In this document: piece after piece, positions 1-64,000 of the stretch
Layout of the letters: each line of letters starts with the position of its first letter
Position numbering within the stretch: position 1 is the stretch's first letter
Source: Thelephora terrestris
Lineage: Eukaryota > Basidiomycota > Agaricomycetes > Thelephorales > Thelephoraceae
Reading direction: 5' to 3'
DNA length: 64,000 nt
NCBI GenBank assembly: GCA_015956445.1
Contig: WIUZ02000019.1
Span: forward strand, 620,001-684,000
The notes under the pieces: model-generated
What the model saw: the letters and a program-made list of their open reading frames with translations, nothing else
What the model was told of the DNA's origin: nothing
Databases searched by the model: none
Translations under genes and position numbers: made by a program

Positions 1-98
1 AGCTGGGAGTCAATCTTCCGGAGATCCCGACATCATTGGATATACAGGGGCCGCACACACCTGCACGCCATACAGGCCACCTGAGATTTAGTGGACAT
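1..98 (-). CDS. Double Zn2Cys6 regulator, array copy 1 (5' exon only, runs off left edge)
   Basis: Only the first coding exon (61-98) is inside the window. Read on the minus strand it starts with ATG at 98 and encodes 12 residues ending in a CMAC pair plus the first two bases of an arginine codon, followed by a GTGTGT splice donor at 60-55. The exon has the same length (38 nt), phase and motif as exon 1 of copies 3-6, so this is the 5' end of another member of the array whose remainder lies to the left. The 13-nt micro-exon that follows in the other copies would lie just outside the window. It is a fragment because of the window edge, not because of visible damage. Confidence 0.7.
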
Positions 99-3000
99 CG
101 CGCTGGAAAAGGGGGTAAACAGAAAGGTGGGGTAGTAACATGGAAGTAACAAGCCTCCGAGTGCAAGCGCACGGGGCTCCCATATGACAGATACTTAGTC
201 TTACTACGACTTAGTCAGTCGAACGCGCCCCGTGTTTTGTGACATTTGTCACCGGTTCACTGGCAGCGGCTGCCTGTGTGTGCGCAGCTATGCCGTACGC
301 GGTTACGCTGGCTACAAGAAACCCAACGACCGGCACTAAGTGAGAACACAGCGCTTCCTCTCCATACAAATCCCACAAATCACCTCATGGCCGCTGCACC
401 CTTGATCGGTTGATCCACGTGGGACGATCGTGCTCTCTCCCTCGACTATCTGCAGCCGGACCTTCTTTACTTCCTTCCGCGTCCAAGCCTGGGTAGGGGT
501 AGGGGGAACATTCGTGCCCGGACGAGTTTCCAGCCATTTCTGTGGGACCCCGGGTCTTACATCGGGAGGGCATCATCACCTATAAGTGGATTCCGATGAC
601 GCTCACCCCAAACCTTGATAAGGATCTAGCAGAACTTCCCCCTTGCCCTGCCTGGGTGATCCAGGCCAACCGTGGCCAAGTCTTTGCAAATGAAACCCAG
701 CTGACTGTTTTAGGGTGCATTCAGTGCCGCCGTCAGCCAAACCCTGACGATATAGTTCCGTAATTTGAGCAGTTCCGGTTGGGATCTCAGGATCCGGCAA
801 CACTATCTCAAGTCCCCCGAATAAGTATGGGCTGTGAGCTTAACTCCGAGTCCGACAGGTTTTTCTTTTGATCTTACTCAATTCTTACCAACGATGTACG
901 GGCTCTCGCGTCCGTCCAGTATGTCCGTCCGAACAGCCTTCGCGATGCTCAATGATGACTCTCCGTGTCAACCACTGGCTGGCAGCCCCCAACAAAGTCT
1001 TGCCCCATCACCGAACCTTGCCTTGTACACCCCAGAAGGTTGATCGCTGCAAGAGTTTCAACATCCTTGACCCATAATCTCCTCCCCGTTCCGCATACTT
1101 CGAGTTCTAGCTGGGATTTGAGCAAGTACGGGAGATACGTCTCTACTCCCGTGGGCTATATTCACCGCGCGTTCCAAGTCGTCCCACTCGATCTGCTCTA
1201 TGCGCAACGCTGATCTCTACAGACGTTGCGGCCAAGTCATCGATGAGTACACCTAACCGCGAGCACGCTTTGCTTCACTTGGACGAGACCCACCCATTAA
1301 GGGCTGGTATGTGGTCGGTCCGTGGGTGCGTTGACTAAACCACAGATACACGTGTTCCATCATTGGCATTAATTCCGCATCGCAACGGGAATCGTACACA
1401 GCAGCCATCAGCACACCAGATTCTCGAAACAATGGGTAGATGCCCCTTCGTGTGCGGCCACCGAACATGGCGCACACGATTTTCCCGCCATGATATCTAC
1501 CGCTGCTATTTCATCAACAAGGATTCCATCAACAATGGGGCTTTCCAGCGCACGAACCGTCGAGGGGGGCCCCTTCACCATCTCGAGTACCAGGCGGCCC
1601 ATTGTATCAGTAGCCTAATGAACCCTATAGCAACTTCCAACCAAAAGCCTGAGAGGGACGTTGGCGCTGGGGCGGGCTCTCTCATGCGTGCACGCAACGC
1701 CCGATTGGTTGCAGCTGTTTGGCAAGCCGATAGCTCATCTTTGAAAATATTCGCAAACTTCCCTGCTTACGCGTGGAACTCCGCATCACCGACCCAAGCC
1801 TGACGCCTTAGGATGGCAACCTGACCCACATCCCTTATGACCACGTTCTATTCTGCGATCACCGACACGACTGATCGTGCCCTCTCCCTATACATGTCCC
1901 TATCCCTACACATTTCCCTCTCCCTACACATGCCCGGGTATATCTGGGTACGGAAACTTTATGTCTGGATAAACGTTCAGTCTTCTCTGTCGGAACCTGG
2001 CTGTTACAACGGGACGCTACGATGACCTCTACTCGATCCATAGACGCTCACGGCAGATAGCGCGTTCCTGGGTTCCGAAGATCACGTCACCCAATTGGTC
2101 GGAGCCTTGGCTTTGAAAGCCGACAGGTGAGCGCTCGCACTCGTCCTCCTCACCGAGCGCTCGAAGGCCCATCATTCCATCTAGTTACGTAGGCCATTCG
2201 GATATTTGTAAATAACACTCAATCGATCCTCCGGAAGTGAAACTTGTGCTGCGTGGACCAAGTCGTGACATGTGGTTCTAGAATCTGAGGAGTTCCGCCG
2301 GGATTTCCCCTTCAACACCGGGCGCATGCATAGCGTGCTTGGTTATAGGGGGACCAATGAGGGAGCCGCCACCCCCAGCCAGCCAGCCCCAACTTCTTGA
2401 GGTTAGGGGCTCTTGCGTTCGATATTTCCGTCCGAAAGGAAAGCCTCGCGAACCCCTACGTGTCAACCACCAGCTGACAATTCGCTACGAACGACCTGAA
2501 TTTCAACATTTAACCTTCCCTTCCCTTCCACGCTATGCGAAGTTGATCCCGGGAAAAATGCCAACATCGCTTGGTCCACCGCCATCCCCTGTTCTGTACA
2601 GTTGTATCGACAGCGGTGTGTGTAGAACTTCGTAAAGGGTCGCACCATTCACCATCACCATCATAGCTTCTAGTCCTTTCAAATTCTGGTCACGTTCAAG
2701 TACGCCGTTGTTTACCCCCACCCGGATTAGCTCCAGAATTCCAGGGCTGACACCGCTAGTACTCGACGAGGGCTCGTCGCCCCGCCTAACTTCCGGGTCC
2801 TCAGGCGTTAAGCTTTTCCAGTGCCCTCAGTGAATCCTGTTCCGTGAGGATGCCAGTACCTGATTTCGTTATACCTGTTCATCTCCACCATAGTTGGTTC
2901 GCTTTGCAGCCCTTCAATGTTCTGCCGCTTGATGACAAGTCCCTCGCAATGCTTAGTCGTCGCTAAACTTCCTCCCTCGACAAATTCTACCTTGAGCGCG

Positions 3001-3812
3001 GGGAGAGGGTCAGCCTGGGTCAGCCGAGCGGGCCAATTACAACTCCGACGATCTAGACGGCGATGCACTTGGCACAAGCTCCGTTGTGTTATCCAAGAAG
3101 ACAGGTTGGCAACGGGGAACAGAATGATTGCCCACCGAACATGTCTTCTGGATTAGAAGAGGGTGTTGCGTGGTGTTGTTGGCAAATTCAACGCCTCCAT
3201 CCGCAGCACTGATATCATCGGATCGCACGGCCAGGTCATAACTTGGATCTAAACGTCCGAACCGCGACGTCATTACGGAGTCCTGGCGCTTGAGAACGAG
3301 TGCTACATTCGTGTTGGTGAGGCCTTGTGTTTTGCTTCGACCACCCGCCCACGTGATGCAGAGGATTAGAACATAGAACACTCACAAACTGACACGGACA
3401 GTACGAACATAGGAGGCCAAGCGTGCGTCTAGTGCACTCTAGTGCAGGGACCATGGATTTGAATTGATGACCCCTCGTGGACAGTCACCAAATACCGACC
3501 GGTTACCACGTCCCCCGCCACGATCTCGCCTGGGTGCGGTGTCCGATGGATCCCTCCCGCGTTGAGCGGCGGAAGTACTGTAGGCGAAGCAACGAGAGCG
3601 CCTTCCAGCGGGTAGTCTGTTGGAGGTGTTCATTCAGCATCAGTCCTTCAGTATCTCACTGTCTTTCGCTTTCGGAAAGCGTTCCTCCATCATCTTCGAG
3701 CTGATCAGTGCATTAGATACGCCGGTGAAGCAAATAAATGTGTACTGTAGCCTAATAGAACTATATAACAAATGTCAGTCAAGAGCCCGTGCTTACGTGG
3801 TCTCACCCTACA
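99..3812. other. Array spacer with decayed gene relics
   Basis: This 3.7-kb spacer separates the 5' end of copy 1 from the 3' end of copy 2. No intact gene was found. Stretches near 900-1080, 1490-1620 and 2430-2620 resemble segments of the other array spacers (around 13.8-14.0, 15.06-15.29, 18.3-18.5 and 22.3-22.4 kb), including a recurring minus-strand segment seen best at 13.75-13.95 kb. The reading frames are broken in every copy. I read the spacer as remains of one or more genes carried along with the array unit. The longest open frame here (1363-1803, +, 146 codons) has no recognisable motif. Confidence 0.5.
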
Positions 3813-6159
3813 TCAAAGTCCATAAACCATCCTTTCCTCGGGTACTGCCAAATTCGGAAAATCTGTACTCTCCGAACGGCCATCCGTTGCAATGACCAGG
3901 CAAGCAAACGAGTTGCATTCGAACCCTGGGAAACTTTCCTGAAAATTGAGGTATGCATCTTCGACGATCGTTTTCCGATGTCGCAGTGATTCGCTCTCCG
4001 TGTCCAGTTGCAATCCGAGACGCGCGTCGATGCTGTCCAACGTCGTTTTCCAAGACATCTGAGCGTATATAGAGTGACTTGGTAAGCGCCTCACCTCATT
4101 CAGAGGAACAAATCGGTGTGAGATACGCACCCCAGTTAGAACATCAAAGTATGAGTACACTTCAATGGGGACTTCGAGAGAGAGGTCGCAAAGTTTGCCC
4201 AACGTCAGATCGTAAAGATTCCTCATGAATGTGTTCCAGGCCGGGACTGTCTGATCCATGAAATGGCACAAGGCAGCCAGATGTGACAGGCATATGATGC
4301 AACAGGTCCAAACCATCCAGACGCCGCTAGCGTCCCTTATCCTATTGAACTGCCGTAGGTTCTCCATAAGGTCGGTGGAGAATGTGTTCAGGGCATGGGC
4401 CAGATGGAGGTGTGATTTTTGTCGATCAGCCACGTTTTCAGCCTCTGAAGACAGTGGGAATCAGCAGCTGCTCAGAGACGCAACATTGGGGCTAGGCTTA
4501 CGGTCAACGGAGCTCAGAGCGTGGACCGCGTCTCTGGTCAACAGAACACTTTGAGTCCTCATGGTCAAGGGGCAAATCTCGAAGAGGCAGGGGTACACTC
4601 GCTGGACCAGACCACCAAATCAGTTTCGAGCTCCACAATGAAAAATGACGGATAGTTCTCACCCGGAGGTCGGACCTAAACTCTCTCTCGATTCTCGCCG
4701 TCTTCAGAGGGGCAGGCCCACCCAACGCCAAGTATAGATAATTTTCGAGATAAATCGTTTGAGAGAGGGCAGATACCTCCTCGCGAACCTGGTCCGAGAA
4801 CTCGGCGGGGGGTTCATAAGCCGGAAGGAACCGTAGATTTGCTTTGTCGATGATCTTGCACCCCTTCAGGAGATATAGCTGACCGGTTACGTTTAATCCC
4901 GTAAGAACAAAACAGTGGACGGCTACCACGAGCGCTTGGACTTTGACTCTCTCTTGATTAGTTTGCTTGAGTTGAATGAGGGACTCCCAAGCCCTCTGGG
5001 CATATCTCGCGTGCAACCGAACAATGGCCGGCGTCTTGTCTGGAATCCCGCTGAGAACCATTCCCATCGCTTGTATGGCGTCCAAGAAGTAGTAATTGAC
5101 GACAGAATTGGAGGTGTCGCCACGAAGAATGGCTTCCTGTTTCTCCTGTGTGAGGTAGAGCCCTAGCTTATTCATTCGACATAGCCCCCTTAAGCGGCTG
5201 CCAAAAATCATGGCTTTAGTCCCTCCAGTCCCATAAAACCGCCTCAGACCCGATGATAAACCACATACTAGGACATATCTAGGTCGTTTTCGGAGACCCA
5301 GGAAACCTGCTTACGTTCAGGGGGGATGACCGATAATGGTAGTGGAAGGGGGCGAGGAATGCTCTGGAAATGGATCGACGGAAGAATTGTGAGGGAGGAT
5401 GTGATGAGAGGTGGGGGGCACTCCGTAACACCACGAGCCTTCTCTACGGCTGAGGCACTTGACGAGAGAACCAGCGCCGCTTCATCGAGTGCATGAGGTG
5501 ACTCGGGTCGCTCTGGAGGCGTCGATGGTCGTTCATGGGGGTCAGGGGGTACGTGATGGAAATAAACGAATTTGCTGGATTTCGTTGGGGATCTCGGAAG
5601 CCTGGAAGAGACGTTGGCGCTGGAGCGAGATCTCTCGTACGTACACGCAGCAACCCGATCCCTCTTCAGGCATGTCGTACAAGGTTGTTTAGCGTCGCAT
5701 TTCTGTAGGCATGGTTAGCCCTGGCGATTCCTGGGTTCAGTTCGATATACGTTGTCACTCACGTCTTTCTTCTGCCTGGCCGCGAGAGAATCACATGAGA
5801 CCGAGCCTCCCCCAGAGATCGCCGCTCGCAACTCACCGACAAGGAACACACGCCTCATTCATTCGTAAGGTACTCCCGGCCCCCCTCTTCTTCACCGGGG
5901 CGTAATGACAATCTTGGATGCCCAAAGTCGTGCATCTAGCGCAGCGTCGAGTACCCGGGATGCATTTCTTGGTGGGAGAAGCGCATTCGTAGACAAGGTG
6001 GTGAGAGTCAAGCCTTCAACGCGAGGAGAAACGGGGTTCACCACTTTCCGAGCCCTGGACGAACGGAGTCAATGCTCTAGACATCCTAGGGCAATGGATG
6101 ATGATATGTAAGGAAAGTACGCACCTGCACGCCATACAAGCCCCTTGAGAACCGGGCAT
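3813..6159 (-). CDS. Fungal regulator with two tandem Zn2Cys6 clusters, array copy 2
   Basis: Probable nuclear DNA-binding transcription factor. Exon 1 (6125-6159) begins MPGSQGACMACR; a 13-nt micro-exon (6042-6054) adds A-R-K-V; exon 3 (5837-5967) opens KCIPG and closes cluster 1, then ends with the CVPC pair of cluster 2; a second 13-nt micro-exon (5763-5775) adds Q-K-K-D; the next exon (5' end 5702) opens KCDAKQPC and closes cluster 2. The spacings are C-x2-C-x6-C-x6-C-x2-C-x7-C and C-x2-C-x6-C-x5-C-x2-C-x8-C. A Pro/Ser-rich linker follows, then an alpha-helical region typical of fungal Zn-cluster regulators (4504-5211 and 3813-4433) with conserved LxLTQEKQEAILRGDTSNS and LAALCHF segments. 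The stop TGA at 3813-3815 lies after VPEERMVYGL, matching the other copies. The target genes are unknown. Introns in the 3' half were not all resolved. Confidence 0.82.
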
Positions 6160-6712
6160 CTTACTGATAAAGGAGGTACCTAATCACAAGGGTAAAGCGG
6201 AGGCATACAGGGCATCCCAAATCCGGATTGGAGGGTTTTGTGACATCGTCTCGCGTCGCAACGTGTAAGTTACTGTATGTCATCGTCTCTGCAAACGACC
6301 AGTCATACGCCCCGACCCGACCGACCCGTTTTACACGTGACGGACGAGGCGGATTCACGGATGAGTTTTACTTTTAGACCCCGTTTCTGTCACCCCTCCC
6401 ATGTGAATAACGAATCCCACGATCTCATGGGCCTCGCCGGGCAGTGGACGCGATGTCTGATGAAGTACCTCTCGCGTCGCGCGGTGTGACATAAAACAGG
6501 ACATCGATCCTTCCTGGAGTCGGAGACGGGCGGGCTCAACGGTAATCCCAACTTCTTCGTTCTCATCAACGAGAAATCCATCCAGCTGCCATGAAATCAC
6601 TGCCCCAGGGCGATTCATTACATCAGTAGCCTTATGCACAAGATCAACATATGCCGTAGCCGAATAAAACAATTCGCGAGGAACCAGCCTTGCGTGGACG
6701 TCTCACCCCGCA
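6160..6712. other. Short array spacer with relic
   Basis: This spacer of about 550 bp lies between the ATG of copy 2 and the stop of copy 3. A minus-strand open stretch (6355-6672) resembles minus-strand relics near 1.4-1.6 kb and 15.06-15.29 kb (shared patterns such as a DxMxRP followed by a hydrophobic segment and DEN/VDE). It has no usable start or splice structure and I regard it as decayed coding sequence. It is the shortest spacer of the array and must also hold the promoter of copy 2. Confidence 0.4.
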
Positions 6713-9005
6713 TCAAACCCCGTAACGTTCCCTCTCCGCAGGCATCGCCAAATTCGGAAAATTCGAGCCCTCCGAACGACCATCCGTCGTTAGGACTAGG
6801 GAAAGGAACGTGGCCGGTTCGTGCCCTGGGAGATTTGCTCGAAAATCATCGTATGCCTTTCCGATGACCCCCTTCCAATCTCGCAACGATCCTTTCTCCC
6901 CGTCCAAGTGCAACCCAAGACGTGCGTCGATGGTGTCCAACGCCATTTTCCAGGACCACTGATTACATAGAGCGGCTCGGTAAGCGTCTCATTCAGAGGT
7001 AGAAATCGTCGTGAGATACTCACCCCGGTTAAAATATCAAAGTGCGTGTACACTTCGATGCGGACTTCGAGAGAGAGGTTGCCAAGTTTGGCCACCGTCA
7101 GGTCATAGAGGTCGTTCATGGATAGGCTCGAGGGCGTATCCGCCTGACTCACGAAGTGGCACAAGGCAGCTAGATGTGCAAGACATATGACACAACAAGT
7201 CCACACCGTCTCGGCGCCGCTGGTATCCCCTATATTGACAAACCACTGCAATGTCCTGATAAGGTCGGCGGAAAATGTGTCCAGGGCATGAACCAGATCG
7301 AGGCATAAGGTTTGTTCGTCACTCGTGTCCTCCGCCTCTGAGGGGGGTGAGAATTCAGTCGTAAACAGAGTCGCGATATTCGGGTAAGTCTTACTGTCAA
7401 CAGGAGAATTCAGAGCGTGGATCGCGTCTCTGACCAACAGAATACTTTGTGTGCGCATGGTCAAAGGGCATATCTCGAAGAGACATGGGTAAACGCGCTA
7501 GACCAGGCCCCAGATCGGTTTCGGGCCCTATAGCGAAAAAAATGGCGAGTTTCTCTCACCTGGAGGCCGGTCCTAAACTCTCTCTCGATTCTCGCCGTCT
7601 TCGCAGGCGCAGATCCACCGAGCGTCAAGTGAACGTAGTTTTCGAGATAAATCGCTTGGGAGAGGACAGAGGCATCCTCGCGAACTTGCTCCGAATACTC
7701 TACGGGGAGTCCGGATTCCGGAAGAAACTGGAGTCCTGCTTTCTCAATGATCTTGCATGCCTTCAAGAGATATAGCTGAGGGCCTGCGTTCAACCCGACA
7801 ATGACGCAAGAGTATGCAACCAGCAGTAATGCTTGAGCCTTGTCTCTCTCTTGGTTGGTCTGATTGAGCTGAATGAGGGACTCCCAAGACGTCTGGGAAT
7901 ATCTCGCCTGCAATCGAACTACGGCAGGCGTTACCTCCGGGCCACAAAAATGCACTCCCATCACGTGTGCGCCATCTACAAAGTGGCGATGTATCACGGA
8001 ATTAGAAGTGTCGCCACGGATGATAGCTTCCTGCTTCTCAGGGATGAAATAGAGCCCCAGTTTGTTCAATTGGCATAGCGCCCTCAAGCGGCTGCAAAAA
8101 ATCGTGCATTGAGTTCCTCTGGCACCATGGAAACTCCCGAGACGGGGAAGAAACACGTACAAGCTCATATCTAGATCGTTGCCGGGACCCCAGGAAACCT
8201 GCAGACGTTCTGCGGGGATGATCGATGATGGTAGTGGAAGGGGGCGAGGAATGGCCTGAAAACGGATGGAGGGAAGAATTGTGAGGGAGGGCATGGTGGG
8301 AGGTGGGGGGCATTCCGTCGTTTCACAAGCTTCCTCTATGACTGAGGTATCTGATGAGAGTACCGGCGCAGTTCTTTCGAGCACATGAGGTGAGGGTATC
8401 CACTTGAGTCGCTTTGAAGGCGTCGGTGATCGTTCGCGAAGATAGAGGACACGACCGCCGGAGCGAGGTCCCTCGTACGTGCACGCCGCGCCCCCATCCC
8501 TTATCACGCATGTCGTGCAAGGTTGTTTCGCGTCGCATTTCTATGGGGTGGAATCAACACTTGCGTTTCCCAGATTCAATTCGAGACGTGTTGCCTCTCA
8601 CGCTTTTCTTCTGCCTGGCCGCAGGGGGATCCCGTCAGACCGAGCACATCTTAGGATCACCACTCACAACAACTCACCGACAAGGAACACATGCCTCACC
8701 CATCCGTAAGATACTCCCGGCTCCCCTCTTCTTCACCGGGGCGTAGCGGCAGTCTTGGATGCCGAGGGTCACACATCTGACGCAACGCGGAGTACCCGGG
8801 ATGCATTTCTTCGAGGGAGGGAAGGAAAGAAAATGAGAGACATGTTTTCAGAAGGAGGAGAATATAGGACTCACCGCTTTCCGGATCCTGTGCGAATATC
8901 AGCACCAGAACTCATACTCCAGGCATGCCAGTGTCAGTAGGTAATGATATGCAGAGGCTGTACGCACCTGCACGCTGCACAGGCCCCTTGAGATTTGGTT
9001 GACAT
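6713..9005 (-). CDS. Fungal regulator with two tandem Zn2Cys6 clusters, array copy 3
   Basis: Same architecture as its neighbours. Exon 1 is 8968-9005 (MSTKSQGACAACR). The first 13-nt micro-exon is 8875-8887 (I-R-K-A), giving the textbook CRIRKAKC. Exon 3 continues KCIPGTPRCVRC and ends in the CxxC pair of cluster 2. The second 13-nt micro-exon is 8602-8614 (Q-K-K-S), giving CRQKKSKCDAKQPC. Downstream exons hold the helical middle domain (7461-8100, EKQEAIIRGDTSNS) and the C-terminal part (6796-7464), ending GMPAERERYGV before a TGA at 6713-6715. Cluster 2 here is the closest of all copies to the canonical CRxRKxKCD consensus. It is likely a functional DNA-binding protein; ligand and targets are unknown. 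Confidence 0.82.
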
Positions 9006-10658
9006 TGCACCGGAAAATGAAGTAACAGTAGGGTCGCGGCTGAGGAACGAGCCAAGCGCTAAGCGGTGAGCGCTGCATCGGAAAAGATTCTTTCCGATAT
9101 GGCTTCGGGCGGTTGCCGGACCCCATAATACGGGCAGTGGGTCCATATTTTCGAGACCGATCTGCTTTAGACTTTCGCAACACCACAATCACTTAAAAAC
9201 ATGTAGTTCGAGGCCGGGGTAATTCGTAAAATCTGACCTGGTGATGGGCAAGTCCCTCAGACGACAGAGGTTTTCCCGCGTCGCAGTGTCCCAGTTTCCG
9301 GGGGATTCTGGACATCGGATTATAGTCACAGGCTTGGAAGATCCTCCATCTCGCCCAGAGTGATTGGCAGGAAGCACGACGATCCATTCGCGCGATGCAA
9401 CTGAGCGATCGGTTTCAAGCTGATGGGTTTCCCCGCCATGTACTAATCATTGTTTCCCCGTAGGCCCGGCGCGGATCTCTGTGAGCTCGTAGGTATCCCC
9501 TTTTTTACTTATGGCCTCGACCTCCAGTGCTCCCAACGTGGAAACGGCGTCCGCGCCATAAGAGCTCGTAAGCCGACTCGTCATCCCATTCAAGATACTG
9601 CCGACGGACAGATACCAGCAGATAGAACTTAGCCAACCCTCCTACGGTGCATTTGGTGCTGCTCAAACACATCGGGCGACTTCTGCTCCAACTGTGCAGT
9701 GATAATATCTTGACCGAGAAAACGGTTCGAGGAACTTCACGGTTGCGGCTCTAGATCTGGCGATGCGAGCGCGTCGAATATTTTTCACGGAAAACGGAGC
9801 CGCTTCCCCAAATCCGTTGGACCTTTTTACCCAACGAGATGTTTTCCGATAACTGGCCCTCGCGAACCGCGCCCCTTGTTCTGATTATGATTCTGCTGCA
9901 TCGCCATAACATCCATCTACATGACATATTTGAGAGGGCACCTGCGTTATCCTTCATCGACGGCAGTAGGGCCCTAAACGGCAGTATCCACTCGTGTTGT
10001 TGATCCATCGGTTGACTACGCAGCAGACATACGTATTGATGGTGAGGAAACTAGCAATTCTATTCTATTCGTTTTCGGTTGGAAGCACAACTTCGAAACT
10101 TTCGAGCGCAGGTGAACGCAGCTCAGGAGCCCTCACTGGTAAGCAACGGCAGTCGCACAAAAGTCTCATTATTACTGCAGAGGAACAAGGTAGGGCAGCC
10201 GTGACGGCATTCTCCTTACAGAAGACTTGTAGCGGTGATAAATGAGCTGCGTCTGAGATCCGCCTCGACGAGGAAAGCTAGAGCTGAGGATGAGCTTACT
10301 ATCTAGGATAATTTGTACCGCAAAAGCCGTAGAACTGCAAACCCGCGATTGTCTAGGTGGACGGAGCAAAAGGGCTCGGCTGAGCTTTGTTTGGGTGGCG
10401 TGTCCTGTGGGCCTGTCGTTCAATCGGACCGCCCGTCGGATCAGGAGGGTCGGAATGCCGTTCGTTTGCAGGGAAATCGATGGTTGCGGCTGACTCATCG
10501 ATCACGGCCAAACCATCCTCCTGCCGAAGCCGGGGATAAACACGCGCTGGAGAACATAGATGAACGAATCAAACGTGCGCTGCGAGCCTAATCAAACAAT
10601 TATATAACGAATACCAAACAGGAACTGGCACGCATCACTCACGCGGTCTCACGCTGCA
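9006..10658. other. Array spacer, no intact gene
   Basis: This 1.65-kb spacer sits between copies 3 and 4. It contains only short, mutually overlapping frames without recognisable domains. A stretch around 9500-9610 weakly resembles sequence around 13.25 kb and 21.9-22.0 kb, consistent with relics of the same unidentified neighbour gene. The part nearest 9006 must contain the promoter of copy 3; I see no clear TATA element. Confidence 0.4.
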
Positions 10659-12947
10659 TCAAAGCCCATAACGCTCCCTTTCCTCGGGCACCAACAGATT
10701 CGGATAACTTGAATCCTTCGAACGACCATCCGCAGCAATGACCAGTGAAGCAAACGAGCTTGGCTCGAACCCTGGGAGGTTTTCTTGAAAATCGTCGTAT
10801 GCCTTTTTGATGATCGCCTTTCGGCGTTGCAACGATCCCTTTTCTGCGTCCGAACACAACCCGAGACGTGTGTCAATGGTGTCCAACATTGTGTTCCAAG
10901 ATCTCTGATTACATGGAGTGGCTCAGTAAGGATCTTCGTCTGGAGGGACAAACGGTTATGGGATACGCACCCCAGTCAAAAAATCCACGTATGGATACTT
11001 TTCGATGTGAACTTCGAGGAAGAGGTTGCAAAGTTTGTCCAACGTCAGGTCATAGAGACAGTCCATGGATAGGCTCGAGGTTGTGTCCTTCTGACTCACG
11101 AAGTGGCACAAGGCAGCTAGATGTGCCAGACACATGACGCAACAAGCCCAGATCGTCTCGACGCCGCCTGTATCCCCCAAAATCATGAACCGCTGCAGGT
11201 GCCTCAAGAGGTCACTGGAGAGTATTTCCAGAGAATGTACCAGATGGAGGCATGATCTTCGTCGATCGCCCGTGTTCTCTGCCTCTGAGGTGGGTTCGGA
11301 TCAGCCGCAATCCAGGGCCGACAAAACCGAGTGAGCCTTACGTTCAACAGAGGTTAGAGCGTGGACTGCGTCTCTGACCAGCAGAATACTTTGGGTCCGC
11401 ATTGTCAACGGGCATATTTCGAAGAGGCATGGGTACACTCGCTAGACCAGAACACCAAATCTGTTTCCTGTACGACAAAAAATGACGAATGGTTCTCACC
11501 TGGAGATCAAGCCTAAACTCTCTCTCGATTCTCGCCGTCTTCGCGGGCGCAGGTCCACCCAACGTCAAGTACAGAAAGTTCTCGAGATAAATCACCTGGG
11601 AGAGGACAGAGGCATCCTCACGAACTTGTTCCGAGAACTCGAGGGGAGGACCGTATTCCGGAAGGAAGCGGAAGTTTTGTTTATCGATAATCTTGCACGC
11701 CTTGAGGAAGTACAGTTGAGCGGTTGCGGTCAGCCCGACAATGATGAAACCGTGTGCGACTTGCACTAGCGCTTGCGCTTTCTCCATCTCGTGATTAGTT
11801 CGGGCCAGGTGGATGAGGGATTCCCAGGACCTCTGGAGATGTTTTGCCTGCAAGAGAATCATGGAGGGTGTTAGCTCTGGAGCACAAGAATGCATCCCCA
11901 TGCCATGGGCGCTATCCACAAAGTAGCGATGGACCACAGAGTTGGAAGTGTCGCCCCGGAGGATAGCGTCTTGTTTCTCCTGTGTAAAATAGAGCCCTAG
12001 CCTATTCAGTTGACATAGCGCCTTCAAACGGCTGCCAAAAATCACGAATTTAGTCCCCGAAAACTTCCGATAATAAAGAAAACCACGTACAATGTCATAT
12101 CTAAGCTGCTCTCTGAAGCCGAGGACACTTGTAGAAGTTCGGGAGGGATGTCTGATAACGGTCGTGGAAGGGGACGGGGGACGGTCTGGAAATGGAGGGA
12201 TGGAAGAGTCGTGAGGAAGGGAGTGGGAGGTGGGGGGCACTCCGTGGCGTCGCGAGCTTTCTCTGAGGCACTCGATGAAGGAAGCAGCAGCGTCAGTGGT
12301 TGTTCGCGGAAGTCGGGGGGTAGGAAATAAGAGGAATCATAATCGGACGAAGCGAGGGGAGGATCCTTTCTTGCCAGGAATCTAAGCGTCTTGGGAGGGG
12401 CGTTGTCGATGGAGGGAAATCTCTCGTACGTGCACGCGGCGGTCCTATGCCTGTCCACGCACCTAGTGCAAGGTTGTTTGGCATCGCATTTCTGTGGGTG
12501 GAATCAATCTTTGCGTCTGCTAGGTTCAGCTCGAGACATGCCACCACTCACGTTTTTCCCCCGTCTGATTGCATGAGGGTCCCGTCAGGTCAAGGTCCTT
12601 CGGGTTACAGCTCGCAACAACTCACCGACAAAGAACACACGCTTCACCCATTCGTAATGTAGTACCGCTTCCCCTCTTCTTCACCGGGATGTAAGAACAA
12701 TCTTGGATGCCCAGAGTTGTGCATCGAACGCAACGCGGAGTGCCCGGAATGCATTTCTTCGAGGAAGAAGCCGATAAGAGACAAGTCTTCGAGATGAGGA
12801 GAAATGTAGTTCACCGCTTTCCGAGCCCTGTCATACGAACATTAGTACCAGGAGGTAATCCTCAAGACGCCTGTGCCAGCGGATACTGATATGCGGAGAC
12901 GGTACGTACCTGCACGCCCTACAGGCCCCTTTCGATTGAGTGGTCAT
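10659..12947 (-). CDS. Fungal regulator with two tandem Zn2Cys6 clusters, array copy 4
   Basis: Exon 1 is 12910-12947 (MTTQSKGACRACR). Micro-exon 1 is 12815-12827 (A-R-K-A) and micro-exon 2 is 12552-12564 (R-G-K-N), both 13 nt. Cluster 1 reads CRARKAKCIPGTPRCVRC and cluster 2 reads CRRGKNKCDAKQPC. The middle domain lies at 11344-12050 (EKQDAILRGDTSNSVVHRY), the C-terminal part at 10659-11210, ending VPEERERYGL with TGA at 10659-10661. The segment 11.36-11.77 kb is almost identical in DNA to 16.15-16.56 kb in copy 5, much closer than either is to the other copies, which suggests recent duplication or gene conversion. It is inferred to be a nuclear transcription regulator. Confidence 0.82.
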
Positions 12948-13739
12948 GGCACTGGTGAAAGTAGCAATGAAGGTGGGGGTGGGGAAGATTCCTGGGTTGG
13001 ACGGATCACAAACAGTAAGGTGGTGCATCAAGTCCGGATTCACCCCTCTACGAGTTTTGGTCCGGGTTGTGAATTGGCACCTGGTAGGCTGTGAAATTTT
13101 CCTCAGGCCTGCTGGCGATAATACCAAAGCGAAGGCCCCCGGGTACACAATTGACCCGTTTCGGCCGTCCCATCCATCCAGGGTCAATCATCTTGGCGTC
13201 TCGGTTTGAAAGGTTTCCCTGTGAGCGCTTAACCAGCGCCTGTACTCTTTTGCGTGCCCAATCAGACTTCCGATGATGGACAATATCTTGATGTTTGCAA
13301 ATACAACTCAGCTGACCCTCAAGCCCACAGTGCACTTTTTCGATTACGATTAAGTAAATCTCGACCTCTTCGACTTGTACGACGCACAGCAGCTCAACGA
13401 CGCGACGGATCCGTTCAGAAAAGACAGCGCCGAGTAACATCAACGGAACTTTCCGTGAGGTGCTAGGCAATTGCCGAGGTCAGAAGTCGGGGGAACAGTC
13501 GGGGGAACCTCGGAGTCATTCTCTGTAAAACGTTACTTGACAATGGCCCCTCGGCAATCACGGCGCTTTGTCTCTCGAACAGATCCGTCGCAGCGTTCTT
13601 CAAGAGCTGCTGTGTGTGTCGTACTTGAGTACAAGTCGACGACGAGGTCGGGAATGGAATAGTAATGGTCGAAAAAGTGCCTGCGTGAAATCCACAATGA
13701 TGCTGCTGTGAGCCGGGTCGAGGCGGTGTGCTTCTGTAC

Positions 13740-13946
13740 TTACAGTGACCGAATTTTATTCAAGAGTTTAGAACACCCATATGTATTCGCCGCCTCCCTA
13801 ACGACATTGAGAAAGCTCTCGCGTTCAATGCGTTCGTCCGGAGGGCAAACTTCGCGATACTCGGTGGTCCTCGCTTCATGCCAACCACTCGCTAGCAGCT
13901 CCCTACGAGCGTCCCATCTCTTCATTGGACCTCCCCAATGCTCCAA
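13740..13946 (-). pseudogene. Relic of an unidentified neighbour gene (gene X)
   Basis: The minus-strand frame reads RWDARRELLASGWHEART followed by an EYREVC segment. A homologous frame at 18320-18560 reads RWEARREPSASGWHAAVT followed by EYRKAC. Weaker nucleotide similarity to the same region is visible around 900-1000, 2440-2480 and 22300-22340. Conservation of the protein pattern in two spacers shows that it was once coding. The frames are short, lack a credible start and are broken, so the gene appears dead. I do not recognise the family. Confidence 0.5.
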
Positions 13947-14559
13947 AAGGTTAATTGCAGCAGGGGATCCAACGTCGTTGACCCGCTATCTCCCCCCGTA
14001 TCAAATACAATTCTATGGCGGGAGGACCTCGTGGAGAGTCCACGTATCATCGCCTTATCACGCCTTCTAGTCTGTTCGTGTCCTGTCACGTTTATCAGCG
14101 CTCTTCCTAAGCTGTTGTTTCCCCAACCCCGCGCAGTGGCTCCAGTAGAAGTCCAGGATGACGGCGGACCTGTATTTTGACGAGCTCAATGAGGGTAACG
14201 AACCTGCCGTCTCTTGTATGTCCTTCTAGTTTCCGAGGCCAAATATGCTCAAGCTAGTTCGTCGCCTCGGAGTCCTTTTATGTAGGGGTGCCAAAACCTT
14301 ACTCCCCTTAGCTGCGTGTGCTTGTCTGAAATTATTTTCTAGGTGAAGGGCACTCTGACCAGATTTCCAGCACATCTAATGCGAGGGCATTAGATTGGAG
14401 GCCCGGAAAAGGTAGGTGGCATGGCCATGCGTCGATTGTCTTTCGTGATTATCCAAAAAAGGACACGCCTGGTTCCCTGTGTTATTCATCTGCTTCGGCC
14501 GCAGACTTTCTATGGAGGAGATTCTTCGCCAGCCTCGATCGCTGACTACGCTCATTAAC

Positions 14560-14672
14560 CTAGCGGAGATTATCTCAGCTCTCGTGCAACATTTGAAAGA
14601 CGACAGACGAAGGCATGCGGGCCTACAAGTAGTGAGTCTTGATATGGTCGGATTCGTGGGGACCTTGACCAC
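14560..14672 (-). pseudogene. Relic of the 3' end of a glutathionyl-hydroquinone reductase gene
   Basis: Read on the minus strand, the stretch around 14630-14660 encodes DHIKTHY, identical to the seven residues encoded near 23083-23103 in the intact ECM4-type gene. The following intron-like sequence (GTCGTCTTTC, then GAGAGCT) also aligns with the last intron of that gene. Downstream the match fades and a stop codon interrupts the frame. This is evidence that the 3' end of the reductase gene travelled with an array unit and then decayed. Confidence 0.5.
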
Positions 14673-15439
14673 AGGACTCTTCCGATAAAATTATTTCATC
14701 TACCAGAACACAAACAAGGCATTGGTCGAATCCCACTCCAAACGTGGGGAGAAAATCTTAGCCGAGTGGACGGCTCAAGGAGCACGATTACGACGATCCG
14801 AGCGATTGGCAATTCCGTCGCGCCATTTAGAAAGTTGACAGCGGGGAACAGAACGGCAACAGGACAACAGCCAGCCGTGGAATGTCTCTGCCGAAAAGGG
14901 AAGCCGTTCAGGAGTTGCCTAGGTCACAGGTCGGTGGTTTCAACTCACTTTCAAGCGTTGGAATGAAAATCACTCAGCCGCAGACTAGGAAGAGCTTCAG
15001 TGGGACTTGGCACTTTCGCCAAAAAAGGTGCTCTTGTGCAATCGACATCCGAGGACTCCTTAATTCGACATCATGGAACAACGATCCTGGTGGACAACCA
15101 CCAAATGTGGCACATATACCCTCCACCACCACAATCCCGTGAACCTCACCTGGCCATGAAGTCCGGCGGATTGCCTCGACGGTGACCCCCACCTCTTCAT
15201 GTTCACCGATGAGAGTTCCCTCGACAGGAGGACAGTATAGTGGAGCGGACCGTTTGGGGGGCCATTCACCACCTCGCTGCCCTTCGCGGGAACCGTCGTT
15301 CCATCATTCCGGCACTATCCTCAGGCGTCTCGTCTCATCCGCATGGTTACTACTCCTACGCACGAATCAAACATATATTAGACCATAATTGAACAATATA
15401 ACAAATATCGAGCAGAACCTCACGTGGGCTCACGGTTCA

Positions 15440-17763
15440 TCAAAGTCCATAGCGCTCCCTTTCCTCAGGTACCAACAAATTCGGATAACTTGAGTCCTCC
15501 GAACGGCCATCCGTCGCGATGACCAGCGAAGCAAGCGAGGTTGGTTCGAACCCTGGGAGGTTTGCTCGAAAATCATCATATGCTTTTGCTATGATCGTCT
15601 TCCGGCGTCGCAACGGTCCGTTCTCTGCGTCCGAGTCCAGCCCGAGACGTGCGTCGATGGTGCCCAGCACCGTGTTCCAAGATATCTGGTTACGAAGAGT
15701 GGCTCGGTAAGAATTAAAGAGGGAAGATCGTTGTGAGAGACGCACCCCGGTCAACAATTCGACGTGTGGGTGCTTTTCGATGTGAACTTCGAGGGAGAGG
15801 TTGCACAGTTTGTCCACCGTTAGGTCATAGAGATAGTTCATGGGTGTGCTCGAGCTTGTGTCCGTCTGACTTAAGAAGTGGCACAAGGCAGCCAGATGTG
15901 CCAGACATATGATGCAACAGGTCCAGATCGTCTCGATGCCGTCGGTATCCCCTAAACTCATGAACCGCTGCAAGTTCCTCAGAAGGTCATCGGAGAATGC
16001 CTCCAGCGCATGAACCATATGGAGGCATGATCTCTGTCGATCGCCCGTGTTCTCTGCCCCTGAAGGTGGAAGGGGTCAGCCGCAATGCATGGCTGAAACA
16101 TTCGGGTAAACCTTACCTTCAACGGAGTTCAGAGCGTGGACCGCGTCTCTGACCAGCAGAATACTTTGGGTCCGCATTGTCAACGGGCATATCTCGAAGA
16201 GGCATGGGTACACTCGCTAAACCAGACCAACAAATCGGTTTCTTGCACGACGGTAAAATGACCGATGATTCCCACCTGGAGGTCAAGCCTGAACTCTCTC
16301 TCGATTCTCGCCGTCTTCGCGGGCGCAGCTCCACCCAACGTCAAGTACAGAAAGTTCTCGAGATAAATCACCTGGGAGAGGATAGAGGCGTCCTCACGAA
16401 CTTGTTCCGAGAACTCGAGGGGAGGACCGTATTCAGGAAGGAAGCGAAAGTTTTGTTTATCGATAATCTTGCACGCCTTGAGGAAGTACAGTTGAGCGGT
16501 TGCGGTCAGCCCTATAATGATGAAACCGTGCGCGACTTGCACTAGCGCTTGCGCTTTCTCCTTCTCGTGATTAGTTTGGGTGAGCTGGGCGAGGGACTCC
16601 CAAGACCTCTGGATATATCTTGCTTGTAAGAGAACCACGTTAGTGGTATGCTCTGGAGCGCACGATTGCATTCCCATGCCATGAGCGCTGTCCACGAAGT
16701 AGCGATGGACCACAGAATTAGAAGTGTCGCCACGGAGAATAGCTTCTTGTTTCTCCTGGATGAAATAAAGCCCTAGCTTATTGAGTTGACATAGCGCCTT
16801 CAAACGGCTGCCAAAAATCACGAGTTTAGCACCGCTAGCCTTACGAAAACTTCCGATGTTGGGAAAAAGAGACCACGCACAATGTCATATCTAAGCTGCT
16901 CTCTGAGGCCGAGGAAACTTGCAGACGTTCTGGGGGGATGAATGATAGTGGCGGTGAAAGGAAGCGAGGGATGGGTTGGAAACGAGTGGATGGAAGGACT
17001 GTGAGAGAGAGAACGGTACGAGGTGGGGGGCACTCCGTGACGCCGCGAGCTTTCACTATACCTAAGGCACTCGATGAGGGAACTGGTGGCGTCGGTGGTC
17101 GTTCATGGGGATCGGGAGGTCGGGAAAAGTAGTAACCAGAATTAGATAAAGCGGGGAGGGGATCTTCACTCGATGGAGACTTCCGGCGCCTATTTGGAAC
17201 GGAGGAGGATCTTTCGTACGTACACGCGGTGCCCCCATTCTTTTTCACGCATCTCGTGCAAGGTTGTTTGGCATCGCATTTCTGTGGGCGGAATTACCCC
17301 TCGCGTTTCCTAGGTGTAGCTCAAAGACATGGGGTCACTCACATTCTTTCCCTGCCTGATCGCGAAAAGATCATCAGTTCCATCAAGTTTCTCGTGATTA
17401 CCGCGCGCACGGCAACTGACCGACAAGGAAGACACGCCTCACCCGTCCGCAAAGTACTCCCCAGGCCCCTTTTCTTCACCGGGATGTAACAACATTCTTG
17501 GAAGTCTAGAGCCGTGCATCTAGCGCAGCGTGGAATACCTGGGATGCATTTCTTCGAGGGCGAAGCGCATTCGTAGGAAAGAAGATTAGAGATATCGTCT
17601 TGGGAGGCGAAGATAAATGAAGTTCACCACTTTCCGGATCCTGTACGAACGTCAGTACTGGGAGTCAATTCTCCAGAGGCGCCAGTGCCAGTGGATGATG
17701 CTAATTAAGTAGGGGGTGTACGCACCTGCACGCCATACAGGCCCCCTTCGACTGAGTGGACAT
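15440..17763 (-). CDS. Fungal regulator with two tandem Zn2Cys6 clusters, array copy 5
   Basis: Exon 1 is 17726-17763 (MSTQSKGACMACR). Micro-exon 1 is 17628-17640 (I-R-K-V) and micro-exon 2 is 17343-17355 (Q-G-K-N), both 13 nt. Cluster 1 reads CRIRKVKCIPGIPRCARC and cluster 2 CRQGKNKCDAKQPCTRC, closing with a TACTYE segment. The linker (16841-17248) is rich in Pro and Ser. The middle domain (16180-16821, EKQEAILRGDTSNSVVHRY) and the C-terminal exons (15440-16018, with IWTCCIICLAHLAALCHF) are intact and end VPEERERYGL at a TGA at 15440-15442. The middle part is nearly identical to copy 4. It is a probable transcription factor with unknown targets. Confidence 0.83.
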
Positions 17764-18822
17764 CGTACTGGAAAAAGAATGAATAACAAATGTGGGGGGA
17801 GGCATACGGACCGAGCGTAAATGCTGTAGGGGGACGAGCCGTCGCGAGCCGCCTGCGACTCTGTTAAACTTTGATCCCGCGCGGAATTCCCACACATTCG
17901 CGTTTGGCGAAACTTGGCGGAAACCACTTTGCATTGGACTGCCGGACAACACACTTAATTGGCACGAAGCGTGGAGTGTGAGGGAATCCTGGAAACTTTG
18001 ACTCCGGCAGTAACCAGATTTTTGTGGAACGACAGCCTGCCTCGAGTCTCAGCGTCAAGCCATGGTATGAAGTTCAAGTGACATCCAGCGGTTTTTTGCG
18101 ACCTCGTGGCGCACGTTTAGTCTGCTCGAGGATAATGCCCACCCACGACCTAAGGCTTCCGTCGGCATCTCTCCGCAGACACATGGTGCTCGGTCGTTGT
18201 GTGGTTGTGGACCAACAACGGGGTGCCAGTCCCAAGTCCGATCAACACTGTGTAAGTATAACGGCATTCGGATTCCTGATTCCCCAGGCCCCAGTGGTCC
18301 TCGGGCTCCTCCTGAGGCTCTAGCGTTTAATATGTTCGTCCACAGCGCAAGCCTTGCGATACTCGGCGGTTACTGCTGCATGCCAACCACTCGCTGAGGG
18401 CTCCCTACGAGCTTCCCATCTCTCCAATGGACCTCCCCTTTCAGACTGCTCCACGAAGTTCATCGCGGCAGTAGCACAAACATCGTTGGCGCACCATCTT
18501 CCCCAGTAACAAACACTTTTATGACGAGACGAGTTAGAAGGTGCACTTATCATCTCTAGTCCGCTCGAGTTCTGGTCACATTTATCGGCGCACTTAAGCA
18601 CTAGGCCTTTGTTCCCCCCCACGCAGTTTCTACAGGAACAGGTCAGGATGACGGCGAACCTTTGTTGCGACGCGCTCGATGAAGGCCTCAATCTTTTCGT
18701 CTCATACGTCTTTCGGGTTCCCAGGCCTTGATTCCAGCTCCCGCGGCTCAGAAGCCCGTTCCGATCGAACAATATCACAAAATATCGAAGAGGAACAGAT
18801 TATGTATCTACATGGTCTCGCA
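17764..18822. other. Array spacer with gene-X relic
   Basis: This spacer of about 1.06 kb separates copies 5 and 6. The part at 18320-18690 carries the second clear copy of the gene-X relic (RWEARREPSASGWHAAVT on the minus strand). It also contains a stretch near 18600-18680 that matches 14090-14190 and 22480-22560, including a pyrimidine-rich run ending in CACGCAG. The rest shows no coding signal; the segment next to 17764 is expected to be the promoter of copy 5. Confidence 0.45.
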
Positions 18823-21138
18823 TCAAAGTCCCCAACGCTCCCTTTCCTTGGGCTCTAACAAATTCGGAAAACTTGAATTCTCCGAACGACCATCCGTCGC
18901 CAAGACCAATGAACCGAACGAGTCCGGTCCGAACCCTGGGAGGTTCGCCCGAAAATATTCATACGCTTTTTCTATGACCGCCTTCCAGTTTCGCAACGAT
19001 CCCTTCTCTGCGTCCGAGCACGACCCGAGACGTGCGTCAATGGTGTTCAACGCCGTGTTCCAAGATTTCTGATTACAATGAAGCGGCTCAATAAGCGTCT
19101 TCGTTCGGAGGAACCAAACGTTGAGACACGCACCCCAGTCAAAACATCAAAGTGCGAGTACGATTCGATGGGAACTTTGAGAGAGAGGTTGCAAAGTTTT
19201 TCCAACGTCAGGTCATAGAGGTTGTTTGTGGATTTGCTCAGGGTTGTGTCCGTCTGACTCATGAAATGACACAAGGCTGCCAGATGTGACAGACATATGA
19301 CGCAACAAGTCCAGATCGTCTCGACGCCGCTGGCATCCCCTATACTCACGAACTGCTCCAGGTTCCTCATAAGGTCACTGGAGAATGTGTCCAGAGCATA
19401 GACGATACGGAGGCATGATCTTTGTCGGTCGCCAGTGTTCTCTCCCTCTGAAGATGGTGAGAATCAGCCGTAACACAATGTCGCAACATTCGGGTATGTC
19501 TTACGGTCAAAGGAGTTCAGAGCGTGGACCACGTCTCTAACCAACAGGACACTTTGAGTCCGCATGGTCAAAGGGCAAATCTCAAAGAGGCAAGGGTACA
19601 CTCGCTAGAACCAAATCGGTTTCACGCCCCACGGCGAAAGATAGCGGATGGTTCTCACCTCAAGGTCGGACCTAAATTCTTTCTCAATTCTCGCCGTCTT
19701 CACAGGCGCAAGTCCATCCAGCGCCAACTGAATATAATTTTCGAGAAAGATAGCTTGGGAGAGGACAGAGGCCTCCTCGCGAACTCGCTCCGAGTACGCG
19801 ATGGGGAGTCCGGATTCTGGAAGAAACTGGAGTTTTGCTTTCTCGATGATCTTGCACGCCTTCATGAGATACAGCTGAGCTCCTGCACTCATTCCTAAAA
19901 TAAGGAAAGAGTGCGCGACTAGTGTCAGCGCTTGAGCCTTGTCTCTCTCTTGGTTAGTCTTGATGAGCGGGATGATGGATTCCCAAGCCATCTGGCCATA
20001 TCTTGCCTGCAATCGAACCATGTCAGGCGTTTGCGCCGGAGCACAAAAATGCATTCCCATCACACGCGCGCCATCCACAAAGTGGTGATGGACCACAGAA
20101 TCGGAAGTGTCCCCGCGAAGAATGGCTTCTTGTTTCTCCGGTATGAAATAGAGGCCTAGCTTATTCAATTGACATAGCGCCTTCAAACGGCTGCCGAAGA
20201 TCATGACGTTAGTCCCCTGGCCCGACGAAAACGTCACTTCCGATACTGGGAGGAAAAACGACGTACAATGTCATATCTAGGCCGCATCCGGAGGCATCGG
20301 AAACTTGCAGACGTTCGGGGGGGATGACTGATAACGGTTGTGAAAGGGGACGGGGAATGGTCTGAAAACAGATGGATGGAAGAGTTGTGAGCGAGGGTAC
20401 AGTTGGAGATGGGGGGCACTCCGTGGCGGCGCGAGGTTTCGTTATGACTGAGACACTGGACGAGGGGACTCGCGGCGGCGGCGGCGGTCGTTCACAGGGA
20501 TCCGGGTGTATGATAGAATTAGGCGGGGCAAGAAGGGGAGCTTTTCCTGGTCGAGATCTAAGCGGCCTAGGAGGGACGATGCCGATGGATGGAGATCTTT
20601 CGTACGTGCACGTGGCGGTCCTATGCCTCTCCACGCACGTCGTACAAGGTTGTTTGGCGTCGCATCTCTATGGGTGGAATCAACCCTCGCGCCTACTCGG
20701 TTCAGCTCGAGGCATGCCGCCACTCACATTTTTCCCCCGCCTGATCGCGAGAGAACCTTGTCAGGCCAACTTTCCAGAGATCACCGCTTGCAACAACTCA
20801 CCGACAAGGAAGACACGCCTCACGCATTCGCAAGGTGTTCCCGGCTCCCCTCTTCTTCACCGGGAGGTAATGACAATCTTGGACGTTCATAACCACACAT
20901 CTAGCGCACCGTGGAGTACCCGGGATGCATCTCTTCGAGGAAGAAGCGCATTCGCATGAAAAACAATGAGAGACAAGCCTTCAAGACGAGGATAAACGAA
21001 TCTCACCACTTTCCGAACCCTGTATGGATATAAGTATTGGGAATCAATCCTCCAAACGCGCGTGTGCCAGTGGATGATGCCAAGCAGGGGCGGTACGCAC
21101 CTGCACTCCATACATGCACCGCTAGATCTTGTGGACAT
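18823..21138 (-). CDS. Fungal regulator with two tandem Zn2Cys6 clusters, array copy 6
   Basis: Exon 1 is 21101-21138 (MSTRSSGACMECR). Micro-exon 1 is 21007-21019 (V-R-K-V) and micro-exon 2 is 20728-20740 (R-G-K-N), both 13 nt. Cluster 1 has Arg instead of Lys before its third cysteine (RCIPGTPRCARC). Cluster 2 reads CRRGKNKCDAKQPC. The middle domain is at 19605-20230 (EKQEAILRGDTSDSVVHHH). The C-terminal exons (19047-19370 and 18823-19050) end EPKERERWGL before a TGA at 18823-18825. This is the copy nearest the reductase gene and probably borders the array's original flank. It is inferred to act in the nucleus; no target can be read from the sequence. Confidence 0.82.
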
Positions 21139-22949
21139 TGTGCTGGAAAGAAGTAACAACGACAGTGGGAGGGGTGCATGAGGACTAAGCCTGAATGCTG
21201 TGATGGGGGCTAGCCGCCCTGTTGGCCTTGGACACCTCGGACGAGCGAGTCGGTCAAACCTTGATTCGTGCGGAGTTCCGAGACACACATTTCGAAACCA
21301 CTTTGCTCTGGGCTCTCGACCGCCTCACTCGATTAACAAATTAACCAACATATATAAAGCGCGAGGGGCTCCTGGAAAGGTCGACTCCGTGACGAATTTT
21401 TTGTGAACGGGCCTCAAACGGCAGAAATTGTGGTTCCATCGCCCCGAACCCCGTTCGACCACGGATTTCCCCGTACTTAATACATTATACATGGTGTTCG
21501 GTAGACCCACTGCGGTTTCCCGCGAGCGCCGACGCAACTGCGGTAGTCACCTGTCTGGGGTCGTTGATCTGGGCGATCGAACAAAAGACATGGGGGGGGG
21601 TGGGTAATTAATTGCTACAGAAGGCTCAGTGCACTTTTCGACAAAGGTGTCACGTAAGGAGTTGTAGTGGTACTTGCCAGGGATATCTTACTCCTACACT
21701 TCGATATAATGCGACCCGTGGTTTCGGGGTGAAGGGCTAAAACGGAAGCATAGTCCTCTCGCGTTCAAAAGGACTGTCACCGCCAGCGGTTACCAAATCG
21801 GGGTGTGTGACTCTGTGAGGATGCTTCCGGGGTCCATCGGAGTTTCGAGAGTTACCTGTACCTGTATCAGCCCTTGAAAATGACAGGGTCTCTCTGTGAC
21901 TGGCGCTTGTACTCTCTTGGAGACTGCAGGACTGCGCATGCCTGCGCTGGGCGCTCGTAAGCCCATTCATGATTCCGCCAACGGACCTCCGTATTTGCAA
22001 ATAAGACTCAGCTGCTGCCGTGAGCCAAGCCGTCTTCATTCTTGACTTGCACTGACCGAATTTCATCGGCCAATGCATCGAAGGCGTCCGTCGGAATGTA
22101 ACACTGATTATATATGCAGGGACAACGTGGCGACCAACCTCATCTGTGGATGATGACCTCCTTCCTCGTGAGCTCCCAGCACTTAGAATAAGCTGGATCC
22201 AGCCTCAGGTTCAGAGCGGAGGGAGACCACCTTCCCTCCCTAATCATCGGATCGAATGAAAACCACGCGTAGGCGTAGGCTGGAATCTAGCCTCCTGACA
22301 TTTACCCCCGAACGTCCCATCTCTTCACTGAACCTGCCCTCCCAAACGGCAGGGATGCCAACACCGTTGACCCGCCATCTTCTCCCAGTTTCAAAACGCT
22401 TCTAAGATGGGGACGAGGCGCAGAACCTCGTAGAGGGTCCACGCATCGTCTCACCATCACCTCTGTCAGCGTTCTTACGAGCCCATTGCTTTTCTCCCCC
22501 CACGCAGTGACTCCAGGAAAAGTCCAGGATGACGATGGGACCTATCTTGCAATGCGGTTGATGAGGAGGCCTCGAGCCTGTCTCACATCGAGGATAAAAC
22601 TTGGCCAGCTCCCTCGGCGAATCCTGATCTCACAGGGGTACCTGAATGCCTGCTTCCATGAACACCGTTTACCACTACGATGGCTGGTTCTCCCTACCAT
22701 TTAATGGTGCATCGAGTTCCTCGCAGGCTCGCAGTGCACGAATAGCACCCAAATATCGAATACCTCTGCAGATCAAGTAAACCGTTGCCTGGACCACAGA
22801 TCGGCAGTTTCAACGCCGGTGTAACGGGAGGGAACGTCGCTCAGCCGCAAAATATGCCACGAACCCGTTCACTGCACACAATTCGGTTTATTATACATAC
22901 ACAAGTCTTCGAACAGAACTACTCTTTGGCGCTATCCCGAAGCGGTTTT
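21139..22949. other. Spacer upstream of array copy 6
   Basis: This 1.8-kb segment has no intact gene. A TATATAAAG-like run near 21350 lies about 210 nt upstream of the copy 6 ATG and could be part of its promoter. Stretches at 21880-22080, 22300-22400, 22480-22560 and 22780-22860 resemble segments of the 13-15 kb and 17.8-18.7 kb spacers, so the same relic sequences occur here. A run of ten Gs with one flanking G/T change sits at 21590-21602. Confidence 0.4.
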
Positions 22950-24590
22950 TTAGAGAGGCTGGATGTGGGGGAGCGGCCCAACAGGGACGATCTTCTGCGG
23001 ATTGATCTAGCATGCCCACACGTTAACCAAAGCTCTCATACATCGGTCGGAAAGACGACGTACAAAGGGGTGGGACCAGAAGTAGTGAGTCTTGATGTGG
23101 TCAAAGTTCGTCGAATCCTTGAACGCGGGGTTCTTCCAATACAAATCTTTCATCCACCTAACATCCAACGTCAGAACCGACTACGACGCGGTGCGCTCAT
23201 ACCACTGAAACACACAGACCTGTTGATATTCGGGTATCCGTTTCGAATATCGCGAATGTTGCATTTGAAGTGCCTCACGTAGACCGGGTCGAAGCGAACC
23301 TAGACCCGAACGTCTCAGATATCCCCCCTCAAGAAGAAAGAGAAAACAAAGGGCAGAGGGAAAAGCGGCGGGGAAACGCACGATGGTGACCCAGAGCCTG
23401 ATGTCAGCCTCAGTCAGCTGATTGCCGACGAAAAACTCCTTGCCCTCGAGGATCTTCTCGACTTTGTCGAGCGCTTCGAACAATGGATACACGGCTGCCT
23501 CGTACGCTTCTGCCGTGCTCGCGAACCCGGCTTTATAAACCCCATCTGGAAGAAAGGATAAAAACCAAAGTCAACACCCACGCCTCTGGAAAAGAAAGGG
23601 GGGTACTGGACTGTTGATAGTGTCGTAAACCCAGTCGTTGACGCGGTCGATCTCCTCGCGAAGCTCTTTGGGATAAATGTCAATCTTGGCTTCGTCTGCG
23701 GGGATAAGATCGTTGAACTCCGTATTGAATATCCTGATGATCTCCGAGCTCTCGTTGTTCACGATCGTCTCCTTCTTCTTGTCCCAGAGCACGGGGACGG
23801 TGAACCTGTTTTTGGGGTGGTGTGTTACAGGGTTAATGCACGACTAGGATTTGCCGTAAGGGCCGGACGGACCTTCCACCGTAACTTGGGTCGGCCCTAA
23901 GGTACAAATCCTTCACGTGTTCCGCGCCGTACAGCGGATCGACGTCGGCAGCCGGATATTGGTCAACATTCGCGAACGGCCATCCCTTCTCGCCCATACG
24001 AGGGGAGACCACGGTGACAGCTATAAGTAATACAAGACAAATCTCACTTTTTTTTACCCCCATGGAATTAATGAAGTTTGTGACGTACGGATGATCTCAT
24101 CGAGACCCTTGAGCTTTCTGGTAATTAACGTCCTCGTCGCCCAGGCTACACGCGGAGGATACAGGCGTTAGTTCACGTTCTCCCGGTCAGCAGACCGCAC
24201 TCACGGCAAGCGTACGAGACGTAGAGGTGGTAACGATCTAATGACAAAAGTTGAGGTGAATCCGAGAACGGGAGAACGGGATATGTCGGGCATACCCCTT
24301 TCCGGAGAGAATTGGCCGCCTTTTTGGATGTGGTTTCTGAATGAGGAAGGAGCTCTTTTGAACGAACCGTCGCCTTCACGCTTCATGATGTCGATGTTGG
24401 ACTGGCCGGAGACGTCCCGAGACATTTTTGCCGTTCGTTGGCACTTGAGAGTCGGGAGGAGAAGCGTTCTTAGGGGAGCGAGCCCGACAATGGGTGCTTT
24501 ATCAGCCCCTTGGGTACAGATGCTTATCAATCTGGAGGGTCTAGCGGAGGTCACGATCCCCCTCAGTGACCGAGAGAGTGGGAAAAACAT
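22950..24590 (-). CDS. Glutathionyl-hydroquinone reductase (ECM4/Xi-class GST)
   Basis: Reduces glutathionylated hydroquinones, a step in quinone detoxification. Exons on the minus strand: 24296-24590, 24205-24237, 24089-24145, 23873-24020, 23612-23805, 23382-23545, 23220-23299, 23064-23157 and 22950-23006 (TAA). All junctions join in frame. The N-terminal thioredoxin-fold part has the family motif YHLYVSYACPWATRT with the catalytic Cys in CPWA; the helical part has NQLTEADIRLWVT, then FKCNIRDIRNGYPNINRW. With the ATG at 24590 the protein has about 55 extra residues, basic and Ser-rich, resembling a mitochondrial presequence; an internal ATG at 24425 would give the usual cytosolic form. The upstream WD40 gene stops only 31 bp before the longer start, which makes the shorter start plausible for some transcripts. 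Family identity is secure; the start is not. Confidence 0.92.
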
Positions 24591-24621
24591 TCCAAAGTAA
24601 GGACGTGGGATGAATCAAAAG

Positions 24622-26304
24622 CTACAAGATCGTTTGATGGCAAAGCGCCGGACCAGTTGAATACCAAAAATGAAGGCCGCAGCGGTCTTCGACCAACTGC
24701 ACGTCTGATACGCCCTCATCGAACCTCGCGTTCAACAATCCCACGTTCATCCCGCTGACGGTCTCCACCTCGGGACCGCCCAATCGTTGCCCGTTTAAGA
24801 GGGACCACGCCCGAATGACGTTGTCTTGTCCAGCGGCGAAAATGAATCGTTCGGAAGGATCCATAGCTAGCGCCTGCACACGGCATTTAGTAAGAGTTGG
24901 CTGTTTTCGGAACCTTTATTACTGACGAGCTTTTGGCTGTACGAATTCACGTGGCCGAGGAATGAAGTAACGGGAGCGGATTCGATCGGGAACCTGAGGT
25001 CGAAGAGTTCGAGTCGACCGTCTATGCTGCTGACCAACAGACGGTCTTGTCCCATTGTTCGCAAATGCGTGATAGAACTTGATTTGTACCGATCGGACAG
25101 AAGTGGTTTTTGGTTGCGAGACCACGTTCTGGTGTCCCATCTTACAATTATGCCGCCGCGGGTGCCTGTGTATACAAGGTTCTGAAGGAAGAAGATCAGT
25201 GAGACAAGGGCATCAAACAGGCGGGGGAAGGGAGCGAATGAAACGCACCGGCTCTTGATAGATTGCCAGCACGTCCGAAGATGTATGTAAGGGGTGGAAG
25301 CCAACGGAAGCATTCACGTCAGGAATGTAGATTCCTTTGCCATGCATGCCTGGGTGGAGATAGTCACGAGTGTCTCGAATGAGAGGTGGCTTTGAAAGCT
25401 TACCCAATGCCAAGCTGTTGCCCATCAAGTGAGAAGTCCAGACGTCGTAGATAGACTTGGGTCCAGGAGTGAGAATAAACGACCTGTGGTCAAGTCAGAC
25501 ATTTGTCAAAAGGTCACCGGTCATATGTGACTTACTCCGAAGTTGCTGCGTTTTGAACGACGATTTTGCAAGGTGATCCGAAAGTTGTCGCCCTATGACC
25601 AGTACCTCTTGTGTTGGCCACAAGACGTAAAGATCAACGGGTAAGAACTCACACAGAGAGCGTTCCAGAAGAACTGATGGAGGAAATCTACAGAGAATGA
25701 GGAGAAATTTTCAACAAAGGATGCACGGATCTCACACGCGAAGGCAGTTTGAGCTCTCTCGTTGGGGCAACGTCACCATTACCCAAGGAATAAAGCCAGC
25801 AATTGGCATCACTGATTACAGTATAGGTGCGGTCATCTTGCAGTTGGATGATCTAAGGCGTGATTCGCGACGGGGATGCTGACTTGGGATGGGGGCGGAT
25901 GACTGACATTGAAAGCGTTTATAGGACCCGGTGTGAGGAAAGCGTCAGAAAGCGGCGGGATTGGCGCCTTTACGATCTGGGAGCATAAAATTTGGCTGGC
26001 GGCGGGAGAACGATGATCAACGCCCAATAAATCAGAGGGTGTATCTTCAATAGACGCACTGGTGGAGTCGAGATAGTCGTGAGAAAGACGAGGGGATTCG
26101 TCCCACGATGTTGGTACTGCGATAGACAGATGTAATCACGGGAGCTTTTGGAGAATTGGGGACTTGTAGCGGCTGATGCCGCTGAGGGGGAAAGTGAGGA
26201 TGCAACGGGGATGGGGCGGAGGTAGTCGTGGAACGTGATGGGAGGTGAAAGTAGCGATTTTTTTGAGGGTCCCAGTAGAAACCGGGGAGGTCTCGTGGAG
26301 GCAT
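24622..26304 (-). CDS. DCAF4/WDR21-like WD40 protein
   Basis: Probable substrate receptor of a DDB1-CUL4 ubiquitin ligase, or a related WD40 scaffold. The protein starts MPPRDLPGFYWDPQKNRYF at 26304, the PG-Y-D-x-x-KNRYF opening found in DCAF4. Later exons encode SFILTPGPKSIYDVW (near 25470), a WD segment GGIIVRWDTR and LFDLR followed by GHVNSY (24.95-25.2 kb), and the last repeat FAAGQDNVIRAWSLLNG, which matches the DCAF4 AVGQDxxxRIWSL segment. TAG at 24622-24624. An upstream in-frame open stretch to 26601 exists, but the conserved motif argues for the ATG at 26304. Several introns in 25.2-26.1 kb were not resolved. It lies head to head with the RA-PH gene and immediately upstream of the reductase gene on the same strand. 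Confidence 0.8.
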
Positions 26305-26867
26305 GATCGTCGTCAAGATGCCTCGGTCATGCGCCGCGAGGATGAGGAAGCGTGGGACGGGAAATGCACGACCGACGAAAGCCGACGTTGTGTCGTTCGT
26401 CGAGACCGGCAAGATTGCCGCCGTAGATCTAAATTGCCAACCGACGTGGAAACGACTGAAAAAAAAAAGAGAGAGGGTTGTTTTCGAAAGCTGAAACTCT
26501 GATTGAAAAGATTTACTTGCAGATATTTCGAGGTGGTTGAGGAGAGGGTGGAATGAACGACTGTTTCGATCACAGCATAGGCCCCCCTTGTACCGTCCCA
26601 TCGACTTCTTGAATACGTTTGTAGTCCCCGAACTTTAAGGTGGGATGGAATTGGTATTCATTCTGGAGGGGGAACTGCCGTCAATGTGCGTTTGCGTGGA
26701 TAAGGTATTTACAGAACTTTCCACTCATCGGATTGGTTATATGTAACCGTCTTACGTCTGGGGTTCTCCCCCCACATCCCTCTGCTTATTTTTTTCTTCA
26801 GGTTTTTTGTCCACACTCGTCTCTGTTGCTCTCCTGCAGGTCGTCCTCCCAGTTGTGTTTCCCAGAG
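26305..26867. promoter_or_regulatory. Divergent promoter region between the DCAF4-like and RA-PH genes
   Basis: This 560-bp region lies between two divergently transcribed genes and should contain both promoters. On the plus strand a pyrimidine-rich run ending TCCTGCAG at 26829-26839 could be the acceptor of an intron in the 5' leader of the RA-PH gene. An A-rich run (26460-26470) lies on the other side. I saw no clear TATA box. Confidence 0.4.
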
Positions 26868-29800
26868 ATGCCACGCAAGCGGAGGCAGTCGCTTCAAGCG
26901 CTCTTCATTCCACCCTTCCTCCAGAGCTCGGCTACCAACAGATCCAGGTCTCATTCCGATACCGGACAGAGCCAGCTTGTCACCATCAACAGCCCCACCA
27001 CTCCAACCACCACCACCGTTCCCCAAGCCCAACCTCAACACTCGCCCCAGTTGGATCCATTCTCTCAGGCTCTTTATTCCTTCGCCTCAACCGACAATGT
27101 AGTCTCACTTGACTCGTCCTACAACGACCTCCTCGACACCGACCCCTTCGCAAACCTGGTCACATCCCCGCGTTCCCCGACTAAGCAAGAGAAACCTCTC
27201 CCACGGCTTCCCTCTCTTGGCGCTGTTCTCTCTACCCCGCGTTCGCCTCTTTCGCCAGCCGAGCTTCGCGCGCAACCGCACTCTACCGCCGGGATCAAAT
27301 ATGCCTCCGTCACAACTCCCTCTTCACCCGTCTCGGGCCCCTACAACCTCCCCCCTTCTCCAGCACGTCCTGCGTACACAAGACCCGTCTTCAAGTCCAC
27401 CCCTTCATTGCCAACATTGCGAGCTCTGTCGCAAGGTCAATATGTTCCGACGCGTAAAGTGAGTTGATACTCTGATCGGTCTTACGCCCCATTACGCCAT
27501 GTTCTCACCTTCCCTCATGACCTCGATAGATACGTAAGGGCCGCGTTGGTGCTACTCTTCCGATCGAGCCTTGGAATCAATCCGATGCCCCCGACCCGAT
27601 ATTGGAAGAGTCCTGGCTCTCGTCGCTTGATGTCCCCCACCCGTCGGAACCCCCATCTCCTCCGCCTGATCGCATCCGCGCAACTGACAATGTAATCATT
27701 TATTCGGGGGGTTTCAACGACTCGTCAGAGGACATCGTCTCCTCAACCAACCCCCCGGTCCAACCGGAGGCCGATTACAGGATTCCGAATTCCCTTTCGA
27801 GACATCCGTCTGATCCTTCCTTTGGCTCGGCGTGGGATGATGGACTTTCCTCGCTGTCTTCGTTTACAGCAGAGTCTGAGTCTGATTTTCACAGCCCTAC
27901 CTGGAGCTCGTTCTCCCGTCGGAGCTCTGGCCATGGCAACACTTCCAGTGTCTTCGAACCCCCCTCGCGCCCTTATTCTCTCGTCGGTGCGCTAGACTCG
28001 GGCGCTGACCTCTCCCGTTCAAACTCCCATTCTTCTGCTTCATTCTCAGACGAGGACTTGGATTCATCGCCTAACCCTGACAGCACAACTCCCGTCCCAT
28101 ACGTTTCTGGAGACTTCCGCCCCGGTACTTCTGTGGAAACAATCCGACCCTCGCCTTCACAGCTCTTGGGTCTTAGGCTAAGCGAGCGTTCGTCTTCACA
28201 AGGCCACTATGTCGAACGGTCACCCTCCTCTTCCCGATCTTCGTCGATCTCCCCTTCAGAGACCAGACCCGTCACTCCGAATCCTTCCGAATCTTCTTAC
28301 CTTTCAACAGAGGCATCCGACGAGGACGATATCTCGTATGATTTTCCAGCTGACGATCAAGAAGACGGCCACCCAGATGGCTCCGAGGTCGAGACCGTAT
28401 GCGACGACCATGGTCTGCTAACGGGTAGTCCCGATGACGCGAAGGGGGATCCATCTTCGGCAAACTCCGAAGAACCCGAGGACGTAGGAGGTTCGTCGGG
28501 TCACAATGGCGGTGGGAGATATACGAGCACCAGTCCGAACGTGTACGGCTACGGTGGCCTTGGCGGTCGGTCTCCTGGAAGTCGCGGTACAGGCGGTGGA
28601 GGTGCCTCCGGTTCTGGCGGTGGACGGGACGGAGACGGGAGACGACCGTCCAAACCCTCCATGCCTCTCGACGAGACGGAGGAAGAAGAAGATTCCGACT
28701 CGACGGACGAGGACGAGCCTCCGACCAGCCCCACTCGATTCGCTATCCCCGTCAGGAAACAACCCTCGGACGAAGACGACGTGCCGCTCGCCCGCTCGAT
28801 TCCCACCGCTTTGAAGGCTCAAAAGTCCATCAGGAAGCAGGTAAAGGAGGAGAGCGTTCAAAGGAGGCAAGAAAGGGCGATGCGGATGCAAGCCAAGATG
28901 CGGAATGTCTCCGGCGGTACTCAGTCCGCTGGGCCAACAACTAGCGCGTTCCAGCACGAGCAAACGTCTCCCCCACGGATTTCTACCAGGACTCAAACTC
29001 TACCCCTACCTGCGGCGACTCATCGGTCTCCTTTTGTTGTGGATGACTTGACGAAGAAGTTGATGGACGTTCAGGCTTCTATGACCGGTCCGAATAACCA
29101 CGAACTTCATCGGTCTGGGACGAGGGTATCACATCATCACAACCAGGAACCTGGCCCTTCATCTAAGTCACGACGCCCCTCGCAAGATTTACCTCGATCT
29201 CCACCTCCCGCACCTGCACACCCCATCCACGAAACTTTCCAAAAACCCACATTAAGACCTATGCGATCTTTTCACCGTCCTATGAAGACCCTACAGCCAG
29301 ATTCCCACGAACCACTCCCGGCTTTGGAGTCGGGAAGTGCCGGTGCTACCCGCTCACGAACTGTTCGAAGACCTCAGACGGGCGATCCGACCGTCAACCA
29401 GCCCTCTTTTGCTAATGCTCCCCTTCGAAGGACTAGGTCAAGCAAGCTACAGAATCAGCCAAGGCTCATCGACGAAGACCACGAACCTTCGGGTCGACCC
29501 TCTTCGTCCCGCCCGTCTGCAGAGATTCCTGTCGAATCTAGGAGTCATTGGAGCGAAAAGGCGGCAGCACTACCTCCAGTTCCTCCCGTTCCTACGTACG
29601 ATATGCTGCTCAAGCAAAAGTCTGGAGAGGCTTGGCAACAAAAGGTTTTCGTTGGTGATATGCAGAGGTCAACTCTCGTGGACGTTGGCGCGGCCACTAC
29701 CGCTCAGGACATCATTGACGCGATGGAGAGTCGGGGCGAGATGGGCCCATACGATCCTAGCAACAACGGAGGGAAGGGGTGGATGCTGTTTGAGCTCGCA

Positions 29801-30639
29801 CAGGATTTCGGGATGGGTACGCGTTTCCTTCTCGTGAATCTGGTTTCACATCAGCCGAACTTGGATATCTGCAGAACGACCGATCCGGAGTTTTGAAGTC
29901 CTTGCTGACATCAGGGCCTCTTGGAACACAGACAGGACTGTGAATACACTCCTCCTCAAGAGAACCGCTTTGAGTGCGCGATTGTCTGTGCAGGTGAGAG
30001 AGGATGGCCCTCTCGTGGTTTTTTTCCCGCAATGGTGCTGATTTGCGTTTTGTGGTCAGGCTCTACCCTCTGCCTCGCCTAAGCATCACGGTTACCTCGA
30101 GTGCGAGGTGAAGCGGGGAAAATGGTCGAAACGATGGGTGGAGCTCCGGGACAATAGCCTCTGGCTCTCGAAACGCGATAACGGCAAAGACGAAGCGTTC
30201 CTCTGCAAGCTCACCAACTTTGACGTCTACTCTGTGACGAGAGTGATGAAGACCCCGAAGCCGTTCGTGTTCGCCGTTAAATCGACGGAGAATTTGTCGC
30301 TGTTCGAGAACACTGCAGACTATCTGCACACGTTTTGTTGTAAGGAGAAGGATGGGTTGGAGTGGATGATGAACATACTTCTTGCTCGAGTGAGTAGTTT
30401 TTATCCTGTCCGTGATGGACCCATGAACTGAACCTATCTTGAAGTCGTACGTTTACTACCAAGGAAGATTGCCCCCACCCAAGCCCGCCGGTGCTTCGCT
30501 CTCTCGTGCGGGTACCCGCCGTGGTCAGAGCAAGCCCGCGCAGACTCTGGTCTCGCTCCCTCCCACTCCAACTGTACAGACTGCACCTGCGAAGGCAGTG
30601 TTCGAGCCCGGTTCCTTATTAGCCGCACGGATGATGTGA
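26868..30639 (+). CDS. Large Ras-association (RA) plus PH domain protein
   Basis: Probable cortical or membrane adaptor that binds a small Ras-like GTPase and phosphoinositides. Exons: 26868-27458, 27530-29816, 29875-29993, 30060-30389, 30445-30639, all in frame. The first 850 or so residues are disordered and rich in Ser/Pro with acidic runs (around 28680-28720) and a Gly-rich patch (28540-28640). The RA domain spans the end of exon 2 and exon 3 (STLVDVGAATTAQDIIDAM through TLLLKR). The PH domain fills exon 4, from HHGYLECEVKRGKWSKRWVE to KDGLEWMMNILL, with the Trp of the final helix present. A short Pro/Arg-rich tail follows. The RA-PH order resembles the MRL family (RIAM/lamellipodin) of animals; orthology is an inference. 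The start at MPRKRRQSLQ is chosen because upstream sequence looks like leader. Confidence 0.87.
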
Positions 30640-31735
30640 AGAGTATCGTATGTATCATTTGATCACTAGTTCTTAATCTTCCCCGAACCCTCGAACCGTT
30701 CGTTTCATCCATTCCCTTCTAATCGTGATTTCCTCGGCGGGTTTGTTCGATCCTATTGGACCCTCTATCCACCGAGGGACTGTTCTCTTTCTTTCTTTTG
30801 TCTAGCCCCCCCATTTTCCGTCGGTCCTTATAGGAATCCCATCTCTCGCGTCACTCGTTTCTTTTTCTTGGGAAGGGGCGTACTACCCTCTCTACTGTGG
30901 TGCAACTCTTTTTTCTTCTTTTCTTTCCCAATCATCTCCAACGTTACTGTCTTATTATTATTATTCCTACGTACGTACCACGATGTTGTCGGCCCCACAA
31001 ACAGTTGTATTAGAAAGGTTTTTTTACATGACGAGCGTTTGTCAGTTTTGTAGCCCTGTTTGTCATACTCACCACTTCCTTGAGACTGCCCGGCGCCTGG
31101 CTACTATTCACCGTTCCGTGTGAGCTGAAGATGACCTTCCTCCCGCAGTAGAAAAGCCTGGGGTGGTGGTGAGCTGGAAACGAACCCAAGAGAGGGGTGA
31201 GCATCCATCGGGGGAACAAATCCATATGATCCGTGGCGGAACCCAGAGGCCTAGTACTCGTTTTACACAGCCAGGTGGCAATACTCAGAACGGCGACGGA
31301 GGGTACAACAGTGTGGGTTTGGAGGAGGGAGAGAAATATCCCACTGCTATCGAGGTCATCCAGAGTATAATGACTGTGCTGAAGACCAACATGAATACAA
31401 TGACGTCGTGATCAGGTGAGGCCTGCCGACACCAGGTCAAAGCCTTGCAAGCACTTGAACAAACCGCAAAGTTCTAGCGAGCACTGCACGAAACCTCGCG
31501 AGGGGTGAACCGTTGCGACCACGATCACACCGTCGGGTTACACACCAAAGACGAAGTCTGCTATTACCCACCCAACACATCTACATCCCAACGAGGCAAG
31601 ATTGAATCATCAAATCAGGTGAGAGGCGGTGTAGCTGATGCTGCGTCCTGTGCCACCCCCCTAACTATTTCGAAGTAGTCCAACCGTGTTTCTTGAAAGA
31701 GGCAACAGGAGACCGCCCCCGGGACAGATGTAACC
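30640..31735. other. Intergenic region between two convergent genes
   Basis: This 1.1-kb segment lies between the stop of the RA-PH gene (+) and the stop of the SRPK-like kinase (-), so it should contain both 3' untranslated regions. It has T-rich runs at 30780-30960, including an ATTATTATTATT stretch near 30955-30967. No coding frame with recognisable motifs was found. Confidence 0.5.
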
Positions 31736-33422
31736 TTACAGAATATCCTTGAAGGCGGGGTCAAGCAGGGCCTCCGCCGCGCGGGGCCTCTTGGTGGGAT
31801 CGAGAGCCAGGAAAGTCCGCATGACTCTCACGAAGGCGGAAATTTCGTCAGCACCATTGCTGTGGACGGTTAATCCGTTCACCGCGGATTCAATGGGTGT
31901 CAATTCGGCGCTCCCCGCAGTCGCCCGCTTCAACATGTCTAAGAAAAATGGACAAAGGTGAGTATGTGTGACAGGAGACGCGTTCGGGGTGGTATTTTTT
32001 CCTTGCCTTCGAGATCGTATTGGTTTCCTTGAATCTCGCATCGCATCGATCCGACGTCGTCATGATTTTGACCGGTACGTTGAGTCATCTGCGCAAGATG
32101 AACGATATCGCGAGGTATATTATCCACGGCTTCGGGGTGGAAAAGCCAACTACCGATTGCGAACTCGTACATCTAGGGGAGGTGTTGTTAGGAAAGCGCG
32201 TAGGAGGGTAGGTGAAAAGAAAACGGTCATACCATGCACCCGAGACTCCATATATCGATCGCGGGACCCCACTCAAGACCGAGGATGACCTCAGGTGCAC
32301 GAAGAGCATAGGGCTGCACTACTTTACTCAGGTGTTTCCCTTTGAGGTGAGCTGCGGAACACTCGTATTCAATATATGGTTGAAATCGTTGTTAACGTCG
32401 TGCCAACGCACCATGCCCCAGATCCGCGATAACCCAGTGCAGTTCAACTGGTTTACCTGCGTTCAGTTTGAAATGAATGGGAGCCGAGACAACCGGGTGA
32501 AACGGAATTAAGTCTGGCGGGATTGTCTTCGAAAACCCATACATCCGGGCCGGATCTTTAGAAAGTTCGCGCGTGACGATGTTGTCCAGATCAGACGGTC
32601 GTAGAAGGATGTTCCCAGGTTTCAAGTCTGTCACACAGTCAGACATCACTGGCAGATGACAAGCGACAAAGGATGAACAGGACATACCGGCGTGAATCAC
32701 ATCACACTCATCGTGAAGATACTCCAAACCTTTCAAAACGTGTCTCGTCAGGCGCAAGATAAATCTGAGAGGAAGCCGCGGGTCATCGAGTTGACTTTGC
32801 AAACCCGGAACGTTGTAGCTCAGCACATCAGTGACGAGGCAAACGTGTTGACCGACGAAACTCTCAAAGGTAAAATCGTGGAAGAGGCGGATGACGTGAG
32901 CGGCCCCGCGATGAAGAGGCGATGCGTTTGCGACCTTTCGAAGTAGTTCAAGTTCTGCGAGCCGTTCCTCTTTAATTTCCTTCGATGCATAGGCTGTTAG
33001 GACCTTGATTGCAACATGGCGATCCTCTCTGGTTTATTGGTATCAGCTGTTTGTCGATAGGGAACCGACATTTTCCGCGGAGCGTACTTGTGGTCTCTCG
33101 CCAACCACACACTCGAATGTCCGCCCCAACCGAGCTTTCTGGTGATGACATACCGCCCCTCTTCGAAAAATTCGCTAATTCGCAGTGGGTAGTAGCCGCC
33201 ACCCTCGTCAGCGGTCGATGTGAGGTCCTCTTCTGGCCCCCTGACTGCTTTAAATGTTCGGCGGGTTTGTATGGGAGATGAGGGTACATTGTGGGCGAGG
33301 TGTTGCTGAGGTGACGCGGTACTATTTGAAAACCAGGTGAGAGAGCACCGGAGAGTAGGGCGCGCGAGGTTCCTGTTCTGTGAGAACCAACGTGAGATAG
33401 GAGCGTAGGGGAGCAGAACCAA
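31736..33422 (-). CDS. SRPK-like Ser/Thr protein kinase (N-terminus unresolved)
   Basis: Predicted protein kinase of the SRPK group, whose members phosphorylate SR-type proteins. The body encodes a complete kinase: YYPLRISEFF and GWGGHSSVWLARD (Gly loop), VAIKVL (ATP lysine), VIHADLKPGNILL with an intron inside the catalytic loop, IADLGHA (DLG instead of DFG, typical of SRPKs), QPYALRAPEVILG, IDIWSLGCM and a C-terminal DPTKRPRA motif. The stop is TAG at 31736-31738... read on the minus strand. The open frame continues upstream to 33422 but its first codon is TTG and no in-frame ATG occurs before the kinase domain, so the true start must lie in an upstream exon I could not place. The upstream stretch is rich in Arg, Ser and Thr with few acidic residues. 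SRPK-like genes are expanded in Agaricomycetes; the substrate is unknown. Confidence 0.85.
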
Positions 33423-34012
33423 GGGTTTTTAGGGTCGCTCTGTTCCAGGATAGGTACAGTATCCTGCGGGTCCCCTGTTCTAGTCCGCCGCGCCAGTTGG
33501 ATTCAGCTGGATCGCGGCAAGCGCGATCGGTGATCTGGTGGCAGATCTCACATCGCGATCAGGGCCGGATGGAGCCGAGACCACAGACTGAAGCACTTGC
33601 GGGAGTGAAACTTTCATGCAACTTCCCAATGAGATCGCACCACATAAGCTTTTTCAAAGAAAGACGATCCAGTTTGTCACAACTACCACCCGGCGGTCGG
33701 ATCTTGAAGTTATCGCGTTCCTAAGTGGGGGGCTCGAAGCGCGCGGGGAAATACGAGTTGTCCAACGGACTCTCTCAGACTCTCAGTGATCCATATCCAA
33801 ACTCCCAATTGTTTCGTTACACCTACACGCCGTCGCCAATACACATAAATGTATTAGATGTTATACGATATCAGTGTCTTGGTTTTCTTATGTCATAACG
33901 TCATGAAATAAAAGATACATAGCGGATTGAAGGGAATGATGGGAGAAAGTGGGGGGGGATGAAGTAAAAGGGGTGGCAAAAAGGCAAGGAACCGTGAAAG
34001 ACAGTGATCACA
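33423..34012. other. Intergenic region
   Basis: This 590-bp segment lies upstream of the SRPK-like kinase and downstream of the TAPR1-like gene. It may contain the missing first exon of the kinase; an ATG on the minus strand at 33618-33616 opens a 44-codon frame, but no convincing splice to the kinase was found. An AT-rich stretch at 33840-33920 fits a 3' untranslated region. Nothing else was recognised. Confidence 0.35.
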
Positions 34013-35036
34013 TCACCTTCGAGCCACTCGTTTGCGCTCACGACCATCTTCCAGTTCTACCTCCATTGGGTCACCGGACGGAAAAATCATGGAAGGGGCA
34101 CCGGCGCTATTTGAGGCGTTCATGCTCCTCGTGCTTCTCGTGCGCCGCCTTGAAGACGGAGTTTGAGAAGGAATGACTGGTGATGTTGCCGTAGAGGAAT
34201 CCATCATCATCATGACTGCATGTCTACGCTTGGCGCCAGTGACGAGAGGTTCGACCTGGTTCGACATGGCGGAAAACGCGAAAGGACTAGCATCGGTCGA
34301 AACCGGTTCAAAGGTTGCGACCGCCTGCGGGGTGGGTGACTCCTTTCTTCGCTTCCCAAGCAAGAAACCGGTTGAATGGGACGGAGGTAGAGAGGGACGA
34401 GATTCGGAAGGGGAAGGAGAGGATGGTTGAGTCGCAAGATGCACAGATGTCCGACCGGGTGGGGAATTTGGAGTCACCAATCCCCCTACAACCTGAGGAC
34501 ACGGGCCAAATCAACTTAGTTGACATGTGGGTGGGAGGATCTCAAAGAGTCCACTCACTTGACGCTTTGTTCGAGACTGTGGCTTCGGGCCGCTTTGGGG
34601 TGTTGGGGGATCTTTCTCTTTTTCCTTCTGCTCTTCCTCGTCTTCCTCCTCCTCCCGAGACTTGATTGCATCACAACGGGCTTCGACCCAGTCCATGATC
34701 CTTCCAACAGACATTGGGTTCTCACCCGCGTGATCTCCACCCGCGGAAACACCCTGCTGAATCATGGCGAGGATATCTTGACAGGCGGCGACGTATCCAG
34801 AGTTGTAAGCCCGCTTAGACGTCTGCCGAGAGGAGCGGTAGAGGGTAGTGATACTAAGAGCGGCCGCTGTGAAAGGCAAAGGAAGTCGTTCCCTTTGTTA
34901 GCTCCCGGGGTGAGGGTTGGATTCAGCTAATAAGATCGTTACCTTTGAAGTTGTTGAGAAGATCCTTTTCCGCGTTGGCAAGATTCGAGTTTGGGAGCGA
35001 GCTTGCGAGAGTGTTGAGATTGAGGGTGGATTCCAT
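34013..35036 (-). CDS. TAPR1/HAPSTR1-like (DUF4588) protein
   Basis: Small, mostly disordered nuclear-type protein. Exon 1 (34943-35036) ends in LLNNFK; exon 2 (34559-34866) starts AAALSITTLYRSSRQTSKRA and continues GYVAACQDILAMIQQG, a helical segment I associate with the TAPR1-like/DUF4588 family (human C16orf72). It then runs into an acidic Glu/Lys-rich stretch. The C-terminal exon encodes AKRRHAVMMMMDSS and ends in RERKRVARR, a basic nuclear-localisation-like tail, with the stop at 34013-34015. The junction between exons 2 and 3 is uncertain: joining at an AG near 34517 keeps the frame but gives an unusually short intron of about 44 nt. Family assignment rests on the helical segment and is moderately sure; molecular function is poorly known. 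Confidence 0.65.
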
Positions 35037-35554
35037 TTTCGTTAGTCGTCAGTCGTGGTCAAAGTGGAAGATGTGTAGGTCCGTTCAACCCGATCGGAAA
35101 ACGATGTTACCGTTCTTCTCGGCACAATCACATCCCAGTGCTCACCCAGGCCACTCTCCATCTCCCTGCAATCTCGCTATTAGCAACTTGGGTGTTAAAG
35201 GGATCGCCCGTTCTTGGAGTTTTTTCTCTCTATTTTTCGAACAGGGCTGTGCTTCTGGTTCCCTCTGACCCCAACCCTCGTGTTGCAGGCGTCGGAAAAA
35301 TCTACCACATATTTGGCCCATCCTGGCTTTTCGAGACCTCGTAATGCTCTCGACCCCCTCGACGGGGCCCCGAATCTCCGGATATCCTCTATGATGGCCT
35401 CATGAGATCCAGCAGTTTTTTTCCGATCGGAAGTTCTTCGCCCCAAATAACCGTTGGCGGTAGAGGGCTCGCACAAAACAATTTCTGAATGCGATGGTTG
35501 ATACCAACAAGAGCAACAGATCTCGGGCTCTAGAACGGGCCACCTGCGGCTCGT

Positions 35555-35850
35555 TCACATGGCGTCCATGCTTACTCCGCGTTTGATCCATTGTGCAATG
35601 AACTCCCGCGTATCGAGGTCTGGGAGTCTGGGAGGCATAGTATGCACTGCTGTTTTGTTCCGACTCGCTAGATGCGCATCGAACACATATGAGAACCCCC
35701 ATCTAGCAAGGGCGTCAAGTCGACGGGTATGAATAGCGTCGCTGGCGATCAAACGTTCCGTGCATTCAGGCTTGATAGCGTTGGCAAAGTACAGTGCTTC
35801 GCCGGAAGGCGCTTCCTCTGGACTGGAAGCCTTCCATTCTTAGTTGGTTG
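35555..35850 (-). other. Uncharacterised open stretch, possible gene fragment
   Basis: A minus-strand frame runs from about 35850 to a stop at 35555-35557 and encodes GEALYFANAIKPECTER, then RRLDALARWGFSYVFDAH and MPPRLPDLDTREFIAQWI. Its composition looks protein-like, but it has no convincing start, no clear splice sites and no family I recognise. It could be a fragment of a decayed gene between the TAPR1-like gene and the P450. Confidence 0.3.
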
Positions 35851-36040
35851 GTAGGGAAGCAGAGGAGCCAGGCCGCCCAAAAGTCCCAATCGCGGATGTG
35901 ATCACCGTGACGGAATGTTCCGTGACAATGACATGGAGGCTAGGCTTTCACTCAGTTAGAATCAACATTTGCTGAACGGCATAGTAGGTACACATTTATA
36001 GCAAAACCTCAGACCGAGCTCGAGCAAGACCCAGGAGGTG

Positions 36041-37882
36041 TTACTTGCGTGCGCGGAGGATAACGCGGAGGTCACCTCTCGGGTCCATGACGCCAGCACC
36101 TATCCGCTCCATCACAAATGTCGGACGCTCTGTAGATTCCGGATCAATCTCCAAATTGTACCGCATGAGAAGGAAGACCATGAACGCCTTAAGTTCCTTG
36201 TTTGCGAAATGCCTGGAAGAGTTGGATGGATCAGCCAAACCTCCTGAGACGAGAATACCGATGCGATCCACAAACCTTCCCTCGCACATCGAAACCCCAC
36301 CTCCCCAGAACATGGAATGGTTCACGACATTCTTCCCATTCTTGCCGAACCTTTTCTCAGCCATGTACCTCCTAGGATCGTACTCCCAGGGATTCTCATG
36401 TATCTCCTCATCAAAATGCACCGCCCTCGTCACACATACAATCTCATCGTCCGTGTCGAAATGGTAACCACCAAGTTCCGCAGGCTCGTTGACGCGTCGG
36501 AAGGGCGTGACGGAGGTCGTGTACCGAAGGGTCTCCTGGATAGCTGACGTGAGAAGGGGGAGTTTGGCCGTAGAGACGAACTCGTGGAGGTGATCTTCGA
36601 TATTTTGACCAGGGTTCTGTTGTTTCCAAGTCGCGACAGCCTCGTCGATCTCGCAAGTCAGAGGCCGAAGTCCTTCCGCTCGTTGGAGATTCAGGGCAAT
36701 CAACCAGTACCCCGCATTAGGGGCATTCCCCATCAAAGCGAAGAGGAGGGAAATAAAGAAAGCCCCGATGATCCCTGAATCCTAAAATTGCATAAAATAA
36801 GGAATCACAGCTCTCCCGTACACGTAGAACGAGAACACACATAGTCATGACTCCGTAGCACCCGCTCGTTGTCCAACACCAGGTCCGAAGCGTCGTCGTG
36901 GGGCCCATCGAAATACTCCTTGAATAGATTTTGCATTGTAGCCAGCCCTTTGACGTGCTTCCTCAAGAATAACCGGGGGACACCGGCAAGCACCAGATGA
37001 AATGTTTCGTCGAAGTCGCGGAACGGCTGGTAGGAGTCCACGGCTGGGCACGAACGACCAAAGAAAGCATAGGCAGAGGCTTGATAGATCATGGGCAGGG
37101 CAAAGTCAAGCAGCGGGGTGCTGACTCCTTCGACCTTCGAACCTTCCCTTCCCAGTAGTTCCCATACGGCCGTTGTATAGGATTCAACGACAGGGACAAT
37201 ACCCGTGGATGAGAGGTACTTGTGTTGAGTGGGATGAAGGATTTCAGAAGTGATGTCTGACTTCATGAGACTGACCGACGGATTGGTGTGTCAACAGGTT
37301 AGTGGTACGTAAATGGAACAGATTTGCTTCAATGCTGACCTCGCGGGAAGGCCGAAATATTCAATGTTCATGATGATGCGAATATGTTCGAATTCATATT
37401 TCTGCAATGGTGTGTCAAAGAATGATTCAAAAAAATTGACGTTACTTCTGAGCGCGGACCTGTGGATCTCGGTAAATCTCGCTCATCAGCTACATCAAAG
37501 CGAAATTGTCAGTAGGTATGAATGCGCAGCGAGGAAGGGACATACCGACGGAGACACAACATAAGTAACGACCCTCCCAAACGCCTTGACCGCGAATACG
37601 TCCCCATACTTCCTCCTAAGAACAAGTCAGTCATGCAGCCATATGATGGGCATTGACAGCCGGGACCTACCGTGCGCGGTCGAAAAAGGCGTCAGGATCT
37701 TTCCCAAGCTCGAGCCCAGACCCCACCCACGGAATGAGGTGCGAGACAATTGGAGCCCTACTTTTCAACGCCCGATTTCGCTTGCCGTACAAGGTCTTGA
37801 CAACAATGAACAGTACGCCCGCCAAAGCGGCGGAGATGGTTGGGTAGGACAAGAGTGCTTCCGGCTGAAGGGCTGACGACAT
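36041..37882 (-). CDS. Cytochrome P450, CYP7/CYP8-like
   Basis: Membrane-anchored haem monooxygenase. The ATG at 37882 starts MSSALQPEALL followed by a hydrophobic anchor (residues 12-30), then a basic stretch and PIVSHLIPWVGSG. Exons follow for RKYGDVFAVKAFGRVVTYVV, LMSEIYRDP, FEHIRIIMNIEYFGLP and the long middle exon (36845-37266). The I-helix reads LLFALMGNAPNAGYW, without the usual AGxDT, as in CYP7/CYP8-type enzymes. The K-helix ExxR is QETLR, and the haem loop is FWGGGVSMCEGR, split by an intron just before HFANKEL. The stop is at 36041-36043. All key residues are present. Substrate is unknown; sterol- or lipid-like substrates and rearrangement-type chemistry are possible from the I-helix. 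No terpene, polyketide or peptide synthase gene is nearby. Confidence 0.9.
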
Positions 37883-39565
37883 TGTCGCTCAGTGGTACTG
37901 GGGTCAACAGCGGAGTGTGTGGTGGGCATGGGGTGAAATTTAAGAGCTGATCCTTCGAACGGATTTGCAAAACGGGTTGCCAACTGATGGGTGGAGGCAT
38001 TCCACCGCCTACATCTTGTACAGCGGAATGTATAGGGATGAGACCCCAAGTCTCTGTTCTGTTCTTGATGGTGGCGGAACTTGGCATCTTTACCGCAGTA
38101 GAGACCCCTTGGAACGGGGGCCGACCCTCATGACCAAGCTCCGCTTGTCACGATCGGGGGAATTATGCCTAGGATAAATTGTGAGTCCTGCGCAAGCGAC
38201 CGTGCAGACCAAGATTGAATGAGGAAGCTGGGTTCTGATTTGCTGGAGATCGATGTACAGGCTTGGTGATGCCGATCTCCTATACAATAGAGCAAAATTT
38301 GGGCCGTGTTCCCCCAAAACATTGCTAACGGTTCGAAGGGATGCTGTAATTTGAGAGGGTGCTTTAGTCGGGTGCCTCTTGGAGTGGGTCGGAAAATCCT
38401 TTTTGCGCCTGAGAAGCAACGAGTGGGGACGTATAGGGGAAGCCTACGGGGTTCTTGCTGCACGTGCATGATGTGGCGGGGGCACAGTGCCTAGAGAGAC
38501 AATCGACTTCGGGGAAACATTCGGTAAAAACGTTCATTTCTTCCACGAGTATCACAGGTCCGAGTCGGAGGGTTGGTAGCAAGAAGCGGCTAAAGGAACG
38601 CAAGATACTGCACCAAATCGACCACTCCGGCAGTCAACAGTCGACGTCGGCCAATGTCCCCAGCCAAGACTGAATTGACCAAACGTTTTACGGATGCTTG
38701 AGTAGGTTTTTGATGCCGGGGTGGTCGTGCGCCTACAGTGGTCTGCACATATAAATCCGACTTTGGAAGGATCCTCGCTCCCCACGCGAGGAAGTATAGG
38801 CTTGGAACAGTAGCGCCGCTGGCACCAGGTACCTCAATAGACCCCAATGCGCAGCGAGAGCAGAGGGTGCGAGATATGGTTCAGCTGTGACTATAGGACC
38901 TGTTGGGCGTTGTTATCGTTTTGCGTTTCCGGGTAAACAAAGCTCTTCGTTGGGGATAAAGGAATCAAAACACAACACATGTGGTTTTCATTTCAAGCAC
39001 CCGATATCCCGGGACGACTCTGTGGTCAGTCTGGGGTCCCTGACAAGCACGCCCTTCGGCTCCGTTCGTCGTACGTGATACCACAAGTTCAGGATAATGT
39101 CCTTCCCCGGTAAATAACATTGGAGGCAGTGACGTCAAGCCCAGGGTCAGCTATATGAATCTGCGGCCATACAGCTGAATTGTGGCGGCAGGGCAGCGAC
39201 AGCGTGTGGGCCGAGAGTGCTTTCCGGATAGCATGGGAATGCTGGCCATCTAGAGACTGCGAAAGCAAAAGAAAACAAATAAGAATTTTTGGCAGATCTG
39301 GACCCACCACTGCAGGCTCACTGCGCCTTTTCTGACGCGTCAGATCGAGCCTTTGACGTGAAAAATAGGCATGACGCATCCCGATCAGATTTCTAAGATC
39401 CGCACTTCTCCTCATCCCTCCACCATGGGTATGACATCACAGGTGACCACCCACCGCCTGACCCCAATGTCACGGGTGGGTATAAGAGGGGCCCCACCAG
39501 GGCTTTCACGCAGCTTTCATCCAACCCTTCACACCCCTCTTATCCCACACACTTGATCTTTTACC
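37883..39565. promoter_or_regulatory. Divergent intergenic region with TATA box for the downstream gene
   Basis: This 1.7-kb region lies between the P450 (-) and the hydrophilic stress-type protein gene (+). A good TATA element, TATAAGAG, sits at 39481-39488, 78 nt before the ATG at 39566. No coding sequence with recognisable motifs was found between 38.0 and 39.4 kb. The length suggests elaborate upstream control of one or both genes, but I could not identify specific sites. Confidence 0.5.
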
Positions 39566-41307
39566 ATGACTTCCTCCGTTCAACCCCCAGTGCTTAATCC
39601 TCCCATCGGCACTCCCTCCAATGAGTGGGCGAAAAAGACCGCCTCTTCTCTCGACCCATTTCCCCAGGAATCCTCCAAGAATGTCATCTCTGAGAGTCAG
39701 TCACCCGGCGTGACCCCTGGAGACGAACTTCCAGGAGCATTCCCCAGCCACGGTCAAGGAGAGACCTCTACCGGCCCCACTAACATCACCGAAACCATCG
39801 TCGATACTGCAAAACAGTACCTTCCTACCAGTGTTATGAACAAAGTCGAGACCTTCCTCGGTATAGCTCCTATTCTTAGCTCAGAAGAGTCAGATCCTCA
39901 CGTGTTGGGACATGCTCAGGTAACAACAACTCGGGAACCACGGGAACAGACAAAGGTGTCAGGGCCTCCGAACATGACATTTACCACAAAGCGTCTCTTC
40001 CCTCGCAAGAGTTGCGTGGAGCCTTACCTCATGAACACGTTGGTGGCGTCGGCTCCCTTCCTGGGGCCTCCATCGAGAAGAGCGTGGCTGTCCTTCCAGA
40101 TGAAGAAGCAGAGTTGTCTCAGTCGGATACCTATGCTGGACGCAACACCCCTGGTTATCAAACTCCACGCGACCGTCAGTCCATCTCTTTATCCCGTAAT
40201 CTACCAAGCTCACAATCCCTCAGTTAAGGCAAACGGTACCAGCCTAGCGCAGACTGTCGTTCAGAAGGCCACGAAGGTCGGAGTTGCTTCGGGAATCGTC
40301 AAGGCTGACGATCCAACGAAACCTCCGTCTGAGAACGTAGGCAAGGGGTATCCTGAAACAATCACCAGCCGTGAAATCGAAAACGCTCAGCAAGCAGTCG
40401 GCAACATCAAACCAGGTACGCCTGTGGTCATCGTCTCTCTGTATACACCATTATTAACAGCTAACGGTTTCTAGTCGCGTTTGACATCAAACCTGCGCAG
40501 GACGTTTCCATGCCTTCGACAGAGAAGCAGGGACAACAACCTGGAGAACACACTGGTGGAGTGGGTTCCCTTCCGGGATCCAAGGACGAGCAGGACGTGG
40601 CGGTCCTCCCGGATGAGCGCCTGACGAAGTCTTCGGAAATGGTCCGCCCAGAACAACCACAAGAGCCAAGCGATTCAATCGACAAGTCTCAGGTGGACAC
40701 CAGCGCTATGGGCGGTGAAGCTCGCGGTGCAACAGACCCTTTTAAAAAGGCGTCACAGTTAAGGGTAAGTGCCGATTCTTGTGATTAAGTAACCCCACCA
40801 CGACCCCCAACGGGTGCACAGCGGTCTCGTCAGCTCGGTGATCCCACCATTCAGCTCCAACCCCGTATTCACCCTCTCGGCGGTGATGCGTCTAGCTGGC
40901 ATGGGATGAACTTGGGTCCCGCAGCTACAGAAGAGTGGGAGCGCGCCGCCGCTTCGACCAATGATGTATCCGACCTTCATTCATTGTGTTTTTCCAACCC
41001 GTTTCTCGCGTTCTAATTTAGTCCCCCATTTTTGTTGCAGGATCCTCCAACTGAGACCGTGGCTATTCCATCCGAACAGAGGACTACTACCGCCGAACCT
41101 GTTCAACACAGCAGCGCGTCGAATGAGTCCGATAACGTTGCAGGTATTCACAAGTTCACCGCTAGCGAAGGCAGCACCGAAAGTCAGCACAAAGCTACAC
41201 TGAAGGAGAAGATCTCCGGTGGGATGAAGGTTGTCTCCGGGAAACTCGGGCACGACAAGTCAAAGGTCGAAGAAGGCAAAAAGTTGATGTCCGGGCAGCC
41301 CGCGTAA
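39566..41307 (+). CDS. Hydrophilic LEA/CsbD-like stress-type protein with repeated motifs
   Basis: Predicted disordered, highly hydrophilic protein. Exons: 39566-39860, 39920-40174, 40224-40415, 40475-40764, 40822-40965, 41041-41307; all five introns (49-75 nt) restore the frame. A motif GGVGSLPG followed 7-10 residues later by VAVLPDE occurs twice (about 40048-40110 and 40555-40617). The C-terminus, LKEKISGGMKVVSGKLGHD then KVEEGKKLMSGQ, resembles the amphipathic repeats of CsbD/LEA-like stress proteins. No transmembrane segment or signal peptide is visible. A strong TATA box precedes it, as is common for inducible genes. The role in desiccation or stress tolerance is inferred from composition only. 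Confidence 0.78.
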
Positions 41308-42047
41308 TTTGTGTATCTCTTTTAGGGGCATTCTCCCTCGCCCGCAACACCGCAGCCTATTCTCCCGAAGTATTGATTGGTTCTTGAACGAAAACCCTCC
41401 ATATTGTACGATTCAGCAATTGCCTGTATCTTAGTGACATTCTTAAGTTATAATCTAGCGATGGTGGGATGCACAATGCATATCAGCGCACAATGTCCAG
41501 CGTGTGATACCCGCCGATATATTCGCCGTCGGAGACCCGAGCACTTATAGCGGTCTAAAAACCGCTACCATTCTTAATGGATTGCGTTGGATGACGAATC
41601 TAGCTTACCAAGCCTATGGATGGCGTCGCTACGAAGAGCTGCACATAACGTACGGATGACCATAAAGCAAACTGATGATTGACCCACTTAAATCGCTCGC
41701 TCGCTCGGAGCGCCTGGCGGGCCGAGAGCAGCGAAGTAAGCGGGACGATGCACACATATTGCGCGCTACGAGCTGGCATACCTCTCGAAAAGTTGGGCCC
41801 AAGCTTCTTCTGCTCGAAAGGTTCGTCAATCATTGGCTAAACCAGCGAGGCGAAGGGGATCGACATTGTCTCCCAAACCCGCAGTGCACCCGGCGGGTTA
41901 CGATTGCTTTGCACTAGGCTGGAATCCAGCCTCGAATTCAGAGGCGGAGTGGACGCGGTTTGCAAGGGGACGGTACCTAGGGGGGCAACGCCCCCGAATA
42001 TGTTAGTAGTATCTGTTAGAGTAGTAGCTCTTGAACACGCTCGTTTC

Positions 42048-42569
42048 TCAATGCCCAAAAAATGAGGTGAATTGGGGGAGGTAGAAGCAGTTGGGGCGAC
42101 ACCCTCGCTCACCAAACTCTTTCTTCAACTGCACCTTGATTTCATCCTCCATCACGCCTGGAATAGGCTTTCGATCTTCCTGATACACTTCTTCATGACT
42201 TTCTGGACCGTCTAGGACGAAAGGCCCTTGTACGATCTGGGTGATGACCAGCACGTCGTTTACGACGGACTCCAGCCTGCGTGGGGCGGAGCAACAGTCC
42301 AAGACGATTTCCTTCGCGTCGAGCAACTTTCGAAGTCGAATCATGATGTTCACGTCTTGACTGTGGTCGTCGGAGAGTTCGTAGCCTTGCTTTTCCTTGT
42401 ACCACCCGTGGCCCTCGTCGTTTGGGATGACAAGTCCACCGATAATCGAAGCCCAGGCGCGAGCTGGGCCCTTCCTGACGCACGGAGGAGGGCGATACCA
42501 CGGCGGAGGTAAAGGCCTTTCGGGTTGAGGGTTTTCGTAGATATTGGAAGGGGTAAAGTACTTGAACAT
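42048..42569 (-). CDS. Hypothetical protein, 173 residues
   Basis: A single-exon frame starts at an ATG (42569) with MFKYFTPSNIYENPQPERPL, then a Pro-rich stretch (PPPWYRPPP), a segment ASIIGGLVIPNDEGHGWYKE and a helical, charged middle (MIRLRKLLDAKEIVLDCC). It ends at a TGA at 42048-42050. No signal peptide or membrane segment is visible and I do not recognise the family. A second copy sits in unit 2, where it has lost its start codon and 3' half. It lies just downstream of glucoamylase 1 on the same strand. Confidence 0.5.
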   Translation of the reverse strand: MFKYFTPSNIYENPQPERPLPPPWYRPPPCVRKGPARAWASIIGGLVIPNDEGHGWYKEKQGYELSDDHSQDVNIMIRLRKLLDAKEIVLDCCSAPRRLESVVNDVLVITQIVQGPFVLDGPESHEEVYQEDRKPIPGVMEDEIKVQLKKEFGERGCRPNCFYLPQFTSFFGH

Positions 42570-42826
42570 TGTGAAGGGTTAAAGTTCGATCAAGGGTCGA
42601 TTCACGCAACTTAGTGCGCCCACCTCGAGGGACAGTAAATATACGTTTACTACGACAGCACCAGGGGTCCATCGGGCCGGTTCTAACTTCTGACAGGAAA
42701 AGGTATTGTACAAGGATGCAGACTTCTGACCAGGTTTCAGGTTTAAGAAAGGATTCAGTACACAGAAATATCGGGAAGAGAGGGAGACCGAAGCATAGAA
42801 AAACTTCCGCGCATGACTGCACAATT

Positions 42827-44944
<2,118 letters not shown>

Positions 44945-44998
44945 GGTTGAAGGGAAGAAGAGAAAGAGTTGGAGATAATGGGCGGGCTGGTGGACATT

Positions 44999-45006
44999 CT
45001 TATATG
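44999..45006 (-). promoter_or_regulatory. TATA box of glucoamylase 1
   Basis: The minus strand reads CATATAAG here, 55 nt upstream of the start codon at 44944. The same element stands at the same distance in unit 2, which supports its use. Confidence 0.6.
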
Positions 45007-45885
45007 ATGCTTAGCCCCTAGAAAAAAAGGTAGGTGCTATAATGTTGCGTCATGTCCCATGGAAGGCGGCGATACACTTACTGGGACATCACGTAAGATC
45101 TCCGTAATTTCTGATCCCCATGGGCTGCGTGCAAAGCGCTGCTGTTGCGACCTCCCCGATTGCTTGACCAGGTCCAAGGCAAATCAGGGTCGTCACTGGG
45201 GTAAAATGGCTGAGGAGATGGCTGAGGAGGGGAGGGGGAGCCTTGCTCGTTCCGCAACTGGTCACCGGTGATATCAAAGGACCGAGAAAGGATGAGGTTG
45301 GTGCTGATAAGGTGGGGGATGTCACGGACACGCGGATTGCAAGTTCAACGTAGCCCTGTCCAGTTTTCGAACTAAACCGCTACCTGCAAAGTCTGGAAGG
45401 CCCGGTAATGACCGAACTGGTCCCGAGCAGAACTTGGGGGGACACCTTTGATCATTGGCAATGGATACCATTTTCATCGGGAGTGAGGGTCTTTGATCAA
45501 GGATCCAGGTTCGAGGATGCGCCTTTCAATGAGGGAAGCGTAAGCTTATTGAGAGGGGAAGGTCGCTGACTTTGAAAGACGCGGAACCGTGCGGGGATGG
45601 TCGCGACAGGCTTACGACTTCTGGAAACTTCGCCCGGGAAAGGCGCCTTGGTCGCTCGGCTCTTCCCGATGTTTCATTCTGTGCGTGCAGCCTCTGGTGA
45701 AAATCGAAAGAGGGTGGTCGTCATCCGCTTTGTCATAACGGTGGTCTTGACCCGGGAACACGTTTGGAGCGAGCCAGAGCTCACTGTCGTGCATCCATCC
45801 TGGCGGCTCGAGTTTGGTATTTTTGCCTCGTGGGAAAGATCGAAGGTGGGGGATTGTGTGCACAGTTTCCCCACACGTGGACGGT
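45007..45885 (-). promoter_or_regulatory. Upstream region of glucoamylase 1 with CreA-type sites
   Basis: About 880 bp upstream of the gene is conserved in unit 2. It contains hexamers fitting the CreA/Mig1 core SYGGRG, for example CTGGGG at 45196-45201 and GCGGGG at 45591-45596, both with counterparts in unit 2. Small open frames in this stretch (for example 45089-45331, -) are also conserved at DNA level but lack recognisable motifs; I treat them as promoter rather than genes. Function of the hexamers is inferred. Confidence 0.45.
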
Positions 45886-46342
45886 GGGGGACGGTACCCG
45901 CCGATATACTCGCCGTCGGAGATCCGAGCAATTGTAGCGGTTTAGTGACCGCTAATAATGGATTGCGTTGGATGACGAGTCTAGCTTACGAGGAAGCTGA
46001 TGGATTGTTGGCGCTGGTCCAAGCCTATTGAGGGCGTCGCTAGCTGACCATAAAGCAAACTGATGATTGACTCACTTAAATTGCTCGCTCGTTCGGAGCA
46101 CCTGGCGTGCCGAGAACAGCGAAGTGAGCGGGACGATGCACACATCTTGCGCGCTACGAGCTGGCCCACCTCTCGCTTTTTTCTCTCGAAAGGTTTGTCG
46201 ATTATTCGCTAAACAAATGCGGCGAAGGGGTATCAACATTGTCTTCCAAACCCGCAGTGCACCCGGGGGGTTTTGATTGCTCTGTACACTAAGCTGGAAA
46301 TCCAGCCACGAACTCAGAGGCGGAGTGGACACGGTTTGCAGG

Positions 46343-46600
46343 GGGAGGAGTCCAAGGCGAATTCCTTCGCGTCAAGCAACTTTCGAAGTCGAATCGTGAT
46401 GTTCACGCCTTGACTTTGATCGTCGGAGAGTTCGTAGCCGTACTTTTCCTTGTACCACCCGCGGCCCTCATCGTCTGGGATGACAAGTCCACCGATGATC
46501 GAAGCCCGCCGGGCGCGAGCTGGGCCCTTCCGTGACACCCGGAGGAGGGCGATACCACGGCGGAGGTAGAGGCCTTTCGGGGTGGGGGTAAAGTACTTGA
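46343..46600 (-). pseudogene. Broken copy of the 173-residue hypothetical gene
   Basis: This is the unit 2 counterpart of 42048-42569. The middle matches closely (ASIIGGLVIPDDEGRGWYKE, then RLRKLLDAKEFALD), but the start codon has become ACG (around 46596-46598), the Pro-rich segment is rearranged and the 3' half is missing through a deletion of about 340 bp. It is not expected to encode the full protein. Confidence 0.65.
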
Positions 46601-46876
46601 ACGTTTTAAAGGTTCAAGTTCAGTAAAGGATCTATGCACGTAGTGCGCCCACATCGAGGGACAAGTAAGCATACGGGACTGCTTAATTCGGGGGAGTTAA
46701 CTACGACAGCCACCGGGTCTCCATCGGGCCGGTTCTAACTTCTAGCAGAAAAAAGTATTGTAAAAGGATGCAGACTTCTGACCAGGTTTCAGTTTTGAGA
46801 AGGGATTCAGTACGCAGAAATATCGGGATGGAGGAGACCGAAGCATAGAAAAACCTCCGCTCGTGGCTGCACAATT

Positions 46877-48989
46877 TCACCTCCAGGTGTCGCTGAGGGT
46901 CGCAGAACCGGCGTCAGGAGTTCTCCAGCTCCAGTTGGGGTCAGAAGCCCAGACGATTTCGTCACGACTCTTCTTGATGTACTTGTAATCGACGGACGTA
47001 TACCCTGGCAACGTGATGTTCGCTTTATAGGCCCGTCAGCAAGCGGTGATTGAATGCCCGAAGATGCGCCAGCACAAGCACTCACCGCTCCAGGTCGGGT
47101 AATTCTGAGATGACAGAGGGACCGCGTTTTCTGGCAACCAGTTGCCGAGCTCCGGGACCGAACCAACGAGGAAGACGTTCTCTGTCACAGGATTGAAGAT
47201 TGAAAACAATTTGAGTCAGATCCTTCTCTCACCTCCGATGTTCGTCGTAGCGTAAACGTTGAAAGTCACGGACGCGGTGGGGCCGGGATTGGACCTACAG
47301 ACCGATGGAACGGTCAGCCCCGCAGCTCCCCAAGATGCCGGTATAAACCCGTCTCGAGCGGCGAAAGCGGTGAGAGCGCTAGCGTATGACCAGGTAAGGT
47401 CTTTTGCGCTCAGCGGGGAACCGTTGTCGCGGGTAAATTGTTCGGACAGACCGCCATCAGATGGGGTGTACTTGGCGTTAATGAGAACGAACCCATCAGC
47501 GAAGTTTTTGATAGCGGCGAGCAGGGTAGAGTAAGTTGAGGTTGATGCTGGATAGGAACCGCTGCCAACGTCGGATATGAACTGGCGGAAGAAGAGGAGA
47601 GAAGTGGAGGTGACGTTGATCACTTGTTGTTGCTCCCAGACAATAACGGCATCGTAGAGTTGCTCGGCAACCGCGAAGGTCGACAGATACCATGGCTGTG
47701 TGGGGGATATATTAGCTGGAAGGATAGTGCATGGTGATTCAGATGCGCTCACGTTGCCATTGTAGTAGACGTCCTCTGGGTATCTTCCAGTGGCAACAGC
47801 CGCGTTACCCGCAATGCCGTTGTTAATCGAATAGATACTCCGGAAAGAATCGACGTATACTTTTAGATTGGACAGAGCGACGTCAGAGCACGGCTGGAAC
47901 GTTGCAGCATCGCACCCAGCTGCCGGGTCGAAGACGTGTATGGAGGCGAGGATGGTGTTTGAGTCAATTCCGGAGCGACCACCACCGGTATTGGCGGTGA
48001 AGTAACCGCCGGCAGAATTTTTGAAAGACTCGACGATCGATCAGCGAGACAGTCAAAGGATAGCGTCAGATATACACACCTGTTGGAAACACAGGAGATT
48101 GTTTGCTTGGTCAACATACCCAGGAATGACGTCCATTTGATCAAGGTCCTCGGCGAGAGCAATGCCCTCCCTCAGCGCCCTGTGTTGGACGGCAGTTGTC
48201 CAGAATGAAGAGGAAGGGATCTCCTCCCACAAATCGAAACTGGTCTACGTCAGCAACGAAAGGTAAAGCGTGAGCTGAGGCATACGTTGTACGGTTCCAG
48301 TAGTTTTGGACGTAGTCGAGGTCTAGCTTGATGACGGGCCACAGGTTCTTGGTGACCCATGTGGTGTTTCCATTCGCAATCAAGTAGTTGGCATAAAGCA
48401 TGAAAGTAGTAGCTCGCAGAGCAGGACTGTCCCTCTGTGGTCGACCTACGTTGATTCCAAAAGTTAACAAGTGTGTGGAAGGCCTGGGGGAGTGCAGACG
48501 TACCCCAGCTGTCAGTGTAAGCGGTTTCGTCGATGTGAAACTTGGGTTCACCCAAACCACCAGTGGACTCAGTACCGCTGGGGTTGGTTAACGTTTGAAT
48601 GTGCACTTGAGATAAGAAAAACTGGTCTATCTTGGCGCGCAAGGTAGGGTCTTCCTCGCTGGCGACCTTTTGGGTGATCACTTTGAAGGTGAGAGAAGCA
48701 TCCCGAATCCAAGTGTAGAGGTAGTTTGGATTATAGGTGTTCGGGCTGGCGATGACGACTCCCGACTTAATTACGGAAGATTCCGGTTAGAGAAGGTGAG
48801 CGGATTGTATTGAAGGCGACGAACCAATGCGCCAGACGACTTGGAACCGTCAGGTCCAATGTTCGCCAATACTCCCGCCTGGGCGATTGCGGACTCGGTC
48901 GAGATGTACGACTGGATGGGAGTCGGTCCAAGGAATTTTTCAACACATGAGAACACGAATGCAGTCAGCAGCACGCTAAAGCTGCGCAT
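46877..48989 (-). CDS. Secreted glucoamylase GH15 with CBM20 (copy 2)
   Basis: Paralogue of the unit 1 glucoamylase with the same exon layout. ATG at 48989, signal peptide MRSFSVLLTAFVFSCV. Both catalytic Glu positions are kept (DLWEEIPSSSFWT and GGLSEQ), as are RPQRDSPALRATT and AKDLTWSYASALTAF. The CBM20 ends DPNWSWRTP then LSDTWR, TGA at 46877-46879. Changes from copy 1 are mostly conservative and no frame is broken, so both genes look active. Differences cluster on the surface-type positions of the catalytic domain (for example FTRDNGS for VNRDNGT) and in the CBM20 (KSRDEIVW for KHNDQVIW). A TATA box lies 54 nt upstream. Confidence 0.94.
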
Positions 48990-49042
48990 GGTTGAAGGGA
49001 AGAAGAGAAAGAGTCGGAGATAGTGGAAGGCTGGTGAATATT

Positions 49043-49050
49043 CTTATATG
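49043..49050 (-). promoter_or_regulatory. TATA box of glucoamylase 2
   Basis: The minus strand reads CATATAAG, 54 nt before the ATG at 48989. It is the counterpart of 44999-45006. Candidate CreA-type hexamers CTGGGG (49234-49239) and GCGGGG (49621-49626) lie further upstream, again matching unit 1. Confidence 0.6.
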
Positions 49051-49935
49051 ATGCTTAGCCCCTAGAAAAAAGGTATGTGCTATATTGTTGCGTCATGTCC
49101 CATGGAAGACGGTGATGTACTGACTGAGATATCACGTAAAATCTCCGTAATTTCCCCATGGGCTGCGTGCAAAGCGCTGGTGTCGCGACCTCCCCAATTG
49201 CTTGACCAGGTCCAAGGCAGATGGGGGTCGTCACTGGGGTAAAAGTTCTGAGGAAATGGCTGAGGAGGGGAGGGGGAGCCTTGCTCGTTCCGCAGCTGGT
49301 CACCGGTGATATCAAAGGACCGAGAAAGAATGAGGTTGGTGCTGATAAGGTGGGGGGATGTCACGGACGCGTGCATTGCAAGTTCGACGTAACCCTTTCG
49401 AACCAAACCGCTACCTGCAAAGTCCGGAAGGCCCGGTAATGACCGAACTGATCCCGAACAGAACTTGGGGGATACCTTTGATCATTGGCAATGAGTACTA
49501 ATTTCATCGGGAGTGAGGGTGTTTAATCTAGCATCCAGGTTCGAGGGGGCTACTTTCAATGAGGGAAGCGTAAGCTTATTGAGAGGGGAAGGTCGCTGAC
49601 TTTGAAAGACGCGGGACTGTGCGGGGAGGGTCTAGAAACGAACGAAGGGGTGGTCGCGACGTGCTTACGACTTCTGGAAACTTCACCCGGGAAAGGCGCC
49701 TTGGTCGCTCGGCTGTTCCCGATGTTTCATTCTGTGCGTGCAGCCTCTGGTGAAGATCGAAAGAGGGTGGTCGTCATTCGCTTTGTCATAACGGTGGTCT
49801 TGACCCGGGAACACGTTTGGAGCGAGCCAGAGCTTACTGTCGTCCAGCCATCCAGGCGGCGAGAGTTTGGTGTTTTGCCTCGTGGGAAAGATCGAAGGTG
49901 GGGGATTGTATGCACAGTTTCCCCACACGCTCGGT

Positions 49936-50652
49936 CCGCGCACCCGCTCAAGTACCAGGCGATTGTGGCGGTCCCCAGATTCATTTTTAACACCCGAATC
50001 GGATGGGCTGCGTAGAAAAACGCGTCCGACACGCGCCGACGGGGCTGGTCCATGACGCGAGCGCACCGAGAGTTTACGTGCGCAGGCGAAAGCCGGAATG
50101 AGCCTGGGATGGTACAAAAAGCGTTTATAGATTGTGATACGTGTACGCGACTGAATGGTGCAATTCTTGAGATGCAGCTGAAAGGAGCAGCCCGTTCTCA
50201 AGCTCGTTATCGCCTCAGCGAGGGTCAACGTTCTCCAGTCGAGCGAGCCAACTCCTGGGCATCTAATCGCATTCGAATTTGAGCCACAGTGCAAAAAAAC
50301 ATCAAGCGGAAAATAAAAACGCGGGGTAGATGTTCCGTCACGATTTTCCGGCCCGGTCTTCCTCCCTCAGCGGTGGCAGCTACCATCATCGTCATCATCG
50401 TCCTCTCTTCCTTCTCCTCGACCAGTCCATCTTTCTCTTCCATATCCTATCTACTTCGGCCTTTCTTCGTTAATACCCACATCTTCTCTTCTAACCGGCT
50501 TATCCTCTCCGTGATATCCCTCGCTCCAGGCTTGCCTAGTTCAATCAAGAGGCCGCCCCCCACAATTGCTCATATAGACCCTCGAACCTCAGCCCCATTC
50601 CTCTCAAGCCCCTTCCCCACCTCCTCCATCTCCCCTCTCCGTACTCTGCCTC
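49936..50652. other. Intergenic region upstream of the creA-like gene
   Basis: This segment of about 720 bp joins the end of the duplicated unit to the creA-like gene and should contain the creA leader and promoter. It has long CT-rich runs at 50395-50460 and 50600-50645, typical of highly expressed fungal promoters. A 76-codon frame (50052-50282, +) and a longer minus-strand frame to 50294 show no motif and are not called. Confidence 0.45.
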
Positions 50653-52700
<2,048 letters not shown>

Positions 52701-53067
52701 TGCCGTCTTCGTATCGTTACCCACCCTTAATTTTCTCCTTTCTTCTTTTTGCCTCGCCTTTCCTAGACGGAACGCTTCGTTCGCTCCCCTTAATTATGGA
52801 CCTTTGTAGATGCTTCCATAGACGGGTCACATTTTTCTATCTCTGGTCTTGTCGTATCGTACCCTCATCCTGATTACACTCATCTCTTCGCCTTGCCACC
52901 ATTCGGTGCTTTTAGATCGTCCCTTCTCACCCTGCTCACATTTAAACCTAATAATTTGTTCCGGATTTAACCCGCTCGTCGAATTTGCGTGATCCTCTAA
53001 AGCCCCCGCGTCGATCAAACGCCCTCCCAAACGGGCCTTGCCTCACTCTCTCCTTCACGGCAACGAA
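52701..53067. other. Intergenic region between creA-like and DCAF5-like genes
   Basis: These 367 bp hold the 3' untranslated region of the creA-like gene and the promoter of the DCAF5-like gene, both on the plus strand. CT-rich tracts at 52735-52770 and 52850-52905 were the only notable pattern. Confidence 0.5.
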
Positions 53068-55313
53068 ATGTCATTCGCTGGTATAACAACGAGCTCGCGT
53101 TTCGTACGACGGCCGGAAATGATCAAAGAGAGGGCCCTTGGGAACCTTCTCGACGCTGGTTTCCCGTACTCAAGGTCTTTCGTGACGTCACCAATCGAAC
53201 GATAAGAGAATCAAATCTGAAGATGTTTCTTCTCGCTTCCGTTTAGATGCCTTCTGGGCCATTCCTCCTGCGTAAATACACTTGCTTTCTCGAATGGAGA
53301 CGGTCGCTTCCTGGCGAGCGGAGGGGATGGTATTTCCCTTCGACCGCTCAGAGACTGCCCCGGGGCTGAAACCTCTCCCTCCCCTTGCCCGATTAGACCT
53401 CAAGATCCAGCTGTATGATTTTCAGCAGGAAGATCTAAACCGACCTTCTTGGTCGTTTGTTGGCCCCATGGTGTGTACGTTTCGGTGATTTGGGGTGATA
53501 ATAACGGTCTTATCACCAATATCAAAGAGCAACGTGTTTTCGCTGGCCTTTTCTGCAAACAACACACATCTCTATTGGTACAACGCGCTTGACCATTCAG
53601 GGTCATACCCTGCTTGCTGAAGCGCTCCCCTTGATTTCAGCGGCACGACAGGACACAAATTGTACAAGTACGACCTGGCTACGCTCAGGGATGTTTCGCA
53701 GTTTCCGATCTCGCCCATCGATATGTTGGATGACCACGATGATACGATTCGAGACGTTACGTGTCATCCGAGTCAAAGCGAGCTGGCTATGACCGCGAGG
53801 TGGGTACCCTTTGTTATCGATCGCCGTCTCACACGGTTGACAATCGTTCGGTTTTTGAAAAAGCGAGGACGGGAGGATCGTTTTGCGCGACAGTAGGATC
53901 GATGCACGGCGTCCGAGCGCGCAAGCGACGCTGCAGAACGACTCCGAGGTTACGGGTGTCCGGTGGAATCCGCGTATGGAGAGTTTGTTTGCGACTTCGG
54001 ATAATCGGGGGAGAGTGTGTTTGCGGGATGTCAGGACTGCTTTTGGGTCGGGTGCGAACCGGACCCGTAAGCCCTTGCAGCAGGTTCGTCTGGCTTTCTG
54101 GAGGTGGTCTCGTGGTTGCTTACGGGTGGTAGGAAACAGTTTGTCACGTCGTTGTCGAAGCCGACTCGCAATTCGCTGGTCAGCCCGGAGAGTAGTTCTA
54201 TCGCTTGGGATCGTGAAGGTGAGCCCTGAACCGCATCACGCACTGATGTTCTGGTAAACTTATCATGTTCGGCAGGCCTAAGATTATCGGTCACATTGCT
54301 TGTATCCAACGTTCAGTTTGAAAACGCACAACCTCGGACTGACGTCCACCACACAGAATTTTTATCCGACTTTGTATGCGCTCAGTGACCCTCATCCTAT
54401 CGCGATCTGTAGGGGCGGCGTGCTGCCGGACGGCAGTCCGATCCCCGATGGGGAACGAACGTATTCGAACGCATGTACTATAAAGGTATGATCTCCAGAC
54501 ATGCGATTAGAGAAAATTGGTTGACCGAAGTGTAGCATGGGTCGTTTGGAGGGCCATCCCTGACCTCTGACGCCTACTATGGTGCGGGTTCTGATGATTT
54601 CAGGGGTTACGTGTGGAAGATACCAGAAACGGCGATGTTGTTGGAACGACGGAGAGAGATCGATGTGGATAGTTGGCTACTGGAGGAGGCTGAGACGGCT
54701 GGTATGTGAAGTAGAACACCGTCGGTGGCTGATGGCGTCTTACTTTGATTTCACTAGCGTTTGCGAGGTCTGCCCGTGAAACACGGTATCAGCCCGTTTC
54801 TCTTTCACAGCCACTGTTTCGGTTGAATGGTGATCCCCCCAGTGTCATTACTCCCTCGTGCAGCCTGTGCTTAGGTCATATCAGGGCACATGTCGATTGT
54901 GAACAGCGTGCTGTTTCACCCCAGCCTTCTTCATATCGTCACGGCTGGAATCGAGCGACACGTAATCCTCCATAGCCCGACCAAGTCTTCGCCGTGCACT
55001 GAAGAACTTACGTTGACGCCGACGACGGTGCGGTCGCTACCGGCTGGTTCTGCCGAGGATCACAGCCGACTCATTCAAGCTATTGCTTCCGGGTTGGGAA
55101 CAAACGACATGGAAGAGGACGCGGAGACGATTGCGTTGTTTGACGAGTAAGTGGTTGCGCTGAGTGTTATGGGCCGGACTGATGGTGGGTTTTTTTAGGA
55201 TTATTAGGACGGAGGGTGAAGGCCGTGATGTGTTCTCGAGCAGAGAGTGTGATGAGTCTGAGGATGAAGATGAGGGCGCGTCTGAGTCTGATGAGGATAC
55301 ACGGTGGTACTGA
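53068..55313 (+). CDS. DCAF5-like WD40 protein
   Basis: Probable substrate receptor for a DDB1-CUL4 ubiquitin ligase. It starts MSFAGITTSSRFVRRPEMIK at 53068. Splicing by eye joins short exons in frame: CLLGHSSCVNTLAFSNGDGR, then FLASGGD, an exon starting DLKIQLYDFQQ, NVFSLAFSANNTHLY, TGHKLYKYDL, DDTIRDVTCHPSQSELAMTA, EDGRIVLRDSR, VTGVRWNPRMESLFATSDNR with GRVCLRDVR, then FYPTLYALSDPHPIAI, GSDDFRGYVWKIP, GHMSIVNSVLFHPSLLHIVT and an acidic tail ending DEDTRWY, TGA at 55311. The order GxDDFxxYxWxIP followed by GHxSIVNxVxFHP is characteristic of DCAF5 (WDR22). At least eleven short introns are needed. A partial second copy follows downstream. Confidence 0.82.
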
Positions 55314-55469
55314 CTCAAAACAAGGGGTGAACTTCCTTGAGGTTGCGATCGGTCCAGAGAGATCTGGAATTGAAACTTGTCCTCTCTCCGTCGATCTTCC
55401 GTTGGTTGCATCTTGAGTTAGTATCTTACCTCTGTCTGATCGCTTTCTTTTTATACCGTTGATCTTGAG

Positions 55470-55680
55470 CGGTTCTTGTCTGGCTACCCCTTGAAGGTCT
55501 GGGAATGCTCCCCCCAGGAATACATTGAACACCGTCGTCTGATTGTTAAACCTATGCCAAAGTGTACTAGGAAGTTCCCGCCAACTGGCAATTCGAGAAG
55601 AGGCCTGGGTGGGAGAATCTGTAAGACAATATTGAAAGCCTCCGTGCCTTATTTCACCCTCGGTTCCTCTCTTCTTGACA
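55470..55680 (+). pseudogene. Truncated duplicate of the 5' end of the SPO71-like gene
   Basis: The stretch 55490-55580 matches 57275-57345, the start of the SPO71-like gene (GGTCTGGGAATGCTCCCCCC versus GGTTTGGGATTGCTCCCCCC, then the segment encoding RRxIGPMP). Here the match ends after about 100 bp and the frame is not maintained. It is a leftover of the tandem duplication that also produced the DCAF5 pseudogene. Confidence 0.55.
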
Positions 55681-55699
55681 GAGGCGAAATGCCTTTCAC

Positions 55700-56960
55700 C
55701 GGGTTTTTTTAACGAGATCGCGTTTTTTGCGGTGGCCAGAAATCACACAAGAGGGAGGCCTTTTGGAGCCTTTTTGACGCTTTTTTTCCGTACTCGAGGT
55801 ATTTTGTGTCGCCACCAATCAAGCGATAACAGAATGAAATCTGAGGATGTTTCCTTTCGCTTCCCGTCTAGATATCTTTTGGGCCCTTCCTCCCACGTCC
55901 TCGCGCCTGCTTTCCCGAATGGAGACGATCGCTTCTTGGCAAACGGAGGGGAAAGTAGACATATTCGAGCGTTCAGAACCGCCTGGGCTGGGATCCCTCA
56001 CTTACCTGTGATAGAATCCAGAATCCAGCTGTTTGGTTTTAAACGGGAAGATCGGAGTGAGTCGCCCTTTTTGCTTGTTTCTGGTCATACTCTCGTGCAC
56101 GTTCCAGTGTTTTCCGGTGGTGCTCACGGTACGGCTCGCACCAAAGGATAGAGTTGATTCGCTTGCTTTCTCTGCGAATAAAACTCATTTCTACTGGCAC
56201 ACCGCGGTCCGAGATCCTTCACAGTTGTATCTGCTTACGGGGCACAACAAGAGGGAAACTGCACGACCTAGCTACTATCGGGGAGGTTTCACGGATCTCA
56301 CCCCGCGGTCATGGCTAACTCGCTTCGACTCGGATGGTATGTAATATCTTGACCCATGTCCTTGTGATTATCGAACCGCCCATCATGGAGTGGGCCCTGA
56401 TAAACTCAGGAGTTACGTGTGAAAGTTACCAGAAACACCGATGTTGCTGGCACAACGTAATGAGGTCGGTGTGAACAGTTGGCCACTGGAGGAGGGTGAG
56501 ACTGTTGGTACGTGGAGTGACTTAGCAGCGGTGGTCTATGACATTCTACTTCGGTTCAACCAAAAGTCCATGAACCACGTTTTCAGGCTGTTTCTCTTTC
56601 ATTCAGATTTCCAGTGCCAAGCTCTCTCCTACAGCCTGTTCTCAGGTCAAATCAGGACACATGTCGATGGCGATCAGCATGGCATTTCACCCCACTGGTC
56701 TACTCTGTAGTATTGCGACTGCTGGAATTGAACGACACACAATCCACCAGCGCACCATAGTCCGATCAAGTGCACAGGTTGACGCCAACGGCGGTGTAGT
56801 CATTCCCAGCTAGTTCTTCCAGAGATCCCACCCGAATACTTTTGGATGCGACTTCCAGTTGTGAAAGAACGATTTGAATGAGAGCGAGGTAATGACGATT
56901 GTCCATGTCAAGTACATGAAGAGTACGTGTTGTGTATTGGCAATCATACCAACGGGGGTC
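55700..56960 (+). pseudogene. Degenerate second copy of the DCAF5-like gene
   Basis: Nucleotide similarity to 53.1-55.3 kb is clear in order: the first exon and intron (55735-55870), the segment equivalent to LLGHSSCVNTLAFSNGDGR (here LLGPSSHVLAPAFPNGDDR), RIQLFGFKREDR, DSLAFSANKTHFYW near 56153-56192, a GVTCESYQKHRCCW-frame relic of the GSDDF repeat, and the GHxSIVNS region near 56655. Several WD repeats in the middle are missing and the frame is shifted many times. It cannot encode a WD40 propeller. Confidence 0.72.
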
Positions 56961-57254
56961 TTACGGTGATTTGTTTGGCTTTATTATAATGGATGACATG
57001 TATTCTTGAGGTGAGGTAGCGATGAGTCTGAAGAATGAGACGAAGGCAAAACTGAATCTAGCGAGGTGGTAGTGATTTGAAATTGCCTGCATTCACACGA
57101 TGAGGTCATAATCGGTGTACTTCCCTGAGGTGGCAGAACACGGGCCAGACCGAAAGATCTGCAATTGGCCTTTAACCTCTCCGTCGATCTTCCGTTGGTC
57201 GCGCCTTGAGCAGCCTACCTCTGTTTGGTCGCTTTCTCTTCAAACCGAACTGGA

Positions 57255-60200
57255 ATGGCTCCTGTCTTGCAGCCCCATGAAGGTTTGGGATTGCTCCCCC
57301 CCAAGGAACATAAACACCGTCGCCGATTTATTGGACCCATGCCGGAGACTGTCTTCGCCTCGGAGGTTCCTGCCAACCGACAAACCAGGAAGAAGCGCGG
57401 GTGGTTTTCTTCCAGCTCTAGAGCCTCAGCCACTTCTCAGGAGGACGTGGAACAGTGTCTCCATGACGTCATCAAGGTTCATGCCTACGAGTTCTTCAAG
57501 GGACACGGAGGCAAGGACGAGGATTGGGGGGAGCAGGAGGAGAAGAGCGTCCGAGAGGAAATGCTCAGAAGATGGAGGCAGAGCGAATGGGGCAAGCTCC
57601 GGAGAGCAAAGGAGGGTGGCACGAAAAACCGCTGGGTCGGAACGTCCTTCGACATCGGCACTTTCCTCGGCGTGAACGTCCTCGACAAAGATACGTTAAC
57701 CACTTCCCCGACGTCCAGTCCTCCGCGTTCCCCTGCGAAGTCCACACACCCCATATCCATTGATACCGGGACAGAGTCCGTTGCTGGAGAGACTTTTGTC
57801 ACTGCTCCGGACCAATTATCTCCGCGTCCGCCAGCGCGGAAGAATGGGGTTGCTTCAGGGACCCTGACGGACCTCCAGAACCCGTCTTATTTCCCGCTTC
57901 CTACGCCCTCTGAAGAACAGACTCCTGGGGATTTTTTGCAAGGCTCGTCTGGTGTCATGGACCGGCTACATGCTCCGGATGTGTCCTCTCTCGCCCATTC
58001 GACCGCCGATCATGTAATTACACCTTCTCAAACCAAAGGGAAGGGAAAGCAAGTTCACTACGAGGATGAAGTGCGTGACGACGGGCCCACGTCCCCTTCT
58101 GAAGTCCTTGCTCGGTCTGGCCCAGAAGTGGCTGAAACAAGTGCTGGTGCTGTTGAAGCTGCACGTGTGGACAGTATGCCGGAGGAGGATGGCGTCATAA
58201 TGAGAGGTCAGCTTTTCATGCGAGTAAGACGAACTCGTGCTACGGGTCCTGACGGTACCGAATCTTCAGATCGCATGCTTGTCCGTGTGTCTCACACGGA
58301 CGCTGATAGCGTCGGTTCGGCTTTTGATGAGAATCGGAATCGGATTACCCAGCATTTGGACTATGAGGATTGGTCGGAGTTCATGGTCGTTTGGAGGAAA
58401 GGACGGTTGGAGTTATACGAGGATCATGCAAGTTGATGTCGTGATCTATGACCGTCACATGCGCACTCACCGAACTGCTGTCCACCAGAGCCTCCCCGGC
58501 AAGGAATGGGTCACGAAACATAAACACCTTGCGTTCGTTGTCCCTTTGGAAAGTCCCAGGACGAAACTCTCTCTATACTCGTTTGTGGACATGACATTTT
58601 GTTTCGTCTGTCCGCCCACCCCCGTTCTCGGCGTCTCAAAGGATCGTTTGCGGTTTCACACCGCTAGATCTGGCCTCAATGTGTTCGTGTTTAAGGTCAA
58701 GATTCGGTCGCGTGCGCAAGACTGGATCTGGAAATTGTGGTGCGTTAATCCTTCTTGCCATTTGGAAATCGTAAATGACTCGACACGAGGCGTCACATTG
58801 GTGGCCACTTGCCCAAGTCGATTGAGATTCGGTGCCCAACCTTGGATTCCCGCTTGAAACTGGACTTGCCAAACCTCGATGCGCTGATACTATCTGATTA
58901 CGGACTCTTCGATCGCGATACGGTCGTCCAGCTCTGTAAGAACTCGTTGAGGACGGTTCGCGAGTGGGGCTGGCTTGTCCAGCGACGGATCGATGAAGGG
59001 TTATCCTTCGAGCTAGCCTGGAGAATGGGCGCAAAGTTGGATTGGGTATGGCAACTCAATGATCTGCATGGACAGCCAAGGGATTGGGCTGTCCTGTATG
59101 GCCTTGCGTTGAACCAGGTCAGCTTATATGCGCTCATCTATTTTACGTCCCATCTTGATCCAACCGATGGACGTTGACAGGGCGGGAAGCTGTCCCATTT
59201 AGAAGTTCGACTCAAAATCCATAATCCGAGCAAACTTCATTTGAAGGACGGAACTCGATTGGACGAGCCGCTCGGCATTGAAGGTTATCTCGATAGAATT
59301 AAACCTGCTACTCAGACTAAGGAGCCGGTCTACGTGGCAACCCATGGCGGATACCTCTTCGCAATGTCCCCCCAGCATGCACACCCTCCGTCACCCCCTG
59401 GCGCATCTCCGGACATTTTTTCACCTAAGGACATGAGGGAGGCCGAGGTATCTCGTGGTGCGAAACAGGTCCTAGCCGCGCATGGAGTCTTGGACCTGCG
59501 TAACATCCTCGCTGTACGGAGGGCGTTCCATCAGACTCCGAGACATACACACGACGATTCCAACAATGATGACGAGGTTGGTGTTTGGCAGGAGCTTGAG
59601 CGGACGGAGAGCGATGACGAGGACAGAGGTGGAGAAGACGGGCTAGCGACGGCGCCCAATAAACCACGAAAGAATATGCGCCGGTCGTTTGAGTTACTCA
59701 TGGTCACTGGCCATGTTGTACGACTTGAGGTGGGTTCTTCGGCGGTCCCCCGTTGCTCCCACGATTCTCACATCAGTTTAGGCGTATTCATGCATTGTCG
59801 CGTTGGAATGGATCAACCGACTCCGCGCCCTTATAACTTATTGGAGAATGAGGCACCAAATGGACGCCAAACAGGAAATGGACCTAGCTCAACATGGCGC
59901 TGGACGTGCTCGTGTGACACCACTCAAACACGCCCACGTTTTCGACCAAAATCTTCCCCCCGAGGATCCTCCGGACCCCGAGTCTTCGCTTCCAGACCTT
60001 TCCGCGGTTTACAACTTGTGTCTTTATCAGAACTGTCGGCCGATCCTCAAGTGCGGGAAACTATTTGCGAGGAAGGGACTCAGAGGCCAATATGAGTGCG
60101 TCCGCTTGACATGACTTTATCCGTTTCATCGACCTCTTTTGTTGAACTCTTTAAACTAGGCATCTTCAGTTGGTTCTGGTGAATGGGCATCTGGTCCAAT

Positions 60201-60649
60201 TTCGAATAAAGCCGACGGTGTCGCTGTACTTCAAAAAACGCAAGACCATCAACCTCCTCGATGCCTATGTTTGTTCTGGCTACTTCGCGGCTCAAACGCT
60301 TCCTTCTGGTCAATTTAGGCCTGATATGCCTGCTACAGCACGTCGATATGCGGACGGGTTGGAGACAGACGATCCCGAGGAGGATACGTTATTCATGCTG
60401 TGGTATCATTATCACCCTGTAGGAGCTGGCGGTGCGACCGGATCCGGTCCAGCGGCACAAACTAAGAAAGGGCCATCCATACCGCCATTGTCCGCGAAAC
60501 GGAAAGTCGCGTTGTTTAGAACGAGGAGTAAATTGGAGAGGGATGCTTGGTGTTGGGCTTTGAACACGGAAATCGAGAAGATGGCGTATTCTAACCCGGA
60601 GAGGGAGATATTGCTGAGAGAGACGGGAGATATCGTCCAGGATCCTTAG
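57255..60649 (+). CDS. SPO71/Mug56-like PH-domain protein
   Basis: Large protein with PH-type domains of the kind found in yeast Spo71 (prospore membrane) and S. pombe Mug56. The ATG at 57255 gives MAPVLQPHEGLGLLPPKEHK then RRRFIGPMPETVF; the longer frame from 57225 begins with TTG. An N-terminal segment VIKVHAYEFFKGHGGKDE matches the Spo7_2_N-type region; a first split PH domain runs from WRKGRLELYEDH to DWIWKLW; central segments include SIEIRCPTLDSRLKLDLPN and LDWVWQLNDLHGQPRDW; a C-terminal PH runs from CGKLFARKGLRGQYE to RDAWCWALNTEIEKM. The first intron (58428-58488) appears to have a GC donor (GCAAGT). Other introns join in frame. Stop TAG at 60647. The assignment is from memory of the family motifs; role in sporulation is inferred. 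Confidence 0.72.
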
Positions 60650-61490
60650 TACATATGTCTTTCAAGAGGCTTCAAGGTCTCCTCGTAGTCTCTCAGTGCA
60701 GGTTGTTTCAGGTGCGCAAATCAAGCTGCGAAGAATGTAGGTGTGGAAAAGCCTCACAAGCACGAGGACTTATTGGAGGAATGACTGAGGTGTTGTTCAT
60801 CTTGGTCCCCATATTATCGTGCTGTACTACCATTGGATGAGTGGCGCTGACTGGGAGGGCCTGTACACAACGTTGGTGGGCTTCTCCTGGTAACCTCAAC
60901 TATGTACATCTTCAAGCATAAAAATTGTCGGAGCAGTGACGGGTGATTTTCCCGGTGAAACCTCAAGCAAACAGAACGAGTACGACATACTATTTACAGA
61001 AGATACGGCCTGGGCTCGGATTGATTTTGGATCATCTCCAACAGACCCCGTGGCGAAGGAATGCTAGAGAAGTCCTTGCAATGAACAAACCCCCGAGGCC
61101 AGTGAGTTGATGGCGAGTTCCTCTAGAGCCAGTAGTAACAAATGAAGAGTGGAGGTGTTATCTGACGCCTCCAACAACACATCGAGAGCTTTGGAGAGAC
61201 TTCAGGGTCCCTTTCGGCACGTGTACTATCGAGTTAGGCGGTGCACTGCGACCACCAATCAGCCCTGGTTTCGTCACCTGAAATGAGGAGGGTGCACGGT
61301 GCATTACTGGATAATGACATGGTCACTGTCAGCGTGTATCCTTCGAGTTGGTATTAGAGAACCTGGACTCTGATTGCAACTGATTGCGATCGACAACAGC
61401 GTGCCTAAATAGTAAATGTGACCGAAGTGTGACGCTGTTCTGGCAGACCTTGCATTACCTTGGGTTGTTGCCTGGCACATCCCGCTTCGT
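60650..61490. other. Intergenic region upstream of alpha-actinin
   Basis: This 840-bp segment lies between the stop of the SPO71-like gene and the start of the alpha-actinin gene, both on the plus strand. No motif-bearing frame and no clear TATA element were found. Confidence 0.5.
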
Positions 61491-64000
61491 ATGGACTCTT
61501 TAGAGGCAAGATCTCGCGATGTACAAGAGCGAACATTTTGCAAATGGTCTTCATTCTCGACTTCTTGCTCCCTTTCCGCCCTAACATTGCCCCTCGCCCC
61601 TCGTCAGGCTCAACACGAAACTTGAATCCCAAGGATACCAACCGATGACCTCTCTCGTCAAGGATCTGTCGGATGGCGTTCGGCTCATTCAATTGATGGT
61701 GAGGGCTCCCTTAATCTCTTGGGCGCGCTCTCATATATGTGGCAGGAAATCATGGGTACGTTCCGCTTGCTTCTTGGCTCGAGGATCTCGAACGCTGAAC
61801 CCGTACTAGGTGACGTTTCTTTGGGAAGGTACAACAAGAATCCGAGAATGCGCATTCAGAAGGCAGAGAATGTGAATCGGGCCCTCGAGTTTATCAACTC
61901 ACGCGGCGTTAAGCTTACCAACATCGGACCAGAAGGTTCCGCTCTCATCCTTAAATTCGACGCAATTTTCTCACATACGCCTCAGATATCATCGATGGTA
62001 ATTTGAAGTTGATCCTTGGAATGATCTGGACGCTAGTCCTTCGGTTTACCATCGCAGATATCAGGTCCGTTCTATCGTGGTCTTGAATCCAAGGATCGCT
62101 CAAACAATTTCGTTTCAAAGTGAAGAAGGACTCTCTGCAAAAGAGGGACTGCTACTCTGGTGCCAACGCAAGACAGCTCCGTACAAGGAAGTGGATGTCC
62201 AGGACTTTTCCACAAGCTGGTCGGATGGGCTCGCTCTGTACGTATCTCGCCCCATCCGAGACCTTGTATTCGCATCCCCCAACGGAATTCTGTTGTAGAT
62301 GTGCATTGATTCACTGTCACCGACCAGATCTACTTGACTACGATAAGCTGGACAAGGTCCGTTGCTCGTCTGTCATCCGTATTAGTTTCCTCATCGCCTT
62401 TCTACAGGCTAATCGTCATGAGAACACTCGCCTTGCGTTTCAGGTGGCCGCTGAACACCTCGGAATCCCGGTACGCAGTCTGCGAGATATGGGCGAGCTC
62501 CGTCTCATTGTGACCACAGCAACTCTTTGAGGTTGAAGACTTGTGTGATTCGAATCGACCCGATGAACGGAGTGTTATGACCTATGTCGCGAGTTTTTTC
62601 CACGCGTTCTCTACAATGGGTGTGCAGTGTCACAAATTTTATTTTACGCTTGGTTAAACGGACGGTTGGTAGATCAGGCACAGACGGTGTCCCGGAGGGT
62701 GGAAAAATTCGCTGAACTCATGCAGTCGGTTTGGGTCAGTAGGAATGACTACGAACGTAGAGTTCGAGCGGTATGCCCTGTTCATTGCAATAACGCGCCA
62801 CTTCTGACTTCATCTCATCAAGTTGCTCCATGCACTCGAAGGAACACAGGCGGGCTGGGCCACGATCAGATTCGAGGGGACCTATGCGGATGCCATGAAC
62901 CACTCGGCGCAATTCTCGACTTATAAACAAACAGTCAAGAGGAATTGGGTCACTGAGAAGCAGGATCTCGCGACTCTGTTCAGTAACGTTCAGACTAAGC
63001 TGCGGACGTACGGATTAAGGGAGTACGTGCCCTCACCGGGGCTTGCTCCTGCAGTATGTAATACTCCGATGGACCTGTTCTAACCTTACTTACGTAATTG
63101 CAATGCAAGGACCTCGACAGCGCATGGGCTTCTTTGTTAAGCTCGGAAGCGAAGACTTCGAAGGCTATAAACGCACAAATTCGGGAGTAAGTTGGACTTC
63201 TAGTGGACGGTTCCATGTTAATTTTGGATAGGATCAAGGATTCGCTACGAAGAGCATTCGCAAACTTAGCCAATGGCTTCGAGAGAAGATTGAATGTGAT
63301 CTCGACGGAACTCGCAAACATCGGCGGTCCTTTAGAGGTACTCGACCCCACTTTTCAGCGCGTTTCGTTGTTCACACCATTTGGCAGGACCAGCAAGAAC
63401 ACATACACGCTCTTGAGACTCGTATCCCCGAACTCACAGATTCTCTGAAGGGCGTCGCCGAGGCGGAGGCAGCTTGCAACAACGCCAATATCGATGAGAA
63501 CGATTACACAGTATTCACTTGCGAAGACCTCAGATTCGAATTCGAGTTGGTCATCCAGAACATCTCGAAGAAGATTTCATTCCTCGATAATCAGGTTTGG
63601 GAATTTCCCTATAGACTTCTCATTGGGCTGGCCTGACTCGAAGCTGGCAGATCGTGTCCCGCAATATGACCAACCTTACACCAGCACAGCTTGAGCAATT
63701 TGAAAGCACTTTCCGGTATTTCGATAAGGATGAAACGAATACACTCAGTCTGTTCGAGATGTCTGCTGCGTTGGCCAGCCTCGGGATAGTATATCCGGTA
63801 GGTTTGATTTGATAACTCGAGGGACAGGCAGCTCATCTCATCAAATCTCCAGGACGAAGATTTGGATATAATTTACGACGAGCTCTTGGAGGGATACGGT
63901 GCGGTCACGTTCGAAGCCTTTATTAACCTGCTTGTGAGTTGGCATTCACAATCACGACGCAAATGCGGGCTGATTGGCCGCTGCAGGTCAACATCACCGA
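61491..64000 (+). CDS. Alpha-actinin (3' end beyond the right edge)
   Basis: Actin-crosslinking protein of the cortical and contractile-ring cytoskeleton. ATG at 61491 ([19 protein letters not shown], split by an intron in the last codon). Calponin-homology domain 1: [87 protein letters not shown]. Calponin-homology domain 2: [56 protein letters not shown]. Spectrin-like repeats follow (for example [17 protein letters not shown] and [20 protein letters not shown]). Near the edge the EF-hand region appears: [20 protein letters not shown] and [22 protein letters not shown]-hand 1 has D-K-D-E-T-N-T, a largely intact calcium loop. Introns are short and numerous. The last residues lie outside the window. 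Confidence 0.93.

Follow-up and report, generated by a model that had tools for sequence, protein, structure and literature searches.

The window analysed here, a 64,000-nt stretch of the genome of Thelephora terrestris, contains five intact genes with ten predicted 13-nt micro-exons, which most likely are real exons derived from two old intron positions flanking the DNA-recognition loop, bounded by short introns and included by default, within paired Zn2Cys6 clusters joined by a linker of about 19 residues. We read the layout as an ancient gene structure that is the default in these genes, the micro-exons being included constitutively; both inclusion and splicing in the cell are predicted from the DNA.

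Identification of ten micro-exons in the window

An earlier note on this DNA had proposed ten 13-nt micro-exons in five full copies of a gene, leaving the strand unnamed; all ten were indeed found, all on the minus strand (Table 1), and the window holds five intact eight-intron genes, each with two tandem Zn2Cys6 clusters. Read on the minus strand, AG stands directly before every micro-exon and GTGA directly after it (10/10), and the gene models reproduce the proposed entry in phase 2 and exit in phase 0. Micro-exons are defined as exons of 3-30 nt in the available part of one report (PMC11121469), and all ten predicted exons are short and intron-flanked. The claim that they encode the basic recognition loop also holds, as they code for the loop between the second and third cysteines of both clusters; once they are spliced in, each of the ten clusters in the five genes shows the motif CxxC-R-x-x-K-x-[KR]-C.

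Table 1. Predicted genes, 13-nt micro-exons and second introns in the window
Feature	Position	Strand	Description
Gene c1	3813..6159	-	Predicted CDS, 9 exons, 606 aa, tandem Zn2Cys6 protein
c1 micro-exon 1 (cluster A)	6042..6054	-	13 nt; RARKV, R split across junction
c1 intron 2	5968..6041	-	Weak splice signals GTGAAC / CAAG
c1 micro-exon 2 (cluster B)	5763..5775	-	13 nt; RQKKD
Gene c2	6713..9005	-	Predicted CDS, 9 exons, 589 aa; Pfam Zn_clus, two stretches, 8e-15
c2 micro-exon 1	8875..8887	-	13 nt; RIRKA
c2 intron 2	8809..8874	-	GTGAGT / GAAG; sole array copy with intron 2 not weakest
c2 micro-exon 2	8602..8614	-	13 nt; RQKKS
Gene c3	10659..12947	-	Predicted CDS, 9 exons, 595 aa
c3 micro-exon 1	12815..12827	-	13 nt; RARKA
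c3 intron 2	12757..12814	-	Weak splice signals GTGAAC / GAAG
c3 micro-exon 2	12552..12564	-	13 nt; RRGKN
Gene c4	15440..17763	-	Predicted CDS, 9 exons, 595 aa; Pfam Zn_clus, two stretches, 6.3e-14
c4 micro-exon 1	17628..17640	-	13 nt; RIRKV
c4 intron 2	17552..17627	-	Weak splice signals GTGAAC / GAAG
c4 micro-exon 2 (cluster B)	17343..17355	-	13 nt; RQGKN; rival split 6/9/3 close, 5.0 vs 5.9
Gene c5	18823..21138	-	Predicted CDS, 9 exons, 595 aa
c5 micro-exon 1	21007..21019	-	13 nt; RVRKV
c5 intron 2	20933..21006	-	GTGAGA / GAAG; weakest of gene by small margin, 7.2 vs 7.7
c5 micro-exon 2	20728..20740	-	13 nt; RRGKN

After scanning of the c4 and c2 proteins of the window with Pfam for Zn_clus (PF00172; motif CxxC-x6-C-xn-CxxC-xn-C) at a cut-off of 21, the spliced forms gave 52.2 and 55.1 bits, respectively, in two stretches each. 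The two clusters, about 19 residues apart, are probably a built-in pair of putative DNA readers. The Fungal_trans domain is often missing from Zn2Cys6 proteins, and for this reason it was not taken as defining; Pfam gave neither a Fungal_trans match nor any named C-terminal domain for c4, c2 or exon 6 of the five copies, and the structure model of exon 6 was all-helical and weak (pLDDT 59.8).

Conservation of the 2/13/3 split in the genome

The caller employed allows 0, 1 or 2 introns (GT/GC-AG, 38-130 nt) at any point of the 18 nt that separate the second and third cysteines; since it scores basic loop residues, the protein motif enters its calls, but the split does not. Scanning of positions 1-26000 of the window on both strands gave the split 2/13/3 for all 10 clusters. 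In the same genome a total of 64 two-intron clusters were identified in 37 genes, which belong to one genome and mostly to one family and are not independent of each other, and the split was 2/13/3 in 64/64. Two such clusters, 18-20 residues apart, are carried by 27 genes and one called cluster by the other ten, and the introns flanking the micro-exons are 47-120 nt in length. Loop position 1 is R in 63 of the 64 clusters and loop position 4 is K in 60 and R in the other 4, both being positions at which the caller scores for basic residues. When the inner sequence of the 64 clusters was dinucleotide-shuffled, 100 times each, the same threshold gave any call in 54/6400 cases and a 2/13/3 call in 30/6400, while positions 26001-64000 of the window, with 3 second-half motifs, gave no call even with a lowered threshold; on these two results chance matching was rejected as the source of the splits. 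Two loci carry intron 1 alone (2/16) and another two carry intron 2 alone (15/3), as expected if both positions behave as separate introns. Half of the loci drawn from Pfam matches alone (24/48) gave no call, and the 37 genes are no measure of the share of this layout among Zn2Cys6 genes. Among viral contigs searched for relatives, 15 stretches fit a pattern and none was a relative.

A misreading of the 13-nt exons, with the true splice sites and the coding of the loop both elsewhere, would be in keeping with the AAG acceptor of intron 2 (the intron after micro-exon 1) in 8 of the nine genes of the array to which the window copies belong, with some poor donors and with the close alternative splits in cluster B of c4 (Table 1) and in a few paralogs such as L037 (6.2 vs 6.8). 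In the other nine window clusters, however, the next-best split scores <=0.7 or is absent, and with the agreement of every called cluster we regard a misreading as exceedingly improbable. For these nine clusters the same scores speak against a second micro-exon copy inside the introns.

Intron positions were compared among 12 paralogs (L031-L042) out of 20 fetched. Introns 1-4 were kept in 12, 11, 11 and 11 of the 12, and introns 5-8 in 10, 11, 7 and 10; better retention of the micro-exon introns is not supported, as the remaining introns are kept nearly as well. In L039 the first intron alone stands at a shared position and the model carries a frameshift, as do the models of L035, L037 and L040; the caller finds both micro-exons in all four. 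Given the same structure in 37 genes, including the ten with one called cluster, and the comparable retention of the other introns, the layout looks like an inherited constitutive structure. The two old intron positions would lie after base 2 and base 15 of the 18 bases from cysteine 2 to cysteine 3, and the ten 13-nt exons would arise because these positions flank the recognition loop of the Zn2Cys6 domains. For introns this short, intron definition is the most probable mode of recognition, in which case the micro-exons would be included by default.

Coding integrity and the predicted effect of skipping

The nine array genes, five of them within the window, give full eight-intron frames without internal stop once the micro-exons are included. 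Repeated pieces lie between the copies of this tandem array. A 56-57 nt intron near exon 7 is kept in 9/9 copies, and models without it show an in-frame stop in c1, c4 and c5 and frameshifts in c3. For c1 and cA, a 45-nt intron considered in the linker was dropped, since the frame stays open without it and the unspliced stretch is as long as exon 5 of another copy. The mean likeness among the nine genes is 0.79 and 0.70 for the two micro-exons, as against 0.60-0.63 for their introns. In all 36 gene pairs dN is lower than dS (median dN 0.239, dS 0.657), and the nine array genes are under purifying selection. The tandem arrangement and the repeats might suggest decaying or silent copies that retain the micro-exon layout without present use, but the intact frames (9/9) and the dN and dS values speak against pseudogenes and leave this reading very little probability.

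Skipping had been predicted to destroy the protein, and this was borne out in the models: leaving out micro-exon 1, micro-exon 2 or both in the nine genes gave a premature stop in 27/27 variants, after 25-46 aa where micro-exon 1 or both were skipped and after 71-135 aa where micro-exon 2 was.

Splice signals of intron 2

When scored with a matrix derived from the remaining introns, intron 2 ranked as the weakest of the eight in 8/9 array genes. G at position +5 is present in 3/9 and a pyrimidine at -3 in 1/9, whereas the other seven introns carry both in 9/9. Such weakness in the array genes is not what plain constitutive splicing predicts, and it would fit a regulated switch, the note having suggested that micro-exon inclusion could turn the protein on or off. 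Splicing around micro-exon 1 would then be conditional: removal of intron 2 would give the full protein in one condition, and retention of intron 2 or skipping of the micro-exon in another would lead to a stop and no DNA-binding protein, or to a shorter protein with a downstream start. The stops in every skip variant and the precedent of Xlr2 in Trichoderma (PMC11121469, available part) agree with such a switch. On the other hand, the nine array genes are paralogs, so that their weak intron may go back to a single inherited change, and no such weakness is seen in the introns flanking micro-exon 2. The equivalent intron in the 18 other two-cluster genes is mostly of the usual type (+5G in 14/18, -3 pyrimidine in 13/18), and donor scores after the micro-exon are also low (mean 1.8; +5G in 9/10) in the ten genes for which a single cluster was called, so that a weak donor at this place is not unique to the array. 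Moreover, skipping breaks the frame for every exon with a length not divisible by 3. We thus judge the switch unlikely. Three close paralogs outside the array have similarly weak intron-2 signals, and it is likewise doubtful that conditional removal of intron 2 decides the correct inclusion of micro-exon 1 and thereby forms a joint splicing switch of DNA binding for up to twelve genes (the nine of the array plus these three).

Implications

Dozens of predicted gene-control proteins appear to have their DNA-reading residues on a separate 13-nt exon, many of them twice per protein. Should related fungi commonly share the layout, gene-finding programs that pass over 13-nt exons will omit or disrupt the DNA-reading portion in many transcription factors; counts of regulators will then be wrong, and constructs for expression that are based on the predicted genes will fail to bind DNA. 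The tandem clusters with their near-fixed linker suggest a family that may read paired sites with one polypeptide. Given the weak intron 2, current RNA-seq methods allow a direct test of the idea that splicing acts as a switch for the DNA-recognition loop.

Comparison with known systems

GAL4 pairs by dimer formation, whereas each two-cluster Thelephora protein carries its clusters in tandem, separated by a linker of 18-20 residues. The six-cysteine motif and the basic loop CRxxKxKC are shared with GAL4 (PF00172; PDB 1d66), and alignment of the first cluster of c2 with 1d66 left the loop ungapped. Proteins with two clusters are already known, since a factor with two Zn2Cys6 domains is mentioned for Alternaria in the available part of PMC10305253. 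The phrase 'Tandem Zn2Cys6' is absent from the 25 papers listed out of 28 matches, and a 13-nt micro-exon in the Zn2Cys6 loop was not found among the matches listed in our literature searches, which lay outside subscription papers and preprints.

Micro-exons in a large basidiomycete gene family are also described for the P450 genes of Phanerochaete chrysosporium, with frequent introns of 45-55 bp (PMC1184071); as far as the available text goes, those micro-exons are of many lengths without family restriction, in contrast to the one fixed length and position within a DNA-binding domain in Thelephora. The micro-exons of PMC8831610, in the part available, are likewise short (<=15 nt), frequently overlooked in annotation and, as the title of the paper has it, conserved; they belong to plants, whereas Thelephora is a fungus.

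The nearest precedent found in the literature search is Xlr2 of Trichoderma virens, for which the available part of PMC11121469 describes a 20-nt micro-exon within the Zn2Cys6 domain of a fungal transcription factor, as in Thelephora, missed by gene prediction, flanked by canonical introns and used in a glucose-dependent manner by RNA-seq, in one gene studied across Trichoderma. The Xlr2 micro-exon codes for PCRRCE, the first cysteine pair, whereas the Thelephora micro-exons follow the second cysteine and code for the loop, and in our own reading of the printed 20 nt the downstream intron of Xlr2 lies 4 nt after cysteine 2, compared with 15 here (PMC11121469, same part). Xlr2, as described there, has one cluster per protein, while Thelephora, as known from sequence alone, has two micro-exons per protein in 27 genes out of a total of 37.

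Predicted micro-exons in the window and across the genome

In the window (bases 620001-684000 of contig C11; genome of 40.6 Mb in 60 contigs), all ten 13-nt stretches that an earlier note had described as micro-exons, one in each Zn2Cys6 cluster of five full regulator genes (c1 to c5), are present on the minus strand, each preceded by AG and followed by GTGA, and they fall at matching places when the five copies are aligned, as had been claimed. A 330-aa frame of c3 containing exon 6 gave 42 matches in the genome, and all 20 genes marked by this search outside contig C11 were taken for analysis, together with 40 loci around Pfam Zn_clus matches and 8 others (of 66 Pfam matches one, on contig C14, was left out). 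Using a caller that allows zero, one or two introns at any place in the 18 nt between cysteine 2 and cysteine 3, we searched 71 sources on each strand (window 1-26000 and loci L009, L010, L031-L090 and L001-L008), and obtained a total of 80 calls in 47 sources. All 64 two-intron calls divide the 18 nt as 2/13/3; ten calls carry one intron (three of 18/0, two each of 2/16, 15/3 and 4/14, and one of 12/6) and six carry none. Two-intron calls were confined to one strand in every source having them, and the caller gave none in the remainder of the window, beyond 1-26000. As a control, the inner sequence of all 64 clusters was shuffled, 100 times apiece; of the 6400 shuffles, 54 yielded any call and 30 a 2/13/3 call. 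The 13-nt exons are confirmed at the level of sequence, and with the further loci the predicted micro-exons number 64 instead of 10.

The 64 clusters are held by 37 genes, namely 9 array genes, 20 of the 20 further relatives and 8 of the 48 Pfam-only loci (a set including two that overlap), of which 16 had a different structure and 24 yielded no call, but these shares among Pfam loci are not frequencies because a Pfam search in six frames tends to miss domains that are split. At the 24 loci without call the domain may be interrupted by introns at other places, or the genes may belong to another class than Zn2Cys6.

Regulator features and their locations (L-numbers, loci of the same genome)
Feature	Location	Strand
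Genes with tandem Zn2Cys6 clusters, 18-20 residue linker	window 5700-21100, L009, L010, L031-L045, L049, L050, L072	
Intact regulator array, nine copies	contig C11 606588-641138 (window 3813-21138, L009, L010)	all minus
Sixth array gene, cut by left window end	begins at window base 98	
Intron 2 example, degenerate donor and purine-preceded acceptor	window 5968-6041	

Gene models of the tandem array

Models of the five window genes and four leftward copies on the same contig were made by a purpose-written splice-aware alignment. All nine have eight introns and nine exons, of 35 or 38, 13, 131, 13, 380-437, 529-535, 100 or 103, 314 and 246 nt (stop included), and encode 589-608 aa without internal stop; the reference protein was assembled with the micro-exons in, and the exact models are thus not independent of the micro-exon claim, the independent evidence being the open frames, splice motifs and caller results. 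A 45-nt linker intron initially present in the models of c1 and cA (a leftward copy) was taken out by hand. The nine proteins share 58-77% identity, and dN is lower than dS in 36 of 36 gene pairs.

Between the regulator copies or next to them lie repeated segments (window 13815-14213, 18317-18703 and 22457-22534) that are perhaps remnants of a co-duplicated neighbour. Minus-strand frames at window 23181-23843 may encode a glutathione transferase, and two similar tandem stretches of such frames at 43000-49000 may encode glucoamylase-type enzymes. Three matches to DUF6534, together with the short introns, would be in keeping with a basidiomycete of the mushroom-forming kind.

Recognition loop and tandem clusters

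Two Pfam Zn_clus stretches were identified in each of spliced c4 (6.3e-14) and c2 (8e-15). When the residues encoded by the micro-exons were artificially left out of the initial 114 residues of c2, both stretches together still exceeded the cut-off of 21, with 24.3 bits, whereas actual skipping would shift the frame. The first cluster of c2 matches GAL4 (1d66; 4.4e-06) and the second LEU3 (2er8; 0.00081). In the GAL4 alignment the micro-exon encodes the residues facing L16-K17-K18-L19, together with the last base of R15, in GAL4 numbering. K17 and K18 of GAL4 take part in DNA contact. The loop carries R at position 1 (63/64 clusters), K (60/64) or R (4/64) at position 4, and K or R at position 6 (63/64), residues of a kind that the caller favours.

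Two 2/13/3 clusters are present in 27 genes, at a spacing of 19 residues in 22, 20 in four and 18 in one, and the motif KKRG.G.TLR.GEA-C is common to the nearer ones. This near-fixed spacing suggests, by inference, that two half sites may be read by a single polypeptide. Among the ten single-call genes, L046 has a sub-threshold second cluster (score 4.0), also 2/13/3, and none was found within 600 nt in the other nine. When a tree was built from the 80 short domains, 20 of 27 first clusters, those from the array and its nearer relatives, came together in a starred group that includes no second cluster, and two are placed among second and single clusters; resolution is poor, with 32 columns, 7 of 76 inner branches starred and an unsettled bootstrap. 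On this tree the pair of clusters seems to predate the array.

Splice signals and predicted missplicing

The claim that skipping shifts the frame and would destroy the protein was borne out in the gene models, a stop appearing in 27 of 27 variants lacking either or both micro-exons. When one or two of the introns flanking them are retained, 52 of 54 variants terminate no later than 100 aa; the two that stay open are c5 retaining intron 1 (622 aa) and cA retaining both intron 1 and intron 2 (640 aa, from the model still containing the 45-nt linker intron). At the end of exon 5, directly upstream of intron 5, 8 of 9 array copies keep a methionine (in the context LDM or similar; in c4 at about window 16886-16888), from which a protein lacking the DNA-binding part might be started.

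With a matrix built from introns 5-8 of the nine array genes, mean donor/acceptor scores were 7.7/2.2 for intron 1, 1.7/-1.5 for intron 2, 8.2/5.2 for intron 3 and 8.3/1.8 for intron 4, together with 7.3-8.5/4.9-7.7 for introns 5-8, which score on their own training set. When the matrix was built each time from the other seven introns, the mean total was 0.1 for intron 2 versus 7.0-15.6 for the others, and intron 2 ranked last in 8 of 9 genes (narrowly so in c5), whereas in c2 the weakest was intron 6. Intron 2 has G at +5 in 3/9 array genes, a pyrimidine at -3 in 1/9 and a CTRAY-like branch site in 3/9, although such branch sites are likewise scarce in introns 5, 6 and 8 (3/9, 3/9 and 2/9), and the G found at the exon-side -1 position in the array genes partly offsets the lost score. 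The three nearest paralogs (L031-L033) have similar intron 2 signals; the other 15 two-cluster genes have +5G in 14 and a pyrimidine at -3 in 13. In the ten single-call genes the donor after the micro-exon also scores low (mean 1.8), yet +5G is present in nine.

Probable inherited structure or possible switch

The simplest account of these gene structures is inheritance: a pair of ancient intron positions separated by 13 nt would have been kept through a large family along with most other introns, and the micro-exons would be spliced by default across short introns. Less likely, though possible, is the earlier note's proposal that micro-exon inclusion could act as an on/off control; the points in its favour are the frame arithmetic of a 13-nt exon, the weak intron 2 of the array genes and a precedent in Trichoderma. 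There, a 20-nt micro-exon of Xlr2 is reported to be used in the absence of glucose (PMC11121469); that micro-exon spans the first cysteine pair, and is therefore a different exon from the 13-nt loop exons.
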